Part shown: positions 1-64,000 of the stretch, piece by piece
Layout of the letters: every line of letters starts with the position of its first letter
Numbering within the stretch: the stretch's first letter is position 1
Source of the DNA: a virus
Reading direction: 5' to 3' (one strand)
IMG/VR virus record: IMGVR_UViG_3300035670_000108
Span: 1 to 64,000 of that record
Length of the DNA stretch: 64,000 nucleotides
Notes under the pieces: generated by a model
What the model was told of the DNA's origin: nothing
What the model saw: the letters and a program-made list of their open reading frames with translations, nothing else
Databases searched by the model: none
Position numbers and translations under genes: made by a program

Positions 1-246
1 TGGGCGGGGCTCGCTGCGGCGGGCCTCTTCCTTTTGGCCGTCCTGGGTATCTACAGCAAGGGGCGCAGTGATGCACGCGCCTCGGCTGACAAGGAGCGCC
101 TGGAAGACCGGGTCGATCAGCAGGCCGAGGTGATCGAGCAGGTTCAGGAAGCTCACCAGGCGCGCCAGGAGGTCGAGCAAAAGGTGGACACCACGCCGCC
201 GGCCAAGAACCGGCAGGATCTGATCGACCGCTGGGGTGAGCCATGA
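1..246 (+). CDS. Rz-like i-spanin, 5'-truncated by window edge
   Basis: The reading frame is open from base 1, so the true start lies outside the window. The visible part begins with a hydrophobic stretch rich in Ala, Leu and Gly (one membrane segment) followed by a charged, Gln/Glu-rich predicted coiled coil (LEDRVDQQAEVIEQVQEAHQ region). That is the usual build of an inner-membrane spanin, which joins an outer-membrane partner to disrupt the outer membrane in the last step of lysis. Its stop overlaps the start of the following lipoprotein gene (ATGA at 243-246), as in Rz/Rz1 pairs. No sequence-specific family motif is visible, so the call rests on architecture and gene order. Confidence 0.7.
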   Translation, partial: WAGLAAAGLFLLAVLGIYSKGRSDARASADKERLEDRVDQQAEVIEQVQEAHQARQEVEQKVDTTPPAKNRQDLIDRWGEP

Positions 247-776
247 AGAACCTCTTCCTCCCCCTGGTGCTGGTCATCCTTGTAGGCTGCACGCGCGACG
301 TGATCGTCTACGAGACCATCGACACAGGCTGCATCAGCTTCAAGCCGATCCGCCTGACCCAGCAGGACAAAGAGCTGGTCAGGTCGGGCGCCATGAGCGA
401 TTCCCTGGTCAACCAGCTCCTCGCCCACAACGAGACCGGCGCCGAGCGCTGCGGCTGGAAGCCCAACAGCTCTTCCGCTACGATGCAGGGGCCAGAGAAA
501 GACCCGAAAGACCCCCTGGCTTTCCCCATCGTTCTGAGGAATAGCCGCCATGCGCAAGATCCGTTGCAAAATGCAGTGCCACAACAAGTCCGAGCATCCC
601 CATATCCCTGGTATGGTCAGCGTCACGCTGGGCGCCGTCTACTCTGCCGAGCACACCGGTCAGCCCGACGACGAGAACGCCATCTTCGGCAAACTGACCC
701 CGCACGGTCATTTCAACGCCACCATGGTGGCCGAGAGCGCCGAGATCCTGGAAGTGGGCAAGCAGTATTACGTTGA
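243..776 (+). CDS. o-spanin lipoprotein with an abnormal C-terminal read-through
   Basis: The N-terminus MKNLFLPLVLVILVGC is a lipoprotein signal peptide with a lipobox ending at Cys16, so the protein should be anchored in the outer membrane and act with the upstream i-spanin. Residues 1 to about 75 look genuine, with an ordinary periplasmic sequence ending near CGWKPN. Beyond about residue 98 the frame runs, with no stop, through the whole next gene (550-792) in another frame and becomes Arg-rich, like a shadow reading. Either the stop has been lost, or there is a frameshift in the phage or in the sequence. TGA at 535 and TAG at 542 lie in the other two frames, where an ordinary stop would be expected. 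The end coordinate is therefore uncertain. Confidence 0.6.
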   Translation: MKNLFLPLVLVILVGCTRDVIVYETIDTGCISFKPIRLTQQDKELVRSGAMSDSLVNQLLAHNETGAERCGWKPNSSSATMQGPEKDPKDPLAFPIVLRNSRHAQDPLQNAVPQQVRASPYPWYGQRHAGRRLLCRAHRSARRRERHLRQTDPARSFQRHHGGRERRDPGSGQAVLR

Positions 777-792
777 GATGTTCGAGGCCTAA
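550..792 (+). CDS. hypothetical protein, 80 aa
   Basis: Small soluble protein with a GAGGAA ribosome site about 10 bases before the ATG and codon use typical of the window. It has two Cys near the start (RCKMQC) and several His, but no clear metal-binding pattern. I do not recognise the family. It is the last gene of the plus-strand lysis block and is followed at once by a bidirectional terminator. Confidence 0.7.
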   Translation: MRKIRCKMQCHNKSEHPHIPGMVSVTLGAVYSAEHTGQPDDENAIFGKLTPHGHFNATMVAESAEILEVGKQYYVEMFEA

Positions 793-796
793 ACGC

Positions 797-824
797 AAAA
801 AGGGAGCCAACTGGCTCCCTTTTT
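797..824. terminator. bidirectional rho-independent terminator
   Basis: Perfect stem AAAAAGGGAGCC / GGCTCCCTTTTT with the loop AACT. It has a T run on one side and an A run on the other, so it can stop transcription from both the plus-strand lysis genes and the converging minus-strand replication operon. Confidence 0.9.
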
Positions 825-832
825 GTTTCCCG

Positions 833-1018
833 CTATTGGCGCCTGTGGCGCTTCGTCCAGTCATCCCGGCAGTCAGCGCCGCAGAACAACTCCCCCTTGC
901 CGACCGGGTCGTCACAGTTACGGCACTTCCCTACCGGGCTCGGCCCCTTCGGCAGAGCTAGGTAGCCGATTCCCGACTTCTCCATCGCTTCCTGTGCTAC
1001 ATCAGCTGGATCTGGCAT
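833..1018 (-). CDS. small zinc-ribbon protein, 61 aa
   Basis: The C-terminal half has the pattern C-x2-C-x9-C-x3-C (CRNCDDPVGKGELFCGADC) followed by a basic tail (DDWTKRHRRQ). That resembles short Zn-ribbon proteins in which FC..DCR.. follows a first CxxC. It is the last gene of the minus-strand replication cluster, next to the terminator. Function is unknown; nucleic-acid or protein binding is plausible. Confidence 0.65.
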   Translation of the reverse strand: MPDPADVAQEAMEKSGIGYLALPKGPSPVGKCRNCDDPVGKGELFCGADCRDDWTKRHRRQ

Positions 1019-1039
1019 TACTTCTCTCCATAAAGGCCA

Positions 1040-3286
1040 TCACAGAGTGATGGCATTGTCGCACAGGGCGTTATCGGTCTGGTGGTGGCTGACGAAGATC
1101 ACCTGCACCCCCAGGGCTTTCATGGCCACCATGGTTGCCAGCGAGCAGTCAGGGTCCATGTCTGCGGTCGGCTCGTCCAGCAGCACGGTGTTCAGGTGGC
1201 AAGGGGCGGCGCCAGACAGCGACACCTGGACTGCTAGCCCGATGATGGCCTCCTGGGCTCCGCTGGCCTCCTCCAGCTGCATCTCCTGCCCTTCCTCGAT
1301 GAAGACGAAGTCTCCGGCGTCGGTACGGGTCAGCGCCTCGATGTCACCACCGGTGCACTGAGCCACGAACTGGCTGGCCTGCTGCAGGAAGCTGGCCCAA
1401 ACCTTGCCCATGTAGCCCTCGGAGTTGTCTTTCAGGTGCTTCTGCAGGTGCTTGATCTTCGCCAGGCGCTTCTCCGCCTTGTCACGGCGATCACTGTTCT
1501 GCTTCAGCTGCTCCAGAGCGTTCATCCAGCGGTTCAACGTGGTGCTGGCGTTGGCCAGGTCGGACTTGGCGGAACCAAGGCGGGTGCGGACGACGGCGAT
1601 AGTCTCGCGCAGTTCAGCCATGGTGGCCCGGTCGGCGCCCAGCTGCTTGGTCACCTTGGCGATCTGAGCTGCCAGCAGCTCAGGGTCTTCCGGCTCCCCT
1701 TTCGCTTTCAGGTTGGACAGGGTGGTTTCAGCCGCAGTCAGGGCGGCCTGGGCGCGGTCGTGTTCCGCCTGGGCTTTCTCCAAGGCGTGGCTGGCGGTGT
1801 GTACCTTCTGGCTCTGGCTGCGCAGGGCGGTGACGATCTCGTCGGTCAGGCCCAGATCGGCCATCTCGCCGTCTACGACGGCCAACTCGTCGAGAGCATC
1901 GTTGTGATCGCCTTCACAGTCTTGAACCACACAGGCCGCCCGCTTCTTCTTCTCCTCAGCCTCGCCGGCCGCTCCCATGGCGTCGGCCACGCGCTTCAGC
2001 TGCTGTTTGGCCCGGGTCAGAGCGTTCTGGCTGTCATTTACCCAGTCCCCTGCCTCAGCCTGTTTGGTGCGGGCAGCGGACAACTCCAGCTCCAGCTGGG
2101 CAGGGTCGTGACCATCGAACGGGCGGTTGCAGGTGGAGCAGACGCCACCTGCAACCGCGTCCTCCAGATCCTTCACCTTCTGCCGGCAAACAGCAGCTGC
2201 TTCGCGTGCACGGCCGGCCTCGTCTTCCGCGCCCTGCAGATCCACCTCACCGACCTCGTTCTTCACCTGGTCAAGGGTGGCCACTGCACTCTGTAAGGCG
2301 GTGTCGGCCGCTTCGAGGTTTCCCTTGGCCAGATCCAGGCGGGTCTTCGTCGTGGTGACGTTGTTGTCCGCAGGGGCTTTGCGCAGTTTCAGGCCCTCGA
2401 ATTGAGCGATCTTCCTGTCAGCTTCCGGGTCGTACCCTTCTTTCGCCTCGGCCAGCTTTGCTTGGGCCGTGACCAGGTCAGCCTGGCGCTCGTCGGCGTT
2501 GTCGTTGGCCTCTTTCAGCCCGCGCTGGGCCGCCTGCAGGCGAACCTTAGCGGTCTCAGCCGCGCCCTTCTGCTCCTGCAGCTCGACGAGGCGATCGTTG
2601 GCTTTCTGGATGGCGGCCAGGCCGGTGGCCTCTACCGCCTGCAGCTCGTTGAGGTCCTGCTCGGCGGTCGCCTGGTTGCCACGGGCCAGGCCAATGACGC
2701 GCTCGGCCTCGGCCACTTCAGCCTGGCACTGCTCGGGCGTGTACTGGTCGTTGCTCAGGGCGGCGATGACACCGCCCTCCTTGTCCGCCATGCGCTTCAG
2801 GCGGGCCTGGACACCGTCCAGCTCCTCGGCGCCCACTAGCCGGCGCATCAGCTGCTGGAGGTTGTTGGCGCTGTAGCGGAGCAAGGAGTGGGCGTTCTTC
2901 TGCTTGGCGAAGTGCAGCTCCTTCCACTGGCGAACGGTCATCCCGATCAGCTCTTCGATCTTGTCGTTCACCGCCGTGGTGCCGCTGGCCAGGGGTGCGC
3001 CCTCGCCTTGCTGGTGCAGGTTGGCGGTGGACTTGGTGCGGGTCACGCGGTAGACACCGGTCATGGTCTTAAAGGCCAGCTCGACGCTGAACTTGCCGTC
3101 GCTGTCGCGGCGAGCAAGGCGGGTGCCTGGCACTTGGGGTGCGCCGCCCAGGCCGAACAGGATGCCGTACAGGATGGTCGACTTGCCCCGGTAGTTGGGG
3201 CCGTAGATGCCGTTCAGGCCGTCGGTGAAGTCTACGTTCAGGCTGGCGTGCTTCTTGAAGTTCTTCAGGGTAAGGGAGAGCAGCAT
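1040..3286 (-). CDS. Rad50/SbcC-like recombination ATPase
   Basis: A 748-residue SMC-like ATPase. The Walker A motif GPNYRGKST is at residues 29-37. Long Ala/Glu/Lys-rich coiled coils flank a zinc hook (CSTCNRP, near residue 382). The Walker B/D-loop LLDEPTADMDPD is near residue 702 and a switch His sits in the SHH motif near the end. With the adjacent Mre11-like nuclease it should form an SbcCD/gp46-gp47 complex that processes DNA ends and hairpins for recombination-dependent replication. Its start lies four bases after the stop of the nuclease gene, so the two are translated as a unit. The family call is firm; the phage role is inferred from T4 and T5 homologues. Confidence 0.92.
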   Translation of the reverse strand: MLLSLTLKNFKKHASLNVDFTDGLNGIYGPNYRGKSTILYGILFGLGGAPQVPGTRLARRDSDGKFSVELAFKTMTGVYRVTRTKSTANLHQQGEGAPLASGTTAVNDKIEELIGMTVRQWKELHFAKQKNAHSLLRYSANNLQQLMRRLVGAEELDGVQARLKRMADKEGGVIAALSNDQYTPEQCQAEVAEAERVIGLARGNQATAEQDLNELQAVEATGLAAIQKANDRLVELQEQKGAAETAKVRLQAAQRGLKEANDNADERQADLVTAQAKLAEAKEGYDPEADRKIAQFEGLKLRKAPADNNVTTTKTRLDLAKGNLEAADTALQSAVATLDQVKNEVGEVDLQGAEDEAGRAREAAAVCRQKVKDLEDAVAGGVCSTCNRPFDGHDPAQLELELSAARTKQAEAGDWVNDSQNALTRAKQQLKRVADAMGAAGEAEEKKKRAACVVQDCEGDHNDALDELAVVDGEMADLGLTDEIVTALRSQSQKVHTASHALEKAQAEHDRAQAALTAAETTLSNLKAKGEPEDPELLAAQIAKVTKQLGADRATMAELRETIAVVRTRLGSAKSDLANASTTLNRWMNALEQLKQNSDRRDKAEKRLAKIKHLQKHLKDNSEGYMGKVWASFLQQASQFVAQCTGGDIEALTRTDAGDFVFIEEGQEMQLEEASGAQEAIIGLAVQVSLSGAAPCHLNTVLLDEPTADMDPDCSLATMVAMKALGVQVIFVSHHQTDNALCDNAITL

Positions 3287-3289
3287 GAT

Positions 3290-4384
3290 TTACTCCTTCA
3301 TGTCTTTGGCTTCGCGGAACAGAGCCAGCAGGTCGGGGCTGCTGGCCAGCTGGTCTTCCACGATCTCGATCAGGGTTTTCTGCGCCGCGCCGGCGACGAC
3401 GTGGTCGTTGGTCTCGCCGGCGGCGATGAACAGCACTTTGCTGGCGCGGATCGCGTAGAGGTACCCACCCTTGCGCCACAGCTCGCGGATGGCCTTGGCC
3501 AGATCCACCGCCGCCTCGGGAGGCAGAGATCCGGTGATGTCCAGCCACTCGGCTCCTTCGTACTTGTGCAGGCTCTCGGTGCGCCAGTCCTCGATCAGCT
3601 GGGCAGCCTTCACCTGCATACTGGCTTCGCTGGCGTTGACCACCTTCACCCAGTCGTTGCCCTGACTGTCATAGAACCAGGTGTACTTCTCGCCCTGGTC
3701 GCTGAAGCTGGTCGGGTGGGTATTACCCAGAATGATCAGGCGGCCGTCGCACTCGCGGCGCGGACGGTGGTCGTGACCCATGACGATGTAGTCGAACACC
3801 TGCAGCAGGTGGCGGGCCTTGGCATCGGTCAGGTTGAGGTCGTTCTCGCCGGCCTCGAAGGTGAGGTGATAGTTGCAGTGCACCAGCAGGAGCTTGCGTT
3901 TGGCCTCGCTATCGTCAGCCTGGCGGCGGGCCTGCTCCAGAGCCTGCTCGAACTCCTGCTGGCGGGCGTGGTGTGGGACGGTGAACAACATGACGTCTCC
4001 GAACACACGGATGTCGGTCTTCACCTTGCCCGGCTCCGGCGGCAGCACGAAGCGCTCGTCCATGGTCAGCGCGGACAGCGCATGCAAGGAGGAGGTACGC
4101 CCCGCGACGTTGATCACGTCGTGGTTGCCGCCGATCACCAGGTTGCATTTGCTGGCCACCTCGGCACCTGCCAGCAGGACGTGCTCAGGGTTGGAGTCGG
4201 TGTCGAACAGGTCGCCACCACAGATGGTAGCCCCCACCTTGCGGTCGTCAGGGTGCGGCATGGTAGCCGCCTGCAGGCCGTGCAGGCGGATCTGTTCCGC
4301 CAGCAAGGCGCGGCTGGCCGGGGTGGTGTTGGCCTTGAGTTCCTTCCCGATATGCGGGTCGGTGAAGAAGCGGAGCACGGTCAT
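3290..4384 (-). CDS. Mre11/SbcD-like nuclease
   Basis: A 364-residue calcineurin-like phosphoesterase. The metal-binding motifs are visible in order: TDPHIG (residues 8-13), GGDLFDT (56-62), GGNHDV (85-90), HCNYH and GHDHRPR further on. These match Mre11/SbcD/T4 gp47, which cut DNA ends with their Rad50-type partner, here encoded immediately downstream. It belongs to the minus-strand cluster of SbcC-like protein, nuclease, RecD-like helicase and ligase. Confidence 0.93.
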   Translation of the reverse strand: MTVLRFFTDPHIGKELKANTTPASRALLAEQIRLHGLQAATMPHPDDRKVGATICGGDLFDTDSNPEHVLLAGAEVASKCNLVIGGNHDVINVAGRTSSLHALSALTMDERFVLPPEPGKVKTDIRVFGDVMLFTVPHHARQQEFEQALEQARRQADDSEAKRKLLLVHCNYHLTFEAGENDLNLTDAKARHLLQVFDYIVMGHDHRPRRECDGRLIILGNTHPTSFSDQGEKYTWFYDSQGNDWVKVVNASEASMQVKAAQLIEDWRTESLHKYEGAEWLDITGSLPPEAAVDLAKAIRELWRKGGYLYAIRASKVLFIAAGETNDHVVAGAAQKTLIEIVEDQLASSPDLLALFREAKDMKE

Positions 4385-4393
4385 GGTTCGTCC

Positions 4394-4912
4394 TCAGTAA
4401 AACAGTTCGGTTGGGTTCTTCAGCACCAGGGCCAGGGCCTCGGTGAGATCCTTATCGGTGGCGGGTACGCGGCGCTGGAAGGCAAAGTCCAGGTGCTCAC
4501 CGTTCTTGATGAAGCATGCGCCGACGTGGTCCCCACGCCAGAACTCGACGTAGGGTGTTTCGTATTGGTGGAAGATGATCAGGCCGAAGCCGCCGGAGCG
4601 GACCACCAGGCGCTGGGCAGCTGCCTGGTGGCTCTTGGTCAGCCCGGTGAGCGATCGCCTCGACTCGCCCAGGCTGGTGTGCTCGAAGCTGGTCTTCACC
4701 TCGATCAGCCAGTGCTTGCCCTCCATCAGCGCGATGAAGTCGCCATCCTGCTCGGGCAGGATGGCGCCACCGGCGCCGGTGGATGACGTGTCGTAGAGCC
4801 GGGTGAGGCGCAGGCGGTGCTTCTGCTGCATGGCGGTCAGCAGCGACTGGATGCGCCCCTCGAACTCTTTGCCGTACTGCTGCGGGGTTTTCCCCCGCTT
4901 CCCGGCAGCCAT
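4394..4912 (-). CDS. PD-(D/E)XK nuclease, possible Holliday-junction resolvase
   Basis: A 172-residue protein with the signature of the restriction-endonuclease-like fold: Glu18, then GDF with Asp58, then LIEVKTS with Glu71 and Lys73. Small proteins of this build with a basic N-terminus include archaeal-type Holliday-junction resolvases and RecB-like nucleases. The start is set by the TGATG overlap with the stop of the helicase gene upstream, so an earlier in-frame start is unlikely. The neighbourhood (SbcCD-like pair, helicase) supports a recombination role, but junction specificity is inferred. Confidence 0.7.
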   Translation of the reverse strand: MAAGKRGKTPQQYGKEFEGRIQSLLTAMQQKHRLRLTRLYDTSSTGAGGAILPEQDGDFIALMEGKHWLIEVKTSFEHTSLGESRRSLTGLTKSHQAAAQRLVVRSGGFGLIIFHQYETPYVEFWRGDHVGACFIKNGEHLDFAFQRRVPATDKDLTEALALVLKNPTELFY

Positions 4913-6240
4913 CAGCTGTACTTCAGGATCAGCGACTTCGACGGGCGGGTGCAGGCGGTGTAGGCCATGCGCAGCATCTCGTTGAAGTTGCGGTTGACCA
5001 TCAGGTCGTCCAGATCCACAAAGGCCGTCCGGTAGGTAGAGCCCTGGCTGCGGTGGACGGTCAAGGAGTGGCACGGCGCCAGGTTGGCGAACAGCCCCTT
5101 GTACGTCCAGAAGGCACCCCAGCGCTTCCTGTCGGCGCGGGCTTCCTCTCCCAGCTCCTTCAACCGACGGTCCACCACGCGCCGGCCAGCCTCGGTCGGC
5201 AGGTAGGCGGTGACGGTCTCGTCGAAGGTGTTGGTGAAGGTCACGGCGTACACCCCGACCTCGCCGTATACCGGGTGGGCCTGGACGACTACCGAGACCA
5301 CCGTGCCTTCCTCGTCGGTGGTGGCCAGGAAGCTCTCCTCGCCGCTGTCGCGGAACTGGATCACGTCCAGAACCGGCTCCTTGGCCACGATGCGCTCGCC
5401 GATCTCGAACGGAGTGGCGGGGCGCCCGTTGTACATTTCGTCGCGGATCGACTCGTTGTAGTCGTCGACGATCACGTTGCGCCAGGCCAGGGCCTTGAAA
5501 GCGTCTGGGTACTGGTCGTAGATCTCGGAGCTGAAGGCCCGGCGGATCATCTTGCGGAAGTCGGACGAACGCATCACCGACACCCCGCCCTCCTCGTCGC
5601 GGTCGGACTTGAAAGTCGGCCGAGTACCGGCGTCGATGCAATCGCGCAGGTGGGTGGCAAGGCGGAGGATCTGGTTGTCGTGCCGCTCCACCTTGGTCAG
5701 CGAGGCGTTCAGGTGCAGGCGCTCCACCGCCGATTCAGCCTCGCCCACCGGTGGCAACTGGTAGCGCGGGTCACCCATGAAGATGACCTTGGTGCCGGTG
5801 TCTACCGCGAACGAGTGGATGTAGCCCATCAGCATTTCGTTGACCATCGACGACTCGTCAACGATCAGCGCCTGCACGCCTTCCAGCTTGTGGCCACGGT
5901 CGCTCATACCGACCTCGCGCACCTCGCCATCCTTGCCCAGCACCAGGCCCAGCTGCGAGTAGATGGTACCGACCGGGATGTTCGCGGCCGGCGAGATCTT
6001 GCGCTTGAAGGTGTTCAGGTTGCGGGTGGCCTTGTTGGTCGGCGCCGCCAGCGCCAGCTGGATACCCATCGACATCATCTCGCGGCCGGCGAACGCCGCG
6101 CTGGTGGACTTGCCGGTACCGGCCGAGCCATCCAGGCGGAAGAACAGGTTCGGCCCGGTGACGTGGTCGATCATCATCTCGACCACGTTCTGCTGGTCGC
6201 TGTTGAGCTTGATGCTGCGGATGTCTTCGACGTTACTCAT
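4912..6240 (-). CDS. SF1 DNA helicase, RecD/Dda-like
   Basis: A 442-residue helicase. Walker A GSAGTGKST is at residues 38-46, LIVDES (motif II) near 126-131 and GDPRYQLPPV (motif III) near 156-165. The C-terminal motifs LTVHRSQGSTY and YTACTRPSKSL are typical of RecD2 and T4 Dda. It should unwind DNA 5' to 3' in replication or recombination. The ATG at 6240 is chosen because it has GGAGG at the right distance; a longer in-frame start at 6300 lacks one and lies within the upstream gene. It overlaps both neighbours. Confidence 0.9.
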   Translation of the reverse strand: MSNVEDIRSIKLNSDQQNVVEMMIDHVTGPNLFFRLDGSAGTGKSTSAAFAGREMMSMGIQLALAAPTNKATRNLNTFKRKISPAANIPVGTIYSQLGLVLGKDGEVREVGMSDRGHKLEGVQALIVDESSMVNEMLMGYIHSFAVDTGTKVIFMGDPRYQLPPVGEAESAVERLHLNASLTKVERHDNQILRLATHLRDCIDAGTRPTFKSDRDEEGGVSVMRSSDFRKMIRRAFSSEIYDQYPDAFKALAWRNVIVDDYNESIRDEMYNGRPATPFEIGERIVAKEPVLDVIQFRDSGEESFLATTDEEGTVVSVVVQAHPVYGEVGVYAVTFTNTFDETVTAYLPTEAGRRVVDRRLKELGEEARADRKRWGAFWTYKGLFANLAPCHSLTVHRSQGSTYRTAFVDLDDLMVNRNFNEMLRMAYTACTRPSKSLILKYS

Positions 6241-6565
6241 GGTTGCCTCCGTCGGCGTTGTAGATGCGGCTCGGCGCCATGTAGCGCCGGCACTCACCAT
6301 CGTGTTCCTGCCAGTGCTCCACCTCGCCGAAGTCCGCCGTCTCGGCGGCTATCGCGTAGTGGATCTGGCAGCCGGCGATCAGCATGTCGCCGATCTCCAC
6401 GTACCAGTTGCTGGAGCGAGCGTTGGTCTTGATCCCCAGTGCTTCGTGGTCGCTCTTCAGCGCCCGCACCGTGCCGTGCACCGCCTTGTACTGCTTCCCG
6501 TCCGGGGCACAGAACCACTGGTCGGTGTTGATCAGCACCTTCTTACCGATCTGGAACAGGCTCAT
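6233..6565 (-). CDS. hypothetical protein, 110 aa
   Basis: Predicted small, mostly beta-rich soluble protein (hydrophobic strands such as GKKVLINT, WYVEIGDMLIAG). It overlaps the stop of the ligase gene upstream and the start of the helicase gene downstream, so it is a member of the replication operon. No catalytic motif or metal site is visible and I do not recognise the family. Confidence 0.75.
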   Translation of the reverse strand: MSLFQIGKKVLINTDQWFCAPDGKQYKAVHGTVRALKSDHEALGIKTNARSSNWYVEIGDMLIAGCQIHYAIAAETADFGEVEHWQEHDGECRRYMAPSRIYNADGGNHE

Positions 6566-7968
6566 TGGTCGCAGTCCTCTGGGTGTTTGTCAGCCCGGCG
6601 GCACTTCACGCGAGGCTCGCGCAAGCTGCCGTCGGGGGTGACTTCGTGGTAGACGATCTCGAACACGCTGTTGACGAAGTAGCTGGGGTCGCGGCCCCGG
6701 TCTTCGTCGCTGAGGCCACTGCCGACGTTCACCGACACGCCATGGTGATCGAAGGTCAGGCCTCCGATCATGCCCTCGTACTTGCTGCCCTTCTCGCCCT
6801 GATAGGTGCCGCGGCAGACCAGGTCGATGGTCTCCTCGGGCTTCACCTTCACCCAGTCGGCGTTCTTGCCGGGGATGTACAGGCTGCCCTTCTTCTTCAG
6901 GATCAGCCCTTCGTGCCCCAGCTCGCGGGCCATCCGGTACAGCACCCAGACGTCGTCCAAGTTGTCCAGCTCGAAGCGGTCGACGGTGTGCAGCTTCGTG
7001 AAGTACGGAATGTTCTCGTCGCCATTGGTCTTCAGGAACACGCGCACCTGGTCAAGGCGGGCCTGCCGCACCTCAATGGGCTCGGTGCCGCCGGCCATTT
7101 GGTCCCAAGGCAGCAGATCGAAGGCGTGATACTCGAGTGTGGCACCCTTGCCGGCCTTGCGGGCCACGCTGCTGGTCTCGTTGAAGTGACCAGGTGCTTT
7201 GCCCTCGCCGTCCCAGGCCCAGGTGCCCGGCTTCAGCCGGCCCTGCTGGATCATGTGCCGGGTCAGCAGCATCAGATCCTCGGCGCGCGGCTCCAGGTTG
7301 GGCATCGGCAGCCCGTTGCGGCTGAAGGTGTCGAAGGTCTGGCCGTCGGTACGGACGACGCAGCGGAAGCCGTCCATCTTGTACTCGGCCCAGATACCGT
7401 TGCTCCAGTCGACCTTGTGCAGAGCCTCCTTCGTCCGCTGCGCGCCCTTATGCTCGAAGATCGGCACCAGCCCCTTGTGGAACTTGTTCACCGTCTTCGG
7501 GCCGCAACCGATGCGCATCTCCTTCACCAGCACGCGGTACAGGAGGCTGGCGCTATCGGCGTCGAGCCGCCGCATCTCGCCAAGGATGGCGTCACGGGCG
7601 TTGTGCCCGGTCAGCCGGCGCTCGGCCAGGTCACGGAGCAGGCCGACCGTGCCGGCGTCCCACGGCCCCATGCGCACTGGTTTACCGGCTACGCCGACCT
7701 GGGTCATGTCATCGGCCGGGATCTCGGTAGGCACCGTCTCCGCGCCCACGCCGAAGGTCACGAACGGCGACTGGGCCAGCAGCAGGACCGCCTTGGTCAA
7801 GGCGGAGATCCCGGTGTCGTGGTTGTCCATCATGGCCTTCAGGCGGGCCTCGGCGTCCTTGCCGCCGCGGATCGCCACCTCGCCGAACATCTGCTCGACG
7901 ACGTTGCTCTGCAGGTAGCCTTCGGTCTCCGCCTCGGCCAGGTAGCTTTCAATCTGGTTCCAGCTCAT
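6562..7968 (-). CDS. ATP-dependent DNA ligase
   Basis: A 468-residue ligase. The nucleotidyltransferase motif I EYKMDGFRC (Lys near residue 197) accepts AMP. Motif IV/V appears as EGLILKKKGSLY and, further on, WVKVKPE. There is an OB-like C-terminal region and an N-terminal helical domain, as in ligase I-type enzymes. It should seal nicks left by the phage polymerase, which is encoded just upstream. The start at 7968 has AAGGAG eight bases before the ATG; the longer open frame to 8178 is an overlap with the neighbouring gene. Confidence 0.92.
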   Translation of the reverse strand: MSWNQIESYLAEAETEGYLQSNVVEQMFGEVAIRGGKDAEARLKAMMDNHDTGISALTKAVLLLAQSPFVTFGVGAETVPTEIPADDMTQVGVAGKPVRMGPWDAGTVGLLRDLAERRLTGHNARDAILGEMRRLDADSASLLYRVLVKEMRIGCGPKTVNKFHKGLVPIFEHKGAQRTKEALHKVDWSNGIWAEYKMDGFRCVVRTDGQTFDTFSRNGLPMPNLEPRAEDLMLLTRHMIQQGRLKPGTWAWDGEGKAPGHFNETSSVARKAGKGATLEYHAFDLLPWDQMAGGTEPIEVRQARLDQVRVFLKTNGDENIPYFTKLHTVDRFELDNLDDVWVLYRMARELGHEGLILKKKGSLYIPGKNADWVKVKPEETIDLVCRGTYQGEKGSKYEGMIGGLTFDHHGVSVNVGSGLSDEDRGRDPSYFVNSVFEIVYHEVTPDGSLREPRVKCRRADKHPEDCDQ

Positions 7969-8248
7969 GGCTGTCTCCTTGGGACTCTGGGTTGCTGTGG
8001 ATGTGGATGAACACCCCTGGCCCGTACAGCCAGTTGGACGACTTCCCGCATTTCTTGCAGGTGAGGACGTCCAGACGTGGCTCGTCGCGGTGGGCGTGGC
8101 AGGAGGCCCAGCCTCCCACCTCCCACGACCAGGTGTCGCAGTGGGGGCAGCATTCGCTGCCCCCGGCCCGGCGCTCATACTCCTCGCGCTTCTTCAACTG
8201 CTGGCGCTTCTCGCGCCAGCCCCGGTACCACTCGATCAGGCGCTTCAT
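7949..8248 (-). CDS. small Cys-rich (zinc-binding) protein, 99 aa
   Basis: A basic N-terminal helix (MKRLIEWYRGWREKRQQLKK) is followed by CCPHC, a CHAH segment and CKKC, giving at least two CxxC pairs that could bind zinc. It lies between polymerase and ligase and overlaps both, so it is co-transcribed and probably nucleic-acid associated. Function unknown. Confidence 0.7.
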   Translation of the reverse strand: MKRLIEWYRGWREKRQQLKKREEYERRAGGSECCPHCDTWSWEVGGWASCHAHRDEPRLDVLTCKKCGKSSNWLYGPGVFIHIHSNPESQGDSHELEPD

Positions 8249-11200
8249 GCCGCCTCCTTCACCAGTTTCTCGAACAGGGTGATGATCTTCCGCTCGCTCG
8301 GCCGGTCCTGCAGCTCGGTCTGGTCACACCAGTTCAAGCCGATGGACACCTCGCCCATCATCGGAATGGCGTGGCCCGGCGGGGTCAGGTTCATGATGTC
8401 CTGCATCTTCTCGACGTACTCGAAGCAGTAGTCCATGTGGACCGAAGACATGATTTCGTCGTAGATCGGCAGGTGCATCACTGCTTTGTGCGGGTCGGTG
8501 AAGATCCCCTGCTCCTCGGCCTCGGTCATCACCACCTTCAGGATGTCGGCAGCGCAGCCCTGGATGGTCTGGTTGACTGCCTGGCGCTCGGCGCGGGAGC
8601 GCTTGGCACCGTCCTTGCTGAGGATGTCCTCGCTGACGTGCTTCCAGGTGCCGAAGGCGGTGGTGACGTAGCCACGCTGGCGGGCCAGCTTGATCGTCTC
8701 CTCCTGCCACGGGGCAAGGCGGGTGTACGAACCGAACACCGCTTCCATGATCCGCTCGGCGAATGCCTTGGGAATCCCGATGTTGCCGGCAAGGGTGCCG
8801 GCGGTGCCGAGGTAGCAGATCAGGAAGTTCACGGCCTTGGCCATCTTCCGCACCTTGTTCACCCCGTCCACGATGGCCTGGGCATCGGTTTGGGAGATGT
8901 CGAGCTGGCTGAGCGCCAGCAGGCCCTGCTTCACCACGTCCAGGAACTGGGCGTAGTTCATGCGGCCGAAGCTATCCAGCTCCAGGAACGACAGCTGAGT
9001 CTCGTTCAGCTCGCGCTTGAGCACCTCCATGGCGAACATCACGCCGGTTACCGAGTGCACGTCCTTCACCCGCTGGCGGGTCATGCCGTCCTCGTCGACG
9101 TAGGTGCCGCCGCCGGTGTAGGCCTCGATGAACGCTGGGTCCTTCGCTTCCGAACCGGTGATGCGCAGCTCCTGGCCGGAGAAGTCGATCGACACGATGA
9201 CGTGGCGGTTGTAGCGCGGGATCACGATCCGGCGCGGTTCACCCTTGGTGAAGGCCAGGGCATTCGGGCTGCCGCCGCTGGGGCGACGGGTCACGGTGCC
9301 GTTGTTCTTTACGCCCGGGTGAACCATGCCGGTGTCCGGCCGGCGCCACACTGGGTACGGATTCCACAGGCCCTCGAAGCGGGTCAGCGCGGCCTTCACC
9401 TTCAGGATCAGCTTCAGGCAGTCGCGGCGCCAATCGCCTTCTGGGCAGTCCTCGGCGATGGCCGACTGGAACGCCTTCTCGTTGGTGGCCGGCGAACCCT
9501 GCATGCGCCACTTATGGCGGTCGCTACCGGCCTGCACCTTGGAGCGCTGGCGCACCGGCAGACCCAGCTTCAGGTACAGAAGCTCCTGCATCTGGTTCGG
9601 GCTATCGAAGTTCAGCTCGTCGCCGGTCCAGTCGCTCTTCGCGTGCCGTTGGGCGATGCCCTGGCAGAAGGCGGCGAACTTTTCGTACTCCTCACCCTGG
9701 CGCTTGTTGATCTGGGCCGCCGCGGCGCCGATCAGCGCCATGAAGGTCTCGATCTCCGGCTCGAACTCGGTCTCCGTCTCGTACACCAGGTGGTTCAGGC
9801 GGATCAGCCACTCGGTGAGCTTCTTGCTCGCCGTGGAAGCCATGGCGTTTTCCTCGCCCTCTGGCAGGCCGAGGTGGCGGGCCACCTGCAGGATCTGCGC
9901 CGGCGTGGGGACGAACTCCACCGTGCGCTGCACTTCGACGCGGGGCTTGTAGGTGCAGGCCTCGCGCATCTTGAACAGCTGCACCTGCATCTCGGCCTTG
10001 AGCTTCTCGGAGCCGACGCCCTCCATCTTCTTGCGCAGGGCCATCTCGCGGTACTCGCGGTCGGCCTCCATGAAACGGGCGGCACGCAGGTCAGCTTCCT
10101 CCTGATCCACCTGCAGGCAGTTCTCGGTCAGCATGCGGCGCACTTCGGCCATGCCTTCGTCGATCAGGATGCGGTCGGCGGCTGCCTGGCGCTCCAGCTC
10201 GGCCTGGTCGATGTTGATGCCCTGCTGGTATGAGCGGTTAAGCAGGCGGCCGGGCAGGATGTCGTAGCGGTTGACGAACTCGCTCTGGCGCTCCAAGGCG
10301 CAGGCGAAGGTCTGCACCACCCAGATATGGGCCGAGGTCAGGGCGTCGTCACAGCCGTAGTGCAGCACCTGCTGGCCGCTGACTTCGCGCATGTTGGTCG
10401 CGCCGCTGGAAGCCAGCACTTCGCTGTACTGCACCTGCACATGGCGCAGCAGCTGCAGCGACACCTCCTTCAGGTTACCGCCACCGTTGGCGCCTTCCAT
10501 CAGGTTCTCGTCGTAGTAGCTCGTCCAGGTGATGCTGTCCTGCCAGTCAGAGATGTCCAGCCCCAGGTCACGCTCCAGGATCTGCTGCTCGAACCGGCTG
10601 TTGTGAGCCACCAGGGCTTTGCCCTCCTTGTCGTGCGCATGCACCAGCAGCTCGGTCAGGAAGGACAAGGGGTGGTTGTGGGTGTCGCGGTGATCAACCG
10701 GCACGTAGATGGTGTGCTGGAGGTTCTCGCCGAAGGTGAAGCTGGCGCCGGTCAGGGTCTGGCTGAGGGTGTCGACGTAGTCCTTGCCGCCGGTGACCGC
10801 CTCGCGCAGGTTGGCGAACATGTTCTTGTCGTAGCCCTCGGTGTCGAACCCGATGGCGGGGGATTTGCCGAAGCCCTCCTTGATGCGTGCCAGGCGGGCC
10901 TCGTTGACCCATTCCGCATCCGCCAGGGTCTCGGTGGACAGGAAGCGCTTGAACTCGTCGAACAGCGGGCTGCAGCCCAGCTTGGCGAGGATCTCGCGGA
11001 CCTTCTCGGCCAGCGGCAGGCGTTTGTGGTAGATCGGGCGGATCAGCTTGCTGCCGCGCGACATCCAGCACCAGTTGGGGTGCAGGCAGGCCAGCTTGTA
11101 GCACATGCGTGCCTGATCCCACTGCTGGTGGATCTTGAGCATGACCTTGTCGCCGTAGAGCTGGGCGGTATCCAGGATCTCGGCCGGCTCGTCCATCATG

Positions 11201-11943
11201 ATGCAGCGCTCGATCTCGGCCAGGCCCTCGTCGGCGTACTTCTCCTTCAGGTACAGCCAGGCTTTCGGGCCGAGGCCTTTGACGCCGCCGTATTCGTCCG
11301 TGGCGTCGCCGACCAGGGTCTTGAACAGGGTGACGTGCTTCGGCAGCAGGTCGATGCCCTCAGCCTCCAGCTTCACCGGCTCGTGCGGGTCGAGGAGCTG
11401 CTCGCGGAACATCATGGTGACGTTAGGCAGCAGGGCCAGGGGCACCAGGTCAAGGTCGCGGGTGTGGACGACGACCTGGCCCGGGTAGTTGTGGCAAACC
11501 ATGGCGATCGCATCGTCCGCTTCGACCAGGGGCACCTCGAGTACGGTGCAACCCAGGTACTTCAGCAGCTGCTGGGTTTCGCGCATCAGGATGTCCATCT
11601 GCTCGGTGAGCCGTGGGTCCTGCTTTTCCTTCTCGGCCTTGCGCTTGGCCTTGTATTCCGGGTAGATCGCGGTGCGCAGGTTGTTGCCGCCTTCAATCAC
11701 GGCAACCACGTCGATGGGGGCGGTGCGCTCGAAGATCGGCTGCAGGTAGCGTTCCCAGAACGCCTCGACGCCGTGGGCGGCCCTCTTGATCAAGGAGTGG
11801 CCGTCGCTGGCCAGGACGGCGTTTGGATCTCGCGCGCCGTGGTAGGCGTGCATGATCAGGCCCTTCAGGTCGAGCACTTCCTTCGGGCGGTGGGTGACTT
11901 CCATGCGCCGCGCCACAGACGCGATTGGCAGGATCTGAGTCAT
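8245..11943 (-). CDS. family A DNA polymerase with 5'-nuclease domain
   Basis: A 1232-residue protein with three domains. Residues about 20-300 are a PIN/FEN-type 5' nuclease (VVAVIEGGNN, PLVEADDAIAM, HTRDLDLV, GDATDEYGGVKGLG). A DEDD 3'-5' exonuclease follows (FDTEG near 365, AHNSRFEQQ near 447, YGCDDA near 531). The C-terminal third is the polymerase: motif A DFSGQELR near 918, motif B RKMAKAVNF near 1031, motif C IYDEIM near 1159. Motif C has Tyr where bacterial Pol I has His (HDE), and motif A has DFSGQ for DYSQI. The ATG at 11943 has GGAGA upstream; the longer start at 11970 would sit in a terminator stem. It is the replicative or repair polymerase of the phage. Confidence 0.93.
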   Translation of the reverse strand: MTQILPIASVARRMEVTHRPKEVLDLKGLIMHAYHGARDPNAVLASDGHSLIKRAAHGVEAFWERYLQPIFERTAPIDVVAVIEGGNNLRTAIYPEYKAKRKAEKEKQDPRLTEQMDILMRETQQLLKYLGCTVLEVPLVEADDAIAMVCHNYPGQVVVHTRDLDLVPLALLPNVTMMFREQLLDPHEPVKLEAEGIDLLPKHVTLFKTLVGDATDEYGGVKGLGPKAWLYLKEKYADEGLAEIERCIMMDEPAEILDTAQLYGDKVMLKIHQQWDQARMCYKLACLHPNWCWMSRGSKLIRPIYHKRLPLAEKVREILAKLGCSPLFDEFKRFLSTETLADAEWVNEARLARIKEGFGKSPAIGFDTEGYDKNMFANLREAVTGGKDYVDTLSQTLTGASFTFGENLQHTIYVPVDHRDTHNHPLSFLTELLVHAHDKEGKALVAHNSRFEQQILERDLGLDISDWQDSITWTSYYDENLMEGANGGGNLKEVSLQLLRHVQVQYSEVLASSGATNMREVSGQQVLHYGCDDALTSAHIWVVQTFACALERQSEFVNRYDILPGRLLNRSYQQGINIDQAELERQAAADRILIDEGMAEVRRMLTENCLQVDQEEADLRAARFMEADREYREMALRKKMEGVGSEKLKAEMQVQLFKMREACTYKPRVEVQRTVEFVPTPAQILQVARHLGLPEGEENAMASTASKKLTEWLIRLNHLVYETETEFEPEIETFMALIGAAAAQINKRQGEEYEKFAAFCQGIAQRHAKSDWTGDELNFDSPNQMQELLYLKLGLPVRQRSKVQAGSDRHKWRMQGSPATNEKAFQSAIAEDCPEGDWRRDCLKLILKVKAALTRFEGLWNPYPVWRRPDTGMVHPGVKNNGTVTRRPSGGSPNALAFTKGEPRRIVIPRYNRHVIVSIDFSGQELRITGSEAKDPAFIEAYTGGGTYVDEDGMTRQRVKDVHSVTGVMFAMEVLKRELNETQLSFLELDSFGRMNYAQFLDVVKQGLLALSQLDISQTDAQAIVDGVNKVRKMAKAVNFLICYLGTAGTLAGNIGIPKAFAERIMEAVFGSYTRLAPWQEETIKLARQRGYVTTAFGTWKHVSEDILSKDGAKRSRAERQAVNQTIQGCAADILKVVMTEAEEQGIFTDPHKAVMHLPIYDEIMSSVHMDYCFEYVEKMQDIMNLTPPGHAIPMMGEVSIGLNWCDQTELQDRPSERKIITLFEKLVKEAA

Positions 11944-11972
11944 GGTGGGTCTCCAGTTTACTGCAGGCATGA

Positions 11973-11998
11973 GAGAGGGGCGCCGCGGCGCCCCTCTC
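11973..11998 (-). terminator. GC-rich hairpin between the 307-aa protein gene and polymerase
   Basis: A 12-bp perfect stem GAGAGGGGCGCC / GGCGCCCCTCTC lies between the stop at 12016 and the polymerase start. There is no long T run, so it may be an attenuator or an RNA-end stabiliser rather than a full terminator. That would give the upstream gene more mRNA than the polymerase. Confidence 0.65.
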
Positions 11999-12015
11999 CT
12001 TGTTGCTGTCGCTGA

Positions 12016-12939
12016 TTACAGGCCGAAGTTCTCGACCGAACCCTTGTTGACGAAGTCCCACGGGTAGAACGGGAACTTGCCGGATTCGACCTTCTTACCG
12101 CGGCGGCACAGGGTGATGACATCGGAGATGCCTTTCTTCGCCATGCCCAGCTGGACCAGGTAGCCACCCCAGCGACCTTGGGAGGTCGGCGGGATCTGCA
12201 GGGTGATCAGCTTGCCGTTCAGCTCGCCTTTGGTCTCGCTCTCGACGTTGAAGCTGTCGTCGACCATGACCGCCAGCACTTCCTGGTATTTCTTGATGTC
12301 GCCCAGCTCCAGGCCTTCTTCCTTCCACTTCTGGATCGCGGCGAAGACCGGGGACTCCGGATCTTTGTGCGCTTCCTTGTCGTAGGAGTAAGCCACTTCC
12401 ACCTCGTCTTCGACGGGGTTGTTGTTGCGGAAGCAGTATTTGGCTTTGGCGCTGGCCAGCCGTACCAGGAAACCGCTGCTCGGCAGCTCTTGACCTTCGC
12501 TGGTCTCGATCTGCTTGTTGAGGGTGATGTTCAGGAACGAGCTGTAGTCCAGCTCGGTGTCCTCGAAGCCCTGGTCAGCCAGGCCAGCCAGGATTTCCTG
12601 CATGAAGGCACCCTTCACAGCGGAGTTGTTGGTGCTGACCGCAGTGGTGCCGGTCGGGGCAGCAACTTGCTGGTTGCCGGTTGCCGGGGCGGCAGCAGGC
12701 TCTTCCAGCTCTTCTTCCTCTTCCAGCACCGAGGCGCTGGCAGCGGCACGGTCTTCTACCGGGGCTTCGGAGGCTGCGGCAGCGGCAGGCTCCTCGACGA
12801 CGGTTTCAACCTGAGCGTGGGTTTCTACCGCCTGGGTTTCGCCCACGGTTTCTACGGCCTGGGCTTGCGCCTCGGCAGCAGATTCAGCGGCTTGGGTGGC
12901 GGAGTTGTCAGCGACGGCGTTAGCTTGCTTGATAGCCAT
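12016..12939 (-). CDS. conserved phage protein with acidic Ala-rich N-terminus, possible ssDNA-binding protein
   Basis: A 307-residue protein. Residues 1 to about 110 are low-complexity Ala/Glu/Val/Gln (disordered, acidic, with EEEEELEE). Residues about 110-307 form a compact domain with a beta-rich pattern, ending in an aromatic, basic segment (KFPFYPWDF). It has its own good promoter and a hairpin behind it, consistent with strong early expression, and sits between the polymerase and helicase genes. These traits would suit a single-stranded DNA-binding protein or clamp-like factor, but I see no family motif, so the role is inference. Confidence 0.6.
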   Translation of the reverse strand: MAIKQANAVADNSATQAAESAAEAQAQAVETVGETQAVETHAQVETVVEEPAAAAASEAPVEDRAAASASVLEEEEELEEPAAAPATGNQQVAAPTGTTAVSTNNSAVKGAFMQEILAGLADQGFEDTELDYSSFLNITLNKQIETSEGQELPSSGFLVRLASAKAKYCFRNNNPVEDEVEVAYSYDKEAHKDPESPVFAAIQKWKEEGLELGDIKKYQEVLAVMVDDSFNVESETKGELNGKLITLQIPPTSQGRWGGYLVQLGMAKKGISDVITLCRRGKKVESGKFPFYPWDFVNKGSVENFGL

Positions 12940-13025
12940 TTGGCATTTTTCCTTTTCGTTAGGAGTTTAAGCACTTTTCATTGGGCATTTGCCTTTCGGC
13001 GTCGGCAGTTACCTGCCGCATTGCC

Positions 13026-13053
13026 AGTGTACGCCACTGGCGGCGCATGTCAA
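13026..13053 (-). promoter_or_regulatory. sigma-70 promoter for the 307-aa protein gene
   Basis: On the minus strand TTGACA (13053-13048) is followed after 16 bases by TACACT (13031-13026). It overlaps the 3' end of the SNF2-like gene and reads toward 12939. Confidence 0.8.
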
Positions 13054-14648
13054 GACAGTACCAGGTCAGCAAGGAGGCGGGTCTTGTCGACCACCGCCCT
13101 CTCGATGTCCATCTCTGCCGTGAGCATGTTCTGGATAGCCTTCCGGGACACGGTACGCAGGGCGTCGATCACCCCCACGTCCACGACGTGCTTCTGGCCA
13201 GACCGGAGCACCCGCTCCAGCCCCTGCTTGAAGTCGCCGTACACCCCGGTCGGCTCTACGAAGAGCACGTTGTGGGACTGGTTCTGCAGGTTGAGGCCGG
13301 CGCTGGCCGACCTGGGGTTGGCGATCAGCAGGCGGCAACTGTCGTCGTGCAGGATCTTCTGCCGCTGCTTCTCCTTGGCAGAGCCCTGCACCTCCCCATA
13401 CATGAAGGCCGGGTTGTACTGGGACAGCGCGGCCCCGTAGCGCTCGATGGAGTCGATGCGGTTGAAGAACAGGATCACCTTCTGGCTCTCCAGGTCGGCC
13501 TCTTCCAGCCAATCGAGCACCGCTTCCATGACCGCGTTGCGGAAGCCAACCTGGTCTTCCTCGGACAGGAACAGCTCCGGACAGGAGACCATCTGCAGGG
13601 CGTGCTGGCGCAGCTGCTGCTGGTTCATGGCGAGGATCACCTCGTTGCCCATCTCCAGGAACCGCTCCTTGAGCAACCGGTGGTACAGCAGGTAGTGCTC
13701 GTCGCTGAGCGTCACCTTGACCCGGCGGATGTTTGGCTTGTGCAGATCCAGCACCTGGTCTTTCACCACGCGCCGGCCCTTCTCGTACAGCAGCTTGTGC
13801 ACCTTGTCGTGGTTGCGGTAGCCGATCAGCTGCTTGATCTGCTTGATCACCTTGCCGCCCTTGGCGGTGATGTAGTTCTCCGGCGAGAGCTTCACCGTCT
13901 TGTACTGGCTGTGCTCCCGGTCGAAGTGCTTGAAGCCGACATATCGTCCTGGGTTCACCAACTCGATGATCCCGTAGGCATCGGTCAAGGTGCGCGGGAT
14001 CGGCGTGCCTGTCATCGGCAGGAACACCGTCTCGTTGTTCGGTGGCCGCAGCGGCTCCACCTGGGCGTTATCGCGCCAGGCCTTGATCTGCTTCCACAGC
14101 TTGGTGTCTACGTTGCAGAGCTTCTTGTGCACCTCGTCGGCGCACAGCACTCGGTAGCCACGCTCGTAGAACCAGGCCGGATCTGCAGTGGGGCATTTGG
14201 CCTTGAACAGGTTGGAGAAGCCCTCGTAGGTCATCACCAGCATCTGCGGCCAGCCGTCCTGATCCCAGCCTTCCTCCAGCACGCGGCGCTTTTTCGGTTC
14301 GTAGTTGAACCGATCGACCGTCATGAATTTCTCGATCCCCTCGAACGTCTCGAAGAAATCGTCCATGTATTGGCCAATCAGGTTGCTCAAGGTTAGCACG
14401 ATGGTGCGGTACCCCTCGGTCGCCCAGTAGATGGCCCAGGCCTGGCTGACGACCGTCTTGCCGGTTCCCGGGTCGTCCCAGAGGCCGTACCAGTGGTTTT
14501 TCAAGGAGAGGTGGAGCCCGGTCACCTGGTAGTCGCGCGGCACGCCGCTGAGGCCACCGTTGGCGTCGGGCAGTTTGATTTCGACGTAGTCGCCGAAGGC
14601 CAGGGGTCTCTCGACCCCCGCCAGCTTCAGGTACTCGTTGAGGTTCAC
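13050..14648 (-). CDS. SNF2-like SF2 helicase/translocase
   Basis: A 532-residue protein. Walker A DDPGTGKT is at 58-65, the DExH-type box ADEVHK near 170, and TGTPIPR is motif III. The C-terminal RecA-like domain has SAGLNLQ near 449 and RVLRSGQKH (motif VI) near 480. The layout matches SNF2-family DNA translocases common in phages and predicts ATP-driven movement on duplex DNA, for replication fork or recombination tasks. It follows the PrimPol gene by eight bases and its end carries the promoter of the next gene. Confidence 0.9.
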   Translation of the reverse strand: MNLNEYLKLAGVERPLAFGDYVEIKLPDANGGLSGVPRDYQVTGLHLSLKNHWYGLWDDPGTGKTVVSQAWAIYWATEGYRTIVLTLSNLIGQYMDDFFETFEGIEKFMTVDRFNYEPKKRRVLEEGWDQDGWPQMLVMTYEGFSNLFKAKCPTADPAWFYERGYRVLCADEVHKKLCNVDTKLWKQIKAWRDNAQVEPLRPPNNETVFLPMTGTPIPRTLTDAYGIIELVNPGRYVGFKHFDREHSQYKTVKLSPENYITAKGGKVIKQIKQLIGYRNHDKVHKLLYEKGRRVVKDQVLDLHKPNIRRVKVTLSDEHYLLYHRLLKERFLEMGNEVILAMNQQQLRQHALQMVSCPELFLSEEDQVGFRNAVMEAVLDWLEEADLESQKVILFFNRIDSIERYGAALSQYNPAFMYGEVQGSAKEKQRQKILHDDSCRLLIANPRSASAGLNLQNQSHNVLFVEPTGVYGDFKQGLERVLRSGQKHVVDVGVIDALRTVSRKAIQNMLTAEMDIERAVVDKTRLLADLVLS

Positions 14649-14656
14649 GGCAGCTC

Positions 14657-17563
14657 CTACAGGTCGATGGTGCCGAGCACCTCGTAGACACGCCGGATGC
14701 TATCGACGTGCACGTTGCGCAGCTTGAGTTGGGCCATGTCCAGTACCATCGCCGGCTCGCCGAAGGCGAAGTCATCCAGCGACTTCCACTCGATGAAGTA
14801 CGGCTCGTGCTCGACCAATTGCTTGAGGTCGGACCAGGCTTCCAGCGGGCTGCGCCGGCCGGTGGTGCGGTACCACTCCAGGTAGCGGCTGTGACAGGTC
14901 TTGCCCCACAGATAGAGCTTGTCGCCAGCGACGCGGAAATCGGTGCGCGGCGAGAGCAACGGCCGGCGGGCGCCAGGCCTGCCGCTCTGCGTCTCCTCGT
15001 ACATGAGCGCGCCGGACTCGGAGATGATGTCGGCCAGCTGGATCATGAACTGGTCGACCTCCGACACCTGGCTGCGGCCCAGGACACCGGACAGGGACAG
15101 GCTAGGATCGTCCTCTTCCACCCGATCAGCTTCAGCGGTGATCTCGGTCAGGGCATTCTTGATTACGGTCAGTTCGTGTACCGAGTCCTGCATGCGCAGC
15201 TGGGTGCAGGTCTCGATCAACCAGGCCAGACCCATGTGCACCACCATCAGGCTGTAGCGCGGGCGGTCGTCGAACTGAGTGCCTACGCAGGCCCCCTGCA
15301 TCTCGACCATCTGCTCCACCTTGCTGATTGGCAGCCGCAGAGCACCCTGCATCAGCCTCTGACCCAGGCGCATCAGGTGTTGGCGTCCGTCCTGGGCCTT
15401 GAAGAAGGCCTCGCGGTTACGGCCAGCCTTGATCATCTTCACCACCAGGGTGCGCTCCAGTAGCGCCGGCATCTTGATCTGCTGCTCGCTGAGGATCAAG
15501 GCGGGGCTGGTCAGCGGGATCTCGATCGACACCGGGCTGCGTTGGCCCTGGACGACGGTACCGCGCGAGGACGATTCGCTGTTCCAGAGGGCCTTGAACA
15601 GCTCTCCCAGCATCAGGTACTGGTGCTCTGGGATCTTGTCGCGGTTGTACTCCTCGCACAGCCGCGGCACGGTAGTGGTGCCGGACAGCAGCTCGACGGC
15701 GTTGAAGGCCGTCTTCATGCCCGTCATGTTAGCCTTCGAGCGCTGGTTGCAGTTGAGGCCGTGCAGGGTCACCAGCAGCTCGGCCAGCTTCGACTTGCCG
15801 GCACCTGAGCCGCCCCACAAGGAGAGCAGCGGGAACTGGCCGTAGGCCTCGCGCAGGTGCTGTTTCAGGTGGCAGGCGGCTATCCAGCCCAGGCTGATGG
15901 CCATGACCGGCTGCTGGTTCGACTTGCACAGGTTGGCCAGGGCCTGGTCCGCCTTGGCGTCACCAATCTCCAGCGGCACCTGCTTGAACAGCGACGGCGG
16001 CAGCGGGATGACCTTGGTCAGGCGGTGGGTGTCGACCATCTGCAGGTTGTTCAGCGACTTGCCCGGCTCGACGAAGGTGATCAGGTCGGTGTCGCGGCGC
16101 CGTTCGATATGGATGCCGGCGGCTGTTACCTGGTGAATTTCAGGCATGTTCTCTTCCTCTAGGAACACCAGCATCTTGATCTTCTGGATCTCGGCGTCTC
16201 CGCCGGTGTAGTAGACCCCGTTGATCCCTTCAAGCGCCCGCAGGAATGAGCTTTTGCTCGCCCATGCCGCCTCGTCCATGATGACGGAGCCTAGCTTCTC
16301 GCCGTAGCGCATGACTCGGCACAGCGTGCCGCGGCGGCGAGTGCCGGTACCGTCTGGCATATCTTCCATGTAGGCGGCCTGAGCTTCCAGGGTGAAGGTG
16401 CTGATCTGTTCGGTTCGGCCCTTCGCCAGTTGGCGCAGGTAGCCGCTGTCGTTCTTCGATATACCGGACTTCTCGGCGATGTCGCTGAGGAACTCGGCGG
16501 TGTTGCTGCCTTTGCAGCTGTTCTCCAGCGGGCAGCCTTCGCAGATCTTCCGGCCAGCGGTGAGCATCGAGCGCATCGCGCCGCAGCCGAACTTGTAGTC
16601 GGGGCTGTTGACGGTGAACTTGTACTTGCCATCCAGCTCCACCATCCGCGCACGCGGTGTCGGGTAGCGGTCGGTGCGCTCGGCGTTGTCCGCCGTCATG
16701 GCGAAGATCCGGTTGCGCTCGAACTCCGGCGCGCCGGCCCGGCTGGCCCACAGGCCAAGGTTCAGCGCCACCTGGTTGAAGGTGGTGCTGCTCTTCAGGC
16801 CTTTGTATCCAGCGATCGCTTCGACACAAGGCGGAGCCTGGTCGGCGATCCGGTCAAGGTGGGCGACGGCGGTGTTACGGGAGCGCTCGGTAAGCTCGCG
16901 CTCCATAGCGCCCACCTTGTCGGTGGCGGTGCTGAACAGCACGTTGAGCTTGATCGAGTGCGGCCCCTTGTACGGGGTGTGCACCAGCTCCTTGCGCGGC
17001 TTCGAGACGAAACGCGCGTAGCTATCGGCGTCCAGCTCGAACAACTCGCGGATGCGGATGGGCACCCGGTAGTTGCCGTCGTAGCGCTTCAGGTTGGCGA
17101 TCCGGAAGGTGTTGTTCCGGCCGCAGGCATAGGGGCTCAAGTCCATGCCCGACACGTACAGCTCTGACGCCATGACCTTGTAGATCAGCGGCAGGTCCTT
17201 GATGGCGGTGTTGCGCGGCATGAAGCCGCGCTGGTCGACCAGGACGTGCAGGCCCTTCTTCCCTGAGCAGAAAATCTGGATCGCCTCTTCCGGCGTCTCG
17301 TAGATCTGGATCAGGTTGTTCACCAGCTGCTGGGCGGACTTGATGGCCTCCTCTACAGCTCCCTCCACGTCGATGTCGAAATACAGCGGGCCGTTATACT
17401 TGTGTCCCCGCTTAGCATCGTCTGCACCAAGGGGTGCATCTACCGCCAGGATGGTTAGCTTTTTTGCCCCTTTCTGCATCGCATCAACAACGACAGTCTC
17501 GCTATCGGTGATCGGATTCCAGGGTCCGTCCTCTTCCGTTTGGAAGAAGCGATACATAGCCAT
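14657..17563 (-). CDS. PrimPol-helicase (AEP primase fused to a helicase domain)
   Basis: A 968-residue protein. The N-terminal archaeo-eukaryotic primase fold shows FDIDVEG (residues 62-68, the DxD metal site), SGKKGLH (100-106) and a downstream ACGRNNTFRIANLKRYDG segment. A Cys cluster near 335-350 (CEGCPLENSC) probably binds zinc. The C-terminal part has Walker A GGSGAGKSK near residue 578, followed by ATPase motifs (CEEYNRD). It should make primers and unwind DNA at the fork. It is the first large gene after the HTH regulator and is probably controlled by the same promoter. Confidence 0.9.
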   Translation of the reverse strand: MAMYRFFQTEEDGPWNPITDSETVVVDAMQKGAKKLTILAVDAPLGADDAKRGHKYNGPLYFDIDVEGAVEEAIKSAQQLVNNLIQIYETPEEAIQIFCSGKKGLHVLVDQRGFMPRNTAIKDLPLIYKVMASELYVSGMDLSPYACGRNNTFRIANLKRYDGNYRVPIRIRELFELDADSYARFVSKPRKELVHTPYKGPHSIKLNVLFSTATDKVGAMERELTERSRNTAVAHLDRIADQAPPCVEAIAGYKGLKSSTTFNQVALNLGLWASRAGAPEFERNRIFAMTADNAERTDRYPTPRARMVELDGKYKFTVNSPDYKFGCGAMRSMLTAGRKICEGCPLENSCKGSNTAEFLSDIAEKSGISKNDSGYLRQLAKGRTEQISTFTLEAQAAYMEDMPDGTGTRRRGTLCRVMRYGEKLGSVIMDEAAWASKSSFLRALEGINGVYYTGGDAEIQKIKMLVFLEEENMPEIHQVTAAGIHIERRRDTDLITFVEPGKSLNNLQMVDTHRLTKVIPLPPSLFKQVPLEIGDAKADQALANLCKSNQQPVMAISLGWIAACHLKQHLREAYGQFPLLSLWGGSGAGKSKLAELLVTLHGLNCNQRSKANMTGMKTAFNAVELLSGTTTVPRLCEEYNRDKIPEHQYLMLGELFKALWNSESSSRGTVVQGQRSPVSIEIPLTSPALILSEQQIKMPALLERTLVVKMIKAGRNREAFFKAQDGRQHLMRLGQRLMQGALRLPISKVEQMVEMQGACVGTQFDDRPRYSLMVVHMGLAWLIETCTQLRMQDSVHELTVIKNALTEITAEADRVEEDDPSLSLSGVLGRSQVSEVDQFMIQLADIISESGALMYEETQSGRPGARRPLLSPRTDFRVAGDKLYLWGKTCHSRYLEWYRTTGRRSPLEAWSDLKQLVEHEPYFIEWKSLDDFAFGEPAMVLDMAQLKLRNVHVDSIRRVYEVLGTIDL

Positions 17564-17602
17564 GACTACTCCTATCGGGCCGAATCCACGGCCCGCGGCG
17601 CT

Positions 17603-17815
17603 TTAGTTGAGGTTGGCCTTTGCGGCTTCGATCTTCGCCTTGAGCAGGCTGACGGCACGCCCCGGTACCGGGCGGGCGCGGTCACTCGTCCGGTCTGGCA
17701 TGAGCCAGGCATCGACGGACGAGCGGGAGTATTCAGTGAGGGTGGCCAGTTCCTCTGGGTTGAGCTGGTGTTCCTTTGCCAGGTCCATCAGCTCGGCGCG
17801 GTAATCTTCTTGCAT
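17603..17815 (-). CDS. HTH transcriptional regulator, 70 aa
   Basis: A small basic protein with a helix-turn-helix of the Cro/CI kind: NPEELATLTEYSRSSVDAWL, then a loop and a Lys/Ala-rich helix. The ATG at 17815 has GGAG ten bases upstream; the longer frame to 17872 would include the promoter. The gene has its own promoter, with the palindrome TGTACGGAGTACA in the spacer, so it is probably autoregulated. The same palindrome covers the -10 box of the plus-strand promoter at 49 kb. I infer a repressor or switch that links replication genes with the rightward operon; no family assignment beyond HTH is possible by eye. Confidence 0.75.
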   Translation of the reverse strand: MQEDYRAELMDLAKEHQLNPEELATLTEYSRSSVDAWLMPDRTSDRARPVPGRAVSLLKAKIEAAKANLN

Positions 17816-17843
17816 GATGCCGCTCCGCTTGGTGTTGCCGGCG

Positions 17844-17872
17844 ATCATATTGTACGGAGTACAAAGAAACAA
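17844..17872 (-). promoter_or_regulatory. sigma-70 promoter of the HTH/PrimPol operon
   Basis: On the minus strand TTGTTT (17872-17867), a 17-base spacer and TATGAT (17849-17844) lie 29 bases upstream of the HTH start. The spacer holds the 13-bp operator-like palindrome. Confidence 0.75.
17851..17863. promoter_or_regulatory. operator-like palindrome TGTACGGAGTACA, copy 1
   Basis: Inverted repeat TGTAC-GGA-GTACA lying entirely between the -35 and -10 boxes of the HTH gene promoter. The only other copy I found is at 49000-49012, also in a promoter. It is the likely binding site of the adjacent HTH protein. Confidence 0.7.
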
Positions 17873-17891
17873 GGCCCTCGAAAGGGCCTTG
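17870..17891 (-). terminator. rho-independent terminator after thymidylate synthase
   Basis: Minus-strand stem CAAGGCCCT / AGGGCCTTG with a TTCG loop, followed by TTTCTTTG. It ends the upstream nucleotide-metabolism operon just before the HTH promoter; the -35 box overlaps its right arm. Confidence 0.8.
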
Positions 17892-17911
17892 TCGTCACAG
17901 CGTAGCTGAAA

Positions 17912-18943
17912 TCAAACCGCAACAGGAGCAGCGATTTTCCCCCAGGGTTGGTATCCCTTGAGGACCACCTCGTCCACCTCGACGGTGTGCAAGGAGTGGT
18001 CGCGGACGGTTGCCGGGACCCAGAGCTGGCCGTAGGACATCGCTGGGACCTCCAGGCCGGTGGCCATGCCGTTCATCGCATCGAAGCGCAGCAGCTGCTC
18101 CTCGGCTGCGTCCACCTGGTTCTCGTACAGGTGGTAGTCACCGAACTGCATCACCAGGTTGGCTGGCATCATGTCTTCGACTTGGGTGCACAGCAGGTGC
18201 GCCAGCAGGGCGTAGCTGGCGATGTTGAACGGGACGCCCAGCATCCAGTCCGCCGACCGCTGATCGACACGCAGATGCAGGCCGCGGCGGGGCACGTCGT
18301 AGCGATCCAGCACGTCCTTCAGCGAGGCAGCGCTCACCTTGTGCAGATCCGCCAGCACCTCGGCAGGTACCCAGCCTTGGGCGCGCTCCAGGCGCTGCAG
18401 ATCGGTCAGCGGCTCGACGTACACCTGGAACAGCATGTGGCACGGTGCCAGGGCTTGGCGGCCCATGGTGGCGTTCTCCTGCGGTGACAGCTGCGGGAGC
18501 GGTAGCGCCGCCGGGTTCCAGGCCGAGACGATCATCCGGCGGCACATGGGATTGGTGCGCAGGGTGTTGATCATGGCGTAGAGCTGGTCGATGAAACCGT
18601 TCTCCGTCGGCCAATTGCGCCACTGGTAGCCGTAGACCGGCCCCAACTCGCCCTGCTCGTTGGCCCACTCGTCCCAGATGCGGCAGCCGTTCTCCTTCAG
18701 GAAGGCGATGTTGGTCTCGCCGCGGATGAACCACAGCAGCTCGGCGACTACCGACTTCCAGTGCACCGTCTTGCTGACCAGGGTGGGGAAGTAGTTGGCG
18801 AACAGCGGCACGTCCAGCTGGAGGCCGAAGCCCCCAACCGTGCGCACCCCGGTACGATTGCCCCGCCAGTTGCCCGCCTTCGCCAACAGCGTCAGCTCGT
18901 GCAGCACGGTCAGGTATTTTTTCTCCCAGGAGCGGACTTCCAT
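17912..18943 (-). CDS. thyA: thymidylate synthase (ThyA family)
   Basis: A 343-residue enzyme with the ThyA hallmarks in order: ELLWFIRGETN, IWDEWANEQGELGPVYG, RRMIVSAWNP, the catalytic Cys in LAPCH near residue 167, PFNIASYALL (the Asn marks dUMP rather than dCMP specificity), GDYHLYENQ, and the C-terminal APVAV. It should methylate dUMP to dTMP with methylenetetrahydrofolate. Compared with E. coli ThyA (264 aa) it has about 40 extra residues between LFQVYV and the LHLRV..QRS strand. A dUMP hydroxymethylase is a possible alternative, but the intact C-terminus favours true synthase. The start is fixed by a TAATG overlap with the gene upstream. Confidence 0.9.
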   Translation of the reverse strand: MEVRSWEKKYLTVLHELTLLAKAGNWRGNRTGVRTVGGFGLQLDVPLFANYFPTLVSKTVHWKSVVAELLWFIRGETNIAFLKENGCRIWDEWANEQGELGPVYGYQWRNWPTENGFIDQLYAMINTLRTNPMCRRMIVSAWNPAALPLPQLSPQENATMGRQALAPCHMLFQVYVEPLTDLQRLERAQGWVPAEVLADLHKVSAASLKDVLDRYDVPRRGLHLRVDQRSADWMLGVPFNIASYALLAHLLCTQVEDMMPANLVMQFGDYHLYENQVDAAEEQLLRFDAMNGMATGLEVPAMSYGQLWVPATVRDHSLHTVEVDEVVLKGYQPWGKIAAPVAV

Positions 18944-19368
18944 TACTCGAGCACCTCGGGGGTGAAGTTGATGGCGCTGGCTTTCACCAGCGGGTGTTCC
19001 GGCTCGCCACGGCACGACCAGCGGACAAGGAGGGGGTCGACCTCGAAGTCCAGGGTCAGGTCCGGCTTGAGGGGCAGGTAGGCCGCGTAGGCCTCACAGT
19101 CCACGTAGAGCGCGGGGTTGTCGTCGATATGGCCCACCTTGAAGGCCAGCCGGCCGAAGTCGCGGCTGCGGGCCATGCGGTTGGCGAAGAACTGCTGGTT
19201 GCGCCACCAGACCTTCTCGGTCATCGACATGTCGCTGGCGATCTCGCCAGCTTCCTGTGCGGCGATCGCCTCGCTCAACTCCTGAGCGCCTATACGCTGC
19301 GCTCTGATGTCGGCGATGTTGACCACCTTGCCCGCCAGCTCTGGCGGGAGGTTATGGGTCTTTTGCAT
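18943..19368 (-). CDS. hypothetical protein, 141 aa
   Basis: A soluble protein with a charged helical N-terminal half (IGAQELSEAIAAQEAGEIASD) and a more hydrophobic C-terminal half. The ATG at 19368 has GGAG upstream and its stop overlaps the thymidylate synthase start, so the two are coupled. No motif that I recognise; its position suggests a nucleotide-metabolism operon member only by context. Confidence 0.7.
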   Translation of the reverse strand: MQKTHNLPPELAGKVVNIADIRAQRIGAQELSEAIAAQEAGEIASDMSMTEKVWWRNQQFFANRMARSRDFGRLAFKVGHIDDNPALYVDCEAYAAYLPLKPDLTLDFEVDPLLVRWSCRGEPEHPLVKASAINFTPEVLE

Positions 19369-19381
19369 GGGGTGTCTCCGG

Positions 19382-20017
19382 TTACTGGGGCTGCGCCTCA
19401 CCGCCGAGAGCTTCACGCTCGGCGTCCAGGTCGCGGTTGAGGGCGGCGGCCTGGTCGAACAGGCCACCCTTGTAGCGCTTGCACAGCTTGCGCACGTTGC
19501 GGTAGATGACGTTGCCTTCCATGACGTTGGCGGCGTGCTCAGCCAGGGCGGTGTAGAAGCGGTCGTCGCCCAGCTCTTCGATCAGGTTGACCACGTCGAC
19601 GTCGGCCTTATCGCTGATCAGGTCGATCAGGATGGGCGCCAGCTCCATAGCCTCGGTGATCTTGCCGAGCAAGGCGTGGATCAGCAGCAGGCGGGCGCGG
19701 TTCTCGTCCGTCAGTTCCTTGCCGGCGGCGATGCGGGAGCCGGCACCGCGTATCAGCGGGTGCAAGGGGTGGTAGTTGGCCGGCGGGTTGATGCGCAGCT
19801 TGTCGCCGTAGGTCATGGCCCGCTTGAAGTGGTCCAGCTCCAGGCTGGCTGGGGTCAGGCGGTGAAGCGCCTCTACCAGGCCTCCCATGACGGCGTCACT
19901 GAGGTTGTAGGTCTCCGGCGGGCTGGTCAGCGCCAGCACGAAGTCGCGGTAAGCCAGCGGGCTCTGGGCGCAGTATTCGGCCAGCTGGTCTTGTTGCTCT
20001 GGGGTTTGCTCGCTCAT
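19382..20017 (-). CDS. MazG-like nucleotide pyrophosphohydrolase
   Basis: A 211-residue helical protein. The core LIHALLGKITEAMEL, then VNLIEELGDDRFYTALAEH, reproduces the all-alpha NTP pyrophosphatase pattern: a helix with E..ME and a second helix with EELGD..fY that binds metal. Such phage enzymes hydrolyse (d)NTPs or alarmone-type nucleotides. The ATG at 20017 has AAGGAA seven bases before it and overlaps the stop of the gene upstream (ATGA). It sits with thymidylate synthase and a dNMP kinase, supporting a role in the nucleotide pool. Confidence 0.7.
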   Translation of the reverse strand: MSEQTPEQQDQLAEYCAQSPLAYRDFVLALTSPPETYNLSDAVMGGLVEALHRLTPASLELDHFKRAMTYGDKLRINPPANYHPLHPLIRGAGSRIAAGKELTDENRARLLLIHALLGKITEAMELAPILIDLISDKADVDVVNLIEELGDDRFYTALAEHAANVMEGNVIYRNVRKLCKRYKGGLFDQAAALNRDLDAEREALGGEAQPQ

Positions 20018-20457
20018 GTCGTTTCCTTGGTGCGGGGGATGAAGGTCTGGCGCAGGTGCGCCAGCATAAGGCGGGCACGGCTCTCGGCTTCGGTGGTGCC
20101 GTAGTCCTCGAAGTCGTACTCGTAGATGGGGCGGAGGACCCCATTTTCTTCGCCGCAGACGACCCACGAAGTGTCGCTCTTCACCGCGCTGAAGCCGGTG
20201 AAAACGTGCAGATTCATGGCCTCGTCGGCGTGCAGATACGACCAGTCCGGCGGGTTGCCGCCGGTGACCTCCAGCAGGCGGATCTGCATGCTCAGGTTGG
20301 AGCGCTCGGTGGCATCGGCACGGTTGCCGACGGTCACCAGGGTGCGCGCCAGAAATTTGCCCACCCGCTTGAGGTCGGAACTGCCCAGTCGGTCGAGCAG
20401 ATCGGGGTTGCGGATGATCTCTTCGAGCTTGTCTGGGTCCTGGTCGATATGCGTCAT
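20014..20457 (-). CDS. hypothetical protein, 147 aa
   Basis: An acidic soluble protein without recognised motif. The start is fixed by the ATGA overlap with the preceding gene. The middle contains aromatic, possibly ligand-binding segments (NPPDWSYLHADEAMNLHVFTG). Part of the nucleotide/DNA-metabolism operon by position. Confidence 0.7.
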   Translation of the reverse strand: MTHIDQDPDKLEEIIRNPDLLDRLGSSDLKRVGKFLARTLVTVGNRADATERSNLSMQIRLLEVTGGNPPDWSYLHADEAMNLHVFTGFSAVKSDTSWVVCGEENGVLRPIYEYDFEDYGTTEAESRARLMLAHLRQTFIPRTKETT

Positions 20458-20954
20458 AGCAGGTTCACCGTCCTGATGGCTTCGTTGTACATGTCGGCGC
20501 AGTGGTTGCTGGGTACCGACTGGCGGAACAAGGGGAGGCGTTCCTCCGGCTTGGCCCGGCGCAGCAGCTGCACCAGCTCCTCGCTGCAGTTCAGCAGCCA
20601 GGCTGCCTCGTCGCACCCCAGCAGGCGCTCGTCGGGGTGCCCGGCCTGCAGGAAGCTCGGGTGCATACCCTGCTCGTCGATGCCCAGCAGGGCTCCGCGG
20701 GCCACCAGGTTGACACCGTTCCGATTGATGTGGCGCAGGAACGCCGGCATCTCCCCGGTCGCGCAGCAGCTGTCTCCGGCCGAGACCAGGTCGAAGTGCT
20801 GGATGACCCGCCCCTTGTTGATCTCTGAGTAGATCTGCAGCTCGCCGCCCATGTTGGGCGGTAGCCACTCGCGGACTATCCGCCGCGCCCACTCCGGGAT
20901 CATCTCCTGCAGCTCGTCGGTGGGGATCACCGTCACTGCGATGCGATTTTCCAT
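20454..20954 (-). CDS. hypothetical protein, 166 aa
   Basis: A soluble protein with five Cys, including an SCC pair and one in a C-terminal helical region (LLNCSEELVQLLRRAKPEERL). No family is evident. It overlaps the next gene by ATGA and follows the small Cys-containing gene upstream by seven bases. Confidence 0.7.
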   Translation of the reverse strand: MENRIAVTVIPTDELQEMIPEWARRIVREWLPPNMGGELQIYSEINKGRVIQHFDLVSAGDSCCATGEMPAFLRHINRNGVNLVARGALLGIDEQGMHPSFLQAGHPDERLLGCDEAAWLLNCSEELVQLLRRAKPEERLPLFRQSVPSNHCADMYNEAIRTVNLL

Positions 20955-20961
20955 AGCTGCC

Positions 20962-21219
20962 TCACATTTTCGACCGGCCGTGCGGCGCGGTCAGCAGGTC
21001 TACGTTGATAGGGAAGCAGGCCTTACAGTCCACGCACACCCGGCGCTCGTCAGGCGGAGCAGAGTGAAAGGTGACCGTGACGTGCGCCGCCCCGGTCACC
21101 CGGCAGATGCCGGGCTTGCGGTCGTGTATGTTGGCCTGCCGTAGCTGCTCTTCCCAGTAGGCCAGCTGTTGTCGATGGTGGGAGACCATCGACTCAGCCA
21201 GGGAGAGGCTAGCGCTCAC
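20962..21219 (-). CDS. small Cys-containing protein, 85 aa
   Basis: An N-terminal amphipathic helix (SLAESMVSHHRQQLAYWEEQL) precedes a segment with CRVTG and CVDCKAC, which could form a zinc site. Its start overlaps the 3' end of the dNMP kinase gene. Function unknown. Confidence 0.65.
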   Translation of the reverse strand: MSASLSLAESMVSHHRQQLAYWEEQLRQANIHDRKPGICRVTGAAHVTVTFHSAPPDERRVCVDCKACFPINVDLLTAPHGRSKM

Positions 21220-21949
21220 GTTTGAGGCTCAGGTGGAACAACCCGTCGATCAGCTCGCCGAGGCGCCCCTCGCGGTTTTGCCGCAGGGAGCCGCGGACGT
21301 GCTCGAAAAGGTTGTCCTTGCCCAGGTGGTGGTCGTTGATGATCGGGATGTCCTCTGCCCCTTCCGGCAGCCGGGTCTCGGTCGCCTCGTTGACCTGGGC
21401 ATTCTCCGGGGCGTTCTGGCCGTAGATCTGGAACACCACCGAGTCGGCCTGCAGCAGCGGCCAGATGCGTCCTGGACGGGTGACAGCCTGGGCTTCCAGG
21501 GTCTTGGTCAGCAGGATGGCCAGGTCCCCAGGCAGGCCATGGAAGGCCTGCAGCTCGTCCTGCTTGCGCAGATCCGGAACCAGCACCACCACCTTGTAGT
21601 AGCCGTCGGTGATGGCCTGGGCCACCTCGGTCAACAAGGAGTGGCGCCACAGCTTGATCCAGCACCCCTTGTCGAACTGGCGGAAGCCCTCGCCGATGGC
21701 GACCATTGCCTGGCGCACGGACAGGCCGCCCAACTCAGGGCGGGGGCTCTCCTTCTCTTCCTTCGACATGTGGCTGTTCGCCTGCGGCACTAGGCTACGC
21801 ACCATCTCGTAGATCGGCTCGGCGAAGCGGCCAGTCAGGCGGTAGGTGTCTTTGCCGAGCAGCTGGTCGAGCGCCTTGCACACCGAATCCTTACCGCTGA
21901 ACGCCGGGCCATGGGCCGCGACGAACAGCACCTGTGCTTTCAGGGTCAT
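21209..21949 (-). CDS. deoxynucleoside monophosphate kinase-like protein
   Basis: A 246-residue P-loop protein. Walker A GPAFSGKDS is at residues 14-22, of the GxxxxGKD(S/T) form seen in phage dNMP kinases (T4 gp1 type, DUF-like adenylate kinase relatives). A conserved VVVLVPDLRKQDE segment near residue 120 would carry the substrate-binding Asp-Arg. It should phosphorylate dNMPs toward dNTPs, fitting the thymidylate synthase nearby. A role as a kinase of modified bases in DNA is possible in phages with hypermodified thymine, but I see no other genes of such a pathway. Confidence 0.75.
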   Translation of the reverse strand: MTLKAQVLFVAAHGPAFSGKDSVCKALDQLLGKDTYRLTGRFAEPIYEMVRSLVPQANSHMSKEEKESPRPELGGLSVRQAMVAIGEGFRQFDKGCWIKLWRHSLLTEVAQAITDGYYKVVVLVPDLRKQDELQAFHGLPGDLAILLTKTLEAQAVTRPGRIWPLLQADSVVFQIYGQNAPENAQVNEATETRLPEGAEDIPIINDHHLGKDNLFEHVRGSLRQNREGRLGELIDGLFHLSLKRER

Positions 21950-22338
21950 ACCGTTACTCCTTTGAGACGGTAGTAGTCGAGCCGGTTGGCCTTCATGGTG
22001 TCCAGCTCGTGGATGGGGAGGTTCTTCAGCTGCGAGCGCGTGAGGAACACGTAGGGCGACAGCATCGTCTTACCTGCCAGGGCTTCCTGGACGTGTGGCG
22101 GCACCGTCATCTTCAGGGTGGTCTGCGGCGGCACCGTGACGGAGGCGTTGACGCTGAAGTCGTGGCGCTTGCGCGCGGCCTTCTGGGTCGGCATCAGGTA
22201 GGCGAAGCCCAGATCCACCGCATCGCCGCGGTAGAGGGTCTTGAACATCGCCTGGCGCGCTTTCAGCCATACCGCATTGGCCTGCTCCACGGTGATGCCC
22301 AGCTCCTCGGCGAGCTGCACGACGGCCTTCTCACTCAT
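21946..22338 (-). CDS. HU/IHF-fold-like DNA-binding protein
   Basis: A 130-residue protein whose first 85 residues align by eye with HU: a helical start (VVQLAEELGITVEQANAVWLK), then GDAVDLGFAYLMPTQKAARKR in place of the HU strands, and a final helix (VTVPPHVQEALAGK). The beta-arm consensus GRNP is missing, so this is a divergent member. A true HU is encoded at 24762-25034. It overlaps genes on both sides. Probably a nucleoid or genome-organising protein. Confidence 0.5.
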   Translation of the reverse strand: MSEKAVVQLAEELGITVEQANAVWLKARQAMFKTLYRGDAVDLGFAYLMPTQKAARKRHDFSVNASVTVPPQTTLKMTVPPHVQEALAGKTMLSPYVFLTRSQLKNLPIHELDTMKANRLDYYRLKGVTV

Positions 22339-22678
22339 GCTCGTAGTCCTCGACGGTGGCCATGATGTCCGCCCAGTCCAGGCGGTGCACCGGCTTGTTC
22401 TCATGGAACATGCCAGGGACGGCGACGCCGGCCGTGGCGGTCTTGGTCAGCACGATCTCGCCCACCTGAATCGGGGCGGCGCGGTGGCGGCCGGTGGGGC
22501 GCCCCACGGAGATCACTTTAGCGTAGCGCGTCTCCTTGATGTCGTTGACCTTCAGGATGCGGTTTGCCTCCGGGTCAGGCACATGCACAACTAGGGCTTC
22601 GTTCGGCATCGCGGTGATGGTGGTGTCGTGGTTCTGGCCACGGCCGACTTGGGCGGTACCGGATTGAGCTTGAGACAT
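22331..22678 (-). CDS. GroES-like co-chaperonin (putative)
   Basis: A 115-residue protein. The segment AKVISVGRPTGR, then IQVGEIVLTKTATAGVAV and LDWADIMATVED follows the GroES plan of GKVVAVG, VKVGDxVLxxxxxGxxV and xxDILAxVE. The N-terminal 45 residues are less similar, and the mobile loop (the GGIVL region) is not obvious. Phages such as T4 encode a GroES replacement (gp31) for folding the capsid protein. Here the gene is in the early cluster, so a general chaperonin adaptor is inferred. Moderate confidence. Confidence 0.5.
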   Translation of the reverse strand: MSQAQSGTAQVGRGQNHDTTITAMPNEALVVHVPDPEANRILKVNDIKETRYAKVISVGRPTGRHRAAPIQVGEIVLTKTATAGVAVPGMFHENKPVHRLDWADIMATVEDYEHE

Positions 22679-22681
22679 GGG

Positions 22682-23539
22682 TTACTCCTTGGATGAAGCC
22701 AGGCCATCGCCTGGCGAGTGGGCAAATTGCAGGTAGGCGAGGTCTTGCATCACGGGTTCGAGGTGCACTTCGTCGCGGTTGTCGCGGGACCACAAGGGGA
22801 GGCCGAGGACGATGTCGGCCATCTGCCCGCGCTTCTTCAGCTCGGTGGCCAGCCACGGGGTCACCAGGTGGATCTGCTGGGCGGTCATGTCCAGCGAGGA
22901 GCAGTGGTCTTCGGCCTCCTCCTCCTCGTCGATCACCACCAGATCCAGGCCGAGGTCGCGGGAGATGTCCTTCAGGGAGTCGGCGTCCCAGAGCATGGCC
23001 ATCATCTCGCGCACAGCAGGCTCCAGGCCGAGGGGCGTGGTCAGCCCCACCGCCTTGCCGGCCTTGACGCGCTCCTCCCAGCCCTTGCGGAACTTCTCCT
23101 TGGCAATGTTCATCCACTCGGCCCACTCCGGGGTGGTGGCATGCGACCAGGTGATCAGCAGCTCGCCCCAGCCAGCCGGGTCCAGCTTGAGCTTGATCCG
23201 GACCAGGTCGTCGAAGGCGTTGGTCAGCGGCTCGCCGTCGCCGCCGACGATCTCCTGCACCAGCAGCTCCAGGCGCAGATCCTCGAGGGTGCCGTTGACC
23301 TGGGCCATGTGGAAGGAGAAGTCCAGCATGCCGATGCGCTTGCCTGGGCTGAGCCAGCCGGCGTGGCTGGTGAAGCGGCCCCATACCTCGTCGTTCTCCA
23401 GGTGGAAGCGGACGAGGTCGGTGATGTCGCTGATGACGTGGCTGTCGGCCAAGGCATGGCTGGCCTCGACCAGAGCCTTCAGGCCGTAGGGCGTCTGTAC
23501 TGCAGCCGCGCGAGGCGGCCCCTTCTGGGCGGTTTTCAC
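22682..23539 (-). CDS. hypothetical protein, 285 aa
   Basis: A mostly helical, acidic protein with a run of Asp/Glu near residue 215 (VVIDEEEEAED) and several Trp. There are no catalytic motifs that I recognise. The start is preceded by an overlap with the 369-aa protein gene (23536) and the stop lies four bases before the GroES-like gene, so it is an operon member. Confidence 0.75.
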   Translation of the reverse strand: MKTAQKGPPRAAAVQTPYGLKALVEASHALADSHVISDITDLVRFHLENDEVWGRFTSHAGWLSPGKRIGMLDFSFHMAQVNGTLEDLRLELLVQEIVGGDGEPLTNAFDDLVRIKLKLDPAGWGELLITWSHATTPEWAEWMNIAKEKFRKGWEERVKAGKAVGLTTPLGLEPAVREMMAMLWDADSLKDISRDLGLDLVVIDEEEEAEDHCSSLDMTAQQIHLVTPWLATELKKRGQMADIVLGLPLWSRDNRDEVHLEPVMQDLAYLQFAHSPGDGLASSKE

Positions 23540-24645
23540 TCGTTCCGTTCCTTCACGCTGCGAGCGTGGCGGGCGCGCTCTTCATCGAGCTGCTGGGTGG
23601 GGATGTACTCGACGTTGTCGAAGCCCCACGGCTTGGTGGTGTTGATCCGGCGCAGGCTGTAATAGACGCCGTACTGGGCCTCCAGATCTGCCGCCTTGTT
23701 CAGCATGTGCATGGCGTCCTGCGGGGTCAGCGCGCGGATGCCGGCCGAGTTCTCGCTCTTCGAGGAGATGTTGTAGCAGTAGGAACTCGGCTTGAGCAGG
23801 CGGTAACCCAGCGGCTTGCCCTGCCCCTGCAGGCGCTTGCTGAGCGGCAAGGAGGAGCCCTGCCGGCCGCGCTCGGCGATGGCGTCGCCTGGCTTCACGA
23901 TGCGCAGGATGTCGCGCACACCGTCGACCGTGCCGGTCTCGGCTTCCAGCGGGTAGCGTTGCTCGTCGCGCACGCTGACGTCGAAGCCCTGCAGGATCTC
24001 GGATACGGCGGCGGCACGCGGCAGCACGCGGATACCTTCCTGGATCTGTGCCCGGGTGGGCATCCGGCGGCGGTTGGTCAAGGTGCGGCGGTCGAGCAGG
24101 TGCTCCAGCGTCAGGAGCCGGCGCAGCAGATCTGGGATCTGCTCCAGCCCGTTCACCCAGGCGCGCAGCTGGCCCATGCTGGAGACGTTGTTGCCGAGCA
24201 GCTTCCACAGGCGGTGGCCTGGGTAGCCCAGCGCCAGGAAGAAGTGACGCTGCTCCAGGCTGTCCAGCCAGCCGCGGGTCACGCGAGCGCTGTCTGCGGC
24301 CTTGGGCATGTGGTTCTTGAAGCGCTCCGCGCTGATGGCAGTCAGCGTCCTCAGCGCGGGATCTTCCAGCACGCTGTCCACGGCCTCCAGCAAAGCCTGC
24401 TGGTCGACCTGCACGTCCACCCCTGCCGGCATGGCGCCGATGGGGTCGGTAGGGGGTTCCAGCAGCTGGTGGGGGCCTTCGCTGTCGTCCTGCTCGGCGC
24501 GCTCTTCTTCGTCGAGATCGTCGTCGTCGTCGTCAGGGGTATCTTCATTGCCACCGAAGGAGAAGGTCTTCACCTTCTTTTCATCTGGCTTGCCCTGGTC
24601 TTCCTGCAAACCAAGGTCTGGGAAGTCGTCAATACCTGAGCCCAT
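23536..24645 (-). CDS. hypothetical protein with acidic N-terminus, 369 aa
   Basis: Residues 1-60 are disordered and very acidic (TPDDDDDDLDEEERAE). The rest is helical, with a basic central stretch (RRTLTNRRRMPTRAQ) and a conserved-looking C-terminal domain. It is the first gene behind a good sigma-70 promoter at 24687-24715, thus probably abundant early. No family recognised; DNA or host-protein binding is possible. Confidence 0.75.
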   Translation of the reverse strand: MGSGIDDFPDLGLQEDQGKPDEKKVKTFSFGGNEDTPDDDDDDLDEEERAEQDDSEGPHQLLEPPTDPIGAMPAGVDVQVDQQALLEAVDSVLEDPALRTLTAISAERFKNHMPKAADSARVTRGWLDSLEQRHFFLALGYPGHRLWKLLGNNVSSMGQLRAWVNGLEQIPDLLRRLLTLEHLLDRRTLTNRRRMPTRAQIQEGIRVLPRAAAVSEILQGFDVSVRDEQRYPLEAETGTVDGVRDILRIVKPGDAIAERGRQGSSLPLSKRLQGQGKPLGYRLLKPSSYCYNISSKSENSAGIRALTPQDAMHMLNKAADLEAQYGVYYSLRRINTTKPWGFDNVEYIPTQQLDEERARHARSVKERNE

Positions 24646-24686
24646 GTCAATTCACCACGCATAGGTTTAATAGGGAGTCGAAGGTT

Positions 24687-24715
24687 ACTCTAGTAGCTAC
24701 TAAGGTGCAATTCAA
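24687..24715 (-). promoter_or_regulatory. sigma-70 promoter upstream of the 369-aa protein gene
   Basis: Minus strand TTGAAT (24715-24710), 17-base spacer, TAGAGT (24692-24687). It lies between the terminator of the HU gene and the 24645 start. Confidence 0.65.
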
Positions 24716-24725
24716 CCCATGAAAA

Positions 24726-24745
24726 AGCCCGCCGATCGGCGGGCT
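24726..24745 (-). terminator. rho-independent terminator of the HU gene
   Basis: Minus-strand stem AGCCCGCC / GGCGGGCT with a GATC loop, followed by TTTTTC. Confidence 0.88.
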
Positions 24746-24761
24746 CTCACTTACATCTGGA

Positions 24762-25034
24762 TCAGTTCAGGCGGTCAGCGGTGATCTTCGAGGCTTTGAA
24801 GGCCAGGAGGCGCTGGGCCGGGATCTGGATCGGCGAGCCGTTGGAGGGGTTACGACCCTGGCGGGCCGCGCGATCCTTCGGCTTGAAGGTGCCGAACTTG
24901 TGCAGGAGGGTCTCCTGACCCTCGGCGGCGCGGTCCAGTACCAGGTCAGTCAGGGCGTTCAGCACCTTACCAGCAGCGGCCTTGGTGACACCGGCTTCCT
25001 CGGCCAGGTGCGCAACGATCTCTTCTTTGTTCAT
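24762..25034 (-). CDS. HU-family DNA-binding protein
   Basis: A 90-residue HU homologue: KEEIVAHLAEEAGVTKAAAGKVL is helix 1-2, then LLHKFGTFKPKDRAAR, the diagnostic GRNPSNG at the base of the DNA-binding arm, and a final ASKITADRLN. It should bend and compact phage DNA. It is transcribed alone, from an extended -10 promoter to a strong terminator. Confidence 0.93.
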   Translation of the reverse strand: MNKEEIVAHLAEEAGVTKAAAGKVLNALTDLVLDRAAEGQETLLHKFGTFKPKDRAARQGRNPSNGSPIQIPAQRLLAFKASKITADRLN

Positions 25035-25079
25035 CGACAGTATCCTTGGGGTTAATCAGGTATTCCAACAGGAGCTAGG

Positions 25080-25088
25080 AATATAGCA
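25080..25088 (-). promoter_or_regulatory. extended -10 promoter for the HU gene
   Basis: Minus-strand TGCTATATT (TGn plus TATATT) 46 bases upstream of the HU start. No good -35 is seen, consistent with an extended -10 promoter. Confidence 0.5.
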
Positions 25089-25092
25089 GGGT

Positions 25093-25317
25093 TTATGGGT
25101 TTTGTTGCACGTCTTTTTTGGCAAGTGCCCGGTCTTCTCGGCGCAGGATAGACAACGCATTCTCCTGCGCGCGGCGGTCGCCCGAGTTGCCGCTGATGGT
25201 CACCGGAGCGCAGCCCTTCTTGGTCAGCACCAGGTTGCCCTTGCGGGTCCGTCTGCCGACCTTCCAGCCGTGGGCTTCGACGTACTCGGAGACCTTCTGC
25301 ATGGACTTGCCGATCAA
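25093..25317 (-). CDS. HicA-like small RNA-binding protein, TTG start
   Basis: A 74-residue basic protein. The pattern SEYVEAHGWKVGRRTRKGNLVLTK, then VTISG and ALSILRRE resembles the HicA/dsRBD-like fold, in which a GW strand, a basic loop and a C-terminal ILR helix recur. The likely start is TTG at 25317: it has GGAG upstream and overlaps the stop of the gene before it (TTGA). The first ATG at 25302 has no ribosome site. The catalytic His of HicA toxins is not evident and no HicB gene is adjacent, so toxicity is unlikely. Confidence 0.5.
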   Translation of the reverse strand: MIGKSMQKVSEYVEAHGWKVGRRTRKGNLVLTKKGCAPVTISGNSGDRRAQENALSILRREDRALAKKDVQQNP

Positions 25318-25967
25318 GGGGTGGTCTCCACCTTCAGGGTGAAGAACGGCGTGCCGTCTTCGCGGGCGCCAGGCTGCACGATCAGCTCGCAGCCCTTCGG
25401 CAGCTTTTCCCGCAGCTCGCCGAACACCGTGGCCAGGTGCTGGTTGATCACGGCCTGGGCCTTCACCAGCTGGAAGATGGTCACTTCGTCGCCAAGCCTC
25501 AGGCTGCCGCGGATCGCTGCGTCGGCCTCGGCCTTCACCTCGGCGGCGGTAGCCGAATAGACCTCGTCCATGAAGGCGTATTCCTTCTGCAGCTGGTCGC
25601 GGCAGAAGGCGTCGATCATCTCCTTCAGCGCGGTTCCCCACTCGACGTCCGACAGGCCATCCTTGCGGAACCAGAGCATCATCGAGAAGTTCAGCCAGTC
25701 GATCGGGTCACCCTTGGGCAGGTGAGCCAGAAGCTGGCCCAGCAGCTCCAGCACGTTGGTGCGCTCAGGGTCGTTCCAGCCTTTTCGCCCCTTCGCCTGG
25801 GACAGGGCCAGCTTCTGCATCATCCCGCCTGCGGCCTGCAGGACCCCGTCGATGTCAACAGAGCGCTGCAGCGCTTCTTCGCCTTCGTATCCGACCATCT
25901 GCGCCTGGCGGCGCAGCTCGGCCAGACTTTCGGCGAGGTGAGGTAGCACTTTCTTCACAGTCATCAT
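25314..25967 (-). CDS. hypothetical protein, 217 aa
   Basis: A helical acidic protein of unknown family, with GGAG upstream of a double ATG (25967 or 25964). Coupled to the next gene through TTGA. No motifs recognised. Confidence 0.75.
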   Translation of the reverse strand: MMTVKKVLPHLAESLAELRRQAQMVGYEGEEALQRSVDIDGVLQAAGGMMQKLALSQAKGRKGWNDPERTNVLELLGQLLAHLPKGDPIDWLNFSMMLWFRKDGLSDVEWGTALKEMIDAFCRDQLQKEYAFMDEVYSATAAEVKAEADAAIRGSLRLGDEVTIFQLVKAQAVINQHLATVFGELREKLPKGCELIVQPGAREDGTPFFTLKVETTP

Positions 25968-25980
25968 CGTCTCCTGGCGG

Positions 25981-26190
25981 TCAGGCGACCGCCTCCAGTT
26001 CAGCTTCCAAAGCCCACAGCGGCACGTTGGCCTTGACGAATGCCTCAGCCATGCCTGGCGGTACCGAGTTGCCCACCATGCGCACCTGGTCGCCGCCGGC
26101 CGTGCGAGAGCCGGGGCAGGTGGTCAGGGCTTCCAGGGACCAGGATCGTATGCCGTCGAGCTTGCTGGTGGTGCTGATGCGGATTGTCAT
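25981..26190 (-). CDS. C-terminal fragment of a DNA (cytosine-5) methyltransferase
   Basis: A 69-residue protein. The segment QVRMVGNSVPPGMAEAFV is motif X of C5-methyltransferases (GN(S/A)VPP followed by an Ala-rich helix), preceded by a WSLEALTTCPGS stretch. The catalytic PCQ and ENV motifs are absent, so it cannot methylate alone. It is translated from an ATG overlapping the stop of the preceding 53-aa gene, which suggests a maintained gene rather than debris. It may be a remnant or a stand-alone domain. Confidence 0.6.
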   Translation of the reverse strand: MTIRISTTSKLDGIRSWSLEALTTCPGSRTAGGDQVRMVGNSVPPGMAEAFVKANVPLWALEAELEAVA

Positions 26191-26348
26191 TGTTCTGGCC
26201 CGTACTTGCGCTCACCGCAGGCGCAGCGATAGACGCCCCGGCGGGTGATCGAGATCGAGCGGAGGGTCTGGGTTTTGGTGGTCACGTTCTTCACGAACAC
26301 CCATTTGTGGCGCTTGCCCTTGGTGCAGGGCTGGACTTTAAGGGACAT
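26187..26348 (-). CDS. small Cys-containing protein, 53 aa
   Basis: Short gene with AAGGAG seven bases before the ATG. The protein starts MSLKVQPCTKGKRHKW and ends with RGVYRCACGERKYGPEQ, so one Cys near the start and CxC near the end could bind zinc. The stop overlaps the start of the methyltransferase fragment (ATGA), which supports both genes. Confidence 0.65.
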   Translation of the reverse strand: MSLKVQPCTKGKRHKWVFVKNVTTKTQTLRSISITRRGVYRCACGERKYGPEQ

Positions 26349-26351
26349 CGG

Positions 26352-26690
26352 TCACTCCTTGGCTTTGTCGATTTCGGTTTGCAGCAGGGTCTGCACGGCT
26401 ATGCGGGTGGTCCCCTCGCGTAGCTCCGGGTTCAGCTGCTGGGCGAACTTCACCAGCAGCTCCTCCACCTCGGTGACGTGGAACAGGCCGACGTTGCGCT
26501 TCAGCATCTTGGCCAGGTCGTAGTCGACCGTCTTGGCGGGGACGGTGCCGATCACCATGGAGATGAACTCCTGGCCCTTCGGCGGCTTGAAGCTCACCTG
26601 CAGGTAGTTGCCGTTGTCGCCGCGGCTGAGCTTGTTGAAGGTGGTCGAATAGGTGCAGTCGCCCAGCGACAGAGTTTGCGGGGTGCTCAT
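26352..26690 (-). CDS. hypothetical protein, 112 aa
   Basis: The first half is predicted beta-rich (LSLGDCTYSTTF, YLQVSFKP) and the second half helical (VEELLVKFAQQL). Unknown family. Spaced three bases from both neighbours. Confidence 0.7.
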   Translation of the reverse strand: MSTPQTLSLGDCTYSTTFNKLSRGDNGNYLQVSFKPPKGQEFISMVIGTVPAKTVDYDLAKMLKRNVGLFHVTEVEELLVKFAQQLNPELREGTTRIAVQTLLQTEIDKAKE

Positions 26691-26692
26691 GA

Positions 26693-26911
26693 CTATGCCC
26701 TCGGGTGGTGGAGGTGGTTGAACAGGCGCCGCCAGAAATAGCTGCGCACGATGCTGATGGCGGTGAACAGGGCCACGATCTGCATGTTGTCGTTGAGACT
26801 GGCGTGCAGACCGTAGAGCGGGAAGATGACCAGCTGGGCAATCACCGAGATGATGTAGCCGGTCAGGGTGTTGAGGAACGTCTCCAGGATCGACTGCCAG
26901 CGGGTCTGCAT
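26693..26911 (-). CDS. small two-helix membrane protein (DUF7220-like)
   Basis: A 72-residue protein: an amphipathic start (MQTRWQSILETFLNTLTG), then two hydrophobic segments (YIISVIAQLVIFPLYGL; IVALFTAISIVRSY) and a basic tail (WRRLFNHLHH). The order matches a widespread small phage protein annotated as DUF7220. The ATG at 26911 has GGGGGAG upstream. Role unknown; inner-membrane location predicted. Confidence 0.65.
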   Translation of the reverse strand: MQTRWQSILETFLNTLTGYIISVIAQLVIFPLYGLHASLNDNMQIVALFTAISIVRSYFWRRLFNHLHHPRA

Positions 26912-26913
26912 GG

Positions 26914-27354
26914 CTACTCCCCCGTGAAGGCTCGGCGCTGCAGCTCCTTCATCTTCGCCTTCTTCACCTTCTTGGCGCTGGCCTTCATCCACGGGTTGCG
27001 GCCGATGGTGCGCTCCGCCTCGATCTTCACCTGGCGACGCTCGGCCGCGGCGAAGTCCTCGATGCCCTCCTTGCCGATGACGTGGGTGGCATCCTCTGCC
27101 TTGTCCACGACCTCGTAGCCCTTGTCGGTCAGCGCGGTGGCGACGCGGCGGACAAGGGCGGGGTCCATCCCGTCCCCGATGACGGCGATCTTGACCTTGT
27201 CGGGTTGAGCTTCTTGCATGGCTATCTCCTGCTGCTGGAACATGTTTCGCAGCGCCGGTATCAGTGCTGCGGTTAGGGTGGTCTTGCCGTGGTCGATATG
27301 GCCGATGGTGCCGACGTTGACTCGTGGACGGCGGGGTTTGATGGCGTCAAGCAT
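26914..27354 (-). CDS. protein with EF-Tu-like P-loop N-terminus
   Basis: A 146-residue protein. Residues 12-31 ([18 protein letters not shown] core) are almost the same as the G1 region of bacterial EF-Tu. The rest has no G2-G4 motifs (no NKxD) and ends in a Lys-rich tail ([18 protein letters not shown]). A middle segment ([22 protein letters not shown]) could be a small Rossmann-like unit. It is thus not a translation GTPase. It may be an NTP-binding phage protein or a molecular mimic of EF-Tu. The start overlaps the DUF4326 gene stop (TGATG). Confidence 0.65.
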
Positions 27355-27977
27355 CAGCCCTTTCCCCCGTACAGGTAGTGGTCGAATGGGGTGACGATGT
27401 CGGTTCCGGGCTCCTGCTCGGCGATCTGCTGCTGGATCTCGAGCCACTCCTTGCGCCAGGCCAGGATGTCGCCGCGTAGCACCTGCACCGTGTCGGTGGG
27501 CGGCTTGGGCCAGCCCTCGCGGCGGTTACTCAGTATGCGGTGGAGGTGGGGCGCCAGGTGGTTCCAGGCCTGCTCCACCAGGGGCAGAGTGTCGCGCGGG
27601 CGGTCGCCCTGGCTGAAGGCTTTCACCACCTGGTGCACGGCGTCACCCAGGCGGTCAGGTTGCTTGGCCAGATAGGCAACAAGGACGGGGTCATTCATCA
27701 CCAGAGGTTGCGGCTCCTCACCCTTGCCGACCACCCGCAGGATCACGTCGCCGTGGCACGGCTTCGGCCAGCAGCAGCACACGATGTCCTTGTGCGCCAG
27801 CTCGCGGCGCATCATGGTCACCAGGTTTGGGTTGAGGAACAGCCAGTGCTCGTAGAGCTTGATGCAGCCCTCGCGGCCAAAGGTGCGCTCGTCGAAGGGG
27901 TTGCCCCAGGGACCCGGGCGCATGATGTTCACCGCGTCGGCCGGGATCTCGCGGTGGCGGACGTTAAACAGTTCCAT
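27354..27977 (-). CDS. DUF4326 domain protein
   Basis: A 207-residue protein. The N-terminal 80 residues match the DUF4326 pattern: [25 protein letters not shown] (in part), then [11 protein letters not shown], a Leu-rich segment, and [14 protein letters not shown] with conserved Cys and His. The biochemical role is unknown. It has been seen next to nucleotide- or DNA-modifying genes in phages. The C-terminal 100 residues are helical and unassigned. Confidence 0.75.
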
Positions 27978-28329
27978 CGTAGGCCACCGGCGATTGCTGG
28001 ATCAGGCCGATCAGCTTGGTGATCTCCTGGCGGGCGAAGTAGTGAGGGTCCGGGAAACCGGCCGGGCAGATCTGCTTGATCAGCGCCTCGGCCGCCACGC
28101 GGAGGTCGTGGGCATGCAGCTGAGCCTTGAGGTCGGCCATGCTCACCTGCTTGTTCAGCCAGGCCGCGTCGGTGTTTCGCAGGTGCTGCAGCGGGCCGCT
28201 GATTTCCGCGCTGACCAGGCCATAACGGCCCGTCGCCCAGGCACTGCGCAGATCGGCCTTCCAGAATCGACCGTGGTTCTTCTCCCACGCCACCAGGGCT
28301 CGAACAATCTCAATAGGTAGTCGTTTCAT
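27964..28329 (-). CDS. hypothetical protein, 121 aa
   Basis: A basic helical protein (PIEIVRALVAWEKNHG) overlapping the DUF4326 gene by 14 bases. Its ribosome site AGGAG lies in a small hairpin with arms TTGCT/AGCAA, downstream of a palindrome copy. No family recognised. Confidence 0.7.
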   Translation of the reverse strand: MKRLPIEIVRALVAWEKNHGRFWKADLRSAWATGRYGLVSAEISGPLQHLRNTDAAWLNKQVSMADLKAQLHAHDLRVAAEALIKQICPAGFPDPHYFARQEITKLIGLIQQSPVAYDGTV

Positions 28330-28348
28330 TTGCTCCTCCAGGAAGCAA
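28330..28348 (-). promoter_or_regulatory. Shine-Dalgarno hairpin, TTGCT/AGCAA variant
   Basis: On the minus strand TTGCT-TCCTGGAGG-AGCAA sits directly before ATG 28329. Compared with the TTGCC/GGCAA form elsewhere, both arms have changed so that pairing is kept. Confidence 0.5.
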
Positions 28349-28354
28349 CAGACC

Positions 28355-28371
28355 CTGCAAAGACTTTGCAG
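28355..28371. repeat. 17-bp palindrome, copy 1
   Basis: CTGCAAAGACTTTGCAG, perfect. Here the symmetry extends to 27 bp (28350-28376). It lies between the stop of the 101-aa gene (28399) and the start at 28329. Confidence 0.9.
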
Positions 28372-28398
28372 GGTCTGAAGGTTAGACGAATTGGCGGA

Positions 28399-28704
28399 TC
28401 AGCGGAAGTCGTACAGTTGCTTGCGCAGTTGCGCTCGCTCCACGTCCCAGTCCTGGCCGGTGCAATAGGTCATCACCTGGCCCCTCACGTAGAGGCGCTC
28501 GATAGCCCAGCGGCCAGGCCACTCCTTCAGGGGGCGGGCGATGTTCTCGGCGATGACCTGCTTCTTGTCCTGGCGGCAGCGTTTGGTGACCATGTCCAGC
28601 AAGGATCGCTGCTGTTTGTCCGTCAACACCTGCTGCGCGTTGGGGTTTTCTCGTGCGTCTCGCATCATCATCTTCAGCGAGATCTCCTCGTGGGCTGTGC
28701 TCAC
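28399..28704 (-). CDS. hypothetical protein, 101 aa
   Basis: A basic helical protein (QQRSLLDMVTKRCRQDKKQVIAENI) ending in an aromatic, basic region. Overlaps the gene upstream by four bases. No motif recognised. A palindrome copy lies 28 bases downstream. Confidence 0.7.
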   Translation of the reverse strand: MSTAHEEISLKMMMRDARENPNAQQVLTDKQQRSLLDMVTKRCRQDKKQVIAENIARPLKEWPGRWAIERLYVRGQVMTYCTGQDWDVERAQLRKQLYDFR

Positions 28705-28985
28705 AGTGCGTACTCCCGTTTGATGGCCAGATAGCGGGTGGTGTCGACCTTCTGCACCACCCAGTCAGTGGCCTCGGCCTCGTTGTCGCCGCCGGCCGGG
28801 TAGACCCCAACGACGGTGGGGATCGAGAAGCTCTGCCCCTTGGCGGTGACGATGCGGTCGCCGGGCTCGACCTTCATGTCCTCGGGCGCCAGGTAGAAGT
28901 AGGAGCGGTTGCCACCGCCACTGAAGATCACGCCGACAACGACGTAGGGGGTCTTGGGTTTCGGGTCGAGCAAGGGGTGGCTCAT
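28701..28985 (-). CDS. hypothetical beta-rich protein, 94 aa
   Basis: The pattern YVVVGVIFSG, then YFYLAPEDMKVEPGDRIVTAKG and IPTVVGVYP suggests a small beta-barrel, similar in rhythm to the phage DNA- or RNA-binding domains found next to replication genes. Not assigned to a family. Overlaps neighbours on both sides. Confidence 0.7.
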   Translation of the reverse strand: MSHPLLDPKPKTPYVVVGVIFSGGGNRSYFYLAPEDMKVEPGDRIVTAKGQSFSIPTVVGVYPAGGDNEAEATDWVVQKVDTTRYLAIKREYAL

Positions 28986-29485
28986 GGCAGTTGTTCCTCG
29001 GGCATTTCCAGGCGGTAGAAGCCCAGCACCTGGGTGCCGTTGACCTCCTGGACGGTGAAGGTGATCTCGGGGCCGGCGACGTTGTCCAGCTGCTCCATCA
29101 GCGAGCTGACGAAGGCGTCGACCTGCGGCGGCTGCAGCTCGTGGTAGCGGTCGAACAGGCCGTTGTAGCTGGCCGGCGCCACCTGGGCGATCAGGTCGAG
29201 CAGGAACTCTGCCGTCTCCTCGTCGGTGTAGCTGGCCGGGCTGACAAGGTGGGGGCCGCCATCGGCTACCGTCTCGGCCGGCGCGCTGTGCACCTCGAAG
29301 ACCACCAGGCAGTTGTCACCCTTGAGGCTCGCCAGCGGGTTGCTCTTGAGGGTGGCTATCGCCTCGTCGACGTCGCGGTTGGTCGGCGCCAGCAGTCGCC
29401 GGGCCTCTTCCTCGCTGATGCCGACGTGCTGGGGGCCGACGCGGCGGGAGAAGTGGCCGGGAATGGTGCGGCGTTGGTAACTCAT
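28982..29485 (-). CDS. hypothetical protein, 167 aa
   Basis: An acidic protein. The ATG at 29485 has GGAG upstream (AGGAGCCACCCC). Predicted helices at SEEEARRLLAP and DEETAEFLLDLIAQV. Unknown function. Confidence 0.7.
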   Translation of the reverse strand: MSYQRRTIPGHFSRRVGPQHVGISEEEARRLLAPTNRDVDEAIATLKSNPLASLKGDNCLVVFEVHSAPAETVADGGPHLVSPASYTDEETAEFLLDLIAQVAPASYNGLFDRYHELQPPQVDAFVSSLMEQLDNVAGPEITFTVQEVNGTQVLGFYRLEMPEEQLP

Positions 29486-29736
29486 GGGGTGGCTCCTTTG
29501 CGTGGTTGACAGTCGGTGTGGTAGGTCGGCTCGGTCTTCCACACCTTAGAACGAGCGATCAGCTCGTCGAGAATCTGGCGTCGGGTTTTGGCGTTTCCAG
29601 CGGCGTCAGTGTTGAACGGGTTGAGGGTCTGCGACTCGGTGAAAGTGCGCGAGGCCTTCTTGTTGCAGACGGGGCAGATTCCCGACTTCTTGATCGGGTA
29701 CTTGACCACCTCGAAGTTCACGCGGGTTGTACGCAT
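29482..29736 (-). CDS. zinc-ribbon-like protein, 84 aa
   Basis: GICPVCNKKASRTF carries one CxxC knuckle and YHTDCQP provides a His and a Cys that could complete a zinc site. A Cys-poor helix lies between. Overlaps both neighbours. Function unknown. Confidence 0.7.
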   Translation of the reverse strand: MRTTRVNFEVVKYPIKKSGICPVCNKKASRTFTESQTLNPFNTDAAGNAKTRRQILDELIARSKVWKTEPTYHTDCQPRKGATP

Positions 29737-30164
29737 GGCTCACCCTCCATGCCGCCGGCATAGATCTTCACGTCGTCGCCTAAGTACAGGTCAATCGGTA
29801 GGAAGTCGGTGTCGTAGCCGCAGGCCTTAGTCAGGCGCAGCCCGACATCGCCCAGGCCACGATCCCAGAACCCGCAGCCGTGACCGTTACGGGTCAGCCA
29901 GAGGTCATGACCGGCGTAATCGTAGGCCGTACCCTGGCTAGGGTCATAGCTGATCTGGTCGGTGTACAGCTCCAGGTCATCGCGGTAGCGCTCGAAGAAC
30001 TTGGTGGCCTCGGCCTTCAGGCGCTCTTCCTGGTGCTCCCCCCACTCGAAGTTGTCCGAGTCGAGGTCAACGTCTTGGCCGGTCTGCGGGTGGGTGCTGG
30101 TGCTGCTCCACAGGGCGGCCACCAGGTAGCCGCGCAGGAACTCTTCAAGGAGTGGGTTACTCAT
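29718..30164 (-). CDS. conserved phage protein, 148 aa
   Basis: N-terminal LLEEFLRGYLVAALWSS, central AGHDLWLTRNGHGCGFWDRGLG and C-terminal DLYLGDDVKIY segments match a phage protein type that I have seen in many siphoviruses, without known role. The protein is acidic and soluble. Confidence 0.75.
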   Translation of the reverse strand: MSNPLLEEFLRGYLVAALWSSTSTHPQTGQDVDLDSDNFEWGEHQEERLKAEATKFFERYRDDLELYTDQISYDPSQGTAYDYAGHDLWLTRNGHGCGFWDRGLGDVGLRLTKACGYDTDFLPIDLYLGDDVKIYAGGMEGEPCVQPA

Positions 30165-30414
30165 GGGGGAATACCTCGTCGATAATGTGGCGGCAGCGGC
30201 GGCACTCTCGCGCGCCAGCCGCCTCGGCGGTGCGGAAGGAGCCGCCGGTGGAGTACGGCTTGCTGCCGCACATGGCCCCGCCGTCGTGGATAGCGTGGGC
30301 GACGCCGGTCTGGTCGTGCCAGCGGTTCAGCGAGGGCGCCCACCACACGCCGGTGGCGTCGACAGCCCGGCGGATCTCGGCGAGCCGCCCCTTGCCTGGC
30401 TCACAGAGGTTCAT
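30157..30414 (-). CDS. hypothetical protein, 85 aa
   Basis: Has an RECRRCRH motif (CxxC) near the C-terminus and an early Cys, possibly a zinc site. Overlaps the gene upstream by 14 bases and the one downstream by eight, as expected for a real gene in this packed region. Confidence 0.65.
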   Translation of the reverse strand: MNLCEPGKGRLAEIRRAVDATGVWWAPSLNRWHDQTGVAHAIHDGGAMCGSKPYSTGGSFRTAEAAGARECRRCRHIIDEVFPHE

Positions 30415-31021
30415 CGCCTTCCGCCTCCTCGACGAAGGGCACGATGTCCACGGTGATGTCGAAGGTCTCGTCGATCTGGCCGTCCAGCGGGCCGCCGAAC
30501 TGATCCAGCTTGAAGCGGCCGGCGTTCAGCACCAGGCACTTGCGCTTCGGCTCGATGCCGCGATCCCACAGATCGAGCATGTCCTTCACCGCGTTGTGCA
30601 CCTGCTCGGACAGCTGGCCCATCGGGTCGTCACCGATGTCCGCGTCGTCCAGCAGGGCACCGGGTTCCAGCATGGCCAGGTTCAACTCTTCGTCAACCTC
30701 CAGGGCCGATCCCTCGATGGCGAAACACATGGCGCCGTTGAAGGTGCAGCCTGGGAAGGCGTTGATCTCTATGCGGATCTGGTTGAGCACCTTCGGCGCC
30801 GGCAGCTCGATGCCGTCGTCGTCCCAGGCGGCCGGATGGATGTCCCCCGGTACCACGCCGATGACCTTGATCTCGGTCTCGCGCATCGACCAGTCAGCGG
30901 CGGCCTGGGCACGGCCCTCGACGCCGGCAAGGGTGGCATCCTCCTGCTCAACCTCGACGGTGCAGATGTGGGTGGTGCCGGCGTCATTGGTTTGGCGGCA
31001 GAAAGTGGTGAACTTGAACAT
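30401..31021 (-). CDS. hypothetical protein, 206 aa
   Basis: An acidic protein. The ATG at 31021 is supported by GAGGAGG seven bases upstream. The sequence alternates beta-type segments (MFKFTTFCRQ, ICTVEVEQE) with acidic loops. Unknown family. Confidence 0.75.
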   Translation of the reverse strand: MFKFTTFCRQTNDAGTTHICTVEVEQEDATLAGVEGRAQAAADWSMRETEIKVIGVVPGDIHPAAWDDDGIELPAPKVLNQIRIEINAFPGCTFNGAMCFAIEGSALEVDEELNLAMLEPGALLDDADIGDDPMGQLSEQVHNAVKDMLDLWDRGIEPKRKCLVLNAGRFKLDQFGGPLDGQIDETFDITVDIVPFVEEAEGDEPL

Positions 31022-31035
31022 GGCGACCTCCTCGG

Positions 31036-31155
31036 TCAAAACCAGATATAGCGGTAGAAGGTGTAGGTGCCGAGCAGGCCTCCCGGTTTGAAGACCTGAT
31101 ACCCAACGTGCACCCCTTGTCGGATGATCATTCGCAGACGGTAGCGTTGCTTCAC
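31036..31155 (-). CDS. very small basic protein, 39 aa, GTG start
   Basis: GTG at 31155 with GGGAGG seven bases upstream, overlapping the stop of the preceding gene (GTGA). The product begins MKQRYRLRMIIRQG and ends TYTFYRYIWF: basic and aromatic. Too short for family assignment, but the coupling and ribosome site support translation. Confidence 0.55.
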   Translation of the reverse strand: MKQRYRLRMIIRQGVHVGYQVFKPGGLLGTYTFYRYIWF

Positions 31156-31409
31156 AGGGAACCTCCCATTGCCTTGATCACCATCGGGGTGATGTCCTTG
31201 CGCGAGCCTTCCCAGAAGCGGAACGCCGGAGACCGGCCCACCTCGAAGTCGACGCGCATCATCAGCCGGCCGCGGCGGTTGGTCACGTAGGCCTGGCCAT
31301 GCGGTTGCAGCAGATCCGGCTGGAATGTGGCGGCGTTGCGGATTGCCTCGCGCGCCGCCACCCGCACCTTGGCCAGGAAGGCCTCATTGAGGCTCGTTGG
31401 CGTGATCAT
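31152..31409 (-). CDS. hypothetical basic protein, 85 aa
   Basis: The N-terminal half is helical (AFLAKVRVAAREAIRNAATF) and the C-terminal half beta-like with several Arg (YVTNRRGRLMMRVDFEVGRS). The ATG at 31409 is preferred over TTG at 31430, since GAGG lies upstream. Overlaps the gene upstream by 26 bases. Confidence 0.65.
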   Translation of the reverse strand: MITPTSLNEAFLAKVRVAAREAIRNAATFQPDLLQPHGQAYVTNRRGRLMMRVDFEVGRSPAFRFWEGSRKDITPMVIKAMGGSL

Positions 31410-31734
31410 GGGAGGTACCCTCGTAGCCAATGGCCAACAGGTTCTGGATGGCGGCGTCGATCGCCGTGGCCTTGGCCTGCGCCTCGCCCATGATCTCGTC
31501 GCGGGCCTTCTCCATGGCCTTGACTTCCAGGCTGATCATGTCGATCTCGCCCTCGGGCAGCGGCACTTCCACTTCGTGCTCGCAGATGAAGATCTCGCCG
31601 GAGGTGTTGGCCTTCAGCTGCCGGGGGTCCCAGCTTTGCATCGAGAAGGTGTAAGGCAGTTGCCCTGGTTCGACATAACACCGGCGGCGAGCGACGACAT
31701 AGAGCTTCTGTTTCAGAGCGGAGGGGAGTTTCAT
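31384..31734 (-). CDS. hypothetical protein, 116 aa
   Basis: A beta-rich first half (LYVVARRRCYVEPGQLPYTF) and a helical second half with many Ala, Glu and Lys (EVKAMEKARDEIMGEAQAKAT). Unknown. A palindrome copy (31743-31759), also the end of a 24-bp direct repeat, lies eight bases before the start. Confidence 0.7.
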   Translation of the reverse strand: MKLPSALKQKLYVVARRRCYVEPGQLPYTFSMQSWDPRQLKANTSGEIFICEHEVEVPLPEGEIDMISLEVKAMEKARDEIMGEAQAKATAIDAAIQNLLAIGYEGTSHDHANEPQ

Positions 31735-31740
31735 GGAGTC

Positions 31741-31764
31741 ACCTACAAAGGCTTTGCAGCCTGG
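31741..31764. repeat. 24-bp direct repeat, left copy, including palindrome copy 2
   Basis: The 24 bases (plus strand, starting ACCTACAAAGGCTTTGCAG) recur exactly at 33512-33535. The core CTACAAAGGCTTTGCAG (31743-31759) is a palindrome variant with two changed bases. The two copies bracket the GDSL-esterase cassette. Confidence 0.9.
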
Positions 31765-31788
31765 CTATTGATGGCGATGGAAAAGATG

Positions 31789-31810
31789 CGGGAGGCCTAA
31801 GCCTCCCGCA
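31789..31810 (-). terminator. rho-independent terminator of the esterase cassette
   Basis: Minus-strand stem GCGGGAGGC / GCCTCCCGC with a TTAG loop, followed by ATCTTTTCC. It ends transcription after the gene at 31828. Confidence 0.85.
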
Positions 31811-31827
31811 AATGGTGTTGCTGTCGA

Positions 31828-33159
31828 TCAGGTTGGGATCTGGCCGGGCACCGGCCTGATCTCCAACCCGGTGATGCGGAAAGTCCCGGTGGGCGGCCCC
31901 AGCGTCGACAGATAGCACGCTGCCCTGAGCCGCAGGTCGGTCGCGTCGGCCGGCATGACGAATCGAGGGGAGCGCGCTATACCCGCATCGGCCACCTGCG
32001 GCAGCAGGCTGACGTTGGTGTACTTGTCACCGTCCCAGAGGGAAGTGGTTCCGCCCGGGGTAATCAGCTGGAAGCCGAACTGCAGCGAAGCGATGTTGTT
32101 CACGTCGGCGTCGTGCTCGTACTGGGCCACGACTTCGTAGACTAGGCCTGGCGTCACCTTGTTTTGCAGGCCGATCTGGCGCATCAGGTCGATCGCCGCC
32201 GTCTGCGTCGCGGCCACGCCGCCGACCACGATTTGCTGCCAGGTCTTGCCATCCTTGGTGACCTTGGAATAGGTTCGGGTCACGCCAGTGGTGCCGGTCG
32301 AGTTGCTGCCGCTGTAGCCGGTGGCTAGCTGGCCGGAGCCGCCGCTGCCGACGGTGCCTGTGGTGCCTGCCGTCAGCGCGTTGCTGCTGGCCGACCCCTG
32401 CGGGTTGGTAGTCGCGTTCCACGGATTCTCCACCGTTGCGATGACCGGGATGGCGGTGAACAGGTTCGCTACCACCTCAGCGGCGGTGATGCCCCAGTAA
32501 TAGGCGCCAAGGGTCAGCGGGTGCAGGCCGTCGCTGGTGTACCCGTCCTTGATGTCGTTGACCGTCCCATCCTTGAGCAGGTGGGTGTGGTTGTCCACGA
32601 CGTAGCAACCGACCCCCGGCAGTTCGGCGAGCATCCGGCTGCGGATGGTCTGGGCGGTTACCAAATTGGCGCCGGCCAGTCGGGTAGCTGGGTAGATGTC
32701 GTTGCCGCGTGGCGCCGGGACGATGAAAATCAGCACCATGCGCGCGGTCTTCGCCGCGTCCCGCATGCGCTTCATCGACTCCAGCGTCTGGTCGGCAGTC
32801 ACCCCGGCGTTCGGGTCGTTGGTCCCCACGGCGATGATGCCAAGGCCGGCGCCGGTGGCTATCATGGCCGTCATCCTCGCCTCGGCCATAAGCGTCGTAT
32901 CGCCGCCCACGCCGAAGTTCCTATTCGGCGAGAAGTACAGCCGCTGCCCAGTTCGGCGGTTCATCGAGGTGATGAAGCCGTTGTTCTGGAAGCCGCCCAC
33001 CGTGGACGAGTTCTGCAGCACTATGCTGTCGCCCAGGATCGCCAGCAGGTTGTTGCGCGGAGCGCCGTCCCAGGCTGGCGCTCCGCGGGGCGGTGGAGCG
33101 TCTTGCAGGTTGCTCGATAGGCTCTGGAACACAGCCCTTGCCAGCTTGTTCGCCAGCAT
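31828..33159 (-). CDS. SGNH/GDSL hydrolase, probable virion-associated esterase
   Basis: A 443-residue protein. Residues about 38-240 form a GDSL hydrolase domain: LGDSIV with the nucleophilic Ser45, GVGGDT (Gly of the oxyanion hole, near 85), GTND (Asn near 114) and the catalytic pair in SDGLHP near 211-216. The C-terminal 200 residues are Gly/Thr/Ser-rich and beta-type, as in tail-spike or fibre appendages. Such proteins deacetylate host polysaccharide. Here it stands in an early minus-strand region, with its own weak promoter and terminator, bracketed by repeats, as an acquired cassette. Confidence 0.8.
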   Translation of the reverse strand: MLANKLARAVFQSLSSNLQDAPPPRGAPAWDGAPRNNLLAILGDSIVLQNSSTVGGFQNNGFITSMNRRTGQRLYFSPNRNFGVGGDTTLMAEARMTAMIATGAGLGIIAVGTNDPNAGVTADQTLESMKRMRDAAKTARMVLIFIVPAPRGNDIYPATRLAGANLVTAQTIRSRMLAELPGVGCYVVDNHTHLLKDGTVNDIKDGYTSDGLHPLTLGAYYWGITAAEVVANLFTAIPVIATVENPWNATTNPQGSASSNALTAGTTGTVGSGGSGQLATGYSGSNSTGTTGVTRTYSKVTKDGKTWQQIVVGGVAATQTAAIDLMRQIGLQNKVTPGLVYEVVAQYEHDADVNNIASLQFGFQLITPGGTTSLWDGDKYTNVSLLPQVADAGIARSPRFVMPADATDLRLRAACYLSTLGPPTGTFRITGLEIRPVPGQIPT

Positions 33160-33162
33160 GGC

Positions 33163-33450
33163 TCAGGTCTCCGAAAATACGCCGATGGCCGCGCCGCCGG
33201 GCCGGGCCGCTGACCGCATCACACGGTAGGTGCCAGGCCCGAAGATCTGAACCTGGCGCTGCGCGTCGTTCAGCAGCGCCACGAAGTTATCGGCGCCGGG
33301 GGTGTCAATGACCACCTTGATCTGCTGGCTGACCTGGACGTTGGCGCTGGCGGCGAAGATCCCTACTACGGCTGAGGCCCCCGCGGCGAGCACGACGTCA
33401 GTGGACGTCGCAGCCGCCGTTCCTTCGGCCAGAATGGTTGACTGAGGCAT
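33163..33450 (-). CDS. small beta-rich protein of the esterase cassette, 95 aa
   Basis: Many Ala, Val, Thr and Gly, with no charged cluster: TDVVLAAGASAVVGIFAA, then FGPGTYRVMR. The profile is that of small virion or fibre-associated beta proteins. It starts 61 bases from a palindrome and ends three bases before the esterase gene, so it is the first gene of a two-gene cassette. Confidence 0.65.
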   Translation of the reverse strand: MPQSTILAEGTAAATSTDVVLAAGASAVVGIFAASANVQVSQQIKVVIDTPGADNFVALLNDAQRQVQIFGPGTYRVMRSAARPGGAAIGVFSET

Positions 33451-33490
33451 GGTTAGCTCCCTGCTGGATGAGGCGTGGAAAGTGGCATCA

Positions 33491-33519
33491 AGACTACACC
33501 TGGTCGAAGTGACCTACAA
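33491..33519 (-). promoter_or_regulatory. possible promoter of the esterase cassette
   Basis: Minus strand TTGTAG (33519-33514, the end of the palindrome), 17-base spacer, TAGTCT (33496-33491). The -10 box is weak. Confidence 0.35.
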
Positions 33520-33535
33520 AGGCTTTGCAGCCTGG
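33512..33535. repeat. 24-bp direct repeat, right copy, including palindrome copy 3
   Basis: Same 24 bases as 31741-31764. The palindrome 33514-33530 also codes the end of the 205-aa protein: on the minus strand it reads A-A-K-P-L-stop, with the TAG formed by the variant arm. Confidence 0.9.
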
Positions 33536-34131
33536 AAGAAGTCGTTAACGAACTGGCGCGGCACGATGGCGACGTAGCGATGGCCGAGGATCTGCTGGTA
33601 CTTGACCTGGATCAGGGCGTGGTCGTCGCGCCAGCTGATGTCGAGGTAGTAATGGTTGGACGGGTTGACCCCTGGCTGGGCGCTGTAAATCATCGTGGCC
33701 ATCACGTCGATCAGCGCCTGGCTGGGGCGGACGTGGTTGTACAGGTCGAAGCCGCAGCCTACCGGCAGGCTCACCCACAACATGCCCGGAGGTGTCTCGC
33801 CCGCCGCCTTGCCCGTAGAGCGCTCGGTGAACAGCTCAGCCAGGCTCTCGCGGATCTGAATCGGCATCTTGCGGCGCACCGGTACCCAGGCCAGGGCCAC
33901 CTGGTTGTCCGGCCAATCCGGGTCGAGATCCTCGAGCATGGCGCAGTTCGAGCAGATGAACTCGGCAGCGTCAGGTGCCGCCAGGTTCGGGGCGTAGTCG
34001 CGGTACCAGCCTACTGCCTGGCCCGCCTCGACGCGCACCTTGGCGTCGCAGACCAGGCAACACAGGGCCTGGCCCAGGTACTGGCCCCGCATGATGGGGC
34101 GCAGCAGTCTAGTGGAGATGGGCTTTAGCAT
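33514..34131 (-). CDS. hypothetical protein, 205 aa
   Basis: The N-terminal half has CCLVC and, 38 residues on, CSNC, a good zinc site. The rest has aromatic, beta-type segments (NHYYLDISWRDDHALIQVKY). Its last residues AAKPL and the TAG stop are encoded by a palindrome copy. Function unknown. Confidence 0.7.
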   Translation of the reverse strand: MLKPISTRLLRPIMRGQYLGQALCCLVCDAKVRVEAGQAVGWYRDYAPNLAAPDAAEFICSNCAMLEDLDPDWPDNQVALAWVPVRRKMPIQIRESLAELFTERSTGKAAGETPPGMLWVSLPVGCGFDLYNHVRPSQALIDVMATMIYSAQPGVNPSNHYYLDISWRDDHALIQVKYQQILGHRYVAIVPRQFVNDFFQAAKPL

Positions 34132-34552
34132 CTTCGTTCACCTCGGTGTAATGGGCTTCTGGCTGCGGGTCGATGTTGATGGCCATGTGCAGGCCGGTGG
34201 GGCGCTGGTAGAACGGCTGGCCATTGCGCGGGTCGAGGACCGTCACCTGGTCTTGCGACACGTCCATGCGCACCAGCGCGGCGGTGTCCTCGGCAGTCCA
34301 CACGCGGGCCTTGCCCTCGACGGTCAAGGAGAGGCTGTTGACGCCGTAGATGATCGGCGTGCACTGCACGGTGCGCCTCTCCAGGGTGGCGCCGGCCGCC
34401 AGCTGCAGCTCGTCGGCGGCAGCGCGCAGGATCGCCACGGGGTCGGTATGGTTGCCGCTGACGTGGTCATTGAGCGCCACCCGCGCCTTGCTGCGCAGGC
34501 CGTCGGCCATCTCCAGCAGGATGTTCTGCAGCTCACGTTCTCGCTTGCTCAT
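34109..34552 (-). CDS. hypothetical protein, 147 aa
   Basis: A helical N-terminus (ELQNILLEMADGLRSKARVAL), then a beta-rich part. Starts 12 bases after the stop of the gene upstream and overlaps the one downstream. No motif recognised. Confidence 0.7.
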   Translation of the reverse strand: MSKRERELQNILLEMADGLRSKARVALNDHVSGNHTDPVAILRAAADELQLAAGATLERRTVQCTPIIYGVNSLSLTVEGKARVWTAEDTAALVRMDVSQDQVTVLDPRNGQPFYQRPTGLHMAINIDPQPEAHYTEVNEDAKAHLH

Positions 34553-34564
34553 GGTCTGCCTCGG

Positions 34565-34990
34565 TCACTTCTTGAAGCGTGAATGGGGGTCGAGATTCTC
34601 TTGCCAGTCGTCATCGAGATCGGCACCGCGTAGGCGCATCACGACGCCGGACAGCGTAGGGAAGTCTCCCGTGGCGCCTCCCACCCCTGTATTGACCAAG
34701 TGGCAGTTGTGCAGCTGGCACTCCCCGCCACCGCTGCTCATTTCGATGATCAGACTGTCGATCTTGGCTTCCTCGACGATCGGCCGGTTCAGGTAGCGCA
34801 AGGCGAGCCGCACCTGCTGGCGCCGCTGCTTGCTGTTGCCGCGCAGGCAGAGGCTGGTCACCCGCTTTCCCGCGGCATCGAGGATGTAGGTAGTCCAGCG
34901 CGAGTGCTGGACGGTGAACGGCTGTTTCCCAACCGAACGCAGGCCGTCCCAGTAGCGCCGGTAGTGGGGGCCTGGCTGATAGCGCTTCAT
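34565..34990 (-). CDS. hypothetical basic protein, 141 aa
   Basis: The first 70 residues are basic (NSKQRRQQVRLALRYLNR) and the C-terminus acidic. There are Cys and His in GECQLHNCHL, without a clear metal pattern. Unknown. Confidence 0.7.
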   Translation of the reverse strand: MKRYQPGPHYRRYWDGLRSVGKQPFTVQHSRWTTYILDAAGKRVTSLCLRGNSKQRRQQVRLALRYLNRPIVEEAKIDSLIIEMSSGGGECQLHNCHLVNTGVGGATGDFPTLSGVVMRLRGADLDDDWQENLDPHSRFKK

Positions 34991-35166
34991 GGCTGCACTA
35001 CCTCGTGATACTCGATCACACGGATATGCTCGTGGGTGTCGTACAGCTTCAAGCGGGCTGCCTCGAAGTCGACCGCGTCCACCTCCTTGGTGAACTGGAT
35101 GCAGATGCCAATGGCATTATTTTCTCGACCGTAGAAGGTGATCGAGAAGGTCTTCTCGGTGCTCAT
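34987..35166 (-). CDS. hypothetical protein, 59 aa
   Basis: Short alpha/beta protein (FSITFYGRENNAIGICIQF, then a helix). The ATG at 35166 has GGAGAG upstream; a longer frame would use the palindrome region. Overlaps the next gene by four bases. Confidence 0.65.
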   Translation of the reverse strand: MSTEKTFSITFYGRENNAIGICIQFTKEVDAVDFEAARLKLYDTHEHIRVIEYHEVVQP

Positions 35167-35178
35167 GATTCTCTCCAG

Positions 35179-35195
35179 CTGCAAAGACTTTGCAG
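35179..35195. repeat. 17-bp palindrome, copy 4
   Basis: CTGCAAAGACTTTGCAG, perfect, between the stop at 35197 and the start at 35166. Confidence 0.9.
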
Positions 35196-35196
35196 A

Positions 35197-35496
35197 TCAG
35201 AATGGGTAGTCGCCGGGCACGCCCGGCAGGTCTTCCACGGGCGGCAGCGGCCCCAGGCACTTCACCCCCTTGCTGGTGCTGCCCATGCGATGGGTGTCCA
35301 GGCCGCTAGGCCAGACCCACGCGCCGCAGTTGCACAGCTTGTCGTTCCAGGGCTTCTTCGCAGCCCAGCGGTCGGGCTTGGCCGTCTTCCCGCAGAACGG
35401 ACAAGGGTGGTCGTTCAGGGGCACTGCCTTGAACCGGCGGCGGCAGCCGTCGCTGGTGCAGCGCATGTGCACCTTGGTGTACCGCCGCCGGGCCAT
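35197..35496 (-). CDS. zinc-finger phage protein, 99 aa
   Basis: CTSDGCRRRFKAV and CPFCGKTAKPDRWAAKKPW give a double-knuckle zinc site, followed by CNCGAW and a Pro-rich tail. This is a common type of small phage protein. The role is unknown. A palindrome copy lies one base after its stop. Confidence 0.75.
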   Translation of the reverse strand: MARRRYTKVHMRCTSDGCRRRFKAVPLNDHPCPFCGKTAKPDRWAAKKPWNDKLCNCGAWVWPSGLDTHRMGSTSKGVKCLGPLPPVEDLPGVPGDYPF

Positions 35497-35936
35497 TACC
35501 AGACTCTCTCTGGCGGTGTTTTCACCGCCTTGGTCTCGACCAGGTCGCCCCAGCAGCCAACCGTCATGCGGCGGCCGGTGAAGATCAGGGTGGTGGCGTA
35601 GGTGTCACCGGCGTTCAGGTAGCGCACCGAGCGACCGCTGCGCCGGTGCTCCCCCAGGTACTCGACGCCGTGGAAGCCGGCGAGGTTGTTCAGCAGCTGG
35701 CGCTTGACCTGCAGCAGGTACGGATCTCGCCCGGCGCGACAGGTCGGCGCCACCTGATCGTAGGCCGTCTGGTAGGCCTCCGGGTGGCCGGCGCGGTCCA
35801 GGATGTGCTTGAGGGTGTCCTCGTCCTTCGCGCGCCAGATGTCACGAACCAACTGCGGTTCGATGTCCAGACGGATGTTGCGGTGGGCGAGGGTTTCGAC
35901 GGAAGGGGCGGACCAGGCCGCAGGATCACGCGCCAT
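35496..35936 (-). CDS. hypothetical protein, 146 aa
   Basis: A basic protein with a helical N-terminal half (LVRDIWRAKDEDTLKHILDRAG) and a beta-type C-terminal half. Its stop overlaps the start of the zinc-finger gene by one base. Unknown. Confidence 0.7.
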   Translation of the reverse strand: MARDPAAWSAPSVETLAHRNIRLDIEPQLVRDIWRAKDEDTLKHILDRAGHPEAYQTAYDQVAPTCRAGRDPYLLQVKRQLLNNLAGFHGVEYLGEHRRSGRSVRYLNAGDTYATTLIFTGRRMTVGCWGDLVETKAVKTPPERVW

Positions 35937-36474
35937 CGGTCATCTCCTTCGGGAAGGTCTCGGGGGTGATGCCGATCAGGCGGCAGGCCATGGTGTAGTG
36001 GCCGTGCTCGGTGCGCCAGCGCTCCAGCTCGTCTTCCTCGGCGGTAATGTCCTGCTGGATGTCGGCGCCCCAGTCTTCCAGCTTGTCGGCCACCAGCACC
36101 AGGCAGGCCTTCATGGCCTCCAGTTCCTGCAGGTTGGCGTACAGCTCCTTCAGCGGGCTTTCGCGTACCGCCTCCAGCTCGGCAAACTCGGCGTCCAGCT
36201 CCTCGCGTACCCATTCAGTCAGACGCTGCTCGACCGCGGTGGACTCGTCATCGTCGCGGTCGATCTTCTCCTTCAGCCAGGCGAGGCGGTCTTCCAGAGG
36301 GACTTCGATGGTGCTGCACTCGCCGCCACAGCGGTTGCAGTAGGCCGCGTCCATGACGCCGGCCAGTTCGTAGGCCTGCAGCGCTGGGTTCCAGGCGGCG
36401 TTGGCGTCATGGGTCACATCAGCACTGCGGCAGGTGCTGCAGATCACCACAGTGCGGGGTTTTGGCGTAGACAT
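35926..36474 (-). CDS. protein with N-terminal zinc site and coiled coil, 182 aa
   Basis: CSTCRS near the start and CNRCGGEC about 35 residues later form a zinc ribbon. Residues about 60-160 are a long acidic helix or coiled coil. This combination is found in small phage regulators and adaptor proteins, but the family is not clear. Confidence 0.7.
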   Translation of the reverse strand: MSTPKPRTVVICSTCRSADVTHDANAAWNPALQAYELAGVMDAAYCNRCGGECSTIEVPLEDRLAWLKEKIDRDDDESTAVEQRLTEWVREELDAEFAELEAVRESPLKELYANLQELEAMKACLVLVADKLEDWGADIQQDITAEEDELERWRTEHGHYTMACRLIGITPETFPKEMTDGA

Positions 36475-36483
36475 AGGGCCTCC

Positions 36484-36876
36484 TCAAAGGCATAGGTGGT
36501 ACTGCTCCGGTTCGTCCGGATGGGCGAATAACTCGAGGTTTTCGTAGGGGTGGCCAGGCCACCACCGGTTGCTCTTGCTCAGGTTGGGGCCGGCGCCGAT
36601 CACCCGCAGGTTCCACGGCACATGCAGGCCGCAGACCAGATCCGAACGGATCGGGACAATGTGATCGACGTGGACGTCCTCCCCCGCTGCCCTGCGGCGC
36701 TTCTGCTCGGCGTACACCTTGGCGAAGCCGGGGTGCTCACGGCACCACCAGGGCCACGCCTTGTACAGCTGCCGGTAGTAGCGGATCGAGCGCTTGTAGT
36801 TCGGGTTGACCTCCGGATCGTCGGGGTCTTGCCGCGCCAGCCAGATCGGTTTGCCGTAGGACAAGGGGGTGGCCAT
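36484..36876 (-). CDS. HNH endonuclease-like protein, 130 aa
   Basis: The HNH core is VHVDHIVPI, then GLHVPWNLRVI and NLSKSNRWW: His-Asp-His, Asn and Asn in the expected order. Free-standing HNH genes in phages are homing or packaging-linked endonucleases. This one is in the early region, so homing or host DNA cutting is more likely. The ATG at 36876 overlaps the TAA of the gene upstream. Confidence 0.8.
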   Translation of the reverse strand: MATPLSYGKPIWLARQDPDDPEVNPNYKRSIRYYRQLYKAWPWWCREHPGFAKVYAEQKRRRAAGEDVHVDHIVPIRSDLVCGLHVPWNLRVIGAGPNLSKSNRWWPGHPYENLELFAHPDEPEQYHLCL

Positions 36877-37265
36877 TACTTGCTGCACTCGGCTATCAGG
36901 TAGTCGAGGAGGCGCAGGCGGGCGGCGCCGTACTTCCCCGCCCAGCGAGGGTCGAACCCGCCCTCTTCCTTGTCGAGGTCAAAGGCTGCCTCTGCTGACA
37001 GCGTCTGGTGGGGGACCGGGTAGCTGGGATTGCCGGAGTATTCCGGCCAGTTCTGCGCCAGGCACTCCACCAGGTCGTAGGCGTCGATGCTGATCCCGAC
37101 CAGCTCGTCGACGTCGGTCAAGGCGAAGAGGGCGCCGCAGATCCCTACACCCTCCAAGACATTTTGCTCGTCCTCCCCTGTGGCCAGGTACTGCTCGGCC
37201 AACTGCTTCAGCTGCTGCAGCCCCGGGACAAACTTGCGCAGGATCTTCTTCCTCGGGCGGTTCAC
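36876..37265 (-). CDS. hypothetical protein, 129 aa
   Basis: A helical protein with central hydrophobic segment NVLEGVGICGALFALTDVDEL and a C-terminal YGAARLRLLDYLIAECSK. It resembles a small family found in phage early regions, without known role. Coupled to both neighbours by overlaps. Confidence 0.7.
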   Translation of the reverse strand: MNRPRKKILRKFVPGLQQLKQLAEQYLATGEDEQNVLEGVGICGALFALTDVDELVGISIDAYDLVECLAQNWPEYSGNPSYPVPHQTLSAEAAFDLDKEEGGFDPRWAGKYGAARLRLLDYLIAECSK

Positions 37266-37459
37266 TTCACACCTCCCTGCTGGCGCAGGTTGCGCTGGCG
37301 GCGACGCTCGCGCTTGTCCTTGGCCGCCTGGATCTTCTCGTCGTCAGCCGCGGTGCGAGCACGGCGGGCTTCGGTCTGGTGCTTGGTGCGGATCGGCGGA
37401 ACCCCGTGGCCCGTCGCTATGGCCAGAGCCAGAGCGATGGCTGAGGACAACTTGAACAT
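37262..37459 (-). CDS. small secreted or membrane-anchored basic protein, 65 aa
   Basis: The N-terminus MFKLSSAIALALAIATGHG looks like a signal peptide or anchor; the remainder is highly basic (KDKRERRRQRNLRQQ). Translation starts behind a Shine-Dalgarno hairpin. Export of a basic peptide is inferred only from this. Confidence 0.6.
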   Translation of the reverse strand: MFKLSSAIALALAIATGHGVPPIRTKHQTEARRARTAADDEKIQAAKDKRERRRQRNLRQQGGVK

Positions 37460-37462
37460 GAT

Positions 37463-37481
37463 TTGCCTCCTATAATGGCAA
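37463..37481 (-). promoter_or_regulatory. Shine-Dalgarno hairpin before 37459
   Basis: Minus strand TTGCC-ATTATAGGA-GGCAA. The AGGAGG ribosome site lies in the loop and right arm, four bases before the ATG. Confidence 0.5.
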
Positions 37482-37487
37482 TGGAAC

Positions 37488-37504
37488 CTGCAAAGTCTTT
37501 GCAG
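37488..37504. repeat. 17-bp palindrome, copy 5
   Basis: CTGCAAAGTCTTTGCAG, in the gap between the stop at 37532 and the start at 37459. Confidence 0.9.
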
Positions 37505-37531
37505 ATCAAAGAGAGTAGCCTATTGGCTAGA

Positions 37532-38845
37532 TTACTCTATTTCACCCGGAGAGGTAGCCAGCCAGGCGTCAAACACCTGGCGGAATTGTTTCGCCCGGGC
37601 CAGCAAACCGGGGCGCGGAGTCTCCTCCTTGATCTCCTCCAGCAGCCGTTCAGCCAGCAAGCGGATGGCCAGCTGGGGCAGGTCGATATTCTCGTCGTCC
37701 TCGTCAAGGAAGACGCGGCACAGCGAGCTGAACTCGTCTACCAGGCCCTGGCGGGTGGCCACCGTCCACTTCTCGCTGGTGGTGTAGGGGAAGGCATTGT
37801 CCTTGCCGCATAGCAGCAGCTCGCTGGCCGGCAGCCAGATCTCGCGGATCGCCTGCCAGTCCTCCTGATACACGTGGATGCTGCTGTCCACCTCGCACTC
37901 CCAGTACGGGAACACATGGATCGGGCTGCTGCCGTCGTGATGGCTCAGTACGCAGTACAGACTGGCGTAGCCGTTGGCCTCGACGGTGTAGGCGCCGCGG
38001 CTGATGTTGAACTCGCCGTTCACGCGCAGCTTGTCGGCCAGCTCCTTGGCGTCGTACTTGCACTCGGCGTAGGCGTCCTGGCGGCGCCAGCCGAACTTGC
38101 TTACCTCTACCCGCAGGCCGTCCGGCGCCGGCAGGCCCTGCTTGGCCAGCTCCTGCTTCATCTCGTCGAGCAGGTACTCCAGCTGCTCCTGATACTGCTC
38201 CCATTCGTCGTTGTCGCCGGCGTAGCCGTAGGCCTTGGCCGGCGTGTCAACGGCCTCCTCCCAGATGGGGCGCACGACCCGGTCGCACTGCTCGCAGCGG
38301 CAGTACGGCCCGCTCAAGTGGCTGAACTGCTCGGCAGCCTCGATTGCCTCCTCAGCCGTCTGCTCGCGGATCTCTTCGGTCGCGCCGCACTCCGGGCACT
38401 CTAACGTGCTCCACATTTCCAGCTCGCCGCCCAGGTCATCCGGGTCGTAGCTGAAGCCGCCGCGCTTCACCGCGACGACCTTGCCCTCTTGCATGTAGAA
38501 CTGCTGGGCCAGGCGCTGGCGATCCAGCACGCCGTCCAGTGCCTGCACATCGTAGCCGGAGGCTTTCACCATCTGCCGGGCCCAGAGCGGCGTGCCTCGC
38601 TGTCCGCCATGGTGGTGGTAGAGGCGGCGCAGGCGCGCCTTCATCTCGATCTGCTTGTGCTCACGACTACCGATGATCTGCTTGGCCAGACCCATCAGGG
38701 CGGTGTGCAGCAGAAGGGGCTTGGTGACCAGCGCGAAGTCGGTGAGCTGTTTCAGTTCGCAGTGGTGGAAGTTGAGCAGGGCCGGCAGGTAGTAGTGCTG
38801 GGATTCCGGGTCGAAGGAATACAGCGGAGCGTGGAGTTTGGACAT
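37532..38845 (-). CDS. large hypothetical protein, 437 aa
   Basis: The largest gene of the accessory region apart from the esterase. It has a zinc-ribbon-like part near residues 135-180 (CPECGAT and CRCEQCDR), an N-terminal helical domain with HHHGG, and a C-terminal helical part. The ATG at 38845 has AAGGAGG upstream. No family recognised; the zinc ribbon suggests nucleic-acid or host-protein binding. Confidence 0.75.
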   Translation of the reverse strand: MSKLHAPLYSFDPESQHYYLPALLNFHHCELKQLTDFALVTKPLLLHTALMGLAKQIIGSREHKQIEMKARLRRLYHHHGGQRGTPLWARQMVKASGYDVQALDGVLDRQRLAQQFYMQEGKVVAVKRGGFSYDPDDLGGELEMWSTLECPECGATEEIREQTAEEAIEAAEQFSHLSGPYCRCEQCDRVVRPIWEEAVDTPAKAYGYAGDNDEWEQYQEQLEYLLDEMKQELAKQGLPAPDGLRVEVSKFGWRRQDAYAECKYDAKELADKLRVNGEFNISRGAYTVEANGYASLYCVLSHHDGSSPIHVFPYWECEVDSSIHVYQEDWQAIREIWLPASELLLCGKDNAFPYTTSEKWTVATRQGLVDEFSSLCRVFLDEDDENIDLPQLAIRLLAERLLEEIKEETPRPGLLARAKQFRQVFDAWLATSPGEIE

Positions 38846-38889
38846 AGCGGGCCTCCTTGAAGGCGTTTCACTTGCGGGGCAAGGGGTGG

Positions 38890-39198
38890 TCAGTAGCTCA
38901 GTTGGGCGATGTCGCGGACGTTGCCGGCGGTCGGGGTGGAGCCCTTGAGCATGGCGTGAAGGAACGAGTGGGCCTTCGGCGTGAAGCGGATCAAGCCCAG
39001 CTGCAGCTGCATGACGTCGTCCTCGCTCATGAAGGCGCAACCGCGGCAGCGACCGTCGCGGACATACTCCACGAACATGGGGCGGGAGGGGTTCGGTGCG
39101 TTGACATGCGGCAGCGCGCTGACGTAGCCGTCGTAGGCCAGGTGGACGGTGCAGTGGCGCTTGCCGGGCAGGCCGCGCCGTACCAGGGCTTTTTTCAC
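38890..39198 (-). CDS. hypothetical protein, 102 aa, GTG start
   Basis: A basic N-terminus (MKKALVRRGLPGKRHC), with Cys residues in RCRGCAF. GTG at 39198 has GGAGG about nine bases upstream. No family recognised. Confidence 0.65.
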   Translation of the reverse strand: MKKALVRRGLPGKRHCTVHLAYDGYVSALPHVNAPNPSRPMFVEYVRDGRCRGCAFMSEDDVMQLQLGLIRFTPKAHSFLHAMLKGSTPTAGNVRDIAQLSY

Positions 39199-39259
39199 GA
39201 GAAGTCCTCCTGCTCGCGGAAGTTGATCATTGCCTATTCCTCTTCTTCATCCGGGCCAG

Positions 39260-39925
39260 CTAGATCGGTGATGCGTAGAGCTTGGTGCCGGGCGGTAGCG
39301 GCTGCGTCAGTTCGACGTGCAGCAGGCTGATTCCGCCGCCAGTCTTTAGCTGAACCTCACCCACCGCCTCCTGCCCCTTCACCGCGGCCAGCTCGGCGCG
39401 CAGGGCGTCGCGTTGTTTCTGCAGGTCAATGGCGTTCTGCCCGTAAGCGTCGCGCGCCGACTTCGCATCGGCCAGCTCGGCGCGCAGCTTGCCGTTGAGC
39501 TGCGCCAGTCCGGCGTTTGCCTGCTCAAGCATTAAGGCGTTGGAGCACCACCTCTCCACCTCTGCCGCCATAGCTGCGGTGATGCGCTGTACGTCGGCTA
39601 GCTCGGCGCGCTCTTCCAGGGTGGGGCGAGCGCCGAACTTGCAAAGTTCTTTGCAGCCTCCCTGGTGGATGATCTCGCCCTGGAACTGCCACTTGGGGAT
39701 GACCAGGACGTTCTTGCCTTCGTGGTAGAAGCCTTCCTGACCAACGATGGCCTGGTACTCGTAGCCCTCACGCTCGCGCACCTGATGGCCGTCGAAGATG
39801 CCCGCCCCGAAGTTGATGATGATGGTGTCCCCGAGCAGGAAGATGTCGGCACGCTGGGCGTAGCCGTAGTCCAGCACCAGCACTCGGGCGCCGGTCTTGA
39901 CGCAGTTTCCGGATTTAACAGGCAT
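39260..39925 (-). CDS. Ead/Ea22-like early protein, 221 aa
   Basis: The first 90 residues are a beta-rich domain (ARVLVLDYGYAQ, DTIIINFGAG). Residues about 110-190 form a coiled coil, and the C-terminus PLPPGTKLYASPI is a tail shared by many Ead/Ea22-type phage early proteins. A degenerate palindrome copy is in frame inside the gene (GGCKELCKF). Function unknown. Confidence 0.6.
   Translation of the reverse strand: MPVKSGNCVKTGARVLVLDYGYAQRADIFLLGDTIIINFGAGIFDGHQVREREGYEYQAIVGQEGFYHEGKNVLVIPKWQFQGEIIHQGGCKELCKFGARPTLEERAELADVQRITAAMAAEVERWCSNALMLEQANAGLAQLNGKLRAELADAKSARDAYGQNAIDLQKQRDALRAELAAVKGQEAVGEVQLKTGGGISLLHVELTQPLPPGTKLYASPI
39639..39656. repeat. degenerate palindrome inside a gene, copy 6
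   Basis: CTTGCAAAGTTCTTTGCAG, with one extra base in the centre, in frame inside the 221-aa protein gene. Confidence 0.6.
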
Positions 39926-39927
39926 GG

Positions 39928-40146
39928 CTATTCGTCCACATTGGTGTTGGTAGGCTCCTCCACCAGCACGTAGCCGGTGAGGGTGTACTGGTCGTTCCAG
40001 CTGGCGCCGCAGTCGGAACAGGTGATCTCCTGCCAGGCGATGGCGGATTCTGCCGTGAAAGGACCGCCGCTGATTTCGTTGCTATTGCAGCAGGGGCAGA
40101 GCTGCCCGGCGCAGGCCACATAGGCCTCGTTCGTTGAATGGGCCAT
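39928..40146 (-). CDS. zinc-ribbon protein, 72 aa
   Basis: LCPCCNSNEI and ITCSDCGASWN are two CxxC knuckles about 25 residues apart, a classic zinc ribbon like those in many small phage proteins (Lar-type). Two bases from the 221-aa protein gene. Confidence 0.75.
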   Translation of the reverse strand: MAHSTNEAYVACAGQLCPCCNSNEISGGPFTAESAIAWQEITCSDCGASWNDQYTLTGYVLVEEPTNTNVDE

Positions 40147-40147
40147 C

Positions 40148-40678
40148 TCAGTCTCCCAGCGGCTCGATGTCGATCACCGCCATCCAGTTCATGTCGATGC
40201 CGAACTCGTTGTCTTGGCGCCCCTGTTCAAGGGTGGCCAGCATGCGGTCGGCGAGGGCGTCGAGGTTGACCCGGTCCAGCTTGTCGGCGATGGAGTTGGG
40301 GATGGCCAGCTCGACGTGGAGGGCGTAGCGGGTCTCGGTGGGGTTGTGCAGCGGCTCCATCCGTTCGTCCAGCTCGCCGACGGTGGCCAGGGCCAGGATC
40401 TCGCCGTCCATGCCCTGCAGCTGGTAGATCGTCCCGGTGTGCACGCCGAACTTGTACCCCTCCGGCTGCACGCCGTGCTTAACGGCGCCGACCAGCATCA
40501 GCGTGCCGACACCGGGGATGAAGCGCTGCAGGATGTAGACGGCGCGGGCCATGTCGTGAAAGGCGGTGAAGCCGTAGACCTGCGGATCTGCCAGGTTCCA
40601 GCTGGCACCGCAGTCACGCCATGGGCGTTCGATCTCGAATCCGTCGTGGACGAACTTCAGTAGATTGGCGTTGTGCAT
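40148..40678 (-). CDS. hypothetical protein, 176 aa
   Basis: A hydrophobic central part (YILQRFIPGVGTLMLVGAV) in an otherwise soluble protein. Begins behind a palindrome and Shine-Dalgarno hairpin. No motif recognised. Confidence 0.7.
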   Translation of the reverse strand: MHNANLLKFVHDGFEIERPWRDCGASWNLADPQVYGFTAFHDMARAVYILQRFIPGVGTLMLVGAVKHGVQPEGYKFGVHTGTIYQLQGMDGEILALATVGELDERMEPLHNPTETRYALHVELAIPNSIADKLDRVNLDALADRMLATLEQGRQDNEFGIDMNWMAVIDIEPLGD

Positions 40679-40699
40679 ATTGCCTCCTATGCAGGCAAT
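40679..40699 (-). promoter_or_regulatory. Shine-Dalgarno hairpin before 40678
   Basis: Minus strand ATTGCC-TGCATAGGA-GGCAAT directly before the ATG. Confidence 0.5.
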
Positions 40700-40705
40700 C
40701 GACAG

Positions 40706-40722
40706 CTACAAAGACTTTGCAG
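40706..40722. repeat. palindrome copy 7, forms the stop of the next gene
   Basis: CTACAAAGACTTTGCAG. On the minus strand it codes A-A-K-S-L-stop, the end of the 136-aa protein. Confidence 0.9.
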
Positions 40723-41116
40723 CTGAGGCGTACCAGTGGGCTCCACCGTTGAACTGATTCATGGTGGCGTGAATGTGCGCGGTCATCTCCTGCACCAGGC
40801 GACTCCCGTTGGCGAAGGTGATCTGCATGTCGGAGTTGCGCTCGGTCGGCCCCCAGCGGTTCTTCTGGGGGTCGTAGCCGAAGATGCTGGTGAGCTTGAT
40901 GTCGCTCATGGTGCCGCGGATCTCGTTGCCCTTATGGGTCGAGCGATGCAGCAGCTGGAGCACCAGGCGCTCCCCCTTGGCACGGTCGTCGAAGAACAGC
41001 CATAGCTGCTCAACACGCCGGCCGGCACGGATCTCCGGCCGGTAGATATGGCCGATATGGCACTGGCTGAGGTCTAGCGTGCGACTGCCGCCGTCGATGA
41101 TCAGTAGCTGGGCCAT
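40706..41116 (-). CDS. hypothetical protein, 136 aa
   Basis: The N-terminal half is beta-rich (LLIIDGGSRTLDLSQCHIG). The ATG at 41116 has AGGAG upstream. Its last residues and stop are encoded by a palindrome. Unknown. Confidence 0.7.
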   Translation of the reverse strand: MAQLLIIDGGSRTLDLSQCHIGHIYRPEIRAGRRVEQLWLFFDDRAKGERLVLQLLHRSTHKGNEIRGTMSDIKLTSIFGYDPQKNRWGPTERNSDMQITFANGSRLVQEMTAHIHATMNQFNGGAHWYASAAKSL

Positions 41117-41117
41117 G

Positions 41118-41294
41118 TCAGGGCTCCTCTTGTTCGATCTGGTCGGCGACCCATTGCCAGTATCCCGACTGGATATTTCCTTCGGCGGCTTCCTGCCCCC
41201 ACTCTCCACGGCTATATACCGGGTGCTCTCCCCAACTTGTCGCCGTGCCGTATTTGTCAGCTAGCTGCTCCGGTGTGAGGTCACGGTCGCTCAT
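41118..41294 (-). CDS. hypothetical acidic protein, 58 aa
   Basis: MSDRDLTPEQLADKYG resembles an N-terminal helical segment; the rest is acidic and aromatic. Short, but closely spaced with the genes on both sides (one base each). Confidence 0.6.
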   Translation of the reverse strand: MSDRDLTPEQLADKYGTATSWGEHPVYSRGEWGQEAAEGNIQSGYWQWVADQIEQEEP

Positions 41295-41295
41295 G

Positions 41296-41901
41296 TCAGG
41301 CCTCCATGAACCAGCGCAGGCCGAAAGCATCCGGCGCCGGCTGGGCATCGCGGTCGAACTTCACGGCCTGCACACCCATGCCAAAGGCCGCGCTCAGCAC
41401 GGCGTAGAGATCCGCGTCGACAAGGGTGGCCATGGCCGTCAACTCGTCTGGCTGCGGAACACGGATCGCCACGCCTGCTTCATCGCCGACCACGTCGACC
41501 ATCAGGCTGTAGCCGTCGTGCAGCTGCAGAACCCCATTGATCTCGCCCTTGAACAGCGACCCGTAGACGCTCTCCGGCAGGTGGTAGGCAGACAGCACCC
41601 AGATCCGCTCGATCTCGGCCACCGGCCGTCCAAAGGCCTGGGCGGCCTTGCGCAGGGCGTCCTCCATCGGGCCGGGGATGATCATTTCCCGGACGTAGTT
41701 GCAATTCAGGTACTCGCGGTGCACCGCCGCGTCTTGATCCGCCACCCACTGGGGGATACGGACGATATTGCTGACGTTGCGGTCGCCGTCGTAGAAGGCC
41801 ACCAGGGTGTGGTTGTTGCCCACCTCCCGGGCGATTTCCATGTAGGCAATGCGCTGCCCTTCGGCGCTGTATTGAGCACCGGTGTTGAATACCTTGATCA
41901 T
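41296..41901 (-). CDS. hypothetical protein, 201 aa
   Basis: An alpha/beta protein with several aromatic segments (GYSLMVDVVGDEAGVAIRV). Starts behind a palindrome and Shine-Dalgarno hairpin. No family recognised. Confidence 0.7.
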   Translation of the reverse strand: MIKVFNTGAQYSAEGQRIAYMEIAREVGNNHTLVAFYDGDRNVSNIVRIPQWVADQDAAVHREYLNCNYVREMIIPGPMEDALRKAAQAFGRPVAEIERIWVLSAYHLPESVYGSLFKGEINGVLQLHDGYSLMVDVVGDEAGVAIRVPQPDELTAMATLVDADLYAVLSAAFGMGVQAVKFDRDAQPAPDAFGLRWFMEA

Positions 41902-41904
41902 GAT

Positions 41905-41923
41905 TTGCCTCCTGTGAGGGCAG
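41905..41923 (-). promoter_or_regulatory. Shine-Dalgarno hairpin before 41901
   Basis: Minus strand CTGCC-CTCACAGGA-GGCAA before the ATG. Confidence 0.45.
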
Positions 41924-41930
41924 TGGGATG

Positions 41931-41947
41931 CTGCAAAGACTTTGCAG
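41931..41947. repeat. 17-bp palindrome, copy 8
   Basis: CTGCAAAGACTTTGCAG, perfect, directly adjoining the TAG stop of the gene at 41948. Confidence 0.9.
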
Positions 41948-42544
41948 CTATTGGACGAGGTCGAGCAGGGTGTAAGTGATCGGCGCCTCAGCGCCTGGCA
42001 TGATCACCGTGAACCCTGCCTTTGTGCGCTCGGCTCCGCTCATGCTGAGCAGATCCACCACGTCTTTGTGATACACGAGCTTCTTCTTGACGTCCTCGGC
42101 CGTGGCGTTGCCTGGCATCAGCCAGGTGACGCTCAGGTTGATGCGCACCATCTGGCTACGCAGGCCTTCTACCTTGGCCTCGTGCTTGCGCAGCGTCGTC
42201 ATGATCAACATGCCCAGTTGCTGGGTCTGGCCCAGCGCCCCAGCTGGCAGATTCTGCAGCGCCTCCTCATACTCGAGTGCGAGCTGATCCTGCACGGTGA
42301 TCCAGGTCATGCCGAGGTTGTCGAACAGCGTCGAACCGCAGCCAGCGTCGTCACCGATAGAGCGCTCCAACGTCACCACCAGGAAGCGGCCGAGCAGCTC
42401 CAGGTGGAAGTGGCCGGCGATGCTGCCGCCTTCGTAGAGGGCCTGCAAAGACTTTGCAAGCTCCGCTTCGTTATTGACGTCCTCGGGCAGCAGAACAGCC
42501 AGGCGGACGGTGTAGCTCTGGTTGAAGGTTGGGGTCAGCATCAC
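41948..42544 (-). CDS. hypothetical protein, 198 aa
   Basis: An alpha/beta protein. An in-frame palindrome copy (42443-42459) codes the segment LAKSLQA. Starts by overlap with the gene upstream and ends at a palindrome. Unknown. Confidence 0.7.
   Translation of the reverse strand: MMLTPTFNQSYTVRLAVLLPEDVNNEAELAKSLQALYEGGSIAGHFHLELLGRFLVVTLERSIGDDAGCGSTLFDNLGMTWITVQDQLALEYEEALQNLPAGALGQTQQLGMLIMTTLRKHEAKVEGLRSQMVRINLSVTWLMPGNATAEDVKKKLVYHKDVVDLLSMSGAERTKAGFTVIMPGAEAPITYTLLDLVQ
42443..42459. repeat. palindrome copy 9, inside a gene
   Basis: CTGCAAAGACTTTGCAA, one base off perfect, in frame within the 198-aa protein gene. Confidence 0.8.
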
Positions 42545-42987
42545 TGCGGCTCTCCTATGACGTGAATGTCGGCCATCACCTTGTGGTTGATGGCCCAGTG
42601 GAATTGATCGGCGATGTACTCCTTGATCCCATTGCGGTCGCGGCCAGTCACCCGGAGCACAGGCCCCAGGAAAGTCGGGGTGACGATCACCTTGTGCTCA
42701 GTCCAGCCGGAATAGCCGCCGTGTTCGTCCATGTGGTGGAAGGCTGTGTCGAACACCAGCATGTGCGGGCAGGCATTGAGGTCGCCGGCCCTCTCGCACA
42801 TGTCGAAGTTGAGGGTGGTGCCGCGGTCGAAGCCGCTGCCGCTGGGCAGGTGCTCCTTCACCAGGCGGTCGATCTCGTCTTCCACCGCATCCAGCATGGC
42901 TTTCTGCAGGGTGTCGCGGCGGGCCAGGTTCTTGCGGCGCTCCAGCAGCGTGGCCAGGGCGATGTATAGCGGGATTAGAGAACGCAT
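42541..42987 (-). CDS. hypothetical protein, 148 aa
   Basis: A basic N-terminal helix (ALATLLERRKNLARRDTLQKA) and a beta-type C-terminal half. Unknown. Begins behind a palindrome and Shine-Dalgarno hairpin. Confidence 0.7.
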   Translation of the reverse strand: MRSLIPLYIALATLLERRKNLARRDTLQKAMLDAVEDEIDRLVKEHLPSGSGFDRGTTLNFDMCERAGDLNACPHMLVFDTAFHHMDEHGGYSGWTEHKVIVTPTFLGPVLRVTGRDRNGIKEYIADQFHWAINHKVMADIHVIGEPQ

Positions 42988-42988
42988 G

Positions 42989-43007
42989 TTGCCTCCTATC
43001 TAGGCAA
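42989..43007 (-). promoter_or_regulatory. Shine-Dalgarno hairpin before 42987
   Basis: Minus strand TTGCC-TAGATAGGA-GGCAA before the ATG. Confidence 0.5.
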
Positions 43008-43014
43008 TTGAAAG

Positions 43015-43031
43015 CTACAAAGTCTTTGCAG
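43015..43031. repeat. palindrome copy 10, forms the stop of the next gene
   Basis: CTACAAAGTCTTTGCAG. Read on the minus strand it codes A-A-K-T-L-stop at the end of the 101-aa protein. Confidence 0.9.
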
Positions 43032-43320
43032 CCTTGGCGGTTAGAGCTAGCAGGGCCAGTCGATCTTGCCCTGCCGGTGTGTTGAGGTAGCAGCGGGGCA
43101 GGTGCATGACGCCGTCCCACTGGCGGGGCAGCAGATCCGGCCCCACCGAGGCCACACCCATCGCCCAGAGCAGCAGGTCGGCGCGCTTGTCACGGCGCAG
43201 CTGCTCGTCGAGCTTGGTCAGCACCGCGCAGCGCACCGCGGCGTCATTGGTCAGCAGCTGCTCGGTCGTGTAGCAGAGCACCTGGCTGCCGTCGACAAGG
43301 GTGACCAGGAACTTATTCAT
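43015..43320 (-). CDS. hypothetical protein, 101 aa
   Basis: The start overlaps the stop of the gene upstream by eight bases. Its C-terminus (LTAKAAKTL) and TAG come from the palindrome. No family recognised. Confidence 0.65.
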   Translation of the reverse strand: MNKFLVTLVDGSQVLCYTTEQLLTNDAAVRCAVLTKLDEQLRRDKRADLLLWAMGVASVGPDLLPRQWDGVMHLPRCYLNTPAGQDRLALLALTAKAAKTL

Positions 43321-43798
43321 CGCCGGCAACCATGAAGACGGCCGGGTAGCCGTCCACCGCATCGGCGCCCTCCTGCAGGATGTCGCAGTCGATGGCGTCA
43401 GGGAACGGGCCTGGGGCGGTGCCGATCTTCGAGTACATCCAGCGCCCCTCCAGGTCATAGACCACGGTGTCCACCTCGGGGAAGAACGTGCGGACGTGCT
43501 CCATCGCCTTGGTCACCGCCTCGGGAGCCTCCGGAACCAGCTGGATAGACGGCGCCCCCTGTTGGCTTGGCACCAGCTCCACGGCTAGCCAGCGTTCGAC
43601 CAGATTGCGGCCCCGCATGGTCAGAATGTGCTGGCCGTCGACCAGGGCCAGGAAGCCTTTGTCGCGCCAGAAGAAGTGGCACTCGGCCGAGGCCGGCGAG
43701 CTGGGGTTTACCTCGTTCCACTGATCGGCCGAGTAGTAGTAGTGCAACAGCACGCGCAGCTGCGCCGGGGATACCTGGCGGTTGGGATTGTTAGGCAT
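43313..43798 (-). CDS. hypothetical protein, 161 aa
   Basis: A soluble alpha/beta protein, with a helical N-terminal SPAQLRVLLHYYYSADQW and central beta part. Starts behind a palindrome and Shine-Dalgarno hairpin. Unknown. Confidence 0.7.
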   Translation of the reverse strand: MPNNPNRQVSPAQLRVLLHYYYSADQWNEVNPSSPASAECHFFWRDKGFLALVDGQHILTMRGRNLVERWLAVELVPSQQGAPSIQLVPEAPEAVTKAMEHVRTFFPEVDTVVYDLEGRWMYSKIGTAPGPFPDAIDCDILQEGADAVDGYPAVFMVAGDE

Positions 43799-43801
43799 GA
43801 T

Positions 43802-43821
43802 TTGCCCTCCTATTCAGGCAA
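43802..43821 (-). promoter_or_regulatory. Shine-Dalgarno hairpin before 43798
   Basis: Minus strand TTGCC-TGAATAGGAG-GGCAA before the ATG. Confidence 0.5.
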
Positions 43822-43827
43822 TGAAAG

Positions 43828-43844
43828 CTGCAAAGTCTTTGTAG
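43828..43844. repeat. palindrome, copy 11
   Basis: CTGCAAAGTCTTTGTAG, directly adjoining the TAG stop of the gene at 43845. Confidence 0.85.
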
Positions 43845-44117
43845 CTAGCGACCGCAACAACTGCAATTTCGCGCGTCGTGGCCGTACATCTCGGTGTGCT
43901 TCGCGCTCAGCTGGCCATCCGAAAGGATCTCGGCGTCGGTATAGCTGCTGGCGTAGCACCAGGTGATCTCTACCTCTTTGCGCACATGGATGGTCGAGGT
44001 GAAGATGACGTGCTTGTTCAGCTCTCCGTCGTTGCCCGTCGGGCGGTCCTCGATGACCACGGTGTGCCAGTGGCGCAGCTGGCGCCCGCCCAGGTGGTTG
44101 TAGACGCGGCGGCTCAT
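43845..44117 (-). CDS. hypothetical protein with C-terminal Cys cluster, 90 aa
   Basis: Ends with HDARNCSCCGR, three Cys within four residues, and has several His and Trp. The start overlaps the stop of the preceding gene (ATGA at 44114-44117). Metal binding is possible. Confidence 0.65.
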   Translation of the reverse strand: MSRRVYNHLGGRQLRHWHTVVIEDRPTGNDGELNKHVIFTSTIHVRKEVEITWCYASSYTDAEILSDGQLSAKHTEMYGHDARNCSCCGR

Positions 44118-44449
44118 GGCGTGACTCCGCGGTTCCACTGGTACCAGTCGACGGTCATGCTGTCCGGATTCTCCAGCTCCAGCATCACCTCCACCTTGAA
44201 CGCCATGCTGACCTTCACCTCTTCGGTGCCGTCCTCGTCCCAGGTCACGGCCATTGCCGAGGCGTAACCATTGACCAGCTCCACCTCCTGATCAGCGAAG
44301 TGGTAGTCGGTGTCGTCGACGGACAAACGGGCCAGCATGACCTGCTGATCCGGCATGTAGTTGTCGCAGAAGCCAATGGTGTCGATCACCAGGTCATCTA
44401 CCACGATGGTGTCAGCCCGGTTAATCAGGTCGAAAAGTTTAGCCAGCAT
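44114..44449 (-). CDS. hypothetical protein with SMTVDWYQWNR tail, 111 aa
   Basis: The C-terminal segment SMTVDWYQWNR is nearly the same as SMSVDWYQWNR at the end of the 97-aa protein (44792-45085), so the two are probably paralogues in their last 30 residues. The N-terminal part is acidic. Function unknown. Begins behind a palindrome and Shine-Dalgarno hairpin. Confidence 0.7.
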   Translation of the reverse strand: MLAKLFDLINRADTIVVDDLVIDTIGFCDNYMPDQQVMLARLSVDDTDYHFADQEVELVNGYASAMAVTWDEDGTEEVKVSMAFKVEVMLELENPDSMTVDWYQWNRGVTP

Positions 44450-44795
44450 GATTTGCCCTCCTATTCAGGCAATCGAAAGCTGCAAAGTCTTTGCAGCTGG
44501 GGTGTAATCGGGGGAATGACTGTCGTGCGAACTTCTGCACTTCCTCGGGCAGGTCGTCCCACTTCACTCGACGGCCCAGGTGCCTGCCCGGCGTCGCCGA
44601 GACGTGCATGCCGAATCCCTGCGGGTGGAAGGGGCGCTCGCTGGCGCCGATAGCCGACCAGGTGCCGTCGCGCTCGCGCTCCTCCTTGGCCCAGCGCGGC
44701 GGGATGATGGTGTAGCGGTCGAAGGTGCGACCGCCGTTGTCGTAGCAGCGCAGCGTCGTGCCGTAGCGCTGCAGGATGCCCATGCCCATGCTCAT
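44439..44795 (-). CDS. hypothetical protein reading through a palindrome, 118 aa
   Basis: The ATG at 44795 has GGGGAG upstream. The gene does not stop before the palindrome at 44480-44496 but reads through it (CKDFAAFDC) and through the Shine-Dalgarno hairpin of the next gene, overlapping that gene by 11 bases. The last 20 residues may thus be an accidental extension. Function unknown. Confidence 0.6.
   Translation of the reverse strand: MSMGMGILQRYGTTLRCYDNGGRTFDRYTIIPPRWAKEERERDGTWSAIGASERPFHPQGFGMHVSATPGRHLGRRVKWDDLPEEVQKFARQSFPRLHPSCKDFAAFDCLNRRANHAG
44453..44472 (-). promoter_or_regulatory. Shine-Dalgarno hairpin before 44449
   Basis: Minus strand TTGCC-TGAATAGGAG-GGCAA before the ATG. 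Confidence 0.5.
44480..44496. repeat. 17-bp palindrome, copy 12
   Basis: CTGCAAAGTCTTTGCAG, perfect, translated in frame at the end of the 118-aa protein. Confidence 0.9.
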
Positions 44796-45085
44796 GGCTG
44801 GCTCCCCGCCTCCTGCCGGTTCCACTGGTACCAGTCGACGCTCATGCTGGTCTCCTTCACGTCGTGCAGGCTGGCCTTCATGCTCCCGTTGCGCTCGAAG
44901 GCCGGGAGCATGAAGGTGTACCCGCTGGAGTACCCGCTGCGCCGCTCCAGTTCGGCCATGTAGGGGGCCTGCAAACGCAGGTACAGGTCGAGCAGGCCGA
45001 CCCGTTCCAGGGTGTCGTGGCTGAGGCTGCAGCGGAGCACCGCCGTCAAGGCGAAGTGCTCCTCCTTGGTGAGTTCAATTTGCAT
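44792..45085 (-). CDS. hypothetical protein with SMSVDWYQWNR tail, 97 aa
   Basis: Paralogue of the 111-aa protein in its last 20 residues. The ATG at 45085 has AGGAGG upstream; the longer frame to 45148 would start inside the leader and translate the palindrome. N-terminal part helical. Unknown role. Confidence 0.7.
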   Translation of the reverse strand: MQIELTKEEHFALTAVLRCSLSHDTLERVGLLDLYLRLQAPYMAELERRSGYSSGYTFMLPAFERNGSMKASLHDVKETSMSVDWYQWNRQEAGSQP

Positions 45086-45090
45086 AGCTG

Positions 45091-45110
45091 TTGCCTCCTC
45101 TATTGGGCAA
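45091..45110 (-). promoter_or_regulatory. Shine-Dalgarno hairpin before 45085
   Basis: Minus strand TTGCC-CAATAGAGGA-GGCAA six bases before the ATG. Confidence 0.5.
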
Positions 45111-45117
45111 TCGAAAG

Positions 45118-45134
45118 CTGCAAAGACTTTGCAG
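45118..45134. repeat. 17-bp palindrome, copy 13
   Basis: CTGCAAAGACTTTGCAG, perfect, ten bases after the stop at 45145. Confidence 0.9.
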
Positions 45135-45144
45135 CTATTGAATT

Positions 45145-45579
45145 TCACAGGGTGAAAACCGGCTCCGGCCGAGCAAGGGTGGCCGTGCCCTCGACGTCGT
45201 CAGCCGCCGGCCTCACCCACATCTGGGTCTGGTCGTCCCAGATGAAGCCGGGGATCTCCATGCCGTCGGTCAACGGCTGATCCATGGGGTCGTCGTAGAT
45301 GGGCGATTCCGCGTCCCCGCCTTTCCACTCGGGCGGCAGCAGAGGCTCCACGCCCTCCTCCGCCGGGCCGGGGCAGACCGGATAGCCCAGGGCGTCGAGG
45401 CGTGGCGTGATCGAGGAGCCGGCGACCAGGTACTCGCAGCCGGTGCCCTTGTCGACGAACAGGTTGACGGCCGTCGAGGCGGAGGGATGCCGGTCGAAGC
45501 CGGCACCTACCTGCGCCACGAAAATGGCGCCAAGACCGATCATCAGGATCAAATCGCTCAGCTTGAGGGACGTCGTCAT
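45145..45579 (-). CDS. DUF6440-like protein with N-terminal membrane segment, 144 aa
   Basis: Residues 8-27 (LILMIGLGAIFVAQVGAGF) form a membrane segment or signal. The following VDKGTGCEYLVAGSSITPRL, then LDALGYPVC, matches the short DUF6440 motif (ETGCxYLV, ITPRLD). The acidic, Pro-rich C-terminal part is unassigned. It is the first gene downstream of the 1.1-kb non-coding region. Confidence 0.65.
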   Translation of the reverse strand: MTTSLKLSDLILMIGLGAIFVAQVGAGFDRHPSASTAVNLFVDKGTGCEYLVAGSSITPRLDALGYPVCPGPAEEGVEPLLPPEWKGGDAESPIYDDPMDQPLTDGMEIPGFIWDDQTQMWVRPAADDVEGTATLARPEPVFTL

Positions 45580-45680
45580 TCTTCTGTGCTCCTAGTGCTG
45601 CGTGGGTGAGAGAAAATTTTGTCCTGGCTTGCACCGACAAGGGTGGCGAACCACCCGTCCAAGCTATTGATTTCAAAGGC

Positions 45681-45703
45681 GGTGTAAAAATTTGGTGTAA
45701 AAA
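45681..45703. repeat. tandem GGTGTAAAAA repeat
   Basis: Two copies 13 bases apart (45681-45690 and 45694-45703). A reverse-complement relative TTTTACAC is at 45931. Confidence 0.6.
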
Positions 45704-45965
45704 GAGGTCACCAGAATGCCAACCGATATAGCTATAGCTCGGTGGGAATTATGCTGATCTCTTCGCCGGTGCAACCTGGCTCCAGATTCTCATTTGAGAA
45801 CTGGCCCCATTAACCTGCCCATTTTCTAGCCCCGATACACTCCTTGGCACTTCACCAGTCGAAACCACCCCATTCACCTGACTTGCACCTACCTGGCCGT
45901 ATACCTACAAACACACCAGAAAGCGGGAAATTTTACACAGCCCGTTGATCCATTAAGGTTTGAAC

Positions 45966-45982
45966 CTGCAAAGTCTTTGCAC
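45966..45982. repeat. palindrome, copy 14
   Basis: CTGCAAAGTCTTTGCAC, one base off, in the non-coding region. A half copy (CCTGCAAAA) follows 17 bases on. Confidence 0.75.
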
Positions 45983-46609
45983 CTTCCGCCCTGCAAAAAC
46001 TAGGCGTTCACTGGGCCTTTTTTACTGCATAAATCAAACAGTGGTTTTTTCCCGACGAACGGCCCGTTCTCCGTAAATCTTCAGTGAAGATACATAACTG
46101 TGGAGAGTTTTGAGTCTAATCACCAGTTACTACCTCCGCTTGCAAAAAATGGAAGCGCAGTTGCACCGCCTTTTCGGAATGGCCTATACCGCTTGCACCT
46201 CGACCGTGAGCGATTTTGTCCGTGCAAGCCCGTGGAACATTTTGAGGGCCGTCGAACGGGTGTTTTAGCGCCGAAACGGGCGCAATGGTCGATGACTATC
46301 TGGGGGAATAGTGTGAATTTTGCTGCGAGGGAGGTGCAGAAAATTACACCAGTCGAGAGGACGGGGTGGGTGGTCGAGCAGATCGTTAGCTTGCTCTGTA
46401 GTTCCGCCAAAACACCCCCCTATAAAATAAAATAAAACATGAAATTTTTCTCTCTATATAAGGAAAAACGGGGCTTGCGGCTAGCCACAGAAGAAAAGGG
46501 CCGTATAGGAAAGATTGGCCAACAGTGGGTTATGGAACATTCAAAAATCGAGGGTAAAACTCGACGGCCGTCTTACAGTGAGTTCGCCAGCCGTCGAGAC
46601 CATTGCTCC

Positions 46610-46633
46610 CGCCACCCTTGTGCCCAGCACAGG
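46610..46633. repeat. 24-bp direct repeat, left copy
   Basis: Plus strand CGCCACCCTTGTGCCCAGCA and four more bases. It matches 46668-46691 in 23 of 24 positions. Both contain the dispersed CCACCCTTG motif. Confidence 0.8.
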
Positions 46634-46664
46634 GCGGTCGGAACAGGGCGCCGGGGATCCAGGC

Positions 46665-47042
46665 TCACGCCACCCTTGTGCCCTGCACAGGCCGGGCTCG
46701 ATCCGAACGGACGACGTCGCCCAATGCCGAGGCCCAGTTCAACATGGCTTGGCGCCGGCCTTGTGCGAGGACGTCGTCGCGCTCCAGACCAGGGAGGTAC
46801 TGCCCGGCCTTGCTCATGGCGACCGCACGGGCCATGACGATGGGCATTACGCCGCATCCGGCGGGCAGGATGACGAGGCGGGGCGTACCCTGTACGGGGG
46901 TAGCGGCACAGAGGCGCAGGGCGTCTTCCAGGGCCTTCCTGACGGCATAGCGGGGCTGCCCCTCGCTGAGTGCGGCCCCTTTTACGACGTGGTTGCGGTC
47001 GAGCAGCACGACGGCAAGGCGCAGGTGCAGGGTGTTTTGCAT
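46665..47042 (-). CDS. hypothetical protein, 125 aa
   Basis: An alpha/beta protein (LHLRLAVVLLDRNHVV; RLVILPAGCGVMPIVM). The ATG at 47042 has AGGAGG upstream and a palindrome-hairpin leader. Its last residues (VQGTRVA) lie in a 24-bp direct repeat whose second copy is just downstream, so the 3' end was probably rearranged. Confidence 0.6.
   Translation of the reverse strand: MQNTLHLRLAVVLLDRNHVVKGAALSEGQPRYAVRKALEDALRLCAATPVQGTPRLVILPAGCGVMPIVMARAVAMSKAGQYLPGLERDDVLAQGRRQAMLNWASALGDVVRSDRARPVQGTRVA
46668..46691. repeat. 24-bp direct repeat, right copy
   Basis: Covers the last codons and stop of the gene above. One mismatch to 46610-46633. Confidence 0.8.
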
Positions 47043-47046
47043 GGTG

Positions 47047-47066
47047 TTGCCTCCTATTGCGGGCAG
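47047..47066 (-). promoter_or_regulatory. Shine-Dalgarno hairpin before 47042
   Basis: Minus strand CTGCC-CGCAATAGGA-GGCAA before the ATG. Confidence 0.45.
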
Positions 47067-47072
47067 TGCAAG

Positions 47073-47089
47073 CTGCAAAGACTTTGCAG
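47073..47089. repeat. 17-bp palindrome, copy 15
   Basis: CTGCAAAGACTTTGCAG, perfect, one base after the TGA of the gene at 47091. Confidence 0.9.
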
Positions 47090-47090
47090 G

Positions 47091-47414
47091 TCAGGCGCTG
47101 AATTTGGTGATTTTGTGGACTTGGCTGACGGTGTACATGGGCAGGAGCTGGGTGCGGTCGGTATCGAACCGCACCTGGTCAATCGCCAGGAACCCGTGGC
47201 GCTGGTCAGTAGGCTGGACGGTGAACTCGACGTCGAAGCGCTGGCCACGGCGCAGGCCCCACAGGGTGCGGGCGTCGTGCTCAGTCAGCAGCACTTCCAC
47301 GGTGCGAGGGCGAACGGTGCCGCTGCGCACGTTGAGGGAGACCATGAAATATTCGCGCTGGGCAGCTGGCAGCGGGGTGGCTGCCAGGTCGATACGGTCG
47401 GCTTGCAGTTGCAT
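47091..47414 (-). CDS. hypothetical protein, 107 aa
   Basis: A beta-rich protein (REYFMVSLNVRSGTVRPRTV; RGQRFDVEFTVQ). The ATG at 47414 has AGGAG upstream. Flanked on both sides by palindromes, as a single-gene cassette. Unknown. Confidence 0.65.
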   Translation of the reverse strand: MQLQADRIDLAATPLPAAQREYFMVSLNVRSGTVRPRTVEVLLTEHDARTLWGLRRGQRFDVEFTVQPTDQRHGFLAIDQVRFDTDRTQLLPMYTVSQVHKITKFSA

Positions 47415-47432
47415 GGCGTGGCTCCTGTGGAC

Positions 47433-47449
47433 CTGCAAAGACTTTGCAG
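47433..47449. repeat. 17-bp palindrome, copy 16
   Basis: CTGCAAAGACTTTGCAG, perfect, with symmetry extended by ACC/GGT on either side. Confidence 0.9.
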
Positions 47450-47454
47450 GTCGG

Positions 47455-47706
47455 TTAGCGGACGGTGCGGACGTAGACGGGCACGGCCCAGCGCGTGGCG
47501 CCGATCTGCTGGAAGACGGTCTGGGTCTGGAGCCACGGGCGGGCGCAGAGCTGGGGGCGCTGGCGGCGGGCGGAATCCGGGCGATCGATCACGCGGGGAA
47601 TGTAGGGGGCGGATTCGACTTGGTGCTCTGCTGCCAGATGGTTGCAACGGTCGGCGCCATGACCACGGCGGCCAATGTGGGCGAACAGGCGATTGAGTGC
47701 GTGCAT
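47455..47706 (-). CDS. hypothetical basic protein, 83 aa
   Basis: Rich in Arg, His and Gln (HALNRLFAHIGRRGHGADRC), basic. AAGGAG nine bases before the ATG. Flanked by palindromes on both sides. Unknown; nucleic-acid binding would fit the charge. Confidence 0.55.
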   Translation of the reverse strand: MHALNRLFAHIGRRGHGADRCNHLAAEHQVESAPYIPRVIDRPDSARRQRPQLCARPWLQTQTVFQQIGATRWAVPVYVRTVR

Positions 47707-47731
47707 GGTGAATCTCCTTTGCTGGATTGGG

Positions 47732-47748
47732 CTGCAAAGACTTTGCAG
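47732..47748. repeat. 17-bp palindrome, copy 17 (tandem)
   Basis: CTGCAAAGACTTTGCAG, perfect; followed after nine bases by copy 18. Confidence 0.9.
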
Positions 47749-47757
47749 CTAGGGGGG

Positions 47758-47774
47758 CTGCAAAGACTTTGCAG
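47758..47774. repeat. 17-bp palindrome, copy 18 (tandem)
   Basis: CTGCAAAGACTTTGCAG, perfect. The 26-base unit with GCTAGGGG after it is duplicated, which suggests a deleted cassette between the two copies. Confidence 0.9.
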
Positions 47775-47783
47775 CTAGGGGAA

Positions 47784-47829
47784 GCGCTTTGCCGTGCGGC
47801 CTGAAAAACAAGCGCGCACGGCAAAGCGC
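47784..47829. repeat. long inverted repeat, 15-bp arms
   Basis: GCGCTTTGCCGTGCG / CGCACGGCAAAGCGC with a 16-base loop. It shares four bases with the terminator hairpin at 47826-47844, so the two RNA structures exclude each other. Confidence 0.8.
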
Positions 47830-47844
47830 CCCACTAGGGGGCGC
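47826..47844 (-). terminator. hairpin after the 250-aa protein gene
   Basis: Stem GCGCCCC / GGGGCGC with a short loop, followed on the minus strand by TTTG. It lies 17 bases after the stop at 47861. Confidence 0.65.
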
Positions 47845-47860
47845 TTTTCTGGCGTGGGGT

Positions 47861-48613
47861 TTAGGCCGTTGCTTTTGCCAGTTCGGCCGCTTTCGCTTGC
47901 GATTCGCCCCGGCTTTTCGCATTGGGCTTGCCGGCGGCCGTGTTGCCGCGGCCTCTTTTCTCTGCCTTTTCCAGTGCAGCAGCAGTGCGCCGGTCAATTT
48001 CGGCCGCGATACGCTTATTTAATTCGTGCAGGTCTGCCGAACTGAAGGCTGCGAGTTGTTCCATAATGGCGCCGATAGAATCCACGCGCGGCGCGTTTTT
48101 ATCCGATACCGATACGGCAGGGCCTTTGCCAGTGGCGGCCGGTTTAGAGGCGGCCGGTTTAGCAGGGAAAAGGCGCGCATTGACTGCATTAAGCGCCTTT
48201 TGATCGTGGCCTAGCGCGGCCTTTACTTCGCCTTTCGTCGGCTTTTCCAGAATGATGACGTTTGCTTTACAGGCGCCACGATCAAGCGCGATATAGCAGA
48301 CGGCCGGCCGGGACTCTTCTGCAATGGCGCCCCAAATTTGGCGAACATGCGTGGCGATACTGTTAGCAATGCGTGCCCAGCTCTCGGCGTCAATTTGTTC
48401 TTTTTTGGTCAATTGTTCGGCCAACTGGACAAAAACGCTTTCCAGCGTAGTCCCGATGACCGGCACGGGCGAAGCGAAGAGGGCGCGCACCTGGTCGGCT
48501 AGTTTGCCGCGTGCTTTATCGGCTTGCGTGGCGGCCTGCACAATGGCGGCGGCACTGCCGTTTACTTTTTGAACAGCGGCGGCAACGGCTTTATTTTGGC
48601 TGGTGGTTTGCAT
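47861..48613 (-). CDS. hypothetical Ala/Lys-rich protein, 250 aa
   Basis: The N-terminal two thirds are helical (AVAAAVQKVNGSAAAIVQ). Residues about 150-170 are a Pro/Ala/Lys linker, and the C-terminal part is a helix (SADLHELNKRIAAEI) plus a disordered basic tail (KAEKRGRGNTAAGKPNAK). The helical-then-basic layout is reminiscent of H-NS-like or silencer-type proteins, but the DNA-binding motif is absent. It is the first large gene of the leftward early transcript. GC content is lower than for its neighbours. Confidence 0.6.
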   Translation of the reverse strand: MQTTSQNKAVAAAVQKVNGSAAAIVQAATQADKARGKLADQVRALFASPVPVIGTTLESVFVQLAEQLTKKEQIDAESWARIANSIATHVRQIWGAIAEESRPAVCYIALDRGACKANVIILEKPTKGEVKAALGHDQKALNAVNARLFPAKPAASKPAATGKGPAVSVSDKNAPRVDSIGAIMEQLAAFSSADLHELNKRIAAEIDRRTAAALEKAEKRGRGNTAAGKPNAKSRGESQAKAAELAKATA

Positions 48614-48629
48614 GGTATGGACTCCGGTA

Positions 48630-48701
48630 TTAGATAAGGCGAAGAGCGCGAGCGATGAAATAGGCGGCCGGTATGCAAAGCGCGACGATTACTAGTTCCA
48701 T
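48630..48701 (-). CDS. very small membrane peptide, 23 aa
   Basis: MELVIVALCIPAAYFIARAL and three more residues, a single hydrophobic helix with Arg at its end. AAGGG lies nine bases before the ATG. First possible gene of the leftward transcript. Only a spaced ribosome site and composition support it. Confidence 0.4.
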   Translation of the reverse strand: MELVIVALCIPAAYFIARALRLI

Positions 48702-48730
48702 GCTGCGGCCCTTCTGTTAGGTTTGCCGGT

Positions 48731-48747
48731 CTGCAAAGTGTTTGCAG
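48731..48747. repeat. palindrome, copy 19
   Basis: CTGCAAAGTGTTTGCAG, one base off, at the right end of the repeat-bearing region. Confidence 0.8.
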
Positions 48748-48985
48748 CTTCCGGTCTGGCTTGTGACCGGCTCATAAATGCACCCGGCACGCCCTACACA
48801 TAGCAGAAGGCGTGCCAACTACGAAAATCCCTTATAAATCAATGACTTAGCAGTTGGCACAGTTTTTGAGAAGTGACGTAAATGGTCACAAAGTGCTGAC
48901 AATTTGCGTCACATGACCCACCCCCCACTTTTTGTGCCAACTTTCCCTGGTGCGGCCTACTCCCCTCCTCGCGGTTCCCAGAATT
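48748..48985. promoter_or_regulatory. divergent control region with GTGCCAACT repeats
   Basis: Non-coding DNA between the leftward early genes and the rightward operon. GTGCCAACT occurs at 48812 and 48934, with its reverse complement at 48852, so the first two form a 49-base inverted repeat. GTGAC-N7-GTCAC is at 48873-48889. AT-rich DNA around 48830 could hold leftward promoters, but no perfect match was found. Confidence 0.55.
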
Positions 48986-49014
48986 TTGCCAATCCCAACT
49001 GTACGGAGTACACT
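48986..49014 (+). promoter_or_regulatory. sigma-70 promoter for the rightward operon
   Basis: TTGCCA (48986-48991), 17-base spacer, TACACT (49009-49014), 61 bases before the first gene. The -10 box overlaps the operator-like palindrome. Confidence 0.75.
49000..49012. promoter_or_regulatory. operator-like palindrome TGTACGGAGTACA, copy 2
   Basis: Same 13 bases as 17851-17863. Binding here would block the -10 box. Confidence 0.7.
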
Positions 49015-49074
49015 GCCACAGGCCCCGCCATTGCCCTCATACACAGGCAATGACCCTTCCCCAGGAGATCGACC

Positions 49075-49557
49075 ATGACCGAGACCACCACCCCCGCCCC
49101 AACCCAGATTGGCGTGCAGCTGCGCTACCGCCTCCCCGGCGCCTCCGCCGACATTGACCTGCTGTTCGTCTCGACCGCTGACAAGGCTGAGCATGTCCGT
49201 GCCCTGCTGGCAGGCGAGCTGGAGCAGGAGCCGGTAGTCGATGCCGCGCCCCTGGCCCCCGCCGCCATGGCCCTGATCAATGCCCTCCACCGCATCCAGG
49301 CCCAGCTCGACGAGGACGAGGCCCGCATGGAGGACGGCGGCATCCACAACCCGATCGCCGGTACCAACATCGCCAGCTCGTGCTTCATCGCCGACCTCCG
49401 CGCCCTGGGCAGCTCGCCCAAGCAGGTGGCCCTGCTGCTGGCCTGCAACACCGGCTTCTACAACACCGACAACAACCCGGAGATCTTCTTCAGCCGTCGG
49501 CGCTTCGCCCCGGCGCCGAACTTCTACGACCTGGCACTCGAGGGGGTCAGTGCATGA
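49075..49557 (+). CDS. hypothetical protein, 160 aa
   Basis: First gene of the rightward operon, with CAGGAG upstream and a small ATTGCC/GGCAAT hairpin in the leader. An acidic helical protein (ALINALHRIQAQLDEDEARM), ending in an aromatic region. No family recognised. ATGA overlap with the RdgC gene. Confidence 0.75.
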   Translation: MTETTTPAPTQIGVQLRYRLPGASADIDLLFVSTADKAEHVRALLAGELEQEPVVDAAPLAPAAMALINALHRIQAQLDEDEARMEDGGIHNPIAGTNIASSCFIADLRALGSSPKQVALLLACNTGFYNTDNNPEIFFSRRRFAPAPNFYDLALEGVSA

Positions 49558-50591
49558 GCACCAACCTATGGCTGCGCAAGGCCCTCCCCTACCGCCTCAC
49601 CAACGACGTACCGCTGTTCATGGCCCGCGGTCTGCTGGGCGAGTCCAGTTGGGAGGTTCACCAGGAGCTGAACAAGGCGCTCAACCAGCGGCCGGCGCGG
49701 GCGCCCGCGAGCAACGAGCTGAGCACCTATGGCTTCGTCGACCCTTTCCCGCCTCGCGCCATCACCCTGGCTGAGGTCAACGAGGAGCCGACCCTGGAAG
49801 AGACCATCGACGCGCCACCCCTTGCCCAGCTGGTGCGCCCCATCAACAACGGCGAGTTCCTGGTGGTCTGCGCCGAGTACCAGTACCGCGACCTGAAGAC
49901 CCAGGTGATCAAGCGCGAGCTGAAGCTCAAGACCGACAAGATCGAGTTCGAGCAGCAGCGCAAGGTGTACAAGAAAGAGCGCGACCAGCTGAAGGACGAG
50001 ATCGTGCAGCAGCTGTTGCCACGGGCCTTTGTGCTGGCGCGGCGCACCCCGGCGATCATCGACACCCAGCGCGGGGTGATCTGGGTCGGCTCTGGCACGG
50101 CCAAGGCGGCGGAGGATCTGCTCAGCACGCTCAGGGAGTGCCTGGGCAGCCTGCCGATCCGCCCGTACCAGGTGAAGATCGCGCCGTCGGCCTCGTTCAC
50201 TGACTGGGTCCGCGAGGGGAAATGCCCGCAGGACTTCCACCTGCTCGACCTGGCGCTGTTCGAGGACACCAGCGAGGACGGTGGCAAGGTCGGAATGATC
50301 CGCCAGGACCTCACCGGCGAGGCGACCCAGATGGTGGTGGCCGAGGGCAAGATCGCCACGAAGATCGCCATCGCCTACCAGGACAAGGTCAGCTTCGTGG
50401 TCAACGACAAGCTGCAGTTCACCTCCATCCGCTTCGAGGATCTGCTGGCGGATCAGGCCGCCCAGGAGGGTGGCGATGATGCCCACGGCCAGCTGGAGGC
50501 GTCGGCGCTGATCACCGGCAGGACGCTGCGGGATATGCTCGAAGAACTGTCGCTGAACCTCGGCGGCGAAGAAATTCCACAGGGGATCTGA
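49554..50591 (+). CDS. rdgC: RdgC-like recombination-associated protein
   Basis: A 345-residue homologue of RdgC. MSTNLWLRKALPYRLTND matches the usual MWFKNLxxYRLT start, ELSTYGFVDPF the ExxxxGWVPP region, VIKRELKLKTDKIEFEQQRK the long central helix, and LLPRAFVLARRTPAIIDTQ the LLPRAFxxxxxTxAyID motif. RdgC forms a ring around duplex DNA and inhibits RecA. A phage copy may protect replicating DNA or steer recombination. Coupled to the gene before it (ATGA). Confidence 0.85.
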   Translation: MSTNLWLRKALPYRLTNDVPLFMARGLLGESSWEVHQELNKALNQRPARAPASNELSTYGFVDPFPPRAITLAEVNEEPTLEETIDAPPLAQLVRPINNGEFLVVCAEYQYRDLKTQVIKRELKLKTDKIEFEQQRKVYKKERDQLKDEIVQQLLPRAFVLARRTPAIIDTQRGVIWVGSGTAKAAEDLLSTLRECLGSLPIRPYQVKIAPSASFTDWVREGKCPQDFHLLDLALFEDTSEDGGKVGMIRQDLTGEATQMVVAEGKIATKIAIAYQDKVSFVVNDKLQFTSIRFEDLLADQAAQEGGDDAHGQLEASALITGRTLRDMLEELSLNLGGEEIPQGI

Positions 50592-50592
50592 G

Positions 50593-51063
50593 ATGAACGG
50601 ATATGAGCTGACGCTGGGAATCCTGGGGATTATCGTGATCGGCGTGGTGCTGGGGCTGTTCTGGTGGGGCGTGAATCGCTGGGCAGCTGGAGGGGAGGAA
50701 GCGCGCGAGCGTGAGGATCGCCAGGAGGGGGTCAAGCGCGCTGCCCAGGCAGAGATGGCACGCTCGCGTGGGCCGAAGGTGGTGGAGGGCAAGGTCAGGC
50801 GGGAGCTGTCGCCTATGTACAGGGGCGAGGCACCGGGGAGGTCTGGGTTGTCGGTAGGGGAGGGGGTTCCCCTCCGCCCGGAAAGGGGCCAGGTCTACGA
50901 CCCACTGCACCCCTTGAACCCGATCAGCCCGATTTCACCGTTCAACGTGGGCGATCGCGGGTCTGCAGATTGCGCTCCGAAGCACGACGGCGGGGAGGGT
51001 TACGGCAGTAGCTCGCCGTCCTGCAGCGATAGCAGCAGCTCGTCTCCGAGCAGTAGCGACTGA
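50593..51063 (+). CDS. single-pass membrane protein, 156 aa
   Basis: Residues 5-27 (ELTLGILGIIVIGVVLGLFWWG) form one membrane helix. A basic helical part follows, and a disordered C-terminus ends in a Ser-rich run (SSSPSCSDSSSSSPSSSD). Unknown role; inner membrane, most of the chain probably cytoplasmic. Confidence 0.7.
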   Translation: MNGYELTLGILGIIVIGVVLGLFWWGVNRWAAGGEEAREREDRQEGVKRAAQAEMARSRGPKVVEGKVRRELSPMYRGEAPGRSGLSVGEGVPLRPERGQVYDPLHPLNPISPISPFNVGDRGSADCAPKHDGGEGYGSSSPSCSDSSSSSPSSSD

Positions 51064-51066
51064 CCG

Positions 51067-51100
51067 ATAGGGGTCTTTTCAGGCCCCTATTCGCTGTTTT
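51067..51100 (+). terminator. probable rho-independent terminator
   Basis: Stem ATAGGGG / CCCCTAT with a ten-base loop, followed by TCGCTGTTTT. A second small stem (AGACC / GGTC) with ATTTTT follows. Confidence 0.6.
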
Positions 51101-51242
51101 AGACCGAAATAGGTCATTTTTCATGCAAAAGACAAGCAAAATCGGTGAAATTGCCTCAAAAACAGGGCAAATCGCCTCGTTTTCGTGCGATTTTACTGCG
51201 TTTTGCTCGATATTTTCTTCGCTCACGGAGGGCTTCTGAGCC

Positions 51243-51932
51243 ATGTCAAACCTTAACTTCGAGCAGAAACAAGCGTGCCGGACCAACCCGCTGGCCGCCT
51301 ACCTCGCCAAACGCATCAACTGGATGATCCTGCTGGTCACCGTGCTCAACCTGTGCACGATCGGCCTCGCAGCGCTGGCGGCGGTATACGGGGCCGGTGG
51401 CACCTCGTCTGAAATCGTCCACGCTCTGCACCTGTGGGCCTTCGGCCTGCTGGCGATCAACCTTCTCAGCGGCCTGGTGCTGATGGCCGAGCTGTTCTGG
51501 ATGCGCCAGCATCAGATCTCGCCTGAGAGCTTCTGCAGTCTGGGAGAGCATCAGCCTCCCGCTGAGGCGGTGGAGGAGTCCACAGACGGATCGTTCCTGG
51601 CCAAGGGTATCAACCACGACTGGCGCGAGTTCGTGCAGGGCGCCCGCCGCTTCGCCAGCTACGCCGGCCGCAACCATGGCGCCGGCCGCACAGCGATGGA
51701 GAAGGAATACAACCGCTCGATGGAGATCCAGGCCAAGGCCCTGGCAGACCTGGTCGAAGCCCTCTCCTTGTCCATCGAGGAGAAACAGCAACTGGGCTTC
51801 CACGGCAGCCAGGTGGGGTTCCGCCAGAAGGAGATGACCACCCGCACGCTGCAGCGGGTCACCCGCACCGCCCAGGAGGCTATCCGGGCTCTGCACGGAA
51901 AAGGCCGGCGCAAGCCCCTTGCCAAATCCTAA
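51243..51932 (+). CDS. two-helix membrane protein, 229 aa
   Basis: Membrane helices at about residues 27-50 (MILLVTVLNLCTIGLAALAA) and 66-85 (LWAFGLLAINLLSGLVLMAE), then a soluble helical domain ending in a basic tail. GGAGGG lies about ten bases before the ATG. It follows an AT-rich gap of 180 bases. Function unknown; membrane adaptor or exclusion are only guesses. Confidence 0.7.
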   Translation: MSNLNFEQKQACRTNPLAAYLAKRINWMILLVTVLNLCTIGLAALAAVYGAGGTSSEIVHALHLWAFGLLAINLLSGLVLMAELFWMRQHQISPESFCSLGEHQPPAEAVEESTDGSFLAKGINHDWREFVQGARRFASYAGRNHGAGRTAMEKEYNRSMEIQAKALADLVEALSLSIEEKQQLGFHGSQVGFRQKEMTTRTLQRVTRTAQEAIRALHGKGRRKPLAKS

Positions 51933-51946
51933 TTGCCCGCTATGAT
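51919..51946 (+). promoter_or_regulatory. sigma-70 promoter at the end of the membrane protein gene
   Basis: TTGCCA (51919-51924), 16-base spacer, TATGAT (51941-51946). The transcript would end at the terminator 52027-52055 after about 100 bases. Confidence 0.6.
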
Positions 51947-51952
51947 GGCAAC

Positions 51953-52056
51953 TGACCCCGCCAAGGAAGGCGACGATTTGGCGAGATCGAAGGGTCATGG
52001 AGGGAGCGGAGGCGCCAGGATGGCAGAACGGGGTGGCTAAGCCACCCCGTTTTTTA
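51953..52056 (+). ncRNA. candidate small RNA of about 100 nt
   Basis: Bounded by a promoter and a strong terminator, with no gene that has its own stop. It can fold an internal stem around CGCCAA / TTGGCG (51960-51983) and has a G-rich middle. It may merely be a leader; sense to no other gene. Confidence 0.4.
52027..52055 (+). terminator. strong rho-independent terminator
   Basis: Stem ACGGGGTGGC / GCCACCCCGT with a TAA loop and six T. Confidence 0.9.
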
Positions 52057-52085
52057 TGGACAACTGGTTGCCCAATTGCCATGAT
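52057..52085 (+). promoter_or_regulatory. possible promoter for the packaging operon
   Basis: TGGACA (52057-52062), 17-base spacer, CATGAT (52080-52085), just after the terminator and 32 bases before the next start. An ATTGCC...GGCAAT inverted repeat covers the -10. Confidence 0.45.
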
Positions 52086-52116
52086 AAGTGGGCAATTACC
52101 CACATACGAGGCAACC

Positions 52117-52416
52117 ATGTCCGAGAAACGTAAGCCAGACCTCACCCTGGTGATGCAGCCTGCCAACGGTACGAAGGTCCGCTACGAGATCTTCGACGGC
52201 TCGCAATTCATCGACCGCATGCAGAAGGTGCCCTTCTTCCACGCGGAGAACCCCAACGTCCAGCTGTCCCCGGTCGACCTGGAGAATCACCACTTCGTGC
52301 GCGTGCGCGTGGACGGCGTATGGCTGCCGAAGGGTACCCGGGCGATGTTCCCCATGTGGCGGGTGGCCACACTGTCGGCCCAGCACATGCAGTCCATGCT
52401 CGGGGGTGACGCATGA
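52117..52416 (+). CDS. hypothetical protein, 99 aa
   Basis: A beta-rich small protein. The ATG at 52117 has GAGG upstream; a longer in-frame reading from 51997 crosses a terminator and is not used. Overlaps the next gene by ATGA. Unknown. Confidence 0.7.
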   Translation: MSEKRKPDLTLVMQPANGTKVRYEIFDGSQFIDRMQKVPFFHAENPNVQLSPVDLENHHFVRVRVDGVWLPKGTRAMFPMWRVATLSAQHMQSMLGGDA

Positions 52417-52775
52417 AAGCCCTGCTCGCCTGGTTCGTCATCGGCCTGACCTTCAACACCCGTATGGTCTACATGATGATGTCGGAGATCTCCAAGCGCC
52501 GGGCCTTCAACGGCACCAACCCACTTCTGGTCATGTTCGACGGTTTCCTCCTGACCCTGGCCGGCGTGCTACTGTTCGCCCTGCCGGTGGTGGCGATCGT
52601 GTTCTTCCCCGTTACCAGCCTCTGGCTGGTGGTGATGAACCGCCGCGAGTGGCACCAGATTCGCAACCTGACACGCGAAGGGCGGGTTCAATGGGCATCT
52701 GGGACAATCGCGGAGCCTGCCACCGCCGGCCCCGAACCTGAGCCTACCGTGGAGGAACCGCAGCATGGGCAGTAA
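52413..52775 (+). CDS. two-helix membrane protein, 120 aa
   Basis: A first hydrophobic part (ALLAWFVIGLTFNTRMVYMM), then a longer one (LLTLAGVLLFALPVVAIVFF plus VTSLWLVV), and an acidic Pro-rich C-terminus. Upstream of the terminase genes and overlapping the next one. Unknown. Confidence 0.7.
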   Translation: MKALLAWFVIGLTFNTRMVYMMMSEISKRRAFNGTNPLLVMFDGFLLTLAGVLLFALPVVAIVFFPVTSLWLVVMNRREWHQIRNLTREGRVQWASGTIAEPATAGPEPEPTVEEPQHGQ

Positions 52776-53382
52776 GGGTGGTTTCTCCCTGGAAGAGCGT
52801 CTGCTGCAGAACGCCGTAGACACCGTGGTGAAGAACCGGGACGAGTACGAAGTTCCTGTCCTGATCCACCTGGTGCAGGCGGTGGTAGAGCGCAAGGATC
52901 TGGCCCCAGGCCTGTACCGCATCCTCGCCGCCGCGCTGACCACCGACCAGCTCAAGGAAATGGGGCTGCACGTCGGCGGCATGGCCGGTACCGGCGACGA
53001 CGTCATGAACTACCTGACCATGCCGAAGCTGCACCGCACCTTGTTGCGTGGCATCCAGCAGATGCAGGAAAAGCTCATGCCGGGCGGTTTCCTGATGACC
53101 AGCAAGGACGTCGACCACACCGACGCCACCCGCATGCTCCGCGACTGCACCACCCAGCTGGAGAAGGTCTTGCGCCTGACCAAGTCGGCCCGCGCCAACG
53201 CCGAGGTGCTCCGCCTGAAGGAAGCCCTGGGTGACGGTCTGAAGGCGATCGCCGCCGAGATGGGCAAGGAGCATAGCGCGCGGGCCTACGAGATCATGAC
53301 CGCCGCGATCAACGCCAGCCTGACCAAGACCCAAGTGGCGCTGGACATCGAGATGAAGGACGCCGAGGAGCTGACGGGTTGA
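52765..53382 (+). CDS. probable terminase small subunit
   Basis: A 205-residue helical protein, directly upstream of and overlapping (TTGA) the large subunit gene. No HTH can be pointed out with confidence. Size, helical nature and gene order are those of small terminases, which bind the packaging site and load the large subunit. Confidence 0.6.
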   Translation: MGSKGGFSLEERLLQNAVDTVVKNRDEYEVPVLIHLVQAVVERKDLAPGLYRILAAALTTDQLKEMGLHVGGMAGTGDDVMNYLTMPKLHRTLLRGIQQMQEKLMPGGFLMTSKDVDHTDATRMLRDCTTQLEKVLRLTKSARANAEVLRLKEALGDGLKAIAAEMGKEHSARAYEIMTAAINASLTKTQVALDIEMKDAEELTG

Positions 53383-55232
53383 GCAACAACAAGCTCCTCG
53401 AGGATTTCAAGGGTGGCGCCGTCGGCGCCAACCTGATGGCACAGCTGCACTCCTCGGTGTACGGCGCCACCGACTTCAGCCAGCTCTCCACATGGCTGGA
53501 GCAGAACACCCGCCACCCCTTGCGCCCCAAGCAGAACTGGACGTTTGCCGAGCACGAGTACCAGATCGACATCCTCAACTCGACCTGGCACGAGGAGTTC
53601 TACCAGAAGTGCTCCCAGGTAGGCGCCTCCGAGCTGTTCGTGCGCATGAAGCTGGCGATGCTGGGTATCAGCGAGGCCATCACGATCATCTACGTGCTGC
53701 CGACCCGCACCTTCGCCCTGCGCTTCGCCAAGGGCCGGGTTGACCCGGTCATCGAGAGCAGTGACGCGCTCAAGGCCATGCTCAACAAGGACGTCAACTC
53801 GTCCGAGATGAAGCAGTTCGGCCACAGCTTCCTGTACATCACCGGCTCCTTCGGCCAGTCGTCCGCGATCTCGATCCCGGCGCAGGCGCTGTTCTGGGAC
53901 GAGGTCGACTTCTGCGACCAGCAGAACCTGACCACCTTCCGCAGCCGGATGGGCCACTCCAAGGAAGACGACCTCTGGTTCGTCCGCGGCTTCAGCACCC
54001 CCACGGTCTTCGACTACGGCATCAACGCCTACTACAAGAAGGGCTCCCAGGCCTTCTACGGCGTGTGGTGCAACCAATGCCGCGACTTCGTCGAGGTGCA
54101 GTTCATGCGAGACGTGGTCGTGCCGGGCTTCGACCGCGACATGAAGGAGTGGGGCAAGGATTGCCTGGACGACCCGGCCCTGGACATCGACGCCACCTTC
54201 TTCCGCTGCAACTGCTGCCAGCAGCAGATCCCCTGGAAGAACTTCCTGGACCCGGCCAAACGCCGCTGGGTGCATACCTTCCCCGAGCGCAAGATCCGCT
54301 CGCGCCAGATCAGCCCCTTCGACGTGCCGGAGATCAACAACCCGGCGCGGACCCTGCGGCACGTCGCCGACTACGAGGTCACGGCCGACTGGGTGAACTT
54401 CAAGGTAGGCCTGCCCTTCGAGGACGCCAGCTCCAGCTTCCTGGTGGAGACGGCAGAGTGGGGCAAGGGATTCCAGATCTCGCCACCCTTGTCCCACCGG
54501 GAGCTGGATCAGCTGGTGAAGGAGAAGGGCATGCAGGACAACCTGCCGGCCTTCCTGGAGTGGCTCTTCGAGCAGCCTCAGATCGCCAGCTCCTGCACCA
54601 TCGGCATGGACGTGGGCAAGCTCTCCTGGATCACGGTCCAGGCCGTCGGAGGGGTCGCCCGCCACCTGGTCTTCGCCGAACGCGCCCAGGCTGCCAGCGG
54701 TAACCTGCTGTTCCGCTACCTGTATATCTTCCACACCTTCGGCTGCGTGTTAGGGGTGGTCGACGCTGGCCCAGACTTCACGCTGAGTCAGAGCCTGGTC
54801 CGTGCCCTGCCGGGCCGTATCTACGCCTGCTACTACGCTACGGCCAAGGACAACCAGCTGCAGCGTTTGAAACTCGACCAGGAGCAGGGGATTGTCACTG
54901 CATTGCGGACCCGCACCCTGGATATGCTGGTGCGCGCGTTCAATAGCGGTAAGATTGCGCTGGCCAAGCTGGCCGAAGAGGCGGCGATCAAGTCACACCT
55001 GAAGGCCCTGAAGCGTGTCACCGAGATGGAAGACGAGGGCGAAAAGGGCAACATGGAGAAGGCTAAGTGGGTGTCCACCGGTGACGACCACTTCGGCCAC
55101 TCCCTGGTTTACTCGAGTATCGCCGCCGACCTGGTGCACAGCATGGACGGCCTGGAGGCGCTCGACCGCGCCGGTGGGGCCCACAAGCTCGGTGTGCTGC
55201 CGAATGTTGGCAGGTTGAAGATCCACCGCTAG
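53379..55232 (+). CDS. terminase large subunit (GpA-like)
   Basis: A 617-residue protein starting with TTG: GAGGAG lies eight bases upstream and it overlaps the preceding stop. The ATPase domain has a QVGASE Walker A-type loop (residues 80-85) and Walker B LFWDEVDF (171-178). Two Cys pairs (WCNQC, CNCC) near 230-290 may bind zinc, as in GpA-type terminases. The nuclease domain has the acidic residues in GMDVGKLSW near 405 and VVDAGPDF near 465. It drives DNA packaging and cuts concatemers. Confidence 0.85.
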   Translation: MSNNKLLEDFKGGAVGANLMAQLHSSVYGATDFSQLSTWLEQNTRHPLRPKQNWTFAEHEYQIDILNSTWHEEFYQKCSQVGASELFVRMKLAMLGISEAITIIYVLPTRTFALRFAKGRVDPVIESSDALKAMLNKDVNSSEMKQFGHSFLYITGSFGQSSAISIPAQALFWDEVDFCDQQNLTTFRSRMGHSKEDDLWFVRGFSTPTVFDYGINAYYKKGSQAFYGVWCNQCRDFVEVQFMRDVVVPGFDRDMKEWGKDCLDDPALDIDATFFRCNCCQQQIPWKNFLDPAKRRWVHTFPERKIRSRQISPFDVPEINNPARTLRHVADYEVTADWVNFKVGLPFEDASSSFLVETAEWGKGFQISPPLSHRELDQLVKEKGMQDNLPAFLEWLFEQPQIASSCTIGMDVGKLSWITVQAVGGVARHLVFAERAQAASGNLLFRYLYIFHTFGCVLGVVDAGPDFTLSQSLVRALPGRIYACYYATAKDNQLQRLKLDQEQGIVTALRTRTLDMLVRAFNSGKIALAKLAEEAAIKSHLKALKRVTEMEDEGEKGNMEKAKWVSTGDDHFGHSLVYSSIAADLVHSMDGLEALDRAGGAHKLGVLPNVGRLKIHR

Positions 55233-55262
55233 AATCCGCTGCATCCATAGGGAGATGGTCAA

Positions 55263-56741
55263 TTGGCCGCACAGAACGGAAAGAGGGGTAGCTCAGGCGC
55301 CAGCAGCAAGCTGGCACCGCAGCCTATTCTCCCTCGCAAGCTGGCCAACAAGGCTAAATCGGTAGGCGCTGCCAGCGGTACCGACAAAGGCCAGGACATC
55401 TCCAACAACCGCACGGTCTACATCAACCAGTCGGTCAAGGCGCTCCGCGACCAGAACCGGCCGGTGGCCGCCCTCCGGGAGCTGGCCCGGGTAGACGGTA
55501 CGGTTGGCAGCGCGATCTTCAACTTCGTGGAGATCGCCCACACCTCGTTCAAGGTCTGGGCCTTCGACGCTGCCACGCACCAGCCGCTGCCAGAGGCCAC
55601 CATGGTGGCCCGCACCATCCTCTCGCGCTTCGACACCGTCTACGACTACACCCTGGGCTTCGCCGACAAACCGACCATCCGCATGGCGCTGGAGCAGATG
55701 CTCCTGGAAACCGTGCTGGGTAACGGCTTCGGCTGCGAGCTGGTGCTGGACAAGTCGCTGTTGCCTGACCGCCTGCAGGTCAGCAACTACGACAGCCTGA
55801 CCTGGGTCAGCCAGGGCGACGGCCTGCGCTACCCGAAGCAGCAGGGCAACGACGGCGAGGTGGAGCTGAACATCCCCAACTTCTTCGTGGGTGAGCTGCA
55901 CCTGTCGCCGGCCTTCGCCTACGCGACGCCCATGCTGGAGCCGGCGATCAACGACTCGTTCTTCTTCCGCGAGTTCATCGAGGACATGCGCCGCACGGTT
56001 CGCCGCGCCGCCAACCCCCGCCTTGCCGCCAAGCTGATCACCGAGAAGATCATCGAAGCCTGCCCGCTCGACGTGAAGATGAACCCCACCAAGATGCGTG
56101 ACTGGCTCGACGCTCGCCGCGCCGAGGTGGAAGCGGTGCTGTCCGACCTGGAGCCGGAAGATGCCCTGACCTTCTGGGACTCGGTGGAGATCGACGCGAT
56201 CAAGATGGCCGGCGAGAAGCAGGACTTCGTGCCGCTGCTCAACGCCATCAGCGGCCTGCAGGCGACCAACCTGAAGGCCCCGCCCAGTATCCTGGGCCTG
56301 CGCCTGGAGGGCAGCCAGTCGCTGTCCAACACAGAATCCATGGTCTTCCTGAAGGTCGCGGCCTCCATCCGCAAGCCGGTGGAAGACGTCATGAGCCGCG
56401 CCTTGACCCTCGGCGTGCGCCTGTACGGCCAGAACGCCTACGTGGTCTTCGAGTTCGATCCCATCGACCTCCGCCCCGAGAACGAGGTGGAGGCTTTCCG
56501 CGTGATGCGCCAGAGCCGTATACTGGAGCAACTGTCCCTGGGTTTGATCAGCGACGACGAGGCATTCATCCAATTGGGCCTCGAGTATTCCCCGGCTGGC
56601 TATAAACCGTTATCCGGTACTATGTTTTACAAGGCCGATGCCTCCGCCGAGCAGGCGAGCAAGGCATCACCCAACAGCGACCCGCAAGGGAAGGCGCTCC
56701 AGTCTGACCAGCCGAAGAAGGCTGGCGGGGCGAGCCAGTGA
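55263..56741 (+). CDS. portal protein
   Basis: A 492-residue protein. TTG start with AGGGAG nine bases upstream. The alternating helical and beta segments, the position between terminase and protease, and a Gln/Lys-rich disordered C-terminus fit a portal. Segments such as LETVLGNGFGCELVLDK and MSRALTLGVRLYG recall portal families of siphoviruses (DUF935-like). It forms the dodecameric DNA channel. Confidence 0.75.
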   Translation: MAAQNGKRGSSGASSKLAPQPILPRKLANKAKSVGAASGTDKGQDISNNRTVYINQSVKALRDQNRPVAALRELARVDGTVGSAIFNFVEIAHTSFKVWAFDAATHQPLPEATMVARTILSRFDTVYDYTLGFADKPTIRMALEQMLLETVLGNGFGCELVLDKSLLPDRLQVSNYDSLTWVSQGDGLRYPKQQGNDGEVELNIPNFFVGELHLSPAFAYATPMLEPAINDSFFFREFIEDMRRTVRRAANPRLAAKLITEKIIEACPLDVKMNPTKMRDWLDARRAEVEAVLSDLEPEDALTFWDSVEIDAIKMAGEKQDFVPLLNAISGLQATNLKAPPSILGLRLEGSQSLSNTESMVFLKVAASIRKPVEDVMSRALTLGVRLYGQNAYVVFEFDPIDLRPENEVEAFRVMRQSRILEQLSLGLISDDEAFIQLGLEYSPAGYKPLSGTMFYKADASAEQASKASPNSDPQGKALQSDQPKKAGGASQ

Positions 56742-56751
56742 AGGAGCACAC

Positions 56752-58308
56752 ATGAGCCGCCAGAGCCATAGCCAAGGGTCTACCCCGCTGTACTGGTACA
56801 GCGCGAACGTCCAGTCGTTCAACGACTGGATGGAGTCGCGCAAGCACATTATGGCGATGAACCCTCTGCAGCTGGCCGCTGAGAAGGCCAAGCTGCTGTC
56901 CGGTAACCAGGTGCAGATCCGCGGCTCTATCGAAGGCGACTACAAGCCGGCCTTCGGCGACGGCAGCCAAGACTACATGATGACCCGCTACAAGAACCTG
57001 GCGCTGATCAACATCAGCGGCACCCTTGTGGCGTCCGACAACTGGTACAACCGCTACTACGGCATGATCTCCTACGCCGAGATCCGCCGCAGCATCCTGA
57101 TGGCCCTGGAAGACAAGGCTGTCACCGGCATCCTGGCGACCATGAACACCCCCGGCGGTAACGCCAGCGGCGCCGACGCGATGGCCACCTTCTTCAAGAA
57201 GACCGACCAGTCCAAGCCGTTCTACGTTTTCGCCGAGACCGAGATGTGCTCGGGCGGCTACTACCTGGGTGCCCCTGCGCGCGAGGTGTACGCCCAGCGC
57301 GCCTCCTTGATCGGCTCCATCGGCGTGATCATGGTGCACATGGACATCCTCAACATGTACGAGGAGATGGGCATCAAGCCCACCGTCTTCCGTGCTGGCG
57401 AGTTCAAGGCCCTGGGTAGCCCGTATGAGCACCTGGACAAGAAGGCGCAGGGCGTCATCCAGTCCACCCTGGGCAACTACTTCGACATGTTCAACGACCA
57501 CGTCGTGGACTGCCGGAGCTACAGCAACGTGGCTGATTTCCGCGCTACTGCGGGCGAAGGCCGCGTGTTTATGGCTGAAGAAGCCAAGGAAGTCGGCCTG
57601 GTTGACCAGGTCGCTGAGATGGAGGAGGCCCTGGACGAGGTGTCCCAGAAGTCCAACCGGATCTCCGGGAAGTCCAGTCAATTCGCCGTTACATCGAACC
57701 TGAAAGGGACCAAGCTCATGTCTTATGCACAGCTCCTGGCGTTGGCCGCCTCTGGCGTCCAGCTGACCGCTGAACAGCAAGCCATCCTCGACGCCGGTGA
57801 TCCGGATGCCCCTGCGGTGGAAGCCGAGGCGGGTGACAACGTGGTCGAAGATCCGACCAAGCCGGCAGTGGAAGCCACCGCCGAGCCGGTCGTTGAAGAA
57901 CCAGCGCCTGCAGCCCCGGCTGTAGTCGCCTCCGCTGACCTGAACAAGGTCATCGAACTGTCTACCGAGCTGGGCCAGGCCAAGGCCACCGTCACCAAGC
58001 TGGAAGGTGACCTGTCCAAGCTCCAGACCGAACTCGATGCCTCCAAGGCGACCATGTCGTCCTTGCAAGCCATCGTGTGCCAGGCCATCTCTCACCGTCA
58101 GGTGGCGCTGGGTTACCAGCCGTCCCCTGCCGAGGATATGACGGCCAGTCAGCAGGTCGAGCTGTTCAACAAGCTCGACGCTGTCTTCAAAGAGCGGATC
58201 AAGGCGGGGCAAGTCTCGAAGCCGACGTCAGCACAGCCTAGCGCTTCTGCTACTCTGTCGCCGACTCCGGTAATGGAAGCTGCCCGCAACCTGACCGGCA
58301 AACTCTGA
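56752..58308 (+). CDS. S49-type prohead protease fused to scaffold
   Basis: A 518-residue protein. Residues about 70-300 are an SppA/S49 (lambda gpC-like) protease: MNTPGGNASG, then the Ser nucleophile in MCSGGYYLG near 166, and the catalytic Lys in AGEFKALGSPY near 218. From about residue 323 the chain is Ala/Glu-rich and helical, as in scaffolds. An in-frame ATG at 57718 with AAAGGGA upstream could make the scaffold alone, as for lambda Nu3. The ATG at 56752 has AAGGAG before it. Confidence 0.85.
   Translation: MSRQSHSQGSTPLYWYSANVQSFNDWMESRKHIMAMNPLQLAAEKAKLLSGNQVQIRGSIEGDYKPAFGDGSQDYMMTRYKNLALINISGTLVASDNWYNRYYGMISYAEIRRSILMALEDKAVTGILATMNTPGGNASGADAMATFFKKTDQSKPFYVFAETEMCSGGYYLGAPAREVYAQRASLIGSIGVIMVHMDILNMYEEMGIKPTVFRAGEFKALGSPYEHLDKKAQGVIQSTLGNYFDMFNDHVVDCRSYSNVADFRATAGEGRVFMAEEAKEVGLVDQVAEMEEALDEVSQKSNRISGKSSQFAVTSNLKGTKLMSYAQLLALAASGVQLTAEQQAILDAGDPDAPAVEAEAGDNVVEDPTKPAVEATAEPVVEEPAPAAPAVVASADLNKVIELSTELGQAKATVTKLEGDLSKLQTELDASKATMSSLQAIVCQAISHRQVALGYQPSPAEDMTASQQVELFNKLDAVFKERIKAGQVSKPTSAQPSASATLSPTPVMEAARNLTGKL
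57718..58308 (+). CDS. internal start: scaffold protein (Nu3-like)
   Basis: 196 residues read in the same frame as the protease gene, starting MSYAQLLALAASGVQLTAEQ. A Pro/Glu/Ala linker and a long coiled coil (TELGQAKATVTKLEGDLSKL) follow. The upstream GAAAGGGACC gives a usable ribosome site. Inference by analogy with lambda C/Nu3. Confidence 0.5.
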   Translation: MSYAQLLALAASGVQLTAEQQAILDAGDPDAPAVEAEAGDNVVEDPTKPAVEATAEPVVEEPAPAAPAVVASADLNKVIELSTELGQAKATVTKLEGDLSKLQTELDASKATMSSLQAIVCQAISHRQVALGYQPSPAEDMTASQQVELFNKLDAVFKERIKAGQVSKPTSAQPSASATLSPTPVMEAARNLTGKL

Positions 58309-58325
58309 TAGGGAGATAGAGACTC

Positions 58326-58817
58326 ATGCCCGCCTACAAACGTGGTTTGAAAATCGGTTCCGCCTGGAACTACCGTGAAGCTGCCCTCGGCTCCTCTGGC
58401 AACAAGGGTACCTTCACCGACAAGGACAAAGGCAAGCCGCTGAAACTGGCTGCGGACTCCACCTATGATGTCTGCGCCGCCGGTGACGAGATCGAGGAGA
58501 TCTTCGAGGCCCTGGCCGCCCAACAGTCCACCGTGAACAACGGCTACCAGATCGGCACCATCCGCGATGACGGCCAGTTCCTCGGCATCATCGACGACAT
58601 CACCGAGGCCCCGGCCATCGGCAAGTATGTCGTATCCGGTACCCAGGCTGCCCTTGGCACCCTGAACGGCCCGGCCGGTAAGGAAACCACCGGTTATGCC
58701 AAGGTTCGCTGCATTGCCAACGCCAACCGCGCGGCTGCACTGAACAAATGGCGTATCGTGTCGATCCTGTCCGGTAGCGGCGTCGGCGCAGTCGTCCTCT
58801 GTGAGCGTGTGCGCTAA
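58326..58817 (+). CDS. capsid decoration protein (putative)
   Basis: A 163-residue protein between scaffold and major capsid genes, where lambda has gpD. The beta-rich C-terminal part with Gly-rich turns and the size fit a head-decoration protein. No sequence motif proves it. Confidence 0.65.
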   Translation: MPAYKRGLKIGSAWNYREAALGSSGNKGTFTDKDKGKPLKLAADSTYDVCAAGDEIEEIFEALAAQQSTVNNGYQIGTIRDDGQFLGIIDDITEAPAIGKYVVSGTQAALGTLNGPAGKETTGYAKVRCIANANRAAALNKWRIVSILSGSGVGAVVLCERVR

Positions 58818-58860
58818 GGCGCACTCCCTCACTCACCGGAAACTCTAGGAGTAGAGAGCA

Positions 58861-60060
58861 ATGGATCTGAACCAAGCCAAAGTAAAAATCCGCGATCAGG
58901 CCGGCGCGCTGATGGAGGTCGATCTCGACCTCATGATGTACGACGCTGCCGCTACCCGCGGCCTGTCCATGAGTCAGCACCTGACCCACCTGTACGGTTC
59001 GCAAACCGACGAGGCCAAGTTCGGCAGCGTGATCTCTCAGATCATGCAGAACAACGGCATTCTGATGGGCTACGACCACGGTACCGGTCTGCGTGCGCCG
59101 ACCATGTCCGAGGTGCTGAACCATGGCGTGTCCATGGGTGCCATCACCAACACCGACGGTAACGATCGTTCCGCCGCCGGCCGCATCCTGTTCCCGGAGA
59201 TCATCCTGCGGACCATCGAGGCGGAGCTGCGCGAGTCGAAGGACGACTACTTCCGCAACTACGAGAACATGGTGGCGATGACCCAGGTCATCAACGGCCC
59301 GCGCTTCGAGCAGCCGTCCATCAACGTCAAGTACCCGGAAGAGTCGGCCAGCAACCGCATCAGCGAACTGGCTGAACCGGACGCGATGGTCAGCATCACC
59401 ACCAGCTCCGTGACCCGTAAGGTGCCGACCAAGTCCATCGGTCTGATGATCTCGGACGAGGCGCTGGCCACCACCACCCTTGACCTGGTGAACATCATCA
59501 TGACGGCTCAGGCCCGTGGTGAGCGTTACCGCATGGTGCAAGAGCAGCTGGGCGCCATCCTGAACGGCGATCCGGACTGGGGCGAAGCTGGCCTGAGCGG
59601 CTACACTGCCCAGTCCCTGGACTCGGCGATCACCACCGCCGGCACCATCACCCACAAGGCCTGGATCAAGTTCCTGCGCAAGGACTTCCGTCGCAAGTCG
59701 CTGAACTACGCGATCACCGACCTGGATACCGCCCTCGCGCTGGAAACCCGTTCGGGCAAACCGACCCGTGACACCGTCTACTTCGGCGAAGGCTCGAACT
59801 TCGCCGTCGACATGACCGTGGACAACCTGAACGCCAAGCAAGTGCCGGTGTTCCTGGTCGACACCGTGGTCAGCGGCGCCAACACCGTGGTCGCCCTGGA
59901 TACCCGCTACGGCATCCGCCGCGTGATCAACGTGAGCGCGAACTACAGCGCGGTCCAGGAGTTCGTCCTGCGTAAGGCCAAGGCCTTCCGTATCGACTAC
60001 GCCGAGATGGCCCATTCGCTGTACCCGACCGCCTTTGAGAAGATGGCACTGACCGTCTAA
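58861..60060 (+). CDS. major capsid protein (HK97 fold, lambda gpE-like)
   Basis: A 399-residue protein with AGGAGTAGAG upstream of the ATG. An N-terminal helical arm is followed by segments typical of the P and A domains; the C-terminal AKAFRIDYAEMAHSLYPTAF is the usual end. It is followed by a strong terminator, consistent with the highest expression of the operon. Confidence 0.85.
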   Translation: MDLNQAKVKIRDQAGALMEVDLDLMMYDAAATRGLSMSQHLTHLYGSQTDEAKFGSVISQIMQNNGILMGYDHGTGLRAPTMSEVLNHGVSMGAITNTDGNDRSAAGRILFPEIILRTIEAELRESKDDYFRNYENMVAMTQVINGPRFEQPSINVKYPEESASNRISELAEPDAMVSITTSSVTRKVPTKSIGLMISDEALATTTLDLVNIIMTAQARGERYRMVQEQLGAILNGDPDWGEAGLSGYTAQSLDSAITTAGTITHKAWIKFLRKDFRRKSLNYAITDLDTALALETRSGKPTRDTVYFGEGSNFAVDMTVDNLNAKQVPVFLVDTVVSGANTVVALDTRYGIRRVINVSANYSAVQEFVLRKAKAFRIDYAEMAHSLYPTAFEKMALTV

Positions 60061-60074
60061 CTCACAGGTCAACA

Positions 60075-60100
60075 GGGAGGGCTTCGGCCCTCCTTGTTTC
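60075..60100 (+). terminator. terminator after the major capsid gene
   Basis: Stem GGAGGGC / GCCCTCC with a TTCG loop, followed by TTGTTTC. Probably partial, since late genes continue. Confidence 0.8.
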
Positions 60101-60128
60101 TCCAGATCAGGTAAAGAGGAATTGGATC

Positions 60129-60719
60129 ATGGCTAAGACCCAGAACCAGAATCAACAAACCCAGCCGGCTGCTGCCCCGACTCTCGACGAGCTGCGCGAG
60201 GCTTCCCGCCTGGCGGCTGAGAAGGCTGCTGCTTCCAAGCTGGAAGCGGAAAAGCCGGATGCTACCGACGAGGTCAAGGCTCAGGCCAAGACCGACGATG
60301 AAGCTGCTGCTGCTGCCTCGGCTGCGCTGACCGAAGCTGAAGCCGCCGAGGCCGCCGCCAAGGATCAGCAGCAGAACACCGCCCAGGCCAATGCTCAAGC
60401 TCAGCTTGACGAGGCTGCTGCCACCGCTGGCCAGGCCCAGAGCCCGACCGAAGCTGAAGCCGCTGCCCGCGCCCAGGCCGAGGAAGACGCGCAGTTCGTG
60501 CCCATCTTCGTCGACGAGGACGGTGAGAAGATCCCGCGTAAGACCATCCTGCGCCTGGTGAGCACCACTGGTCAGAACCTGCGCTCGCTGGACGGTGCGC
60601 TGATCACCCCCGAGCCGACCTGCGAGCTGAACGGCTTCGACGTTCGCCGCGGTGACTGGTACACCGTGCAGTTCGCCGCCGGCCTGATCAAGGTCGACAG
60701 CACCAAGAAAGCCAAGTAA
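60129..60719 (+). CDS. Ala/Glu/Gln-rich head protein, 196 aa
   Basis: Residues 1-120 are low-complexity (Ala, Glu, Gln; DEAAAAASAALTEAEAAEAA). The last 70 form a small domain ending RGDWYTVQFAAGLIKVD. Position after the capsid gene suggests a head or connector accessory protein. Unknown family. Confidence 0.65.
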   Translation: MAKTQNQNQQTQPAAAPTLDELREASRLAAEKAAASKLEAEKPDATDEVKAQAKTDDEAAAAASAALTEAEAAEAAAKDQQQNTAQANAQAQLDEAAATAGQAQSPTEAEAAARAQAEEDAQFVPIFVDEDGEKIPRKTILRLVSTTGQNLRSLDGALITPEPTCELNGFDVRRGDWYTVQFAAGLIKVDSTKKAK

Positions 60720-60729
60720 GGAGCCGTCC

Positions 60730-61227
60730 ATGGCCCAGATCGGTACCAACCCGCAGTTCACCACCACGGAAGCCGTTCGCGGCGCTCTGGGGGTGGACTC
60801 CACCGACATCGGCGATCAGGCGATGCTCGACGCGGATCTGGCTACCGAGTTGGGCCTGGACCTGGCCACCTGGTTGCCGTCCTGGGCTGACAAGCTCAGC
60901 CCGAGCGGCACGCCAACCCCCGAACAATTGACACTGCAGAAGGCCATCCAGACCTACTGCAAATGGTGGTGCGCCGCCGAGTACGCCCGCAAGGTTCTGG
61001 CCTTTGCGCAGCTGTACAGCGACGGTAAAGCCGAGCAGCGGCGCTTCACCAACTTCGACTGGGAAGCCTTGGCGGCCAACTGCCAGGCCAAGGCTGAATA
61101 CTACCGCTCCATGGTCGCGGATCTCGACCCTGACATAGACCCGGCCGCGACCGCTGACGCCTTCACCTTGATCAGCCTCGCCACGCCGACCACTGACCCG
61201 GTCACCAACGAAGGCTTCGACACGTAA
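60730..61227 (+). CDS. head-tail connector (adaptor) protein
   Basis: A 165-residue protein with a helical bundle core (LTLQKAIQTYCKWWCAAEYA; EALAANCQAKAEYYRSM), the build of gp6/gp15-like connectors that sit below the portal. The stop overlaps the next gene by one base. The call rests on position and helical pattern. Confidence 0.6.
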   Translation: MAQIGTNPQFTTTEAVRGALGVDSTDIGDQAMLDADLATELGLDLATWLPSWADKLSPSGTPTPEQLTLQKAIQTYCKWWCAAEYARKVLAFAQLYSDGKAEQRRFTNFDWEALAANCQAKAEYYRSMVADLDPDIDPAATADAFTLISLATPTTDPVTNEGFDT

Positions 61228-61835
61228 TGGACCTGCGCAAGTCCTATTCCAAGTTCGCTTCGCACGAGCTGCAGAAGTGGAATTGGGCTACCAGCGCATT
61301 CGAGCCTACGGGTGTAAAGGGCTCGCTGCAGGTCTACGATCGCTTTATCAGCGACCGCGACTTCGGGCAGAAGAAGCGGATATTTCTCTGCCCAGGCGAG
61401 TTCGACCTCGACCGCAATCTGGCCGTGCTGCAGATCCCGGGCGTGGAAGGTGTCTGGCTGATCGAAGGCGAGAACGCTGACGCCGACGCCAGCGGGGTGT
61501 ACGGTACGCCGGTGGTGCTGCGCGAGGCGCGGTACACGGTCAAGCTCTACAAGAAGGGAGGCTCCAAGAAGCGCGCCAGCGGTGTCGGTTACACCGACCA
61601 AGCAGACGTGCTCATGGGTACCACCTGGGGGGACTTCAGCCGGTACTCGAGTACCGAATCGCGGGAGCTGCCGGCCGTTGACTACACCATTGGCAGCTGG
61701 TATCTGCCGCGCGGGACCGAGGTGGATCTCGACACCATCATCGAAGACCAGTACGGTCAGCGCTTCATCGTCCGGGAGGTCAGCTCGTTCCTGGATCTGC
61801 TGATGGTACGTGCACAGGAGCGCGAGCAAGCATGA
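61227..61835 (+). CDS. neck/head-closure protein (putative)
   Basis: A 202-residue beta-rich protein (GSLQVYDRFISDRDF; EGVWLIEGENADADASGVYG) of the size and position of head-closure (stopper) proteins. Overlaps the next gene (ATGA). No motif proves it. Confidence 0.55.
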   Translation: MDLRKSYSKFASHELQKWNWATSAFEPTGVKGSLQVYDRFISDRDFGQKKRIFLCPGEFDLDRNLAVLQIPGVEGVWLIEGENADADASGVYGTPVVLREARYTVKLYKKGGSKKRASGVGYTDQADVLMGTTWGDFSRYSSTESRELPAVDYTIGSWYLPRGTEVDLDTIIEDQYGQRFIVREVSSFLDLLMVRAQEREQA

Positions 61836-62311
61836 GCCGCCGCCAGGTCGAGATGGCCTTCAAGAGCACCCTGGACAAGCTGGTCAACGACCTGGCTGCC
61901 GAGCTGTCTGCCGCCGCTCCGAGCGCTAACCCTGTGCGCGCCTTCGACCTGGACGACGCCACCAACGAGCGCCAGTGGCAGGCTGGCACCGAGCACGCCC
62001 TGGCCTACCAGTACACCCTGCTCAGCGAGGCCCCGCGCCACCCCTTGTACGACGTCACGTTCCTGGTCGGAGCCAAGACCACAGACGACGCCGGAAACTA
62101 TGCCATGACCGACCTGATCACTGATCTGGGGGACCTGTTCAAGTCCGGCGACAGCTTCGAGCTGTTCGACTACAGCGAAGTGGAGGAAGGCCAGGACCCG
62201 GGTGAACAGATCGGTGTCCTGGTCATCGGCAGCGTAGATACCGGCCCGCAGATGTTCGAGAAGCAGAGCGGAATCCGGCTGCTGCAGATCGAAGGCAAGG
62301 TCATAGCGTGA
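61832..62311 (+). CDS. tail completion/terminator protein (putative)
   Basis: A 159-residue alpha/beta protein with helical start MSRRQVEMAFKSTLDKLVND. Position, four to five genes after the capsid and before the tail tube, fits a tail terminator. Confidence 0.55.
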   Translation: MSRRQVEMAFKSTLDKLVNDLAAELSAAAPSANPVRAFDLDDATNERQWQAGTEHALAYQYTLLSEAPRHPLYDVTFLVGAKTTDDAGNYAMTDLITDLGDLFKSGDSFELFDYSEVEEGQDPGEQIGVLVIGSVDTGPQMFEKQSGIRLLQIEGKVIA

Positions 62312-62314
62312 CGT

Positions 62315-63016
62315 ATGGCTACCACCAAGGTCACCACCCGTAAGGTCACCCTCGGCACCGAGGCCATCAAGCGCGCCGCCGCGCGTGACCCGCGGGTGCT
62401 CAAGCAGCTGGAGAACCAGTTCCGGCGTTTCACCGGCCGCGAGATGGCCAACGTGGTCACCGACCACTTCCAGGAAGCTATCGGCCACGCCGCCCGCCTT
62501 GTCGATGATGGTGTGCCCGGGGCCGAGAGTGGAGCAGCACCTACCGTCAGCACGCGCTTCGGAGCGGTGGTCATCAGCTACTGGAGCGCCCTGACCAGCA
62601 GGTACAGGGCCTCGAAGAAACGGAATTTTGCAGGAACCGAGGGCCTCTTTTGGAAGCGCTCGGGAGCCACCGGCAAGTATCTGCTAAAGGTGTCTACCGG
62701 CGTGAAGTCGGCTAGGCTATCGAAGGTCAAGGCTGAGCCTAGCTCCGCCACGGCCCGTGCGCAGGTTCGGGTCAGCTCGACGATCACCACCCCGTTTACG
62801 GGTGACCCAGTGATCGACGGCCTGATGCGAAACAGCTTCGTACAAGGGGAACCAACCTTTGTTCGAGGTTCGGCAGGGAAAAACCTCACGCCCGCTGGTA
62901 TAGTGGCCGTGATGGAGGCAGGCAAGGGTGGGCAACCTCCGCGCCCGCTGATCAGCCAGCTTGCAGCGGCCCTGGGAATCAGGGCGCAGCAGGCGTTAAG
63001 GAAAATCAAGCAATAG
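62315..63016 (+). CDS. minor tail or neck protein, 233 aa (putative)
   Basis: A basic protein with an N-terminal helical part (LKQLENQFRRFTGREMANVV) and a basic C-terminal helix. Located between the tail terminator and tail tube genes, where HK97 gp10-like neck proteins are found. Confidence 0.55.
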   Translation: MATTKVTTRKVTLGTEAIKRAAARDPRVLKQLENQFRRFTGREMANVVTDHFQEAIGHAARLVDDGVPGAESGAAPTVSTRFGAVVISYWSALTSRYRASKKRNFAGTEGLFWKRSGATGKYLLKVSTGVKSARLSKVKAEPSSATARAQVRVSSTITTPFTGDPVIDGLMRNSFVQGEPTFVRGSAGKNLTPAGIVAVMEAGKGGQPPRPLISQLAAALGIRAQQALRKIKQ

Positions 63017-63029
63017 GGAGTGCTGAGCT

Positions 63030-63845
63030 ATGTCTCTTGGCCAAGCAAAAACCAAGGCGTTCAACCTGGGCACTGCGGAACTCCGCATCATGCCGCTGTC
63101 CGCCTCTGGCAAAGCGATGCCCGCTCACTCGGTAGGTCTCGTCGATACCGTCACTGTCGAGGTAGCCCAGGAAGCCGTCCGTTTGGAAGGTGGTTTCCCG
63201 CGCAAACTCATTGACACTGCAATCGCCAGCCAGACCTCCTCGGTGACCGGCGTACTGCGCGAAGTCAGCCGCCGCAACATGCAGGTGCTGCTGGGTCAGG
63301 GCGTCGCCGCCTCCAACCCGGCGGATGTCGCAACTACCCTGAGCACCGCTGCCCTGGTAGGCGCTACCAGCCTGGTAGTGGATTCTGCTGCCGGCATCGT
63401 GGCTGGCGACACCCTCGTTGTCTACCCGAAAGGCAAGCCGGAAGAGCTGTCGGTGGTGATCGTGGATAGCGTCGCTACCAACACCCTCACCCTGAACGCC
63501 CAGACCCCGACCCTGCACGCCTACGACCCCGCAGTCAACGTGGTCGAGGTGTTCAACGCTCAGCCTATCCCGCTCGGCGCTGTGGACTCGGTGAAATACT
63601 TCGGTGTGCAGGTGCTGCAGCGCAACTACGCCAACGGTCGCCCGCGCGTGTTCGACCTGTGGAAGGCTGCCATCTCCTCGGGTATGTCCTACGAGACCAA
63701 CAACCAGGACTACGGCTCCCAGAACCTCACCATCGAGATCCTGGAACCGACTGCCGACGACTACGCCGTTGGCGGCCCCCTGGCACACCTCGCGGGCATC
63801 ATCCCGAACCACCCGGCTGGCCGGATCTCGTTCGGCGCTCCGTAA
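63030..63845 (+). CDS. major tail tube protein
   Basis: A 271-residue beta-rich protein (VDTVTVEVAQEAVRLEGGF at the start) followed by a terminator. A central inserted part (residues about 110-155; VGATSLVVDSAAGIVAGDTL) may be an Ig-like or loop domain. Abundance implied by its AGGGAG site and its own terminator. It is the most likely tube subunit. Confidence 0.75.
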   Translation: MSLGQAKTKAFNLGTAELRIMPLSASGKAMPAHSVGLVDTVTVEVAQEAVRLEGGFPRKLIDTAIASQTSSVTGVLREVSRRNMQVLLGQGVAASNPADVATTLSTAALVGATSLVVDSAAGIVAGDTLVVYPKGKPEELSVVIVDSVATNTLTLNAQTPTLHAYDPAVNVVEVFNAQPIPLGAVDSVKYFGVQVLQRNYANGRPRVFDLWKAAISSGMSYETNNQDYGSQNLTIEILEPTADDYAVGGPLAHLAGIIPNHPAGRISFGAP

Positions 63846-63860
63846 GGGCGGTAGCAACAC

Positions 63861-63890
63861 AGAAGGCCCGATTCGTCGGGCCTTCTTTTT
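63861..63890 (+). terminator. terminator after the tail tube gene
   Basis: Stem AGAAGGCCCGA / TCGGGCCTTCT with a TTCG loop, followed by TTTTT. Confidence 0.9.
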
Positions 63891-63899
63891 GGAGGCGGC

Positions 63900-64000
63900 A
63901 TGAGCAGTCTGTTCTTCCAGCTCCACCAGATCGACGCAGAGGGGTCGCGGTTCACCGCCATGGAGCGGGAGATGCTGCGCCTGACCCTGGAAGCCAACCC
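63900..64000 (+). CDS. start of the next tail gene, cut by the window
   Basis: ATG at 63900 with GGAGG upstream. The visible product begins MSSLFFQLHQIDAEGSRFTA. Its position after the tail tube suggests a tail assembly chaperone, but too little is visible to tell. Confidence 0.6.
   Translation, partial: MSSLFFQLHQIDAEGSRFTAMEREMLRLTLEAN

Follow-up and report, generated by a model that had tools for sequence, protein, structure and literature searches.

A 70-aa XRE-type protein of a Pseudomonas-type phage is probably an autoregulator, most likely a repressor, which uses one operator type at both its own promoter and a rightward promoter. The window analysed here covers 64,000 nt of a phage record of 89,047 bp (G000). 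The fold class of the protein, the gene order and the two sites with their conservation were read from the sequence, and distant relatives as well as chromosomal islands appear to have kept both DNA sites. The features around the regulator gene are as follows.

8245-11970, minus strand: DNA polymerase I-type gene, in the same cluster as the HTH gene (phrog_17, 4.9e-71)
13050-14648, minus strand: helicase, next gene of the cluster (phrog_62, 2.2e-58)
14657-17563, minus strand: primase, in the HTH operon (phrog_16345 primase, 1.7e-55)
17603-17815, minus strand: XRE/Cro-type HTH regulator gene, 70 aa, an ATG ORF and the first gene of the replication cluster
17844-17872, minus strand: HTH promoter-like element, TTGTTT (17872-17867), 17 nt, TATGAT (17849-17844), read from the sequence
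17851-17863, no strand: candidate operator 1, TGTACGGAGTACA, inside the spacer of the putative HTH promoter
17868-17893, minus strand: terminator-like hairpin of the intrinsic type, after thymidylate synthase and directly before the HTH promoter

The first-pass annotation had assigned a 70-aa HTH protein to the coordinates of an 89-aa TTG ORF. The 70-aa protein was retained, and the ATG ORF at 17603-17815 is the better choice of gene; the TTG ORF is probably not the gene, because it overlaps the operator and the start codons of the relatives also lie downstream of the palindrome. The AlphaFold model of the 70-aa protein (pLDDT 84) contained four helices (6-15, 20-27, 31-37, 52-68), and its top Foldseek matches were XRE proteins, namely prophage Lp1 protein 11, C-proteins, the CapH N-domain and Aca1, with E-values all >0.05, as expected at 70 residues. 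The protein matched the PHROG 'transcriptional repressor' (0.00036), while Pfam gave only HTH_23 at 0.033; among nine HTH homologues, HTH_31 was found in 5/9 and HTH_3 in 4/9. The compact helical HTH domain of the model places the protein in the XRE / Cro-C1 class.

A 13-bp palindrome had been described between the -35 and -10 boxes of the HTH promoter, and it is indeed present at 17851-17863, though the -35 is weak. Its exact symmetry reaches 15 bp (17850-17864, TTGTAC-TCC-GTACAA). The promoter is absent from the consensus-scan list because its -35 matches at only 3/6 positions. Since the terminator-like hairpin ends at this promoter, HTH, primase, helicase and polymerase look like a transcription unit of their own. 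The second site lies in the divergent region, with these features.

48924-48933, plus strand: CCCACTTTTT block, which precedes operator 2 by about 65 nt and is conserved in relatives as CACACTTTTTT
48986-49014, plus strand: rightward promoter, TTGCCA-17-TACACT, listed by the consensus scan
48991-48997, plus strand: AATCCCA box, immediately preceding operator 2 and kept in relatives
49000-49012, no strand: candidate operator 2, a 13-mer identical to operator 1, in the divergent region and covering the rightward -10
49075-49557, plus strand: first rightward gene, 160 aa, without a family match
49554-50591, plus strand: second rightward gene, RdgC-like (PF04381, 3.7e-68), with the start taken from our own gene caller

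Candidate operator 2 overlaps the TACACT -10, and the first rightward gene begins about 60 nt downstream of it. To its left, GTGCCAACT/AGTTGGCAC repeats were observed in the divergent region at 48811-48942 of the window, and GTGCCAA also occurs near sites in the relatives G002 and G003.

A search of the whole 89,047-bp record showed exactly two copies of TGTACGGAGTACA, at 17851-17863 and 49000-49012, and no further copy in the record, also at one mismatch. This confirmed across the record the earlier statement that the only other copy lies over the -10 of the promoter at 48986-49014. There are 139 exact 5-N3-5 palindromes in the window, and three more 13-mers of this form were found twice, all within genes. 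Palindromic 13-mers can thus be repeated within genes by chance, so the two copies of TGTACGGAGTACA taken alone are a weak, suggestive sign. Both copies lie in promoter-like intergenic DNA. The earlier view that two copies in promoters make a strong case held for the copies and their positions and did not hold for the strength drawn from the pair alone; the relatives are needed, and it is on them, not on copy number, that the case for a functional pair rests.

Other repeats were also seen in the window. About 17 copies of CAAAG-N-CTTTG, most of them CTGCAAAG[A/T]CTTTGCAG, are spread over 28354-47775, mainly upstream of leftward genes, and are often followed by ATTGCC...GGAGGCAA; the hairpin would include the Shine-Dalgarno sequence. 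At 46619-46689 there are two TGTGC-N3-GCACA palindromes, 58 bp apart, in the direct repeat CCACCCTTGTGCCC[A/T]GCACAGG, and their arms equal the HTH operator arms of G001/G002.

Scanning IMG/VR with a primase alignment picked out eight contigs, L009-L016, in which a homologous HTH gene directly precedes the primase, and a ninth such contig was L127, from a Desulfobacteraceae MAG. IMG/VR scans with the HTH protein or the primase as a single-protein query gave no match, scans with two HTH homologues returned only those queries, a plasmid search gave no match and a phage search weak matches only. L009, L010, L012 and L014 are mutually close and were counted as one lineage; L015 and L127 represent HTH-bearing lineages that are not Pseudomonas-like. 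The first-pass annotation had proposed to look for the palindrome beside the HTH gene in relatives, and a 5-N3-5 palindrome was found upstream of the HTH start in all nine homologue contigs (L009-L016, L127), with arms that vary symmetrically: TGTAC/GTACA, TGTGC/GCACA and TGTAG/CTACA. The palindromes were TGTACTAGGTACA (two lineages), TGTGCTGGGCACA/TGTGCAGGGCACA and TGTAGCAGCTACA, plus AGTAC/GTACC types. In dinucleotide-shuffled HTH upstream regions of six lineages, a matching palindrome appeared at a frequency of 0.0035-0.04 each, for a relaxed form whose definition was loosened after some relatives had been seen. A terminator-like hairpin or a T tract stands ahead of the palindrome in most of the nine relatives, as judged by eye, and was not evident in L016; a clear sigma-70 promoter was not seen at the operator of L009-L012. 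These results suggested that a palindrome at its own promoter, conserved in relatives, marks the HTH gene as a putative autoregulator.

TGTACNNNGTACA was present in two HTH-bearing records and in 0/15 HTH-less records. GTAC-N3-GTAC occurred 23 times in HTH-bearing sequence, versus 8 times with spacer 2 and 4 times with spacer 4; this enrichment is only modest, because HTH-less sequence also has 13. Pseudomonas phages PMBT3, Lana and UAntarctica and Vibrio phage SHOU24 share the replication gene set, with primase/polymerase about 22-36% identical, but differ in having another small ORF upstream of the primase and no TGTACNNNGTACA. This small ORF was considered as an HTH counterpart and rejected as unrelated. 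A correspondence between the second residue of the recognition helix and the arms at the HTH site (S-TGTAC, A-TGTGC, G-TGTAG) was considered and is not claimed, as A-type phages have GTAC in their divergent-region sites.

The divergent-region site was also followed in the relatives. In the alignment of the main divergent region, G002, G003 and G004 carry CACACTTTTTT, followed after about 50-75 nt by AAATCCCA and a palindrome of the form GTAC-N3-GTAC, and the window counterpart of this block is CCCACTTTTT...AATCCCAACTGTACGGAGTACA. G003 has the divergent region in two copies, with the site kept in both, and G005 has a partly degenerate block with TGTACTTGGCACA nearby; coverage of the region by G001, G006 and G007 is not clear. 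No recognisable second site of this type was found in G008, where a TGTAG-N3-CTACA copy at 58292 was set aside because it looks like coding sequence. Of the palindromes expected at both promoters in relatives with the HTH gene, the second was found in G002, G003 and G004 and not in G008, and the islands have lost the HTH-proximal one. In the IMG/VR relatives G001-G004, a conserved GGTAC-N3-GTACC palindrome precedes a ParA-like ATPase gene, and G001-G005 have a CsrA-like gene, preceded in G001 and G004 by a partial operator-like site. The sites upstream of these two genes are possible extra members of the regulon and are less secure.

In the proposed circuit, we infer dimer binding, repression and timing. 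The XRE protein would bind KGTAC-N3-GTACM palindromes as a dimer. Operator 1 would act at the promoter of the operon that contains the regulator gene itself together with primase, helicase and polymerase, and which the terminator-like hairpin would shield from upstream transcription; operator 2 would cover the rightward promoter, within the main divergent control region. Both promoters would be active early in infection; as the protein accumulates, RNA polymerase would be occluded at both, so that expression of the replication genes would be self-limiting and coupled to the shut-down of the first rightward genes (the 160-aa protein and RdgC). For the small repressor circuit suggested earlier to join PrimPol/helicase expression with the rightward operon, the two-site link is supported by the relatives, and repression is the part that is inferred. 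Against the circuit stand the poor -35 of the HTH promoter, the G008 second site that was not recognised and the degenerate HTH-proximal sites of the islands. If correct, it is a testable two-promoter system for an uncharacterised phage lineage, with a 70-aa protein and a defined operator, and the natural arm variants (TGTAC, TGTGC, TGTAG) with their homologues make it possible to study how an operator and its minimal XRE protein change together.

Other readings of the two sites were weighed against this one. The same protein and operators might activate transcription, or activate one promoter and repress the other, as an early-to-middle switch. The mediocre rightward -10 (TACACT), the poor -35 of the HTH promoter and the lack of clear sigma-70 boxes around the divergent site in G002-G004 would fit activation, but the operator is placed between the -35 and -10 boxes or overlaps the -10 (in the window and in G005), positions that usually block polymerase, and the nearest folds of the protein include known autorepressors; we consider activation unlikely. 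It is quite improbable that another regulator, of host or phage, binds the palindromes and that the HTH gene is a mere neighbour. Two islands (L128 and L129) do retain a divergent-type site without an intact HTH gene, which such a regulator would explain, but the strict palindrome is present in 0/15 HTH-less relatives, its variants precede HTH genes across several diverged lineages, of which L015 and L127 are not Pseudomonas-like, and the arms change together. A functionless chance repeat of the 13-mer, which the three doubled 13-mers inside genes might suggest, is made very unlikely by the positional conservation of both sites in relatives.

Autoregulation by the XRE protein through both sites remains the preferred reading, and parts of the same module were found in four Pseudomonas chromosomal islands, L126, L128, L129 and L130 (Pseudomonas lini, boanensis, tumuqii and farris). 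Their compact cassette consists of a serine recombinase, a phage-type operator block, a 175-aa gene, in some cases the HTH gene, and a primase. The block, which is similar to the divergent region and partly degenerate, stands before the genes for the 175-aa protein, the HTH and the primase; GTACTCAGTAC is found three times in tandem in L130 and once in L128, L129 has a single site with one mismatch (GGTACACAGCACA), and in L126 the sequence is ATCCCAACTGTGCACTGTACA. The HTH-proximal site is degenerate in L126 and L130, and L128 and L129 have kept the divergent-type site with only a relic of the HTH gene. A takeover of operon control by the upstream sites would fit the degraded HTH-proximal site. 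The island primase is 67-83% identical to the primase of these phages and open over its full length. Tyrosine integrase genes lie near at least two of the four islands, and no terminase match was obtained, in a search without a positive control. The islands may be phage satellites; decoys or decaying fragments are other options. Capture of the operator-HTH-primase module for use as a phage-responsive satellite or an anti-phage decoy is a tentative, rather doubtful proposal; if true, an infecting phage of this group would switch the island, or hijack it, via the shared operator code. The islands tie this phage group to chromosomal elements that retain its operator and primase.

Several known systems resemble the proposed circuit. 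The short phage repressors lambda Cro and Mu Ner have about 70 aa, autoregulate and control more than one promoter, and the 70-aa protein is like them in its size, its proposed autoregulation and its two promoters. The tyrosine and serine integrase families PF00589 and PF00239 had no match in the 89,047-bp record, which may be incomplete; with neither an integrase nor a serine recombinase family detected, the record gives no indication of a role in lysogeny. C proteins of restriction-modification systems (e.g. C.Esp1396I) are also autoregulating and have the small XRE fold in common with the 70-aa protein, but here the genes examined include no restriction-modification neighbour and each promoter in the window has a single 13-bp palindrome. 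The autorepressors Aca1 and Aca2 bind inverted repeats overlapping the -10 and -35 of their own promoter (PMC8434428). These proteins, of Pseudomonas phage JBD30 and Pectobacterium phage ZF40, are alike in being small HTH proteins with an inverted repeat at their own promoter, and Aca1 is among the nearest folds of the 70-aa protein (TMq 0.58). The neighbours of the HTH gene are thymidylate synthase and primase, with no acr gene recognised among them. Unlike the Aca genes, the 70-aa gene heads a primase/helicase/polymerase cluster, has a second operator 31 kb away and differs in operator sequence. The type of circuit is well known, whereas the protein, the operator and the lineage are new as far as the tools used show.
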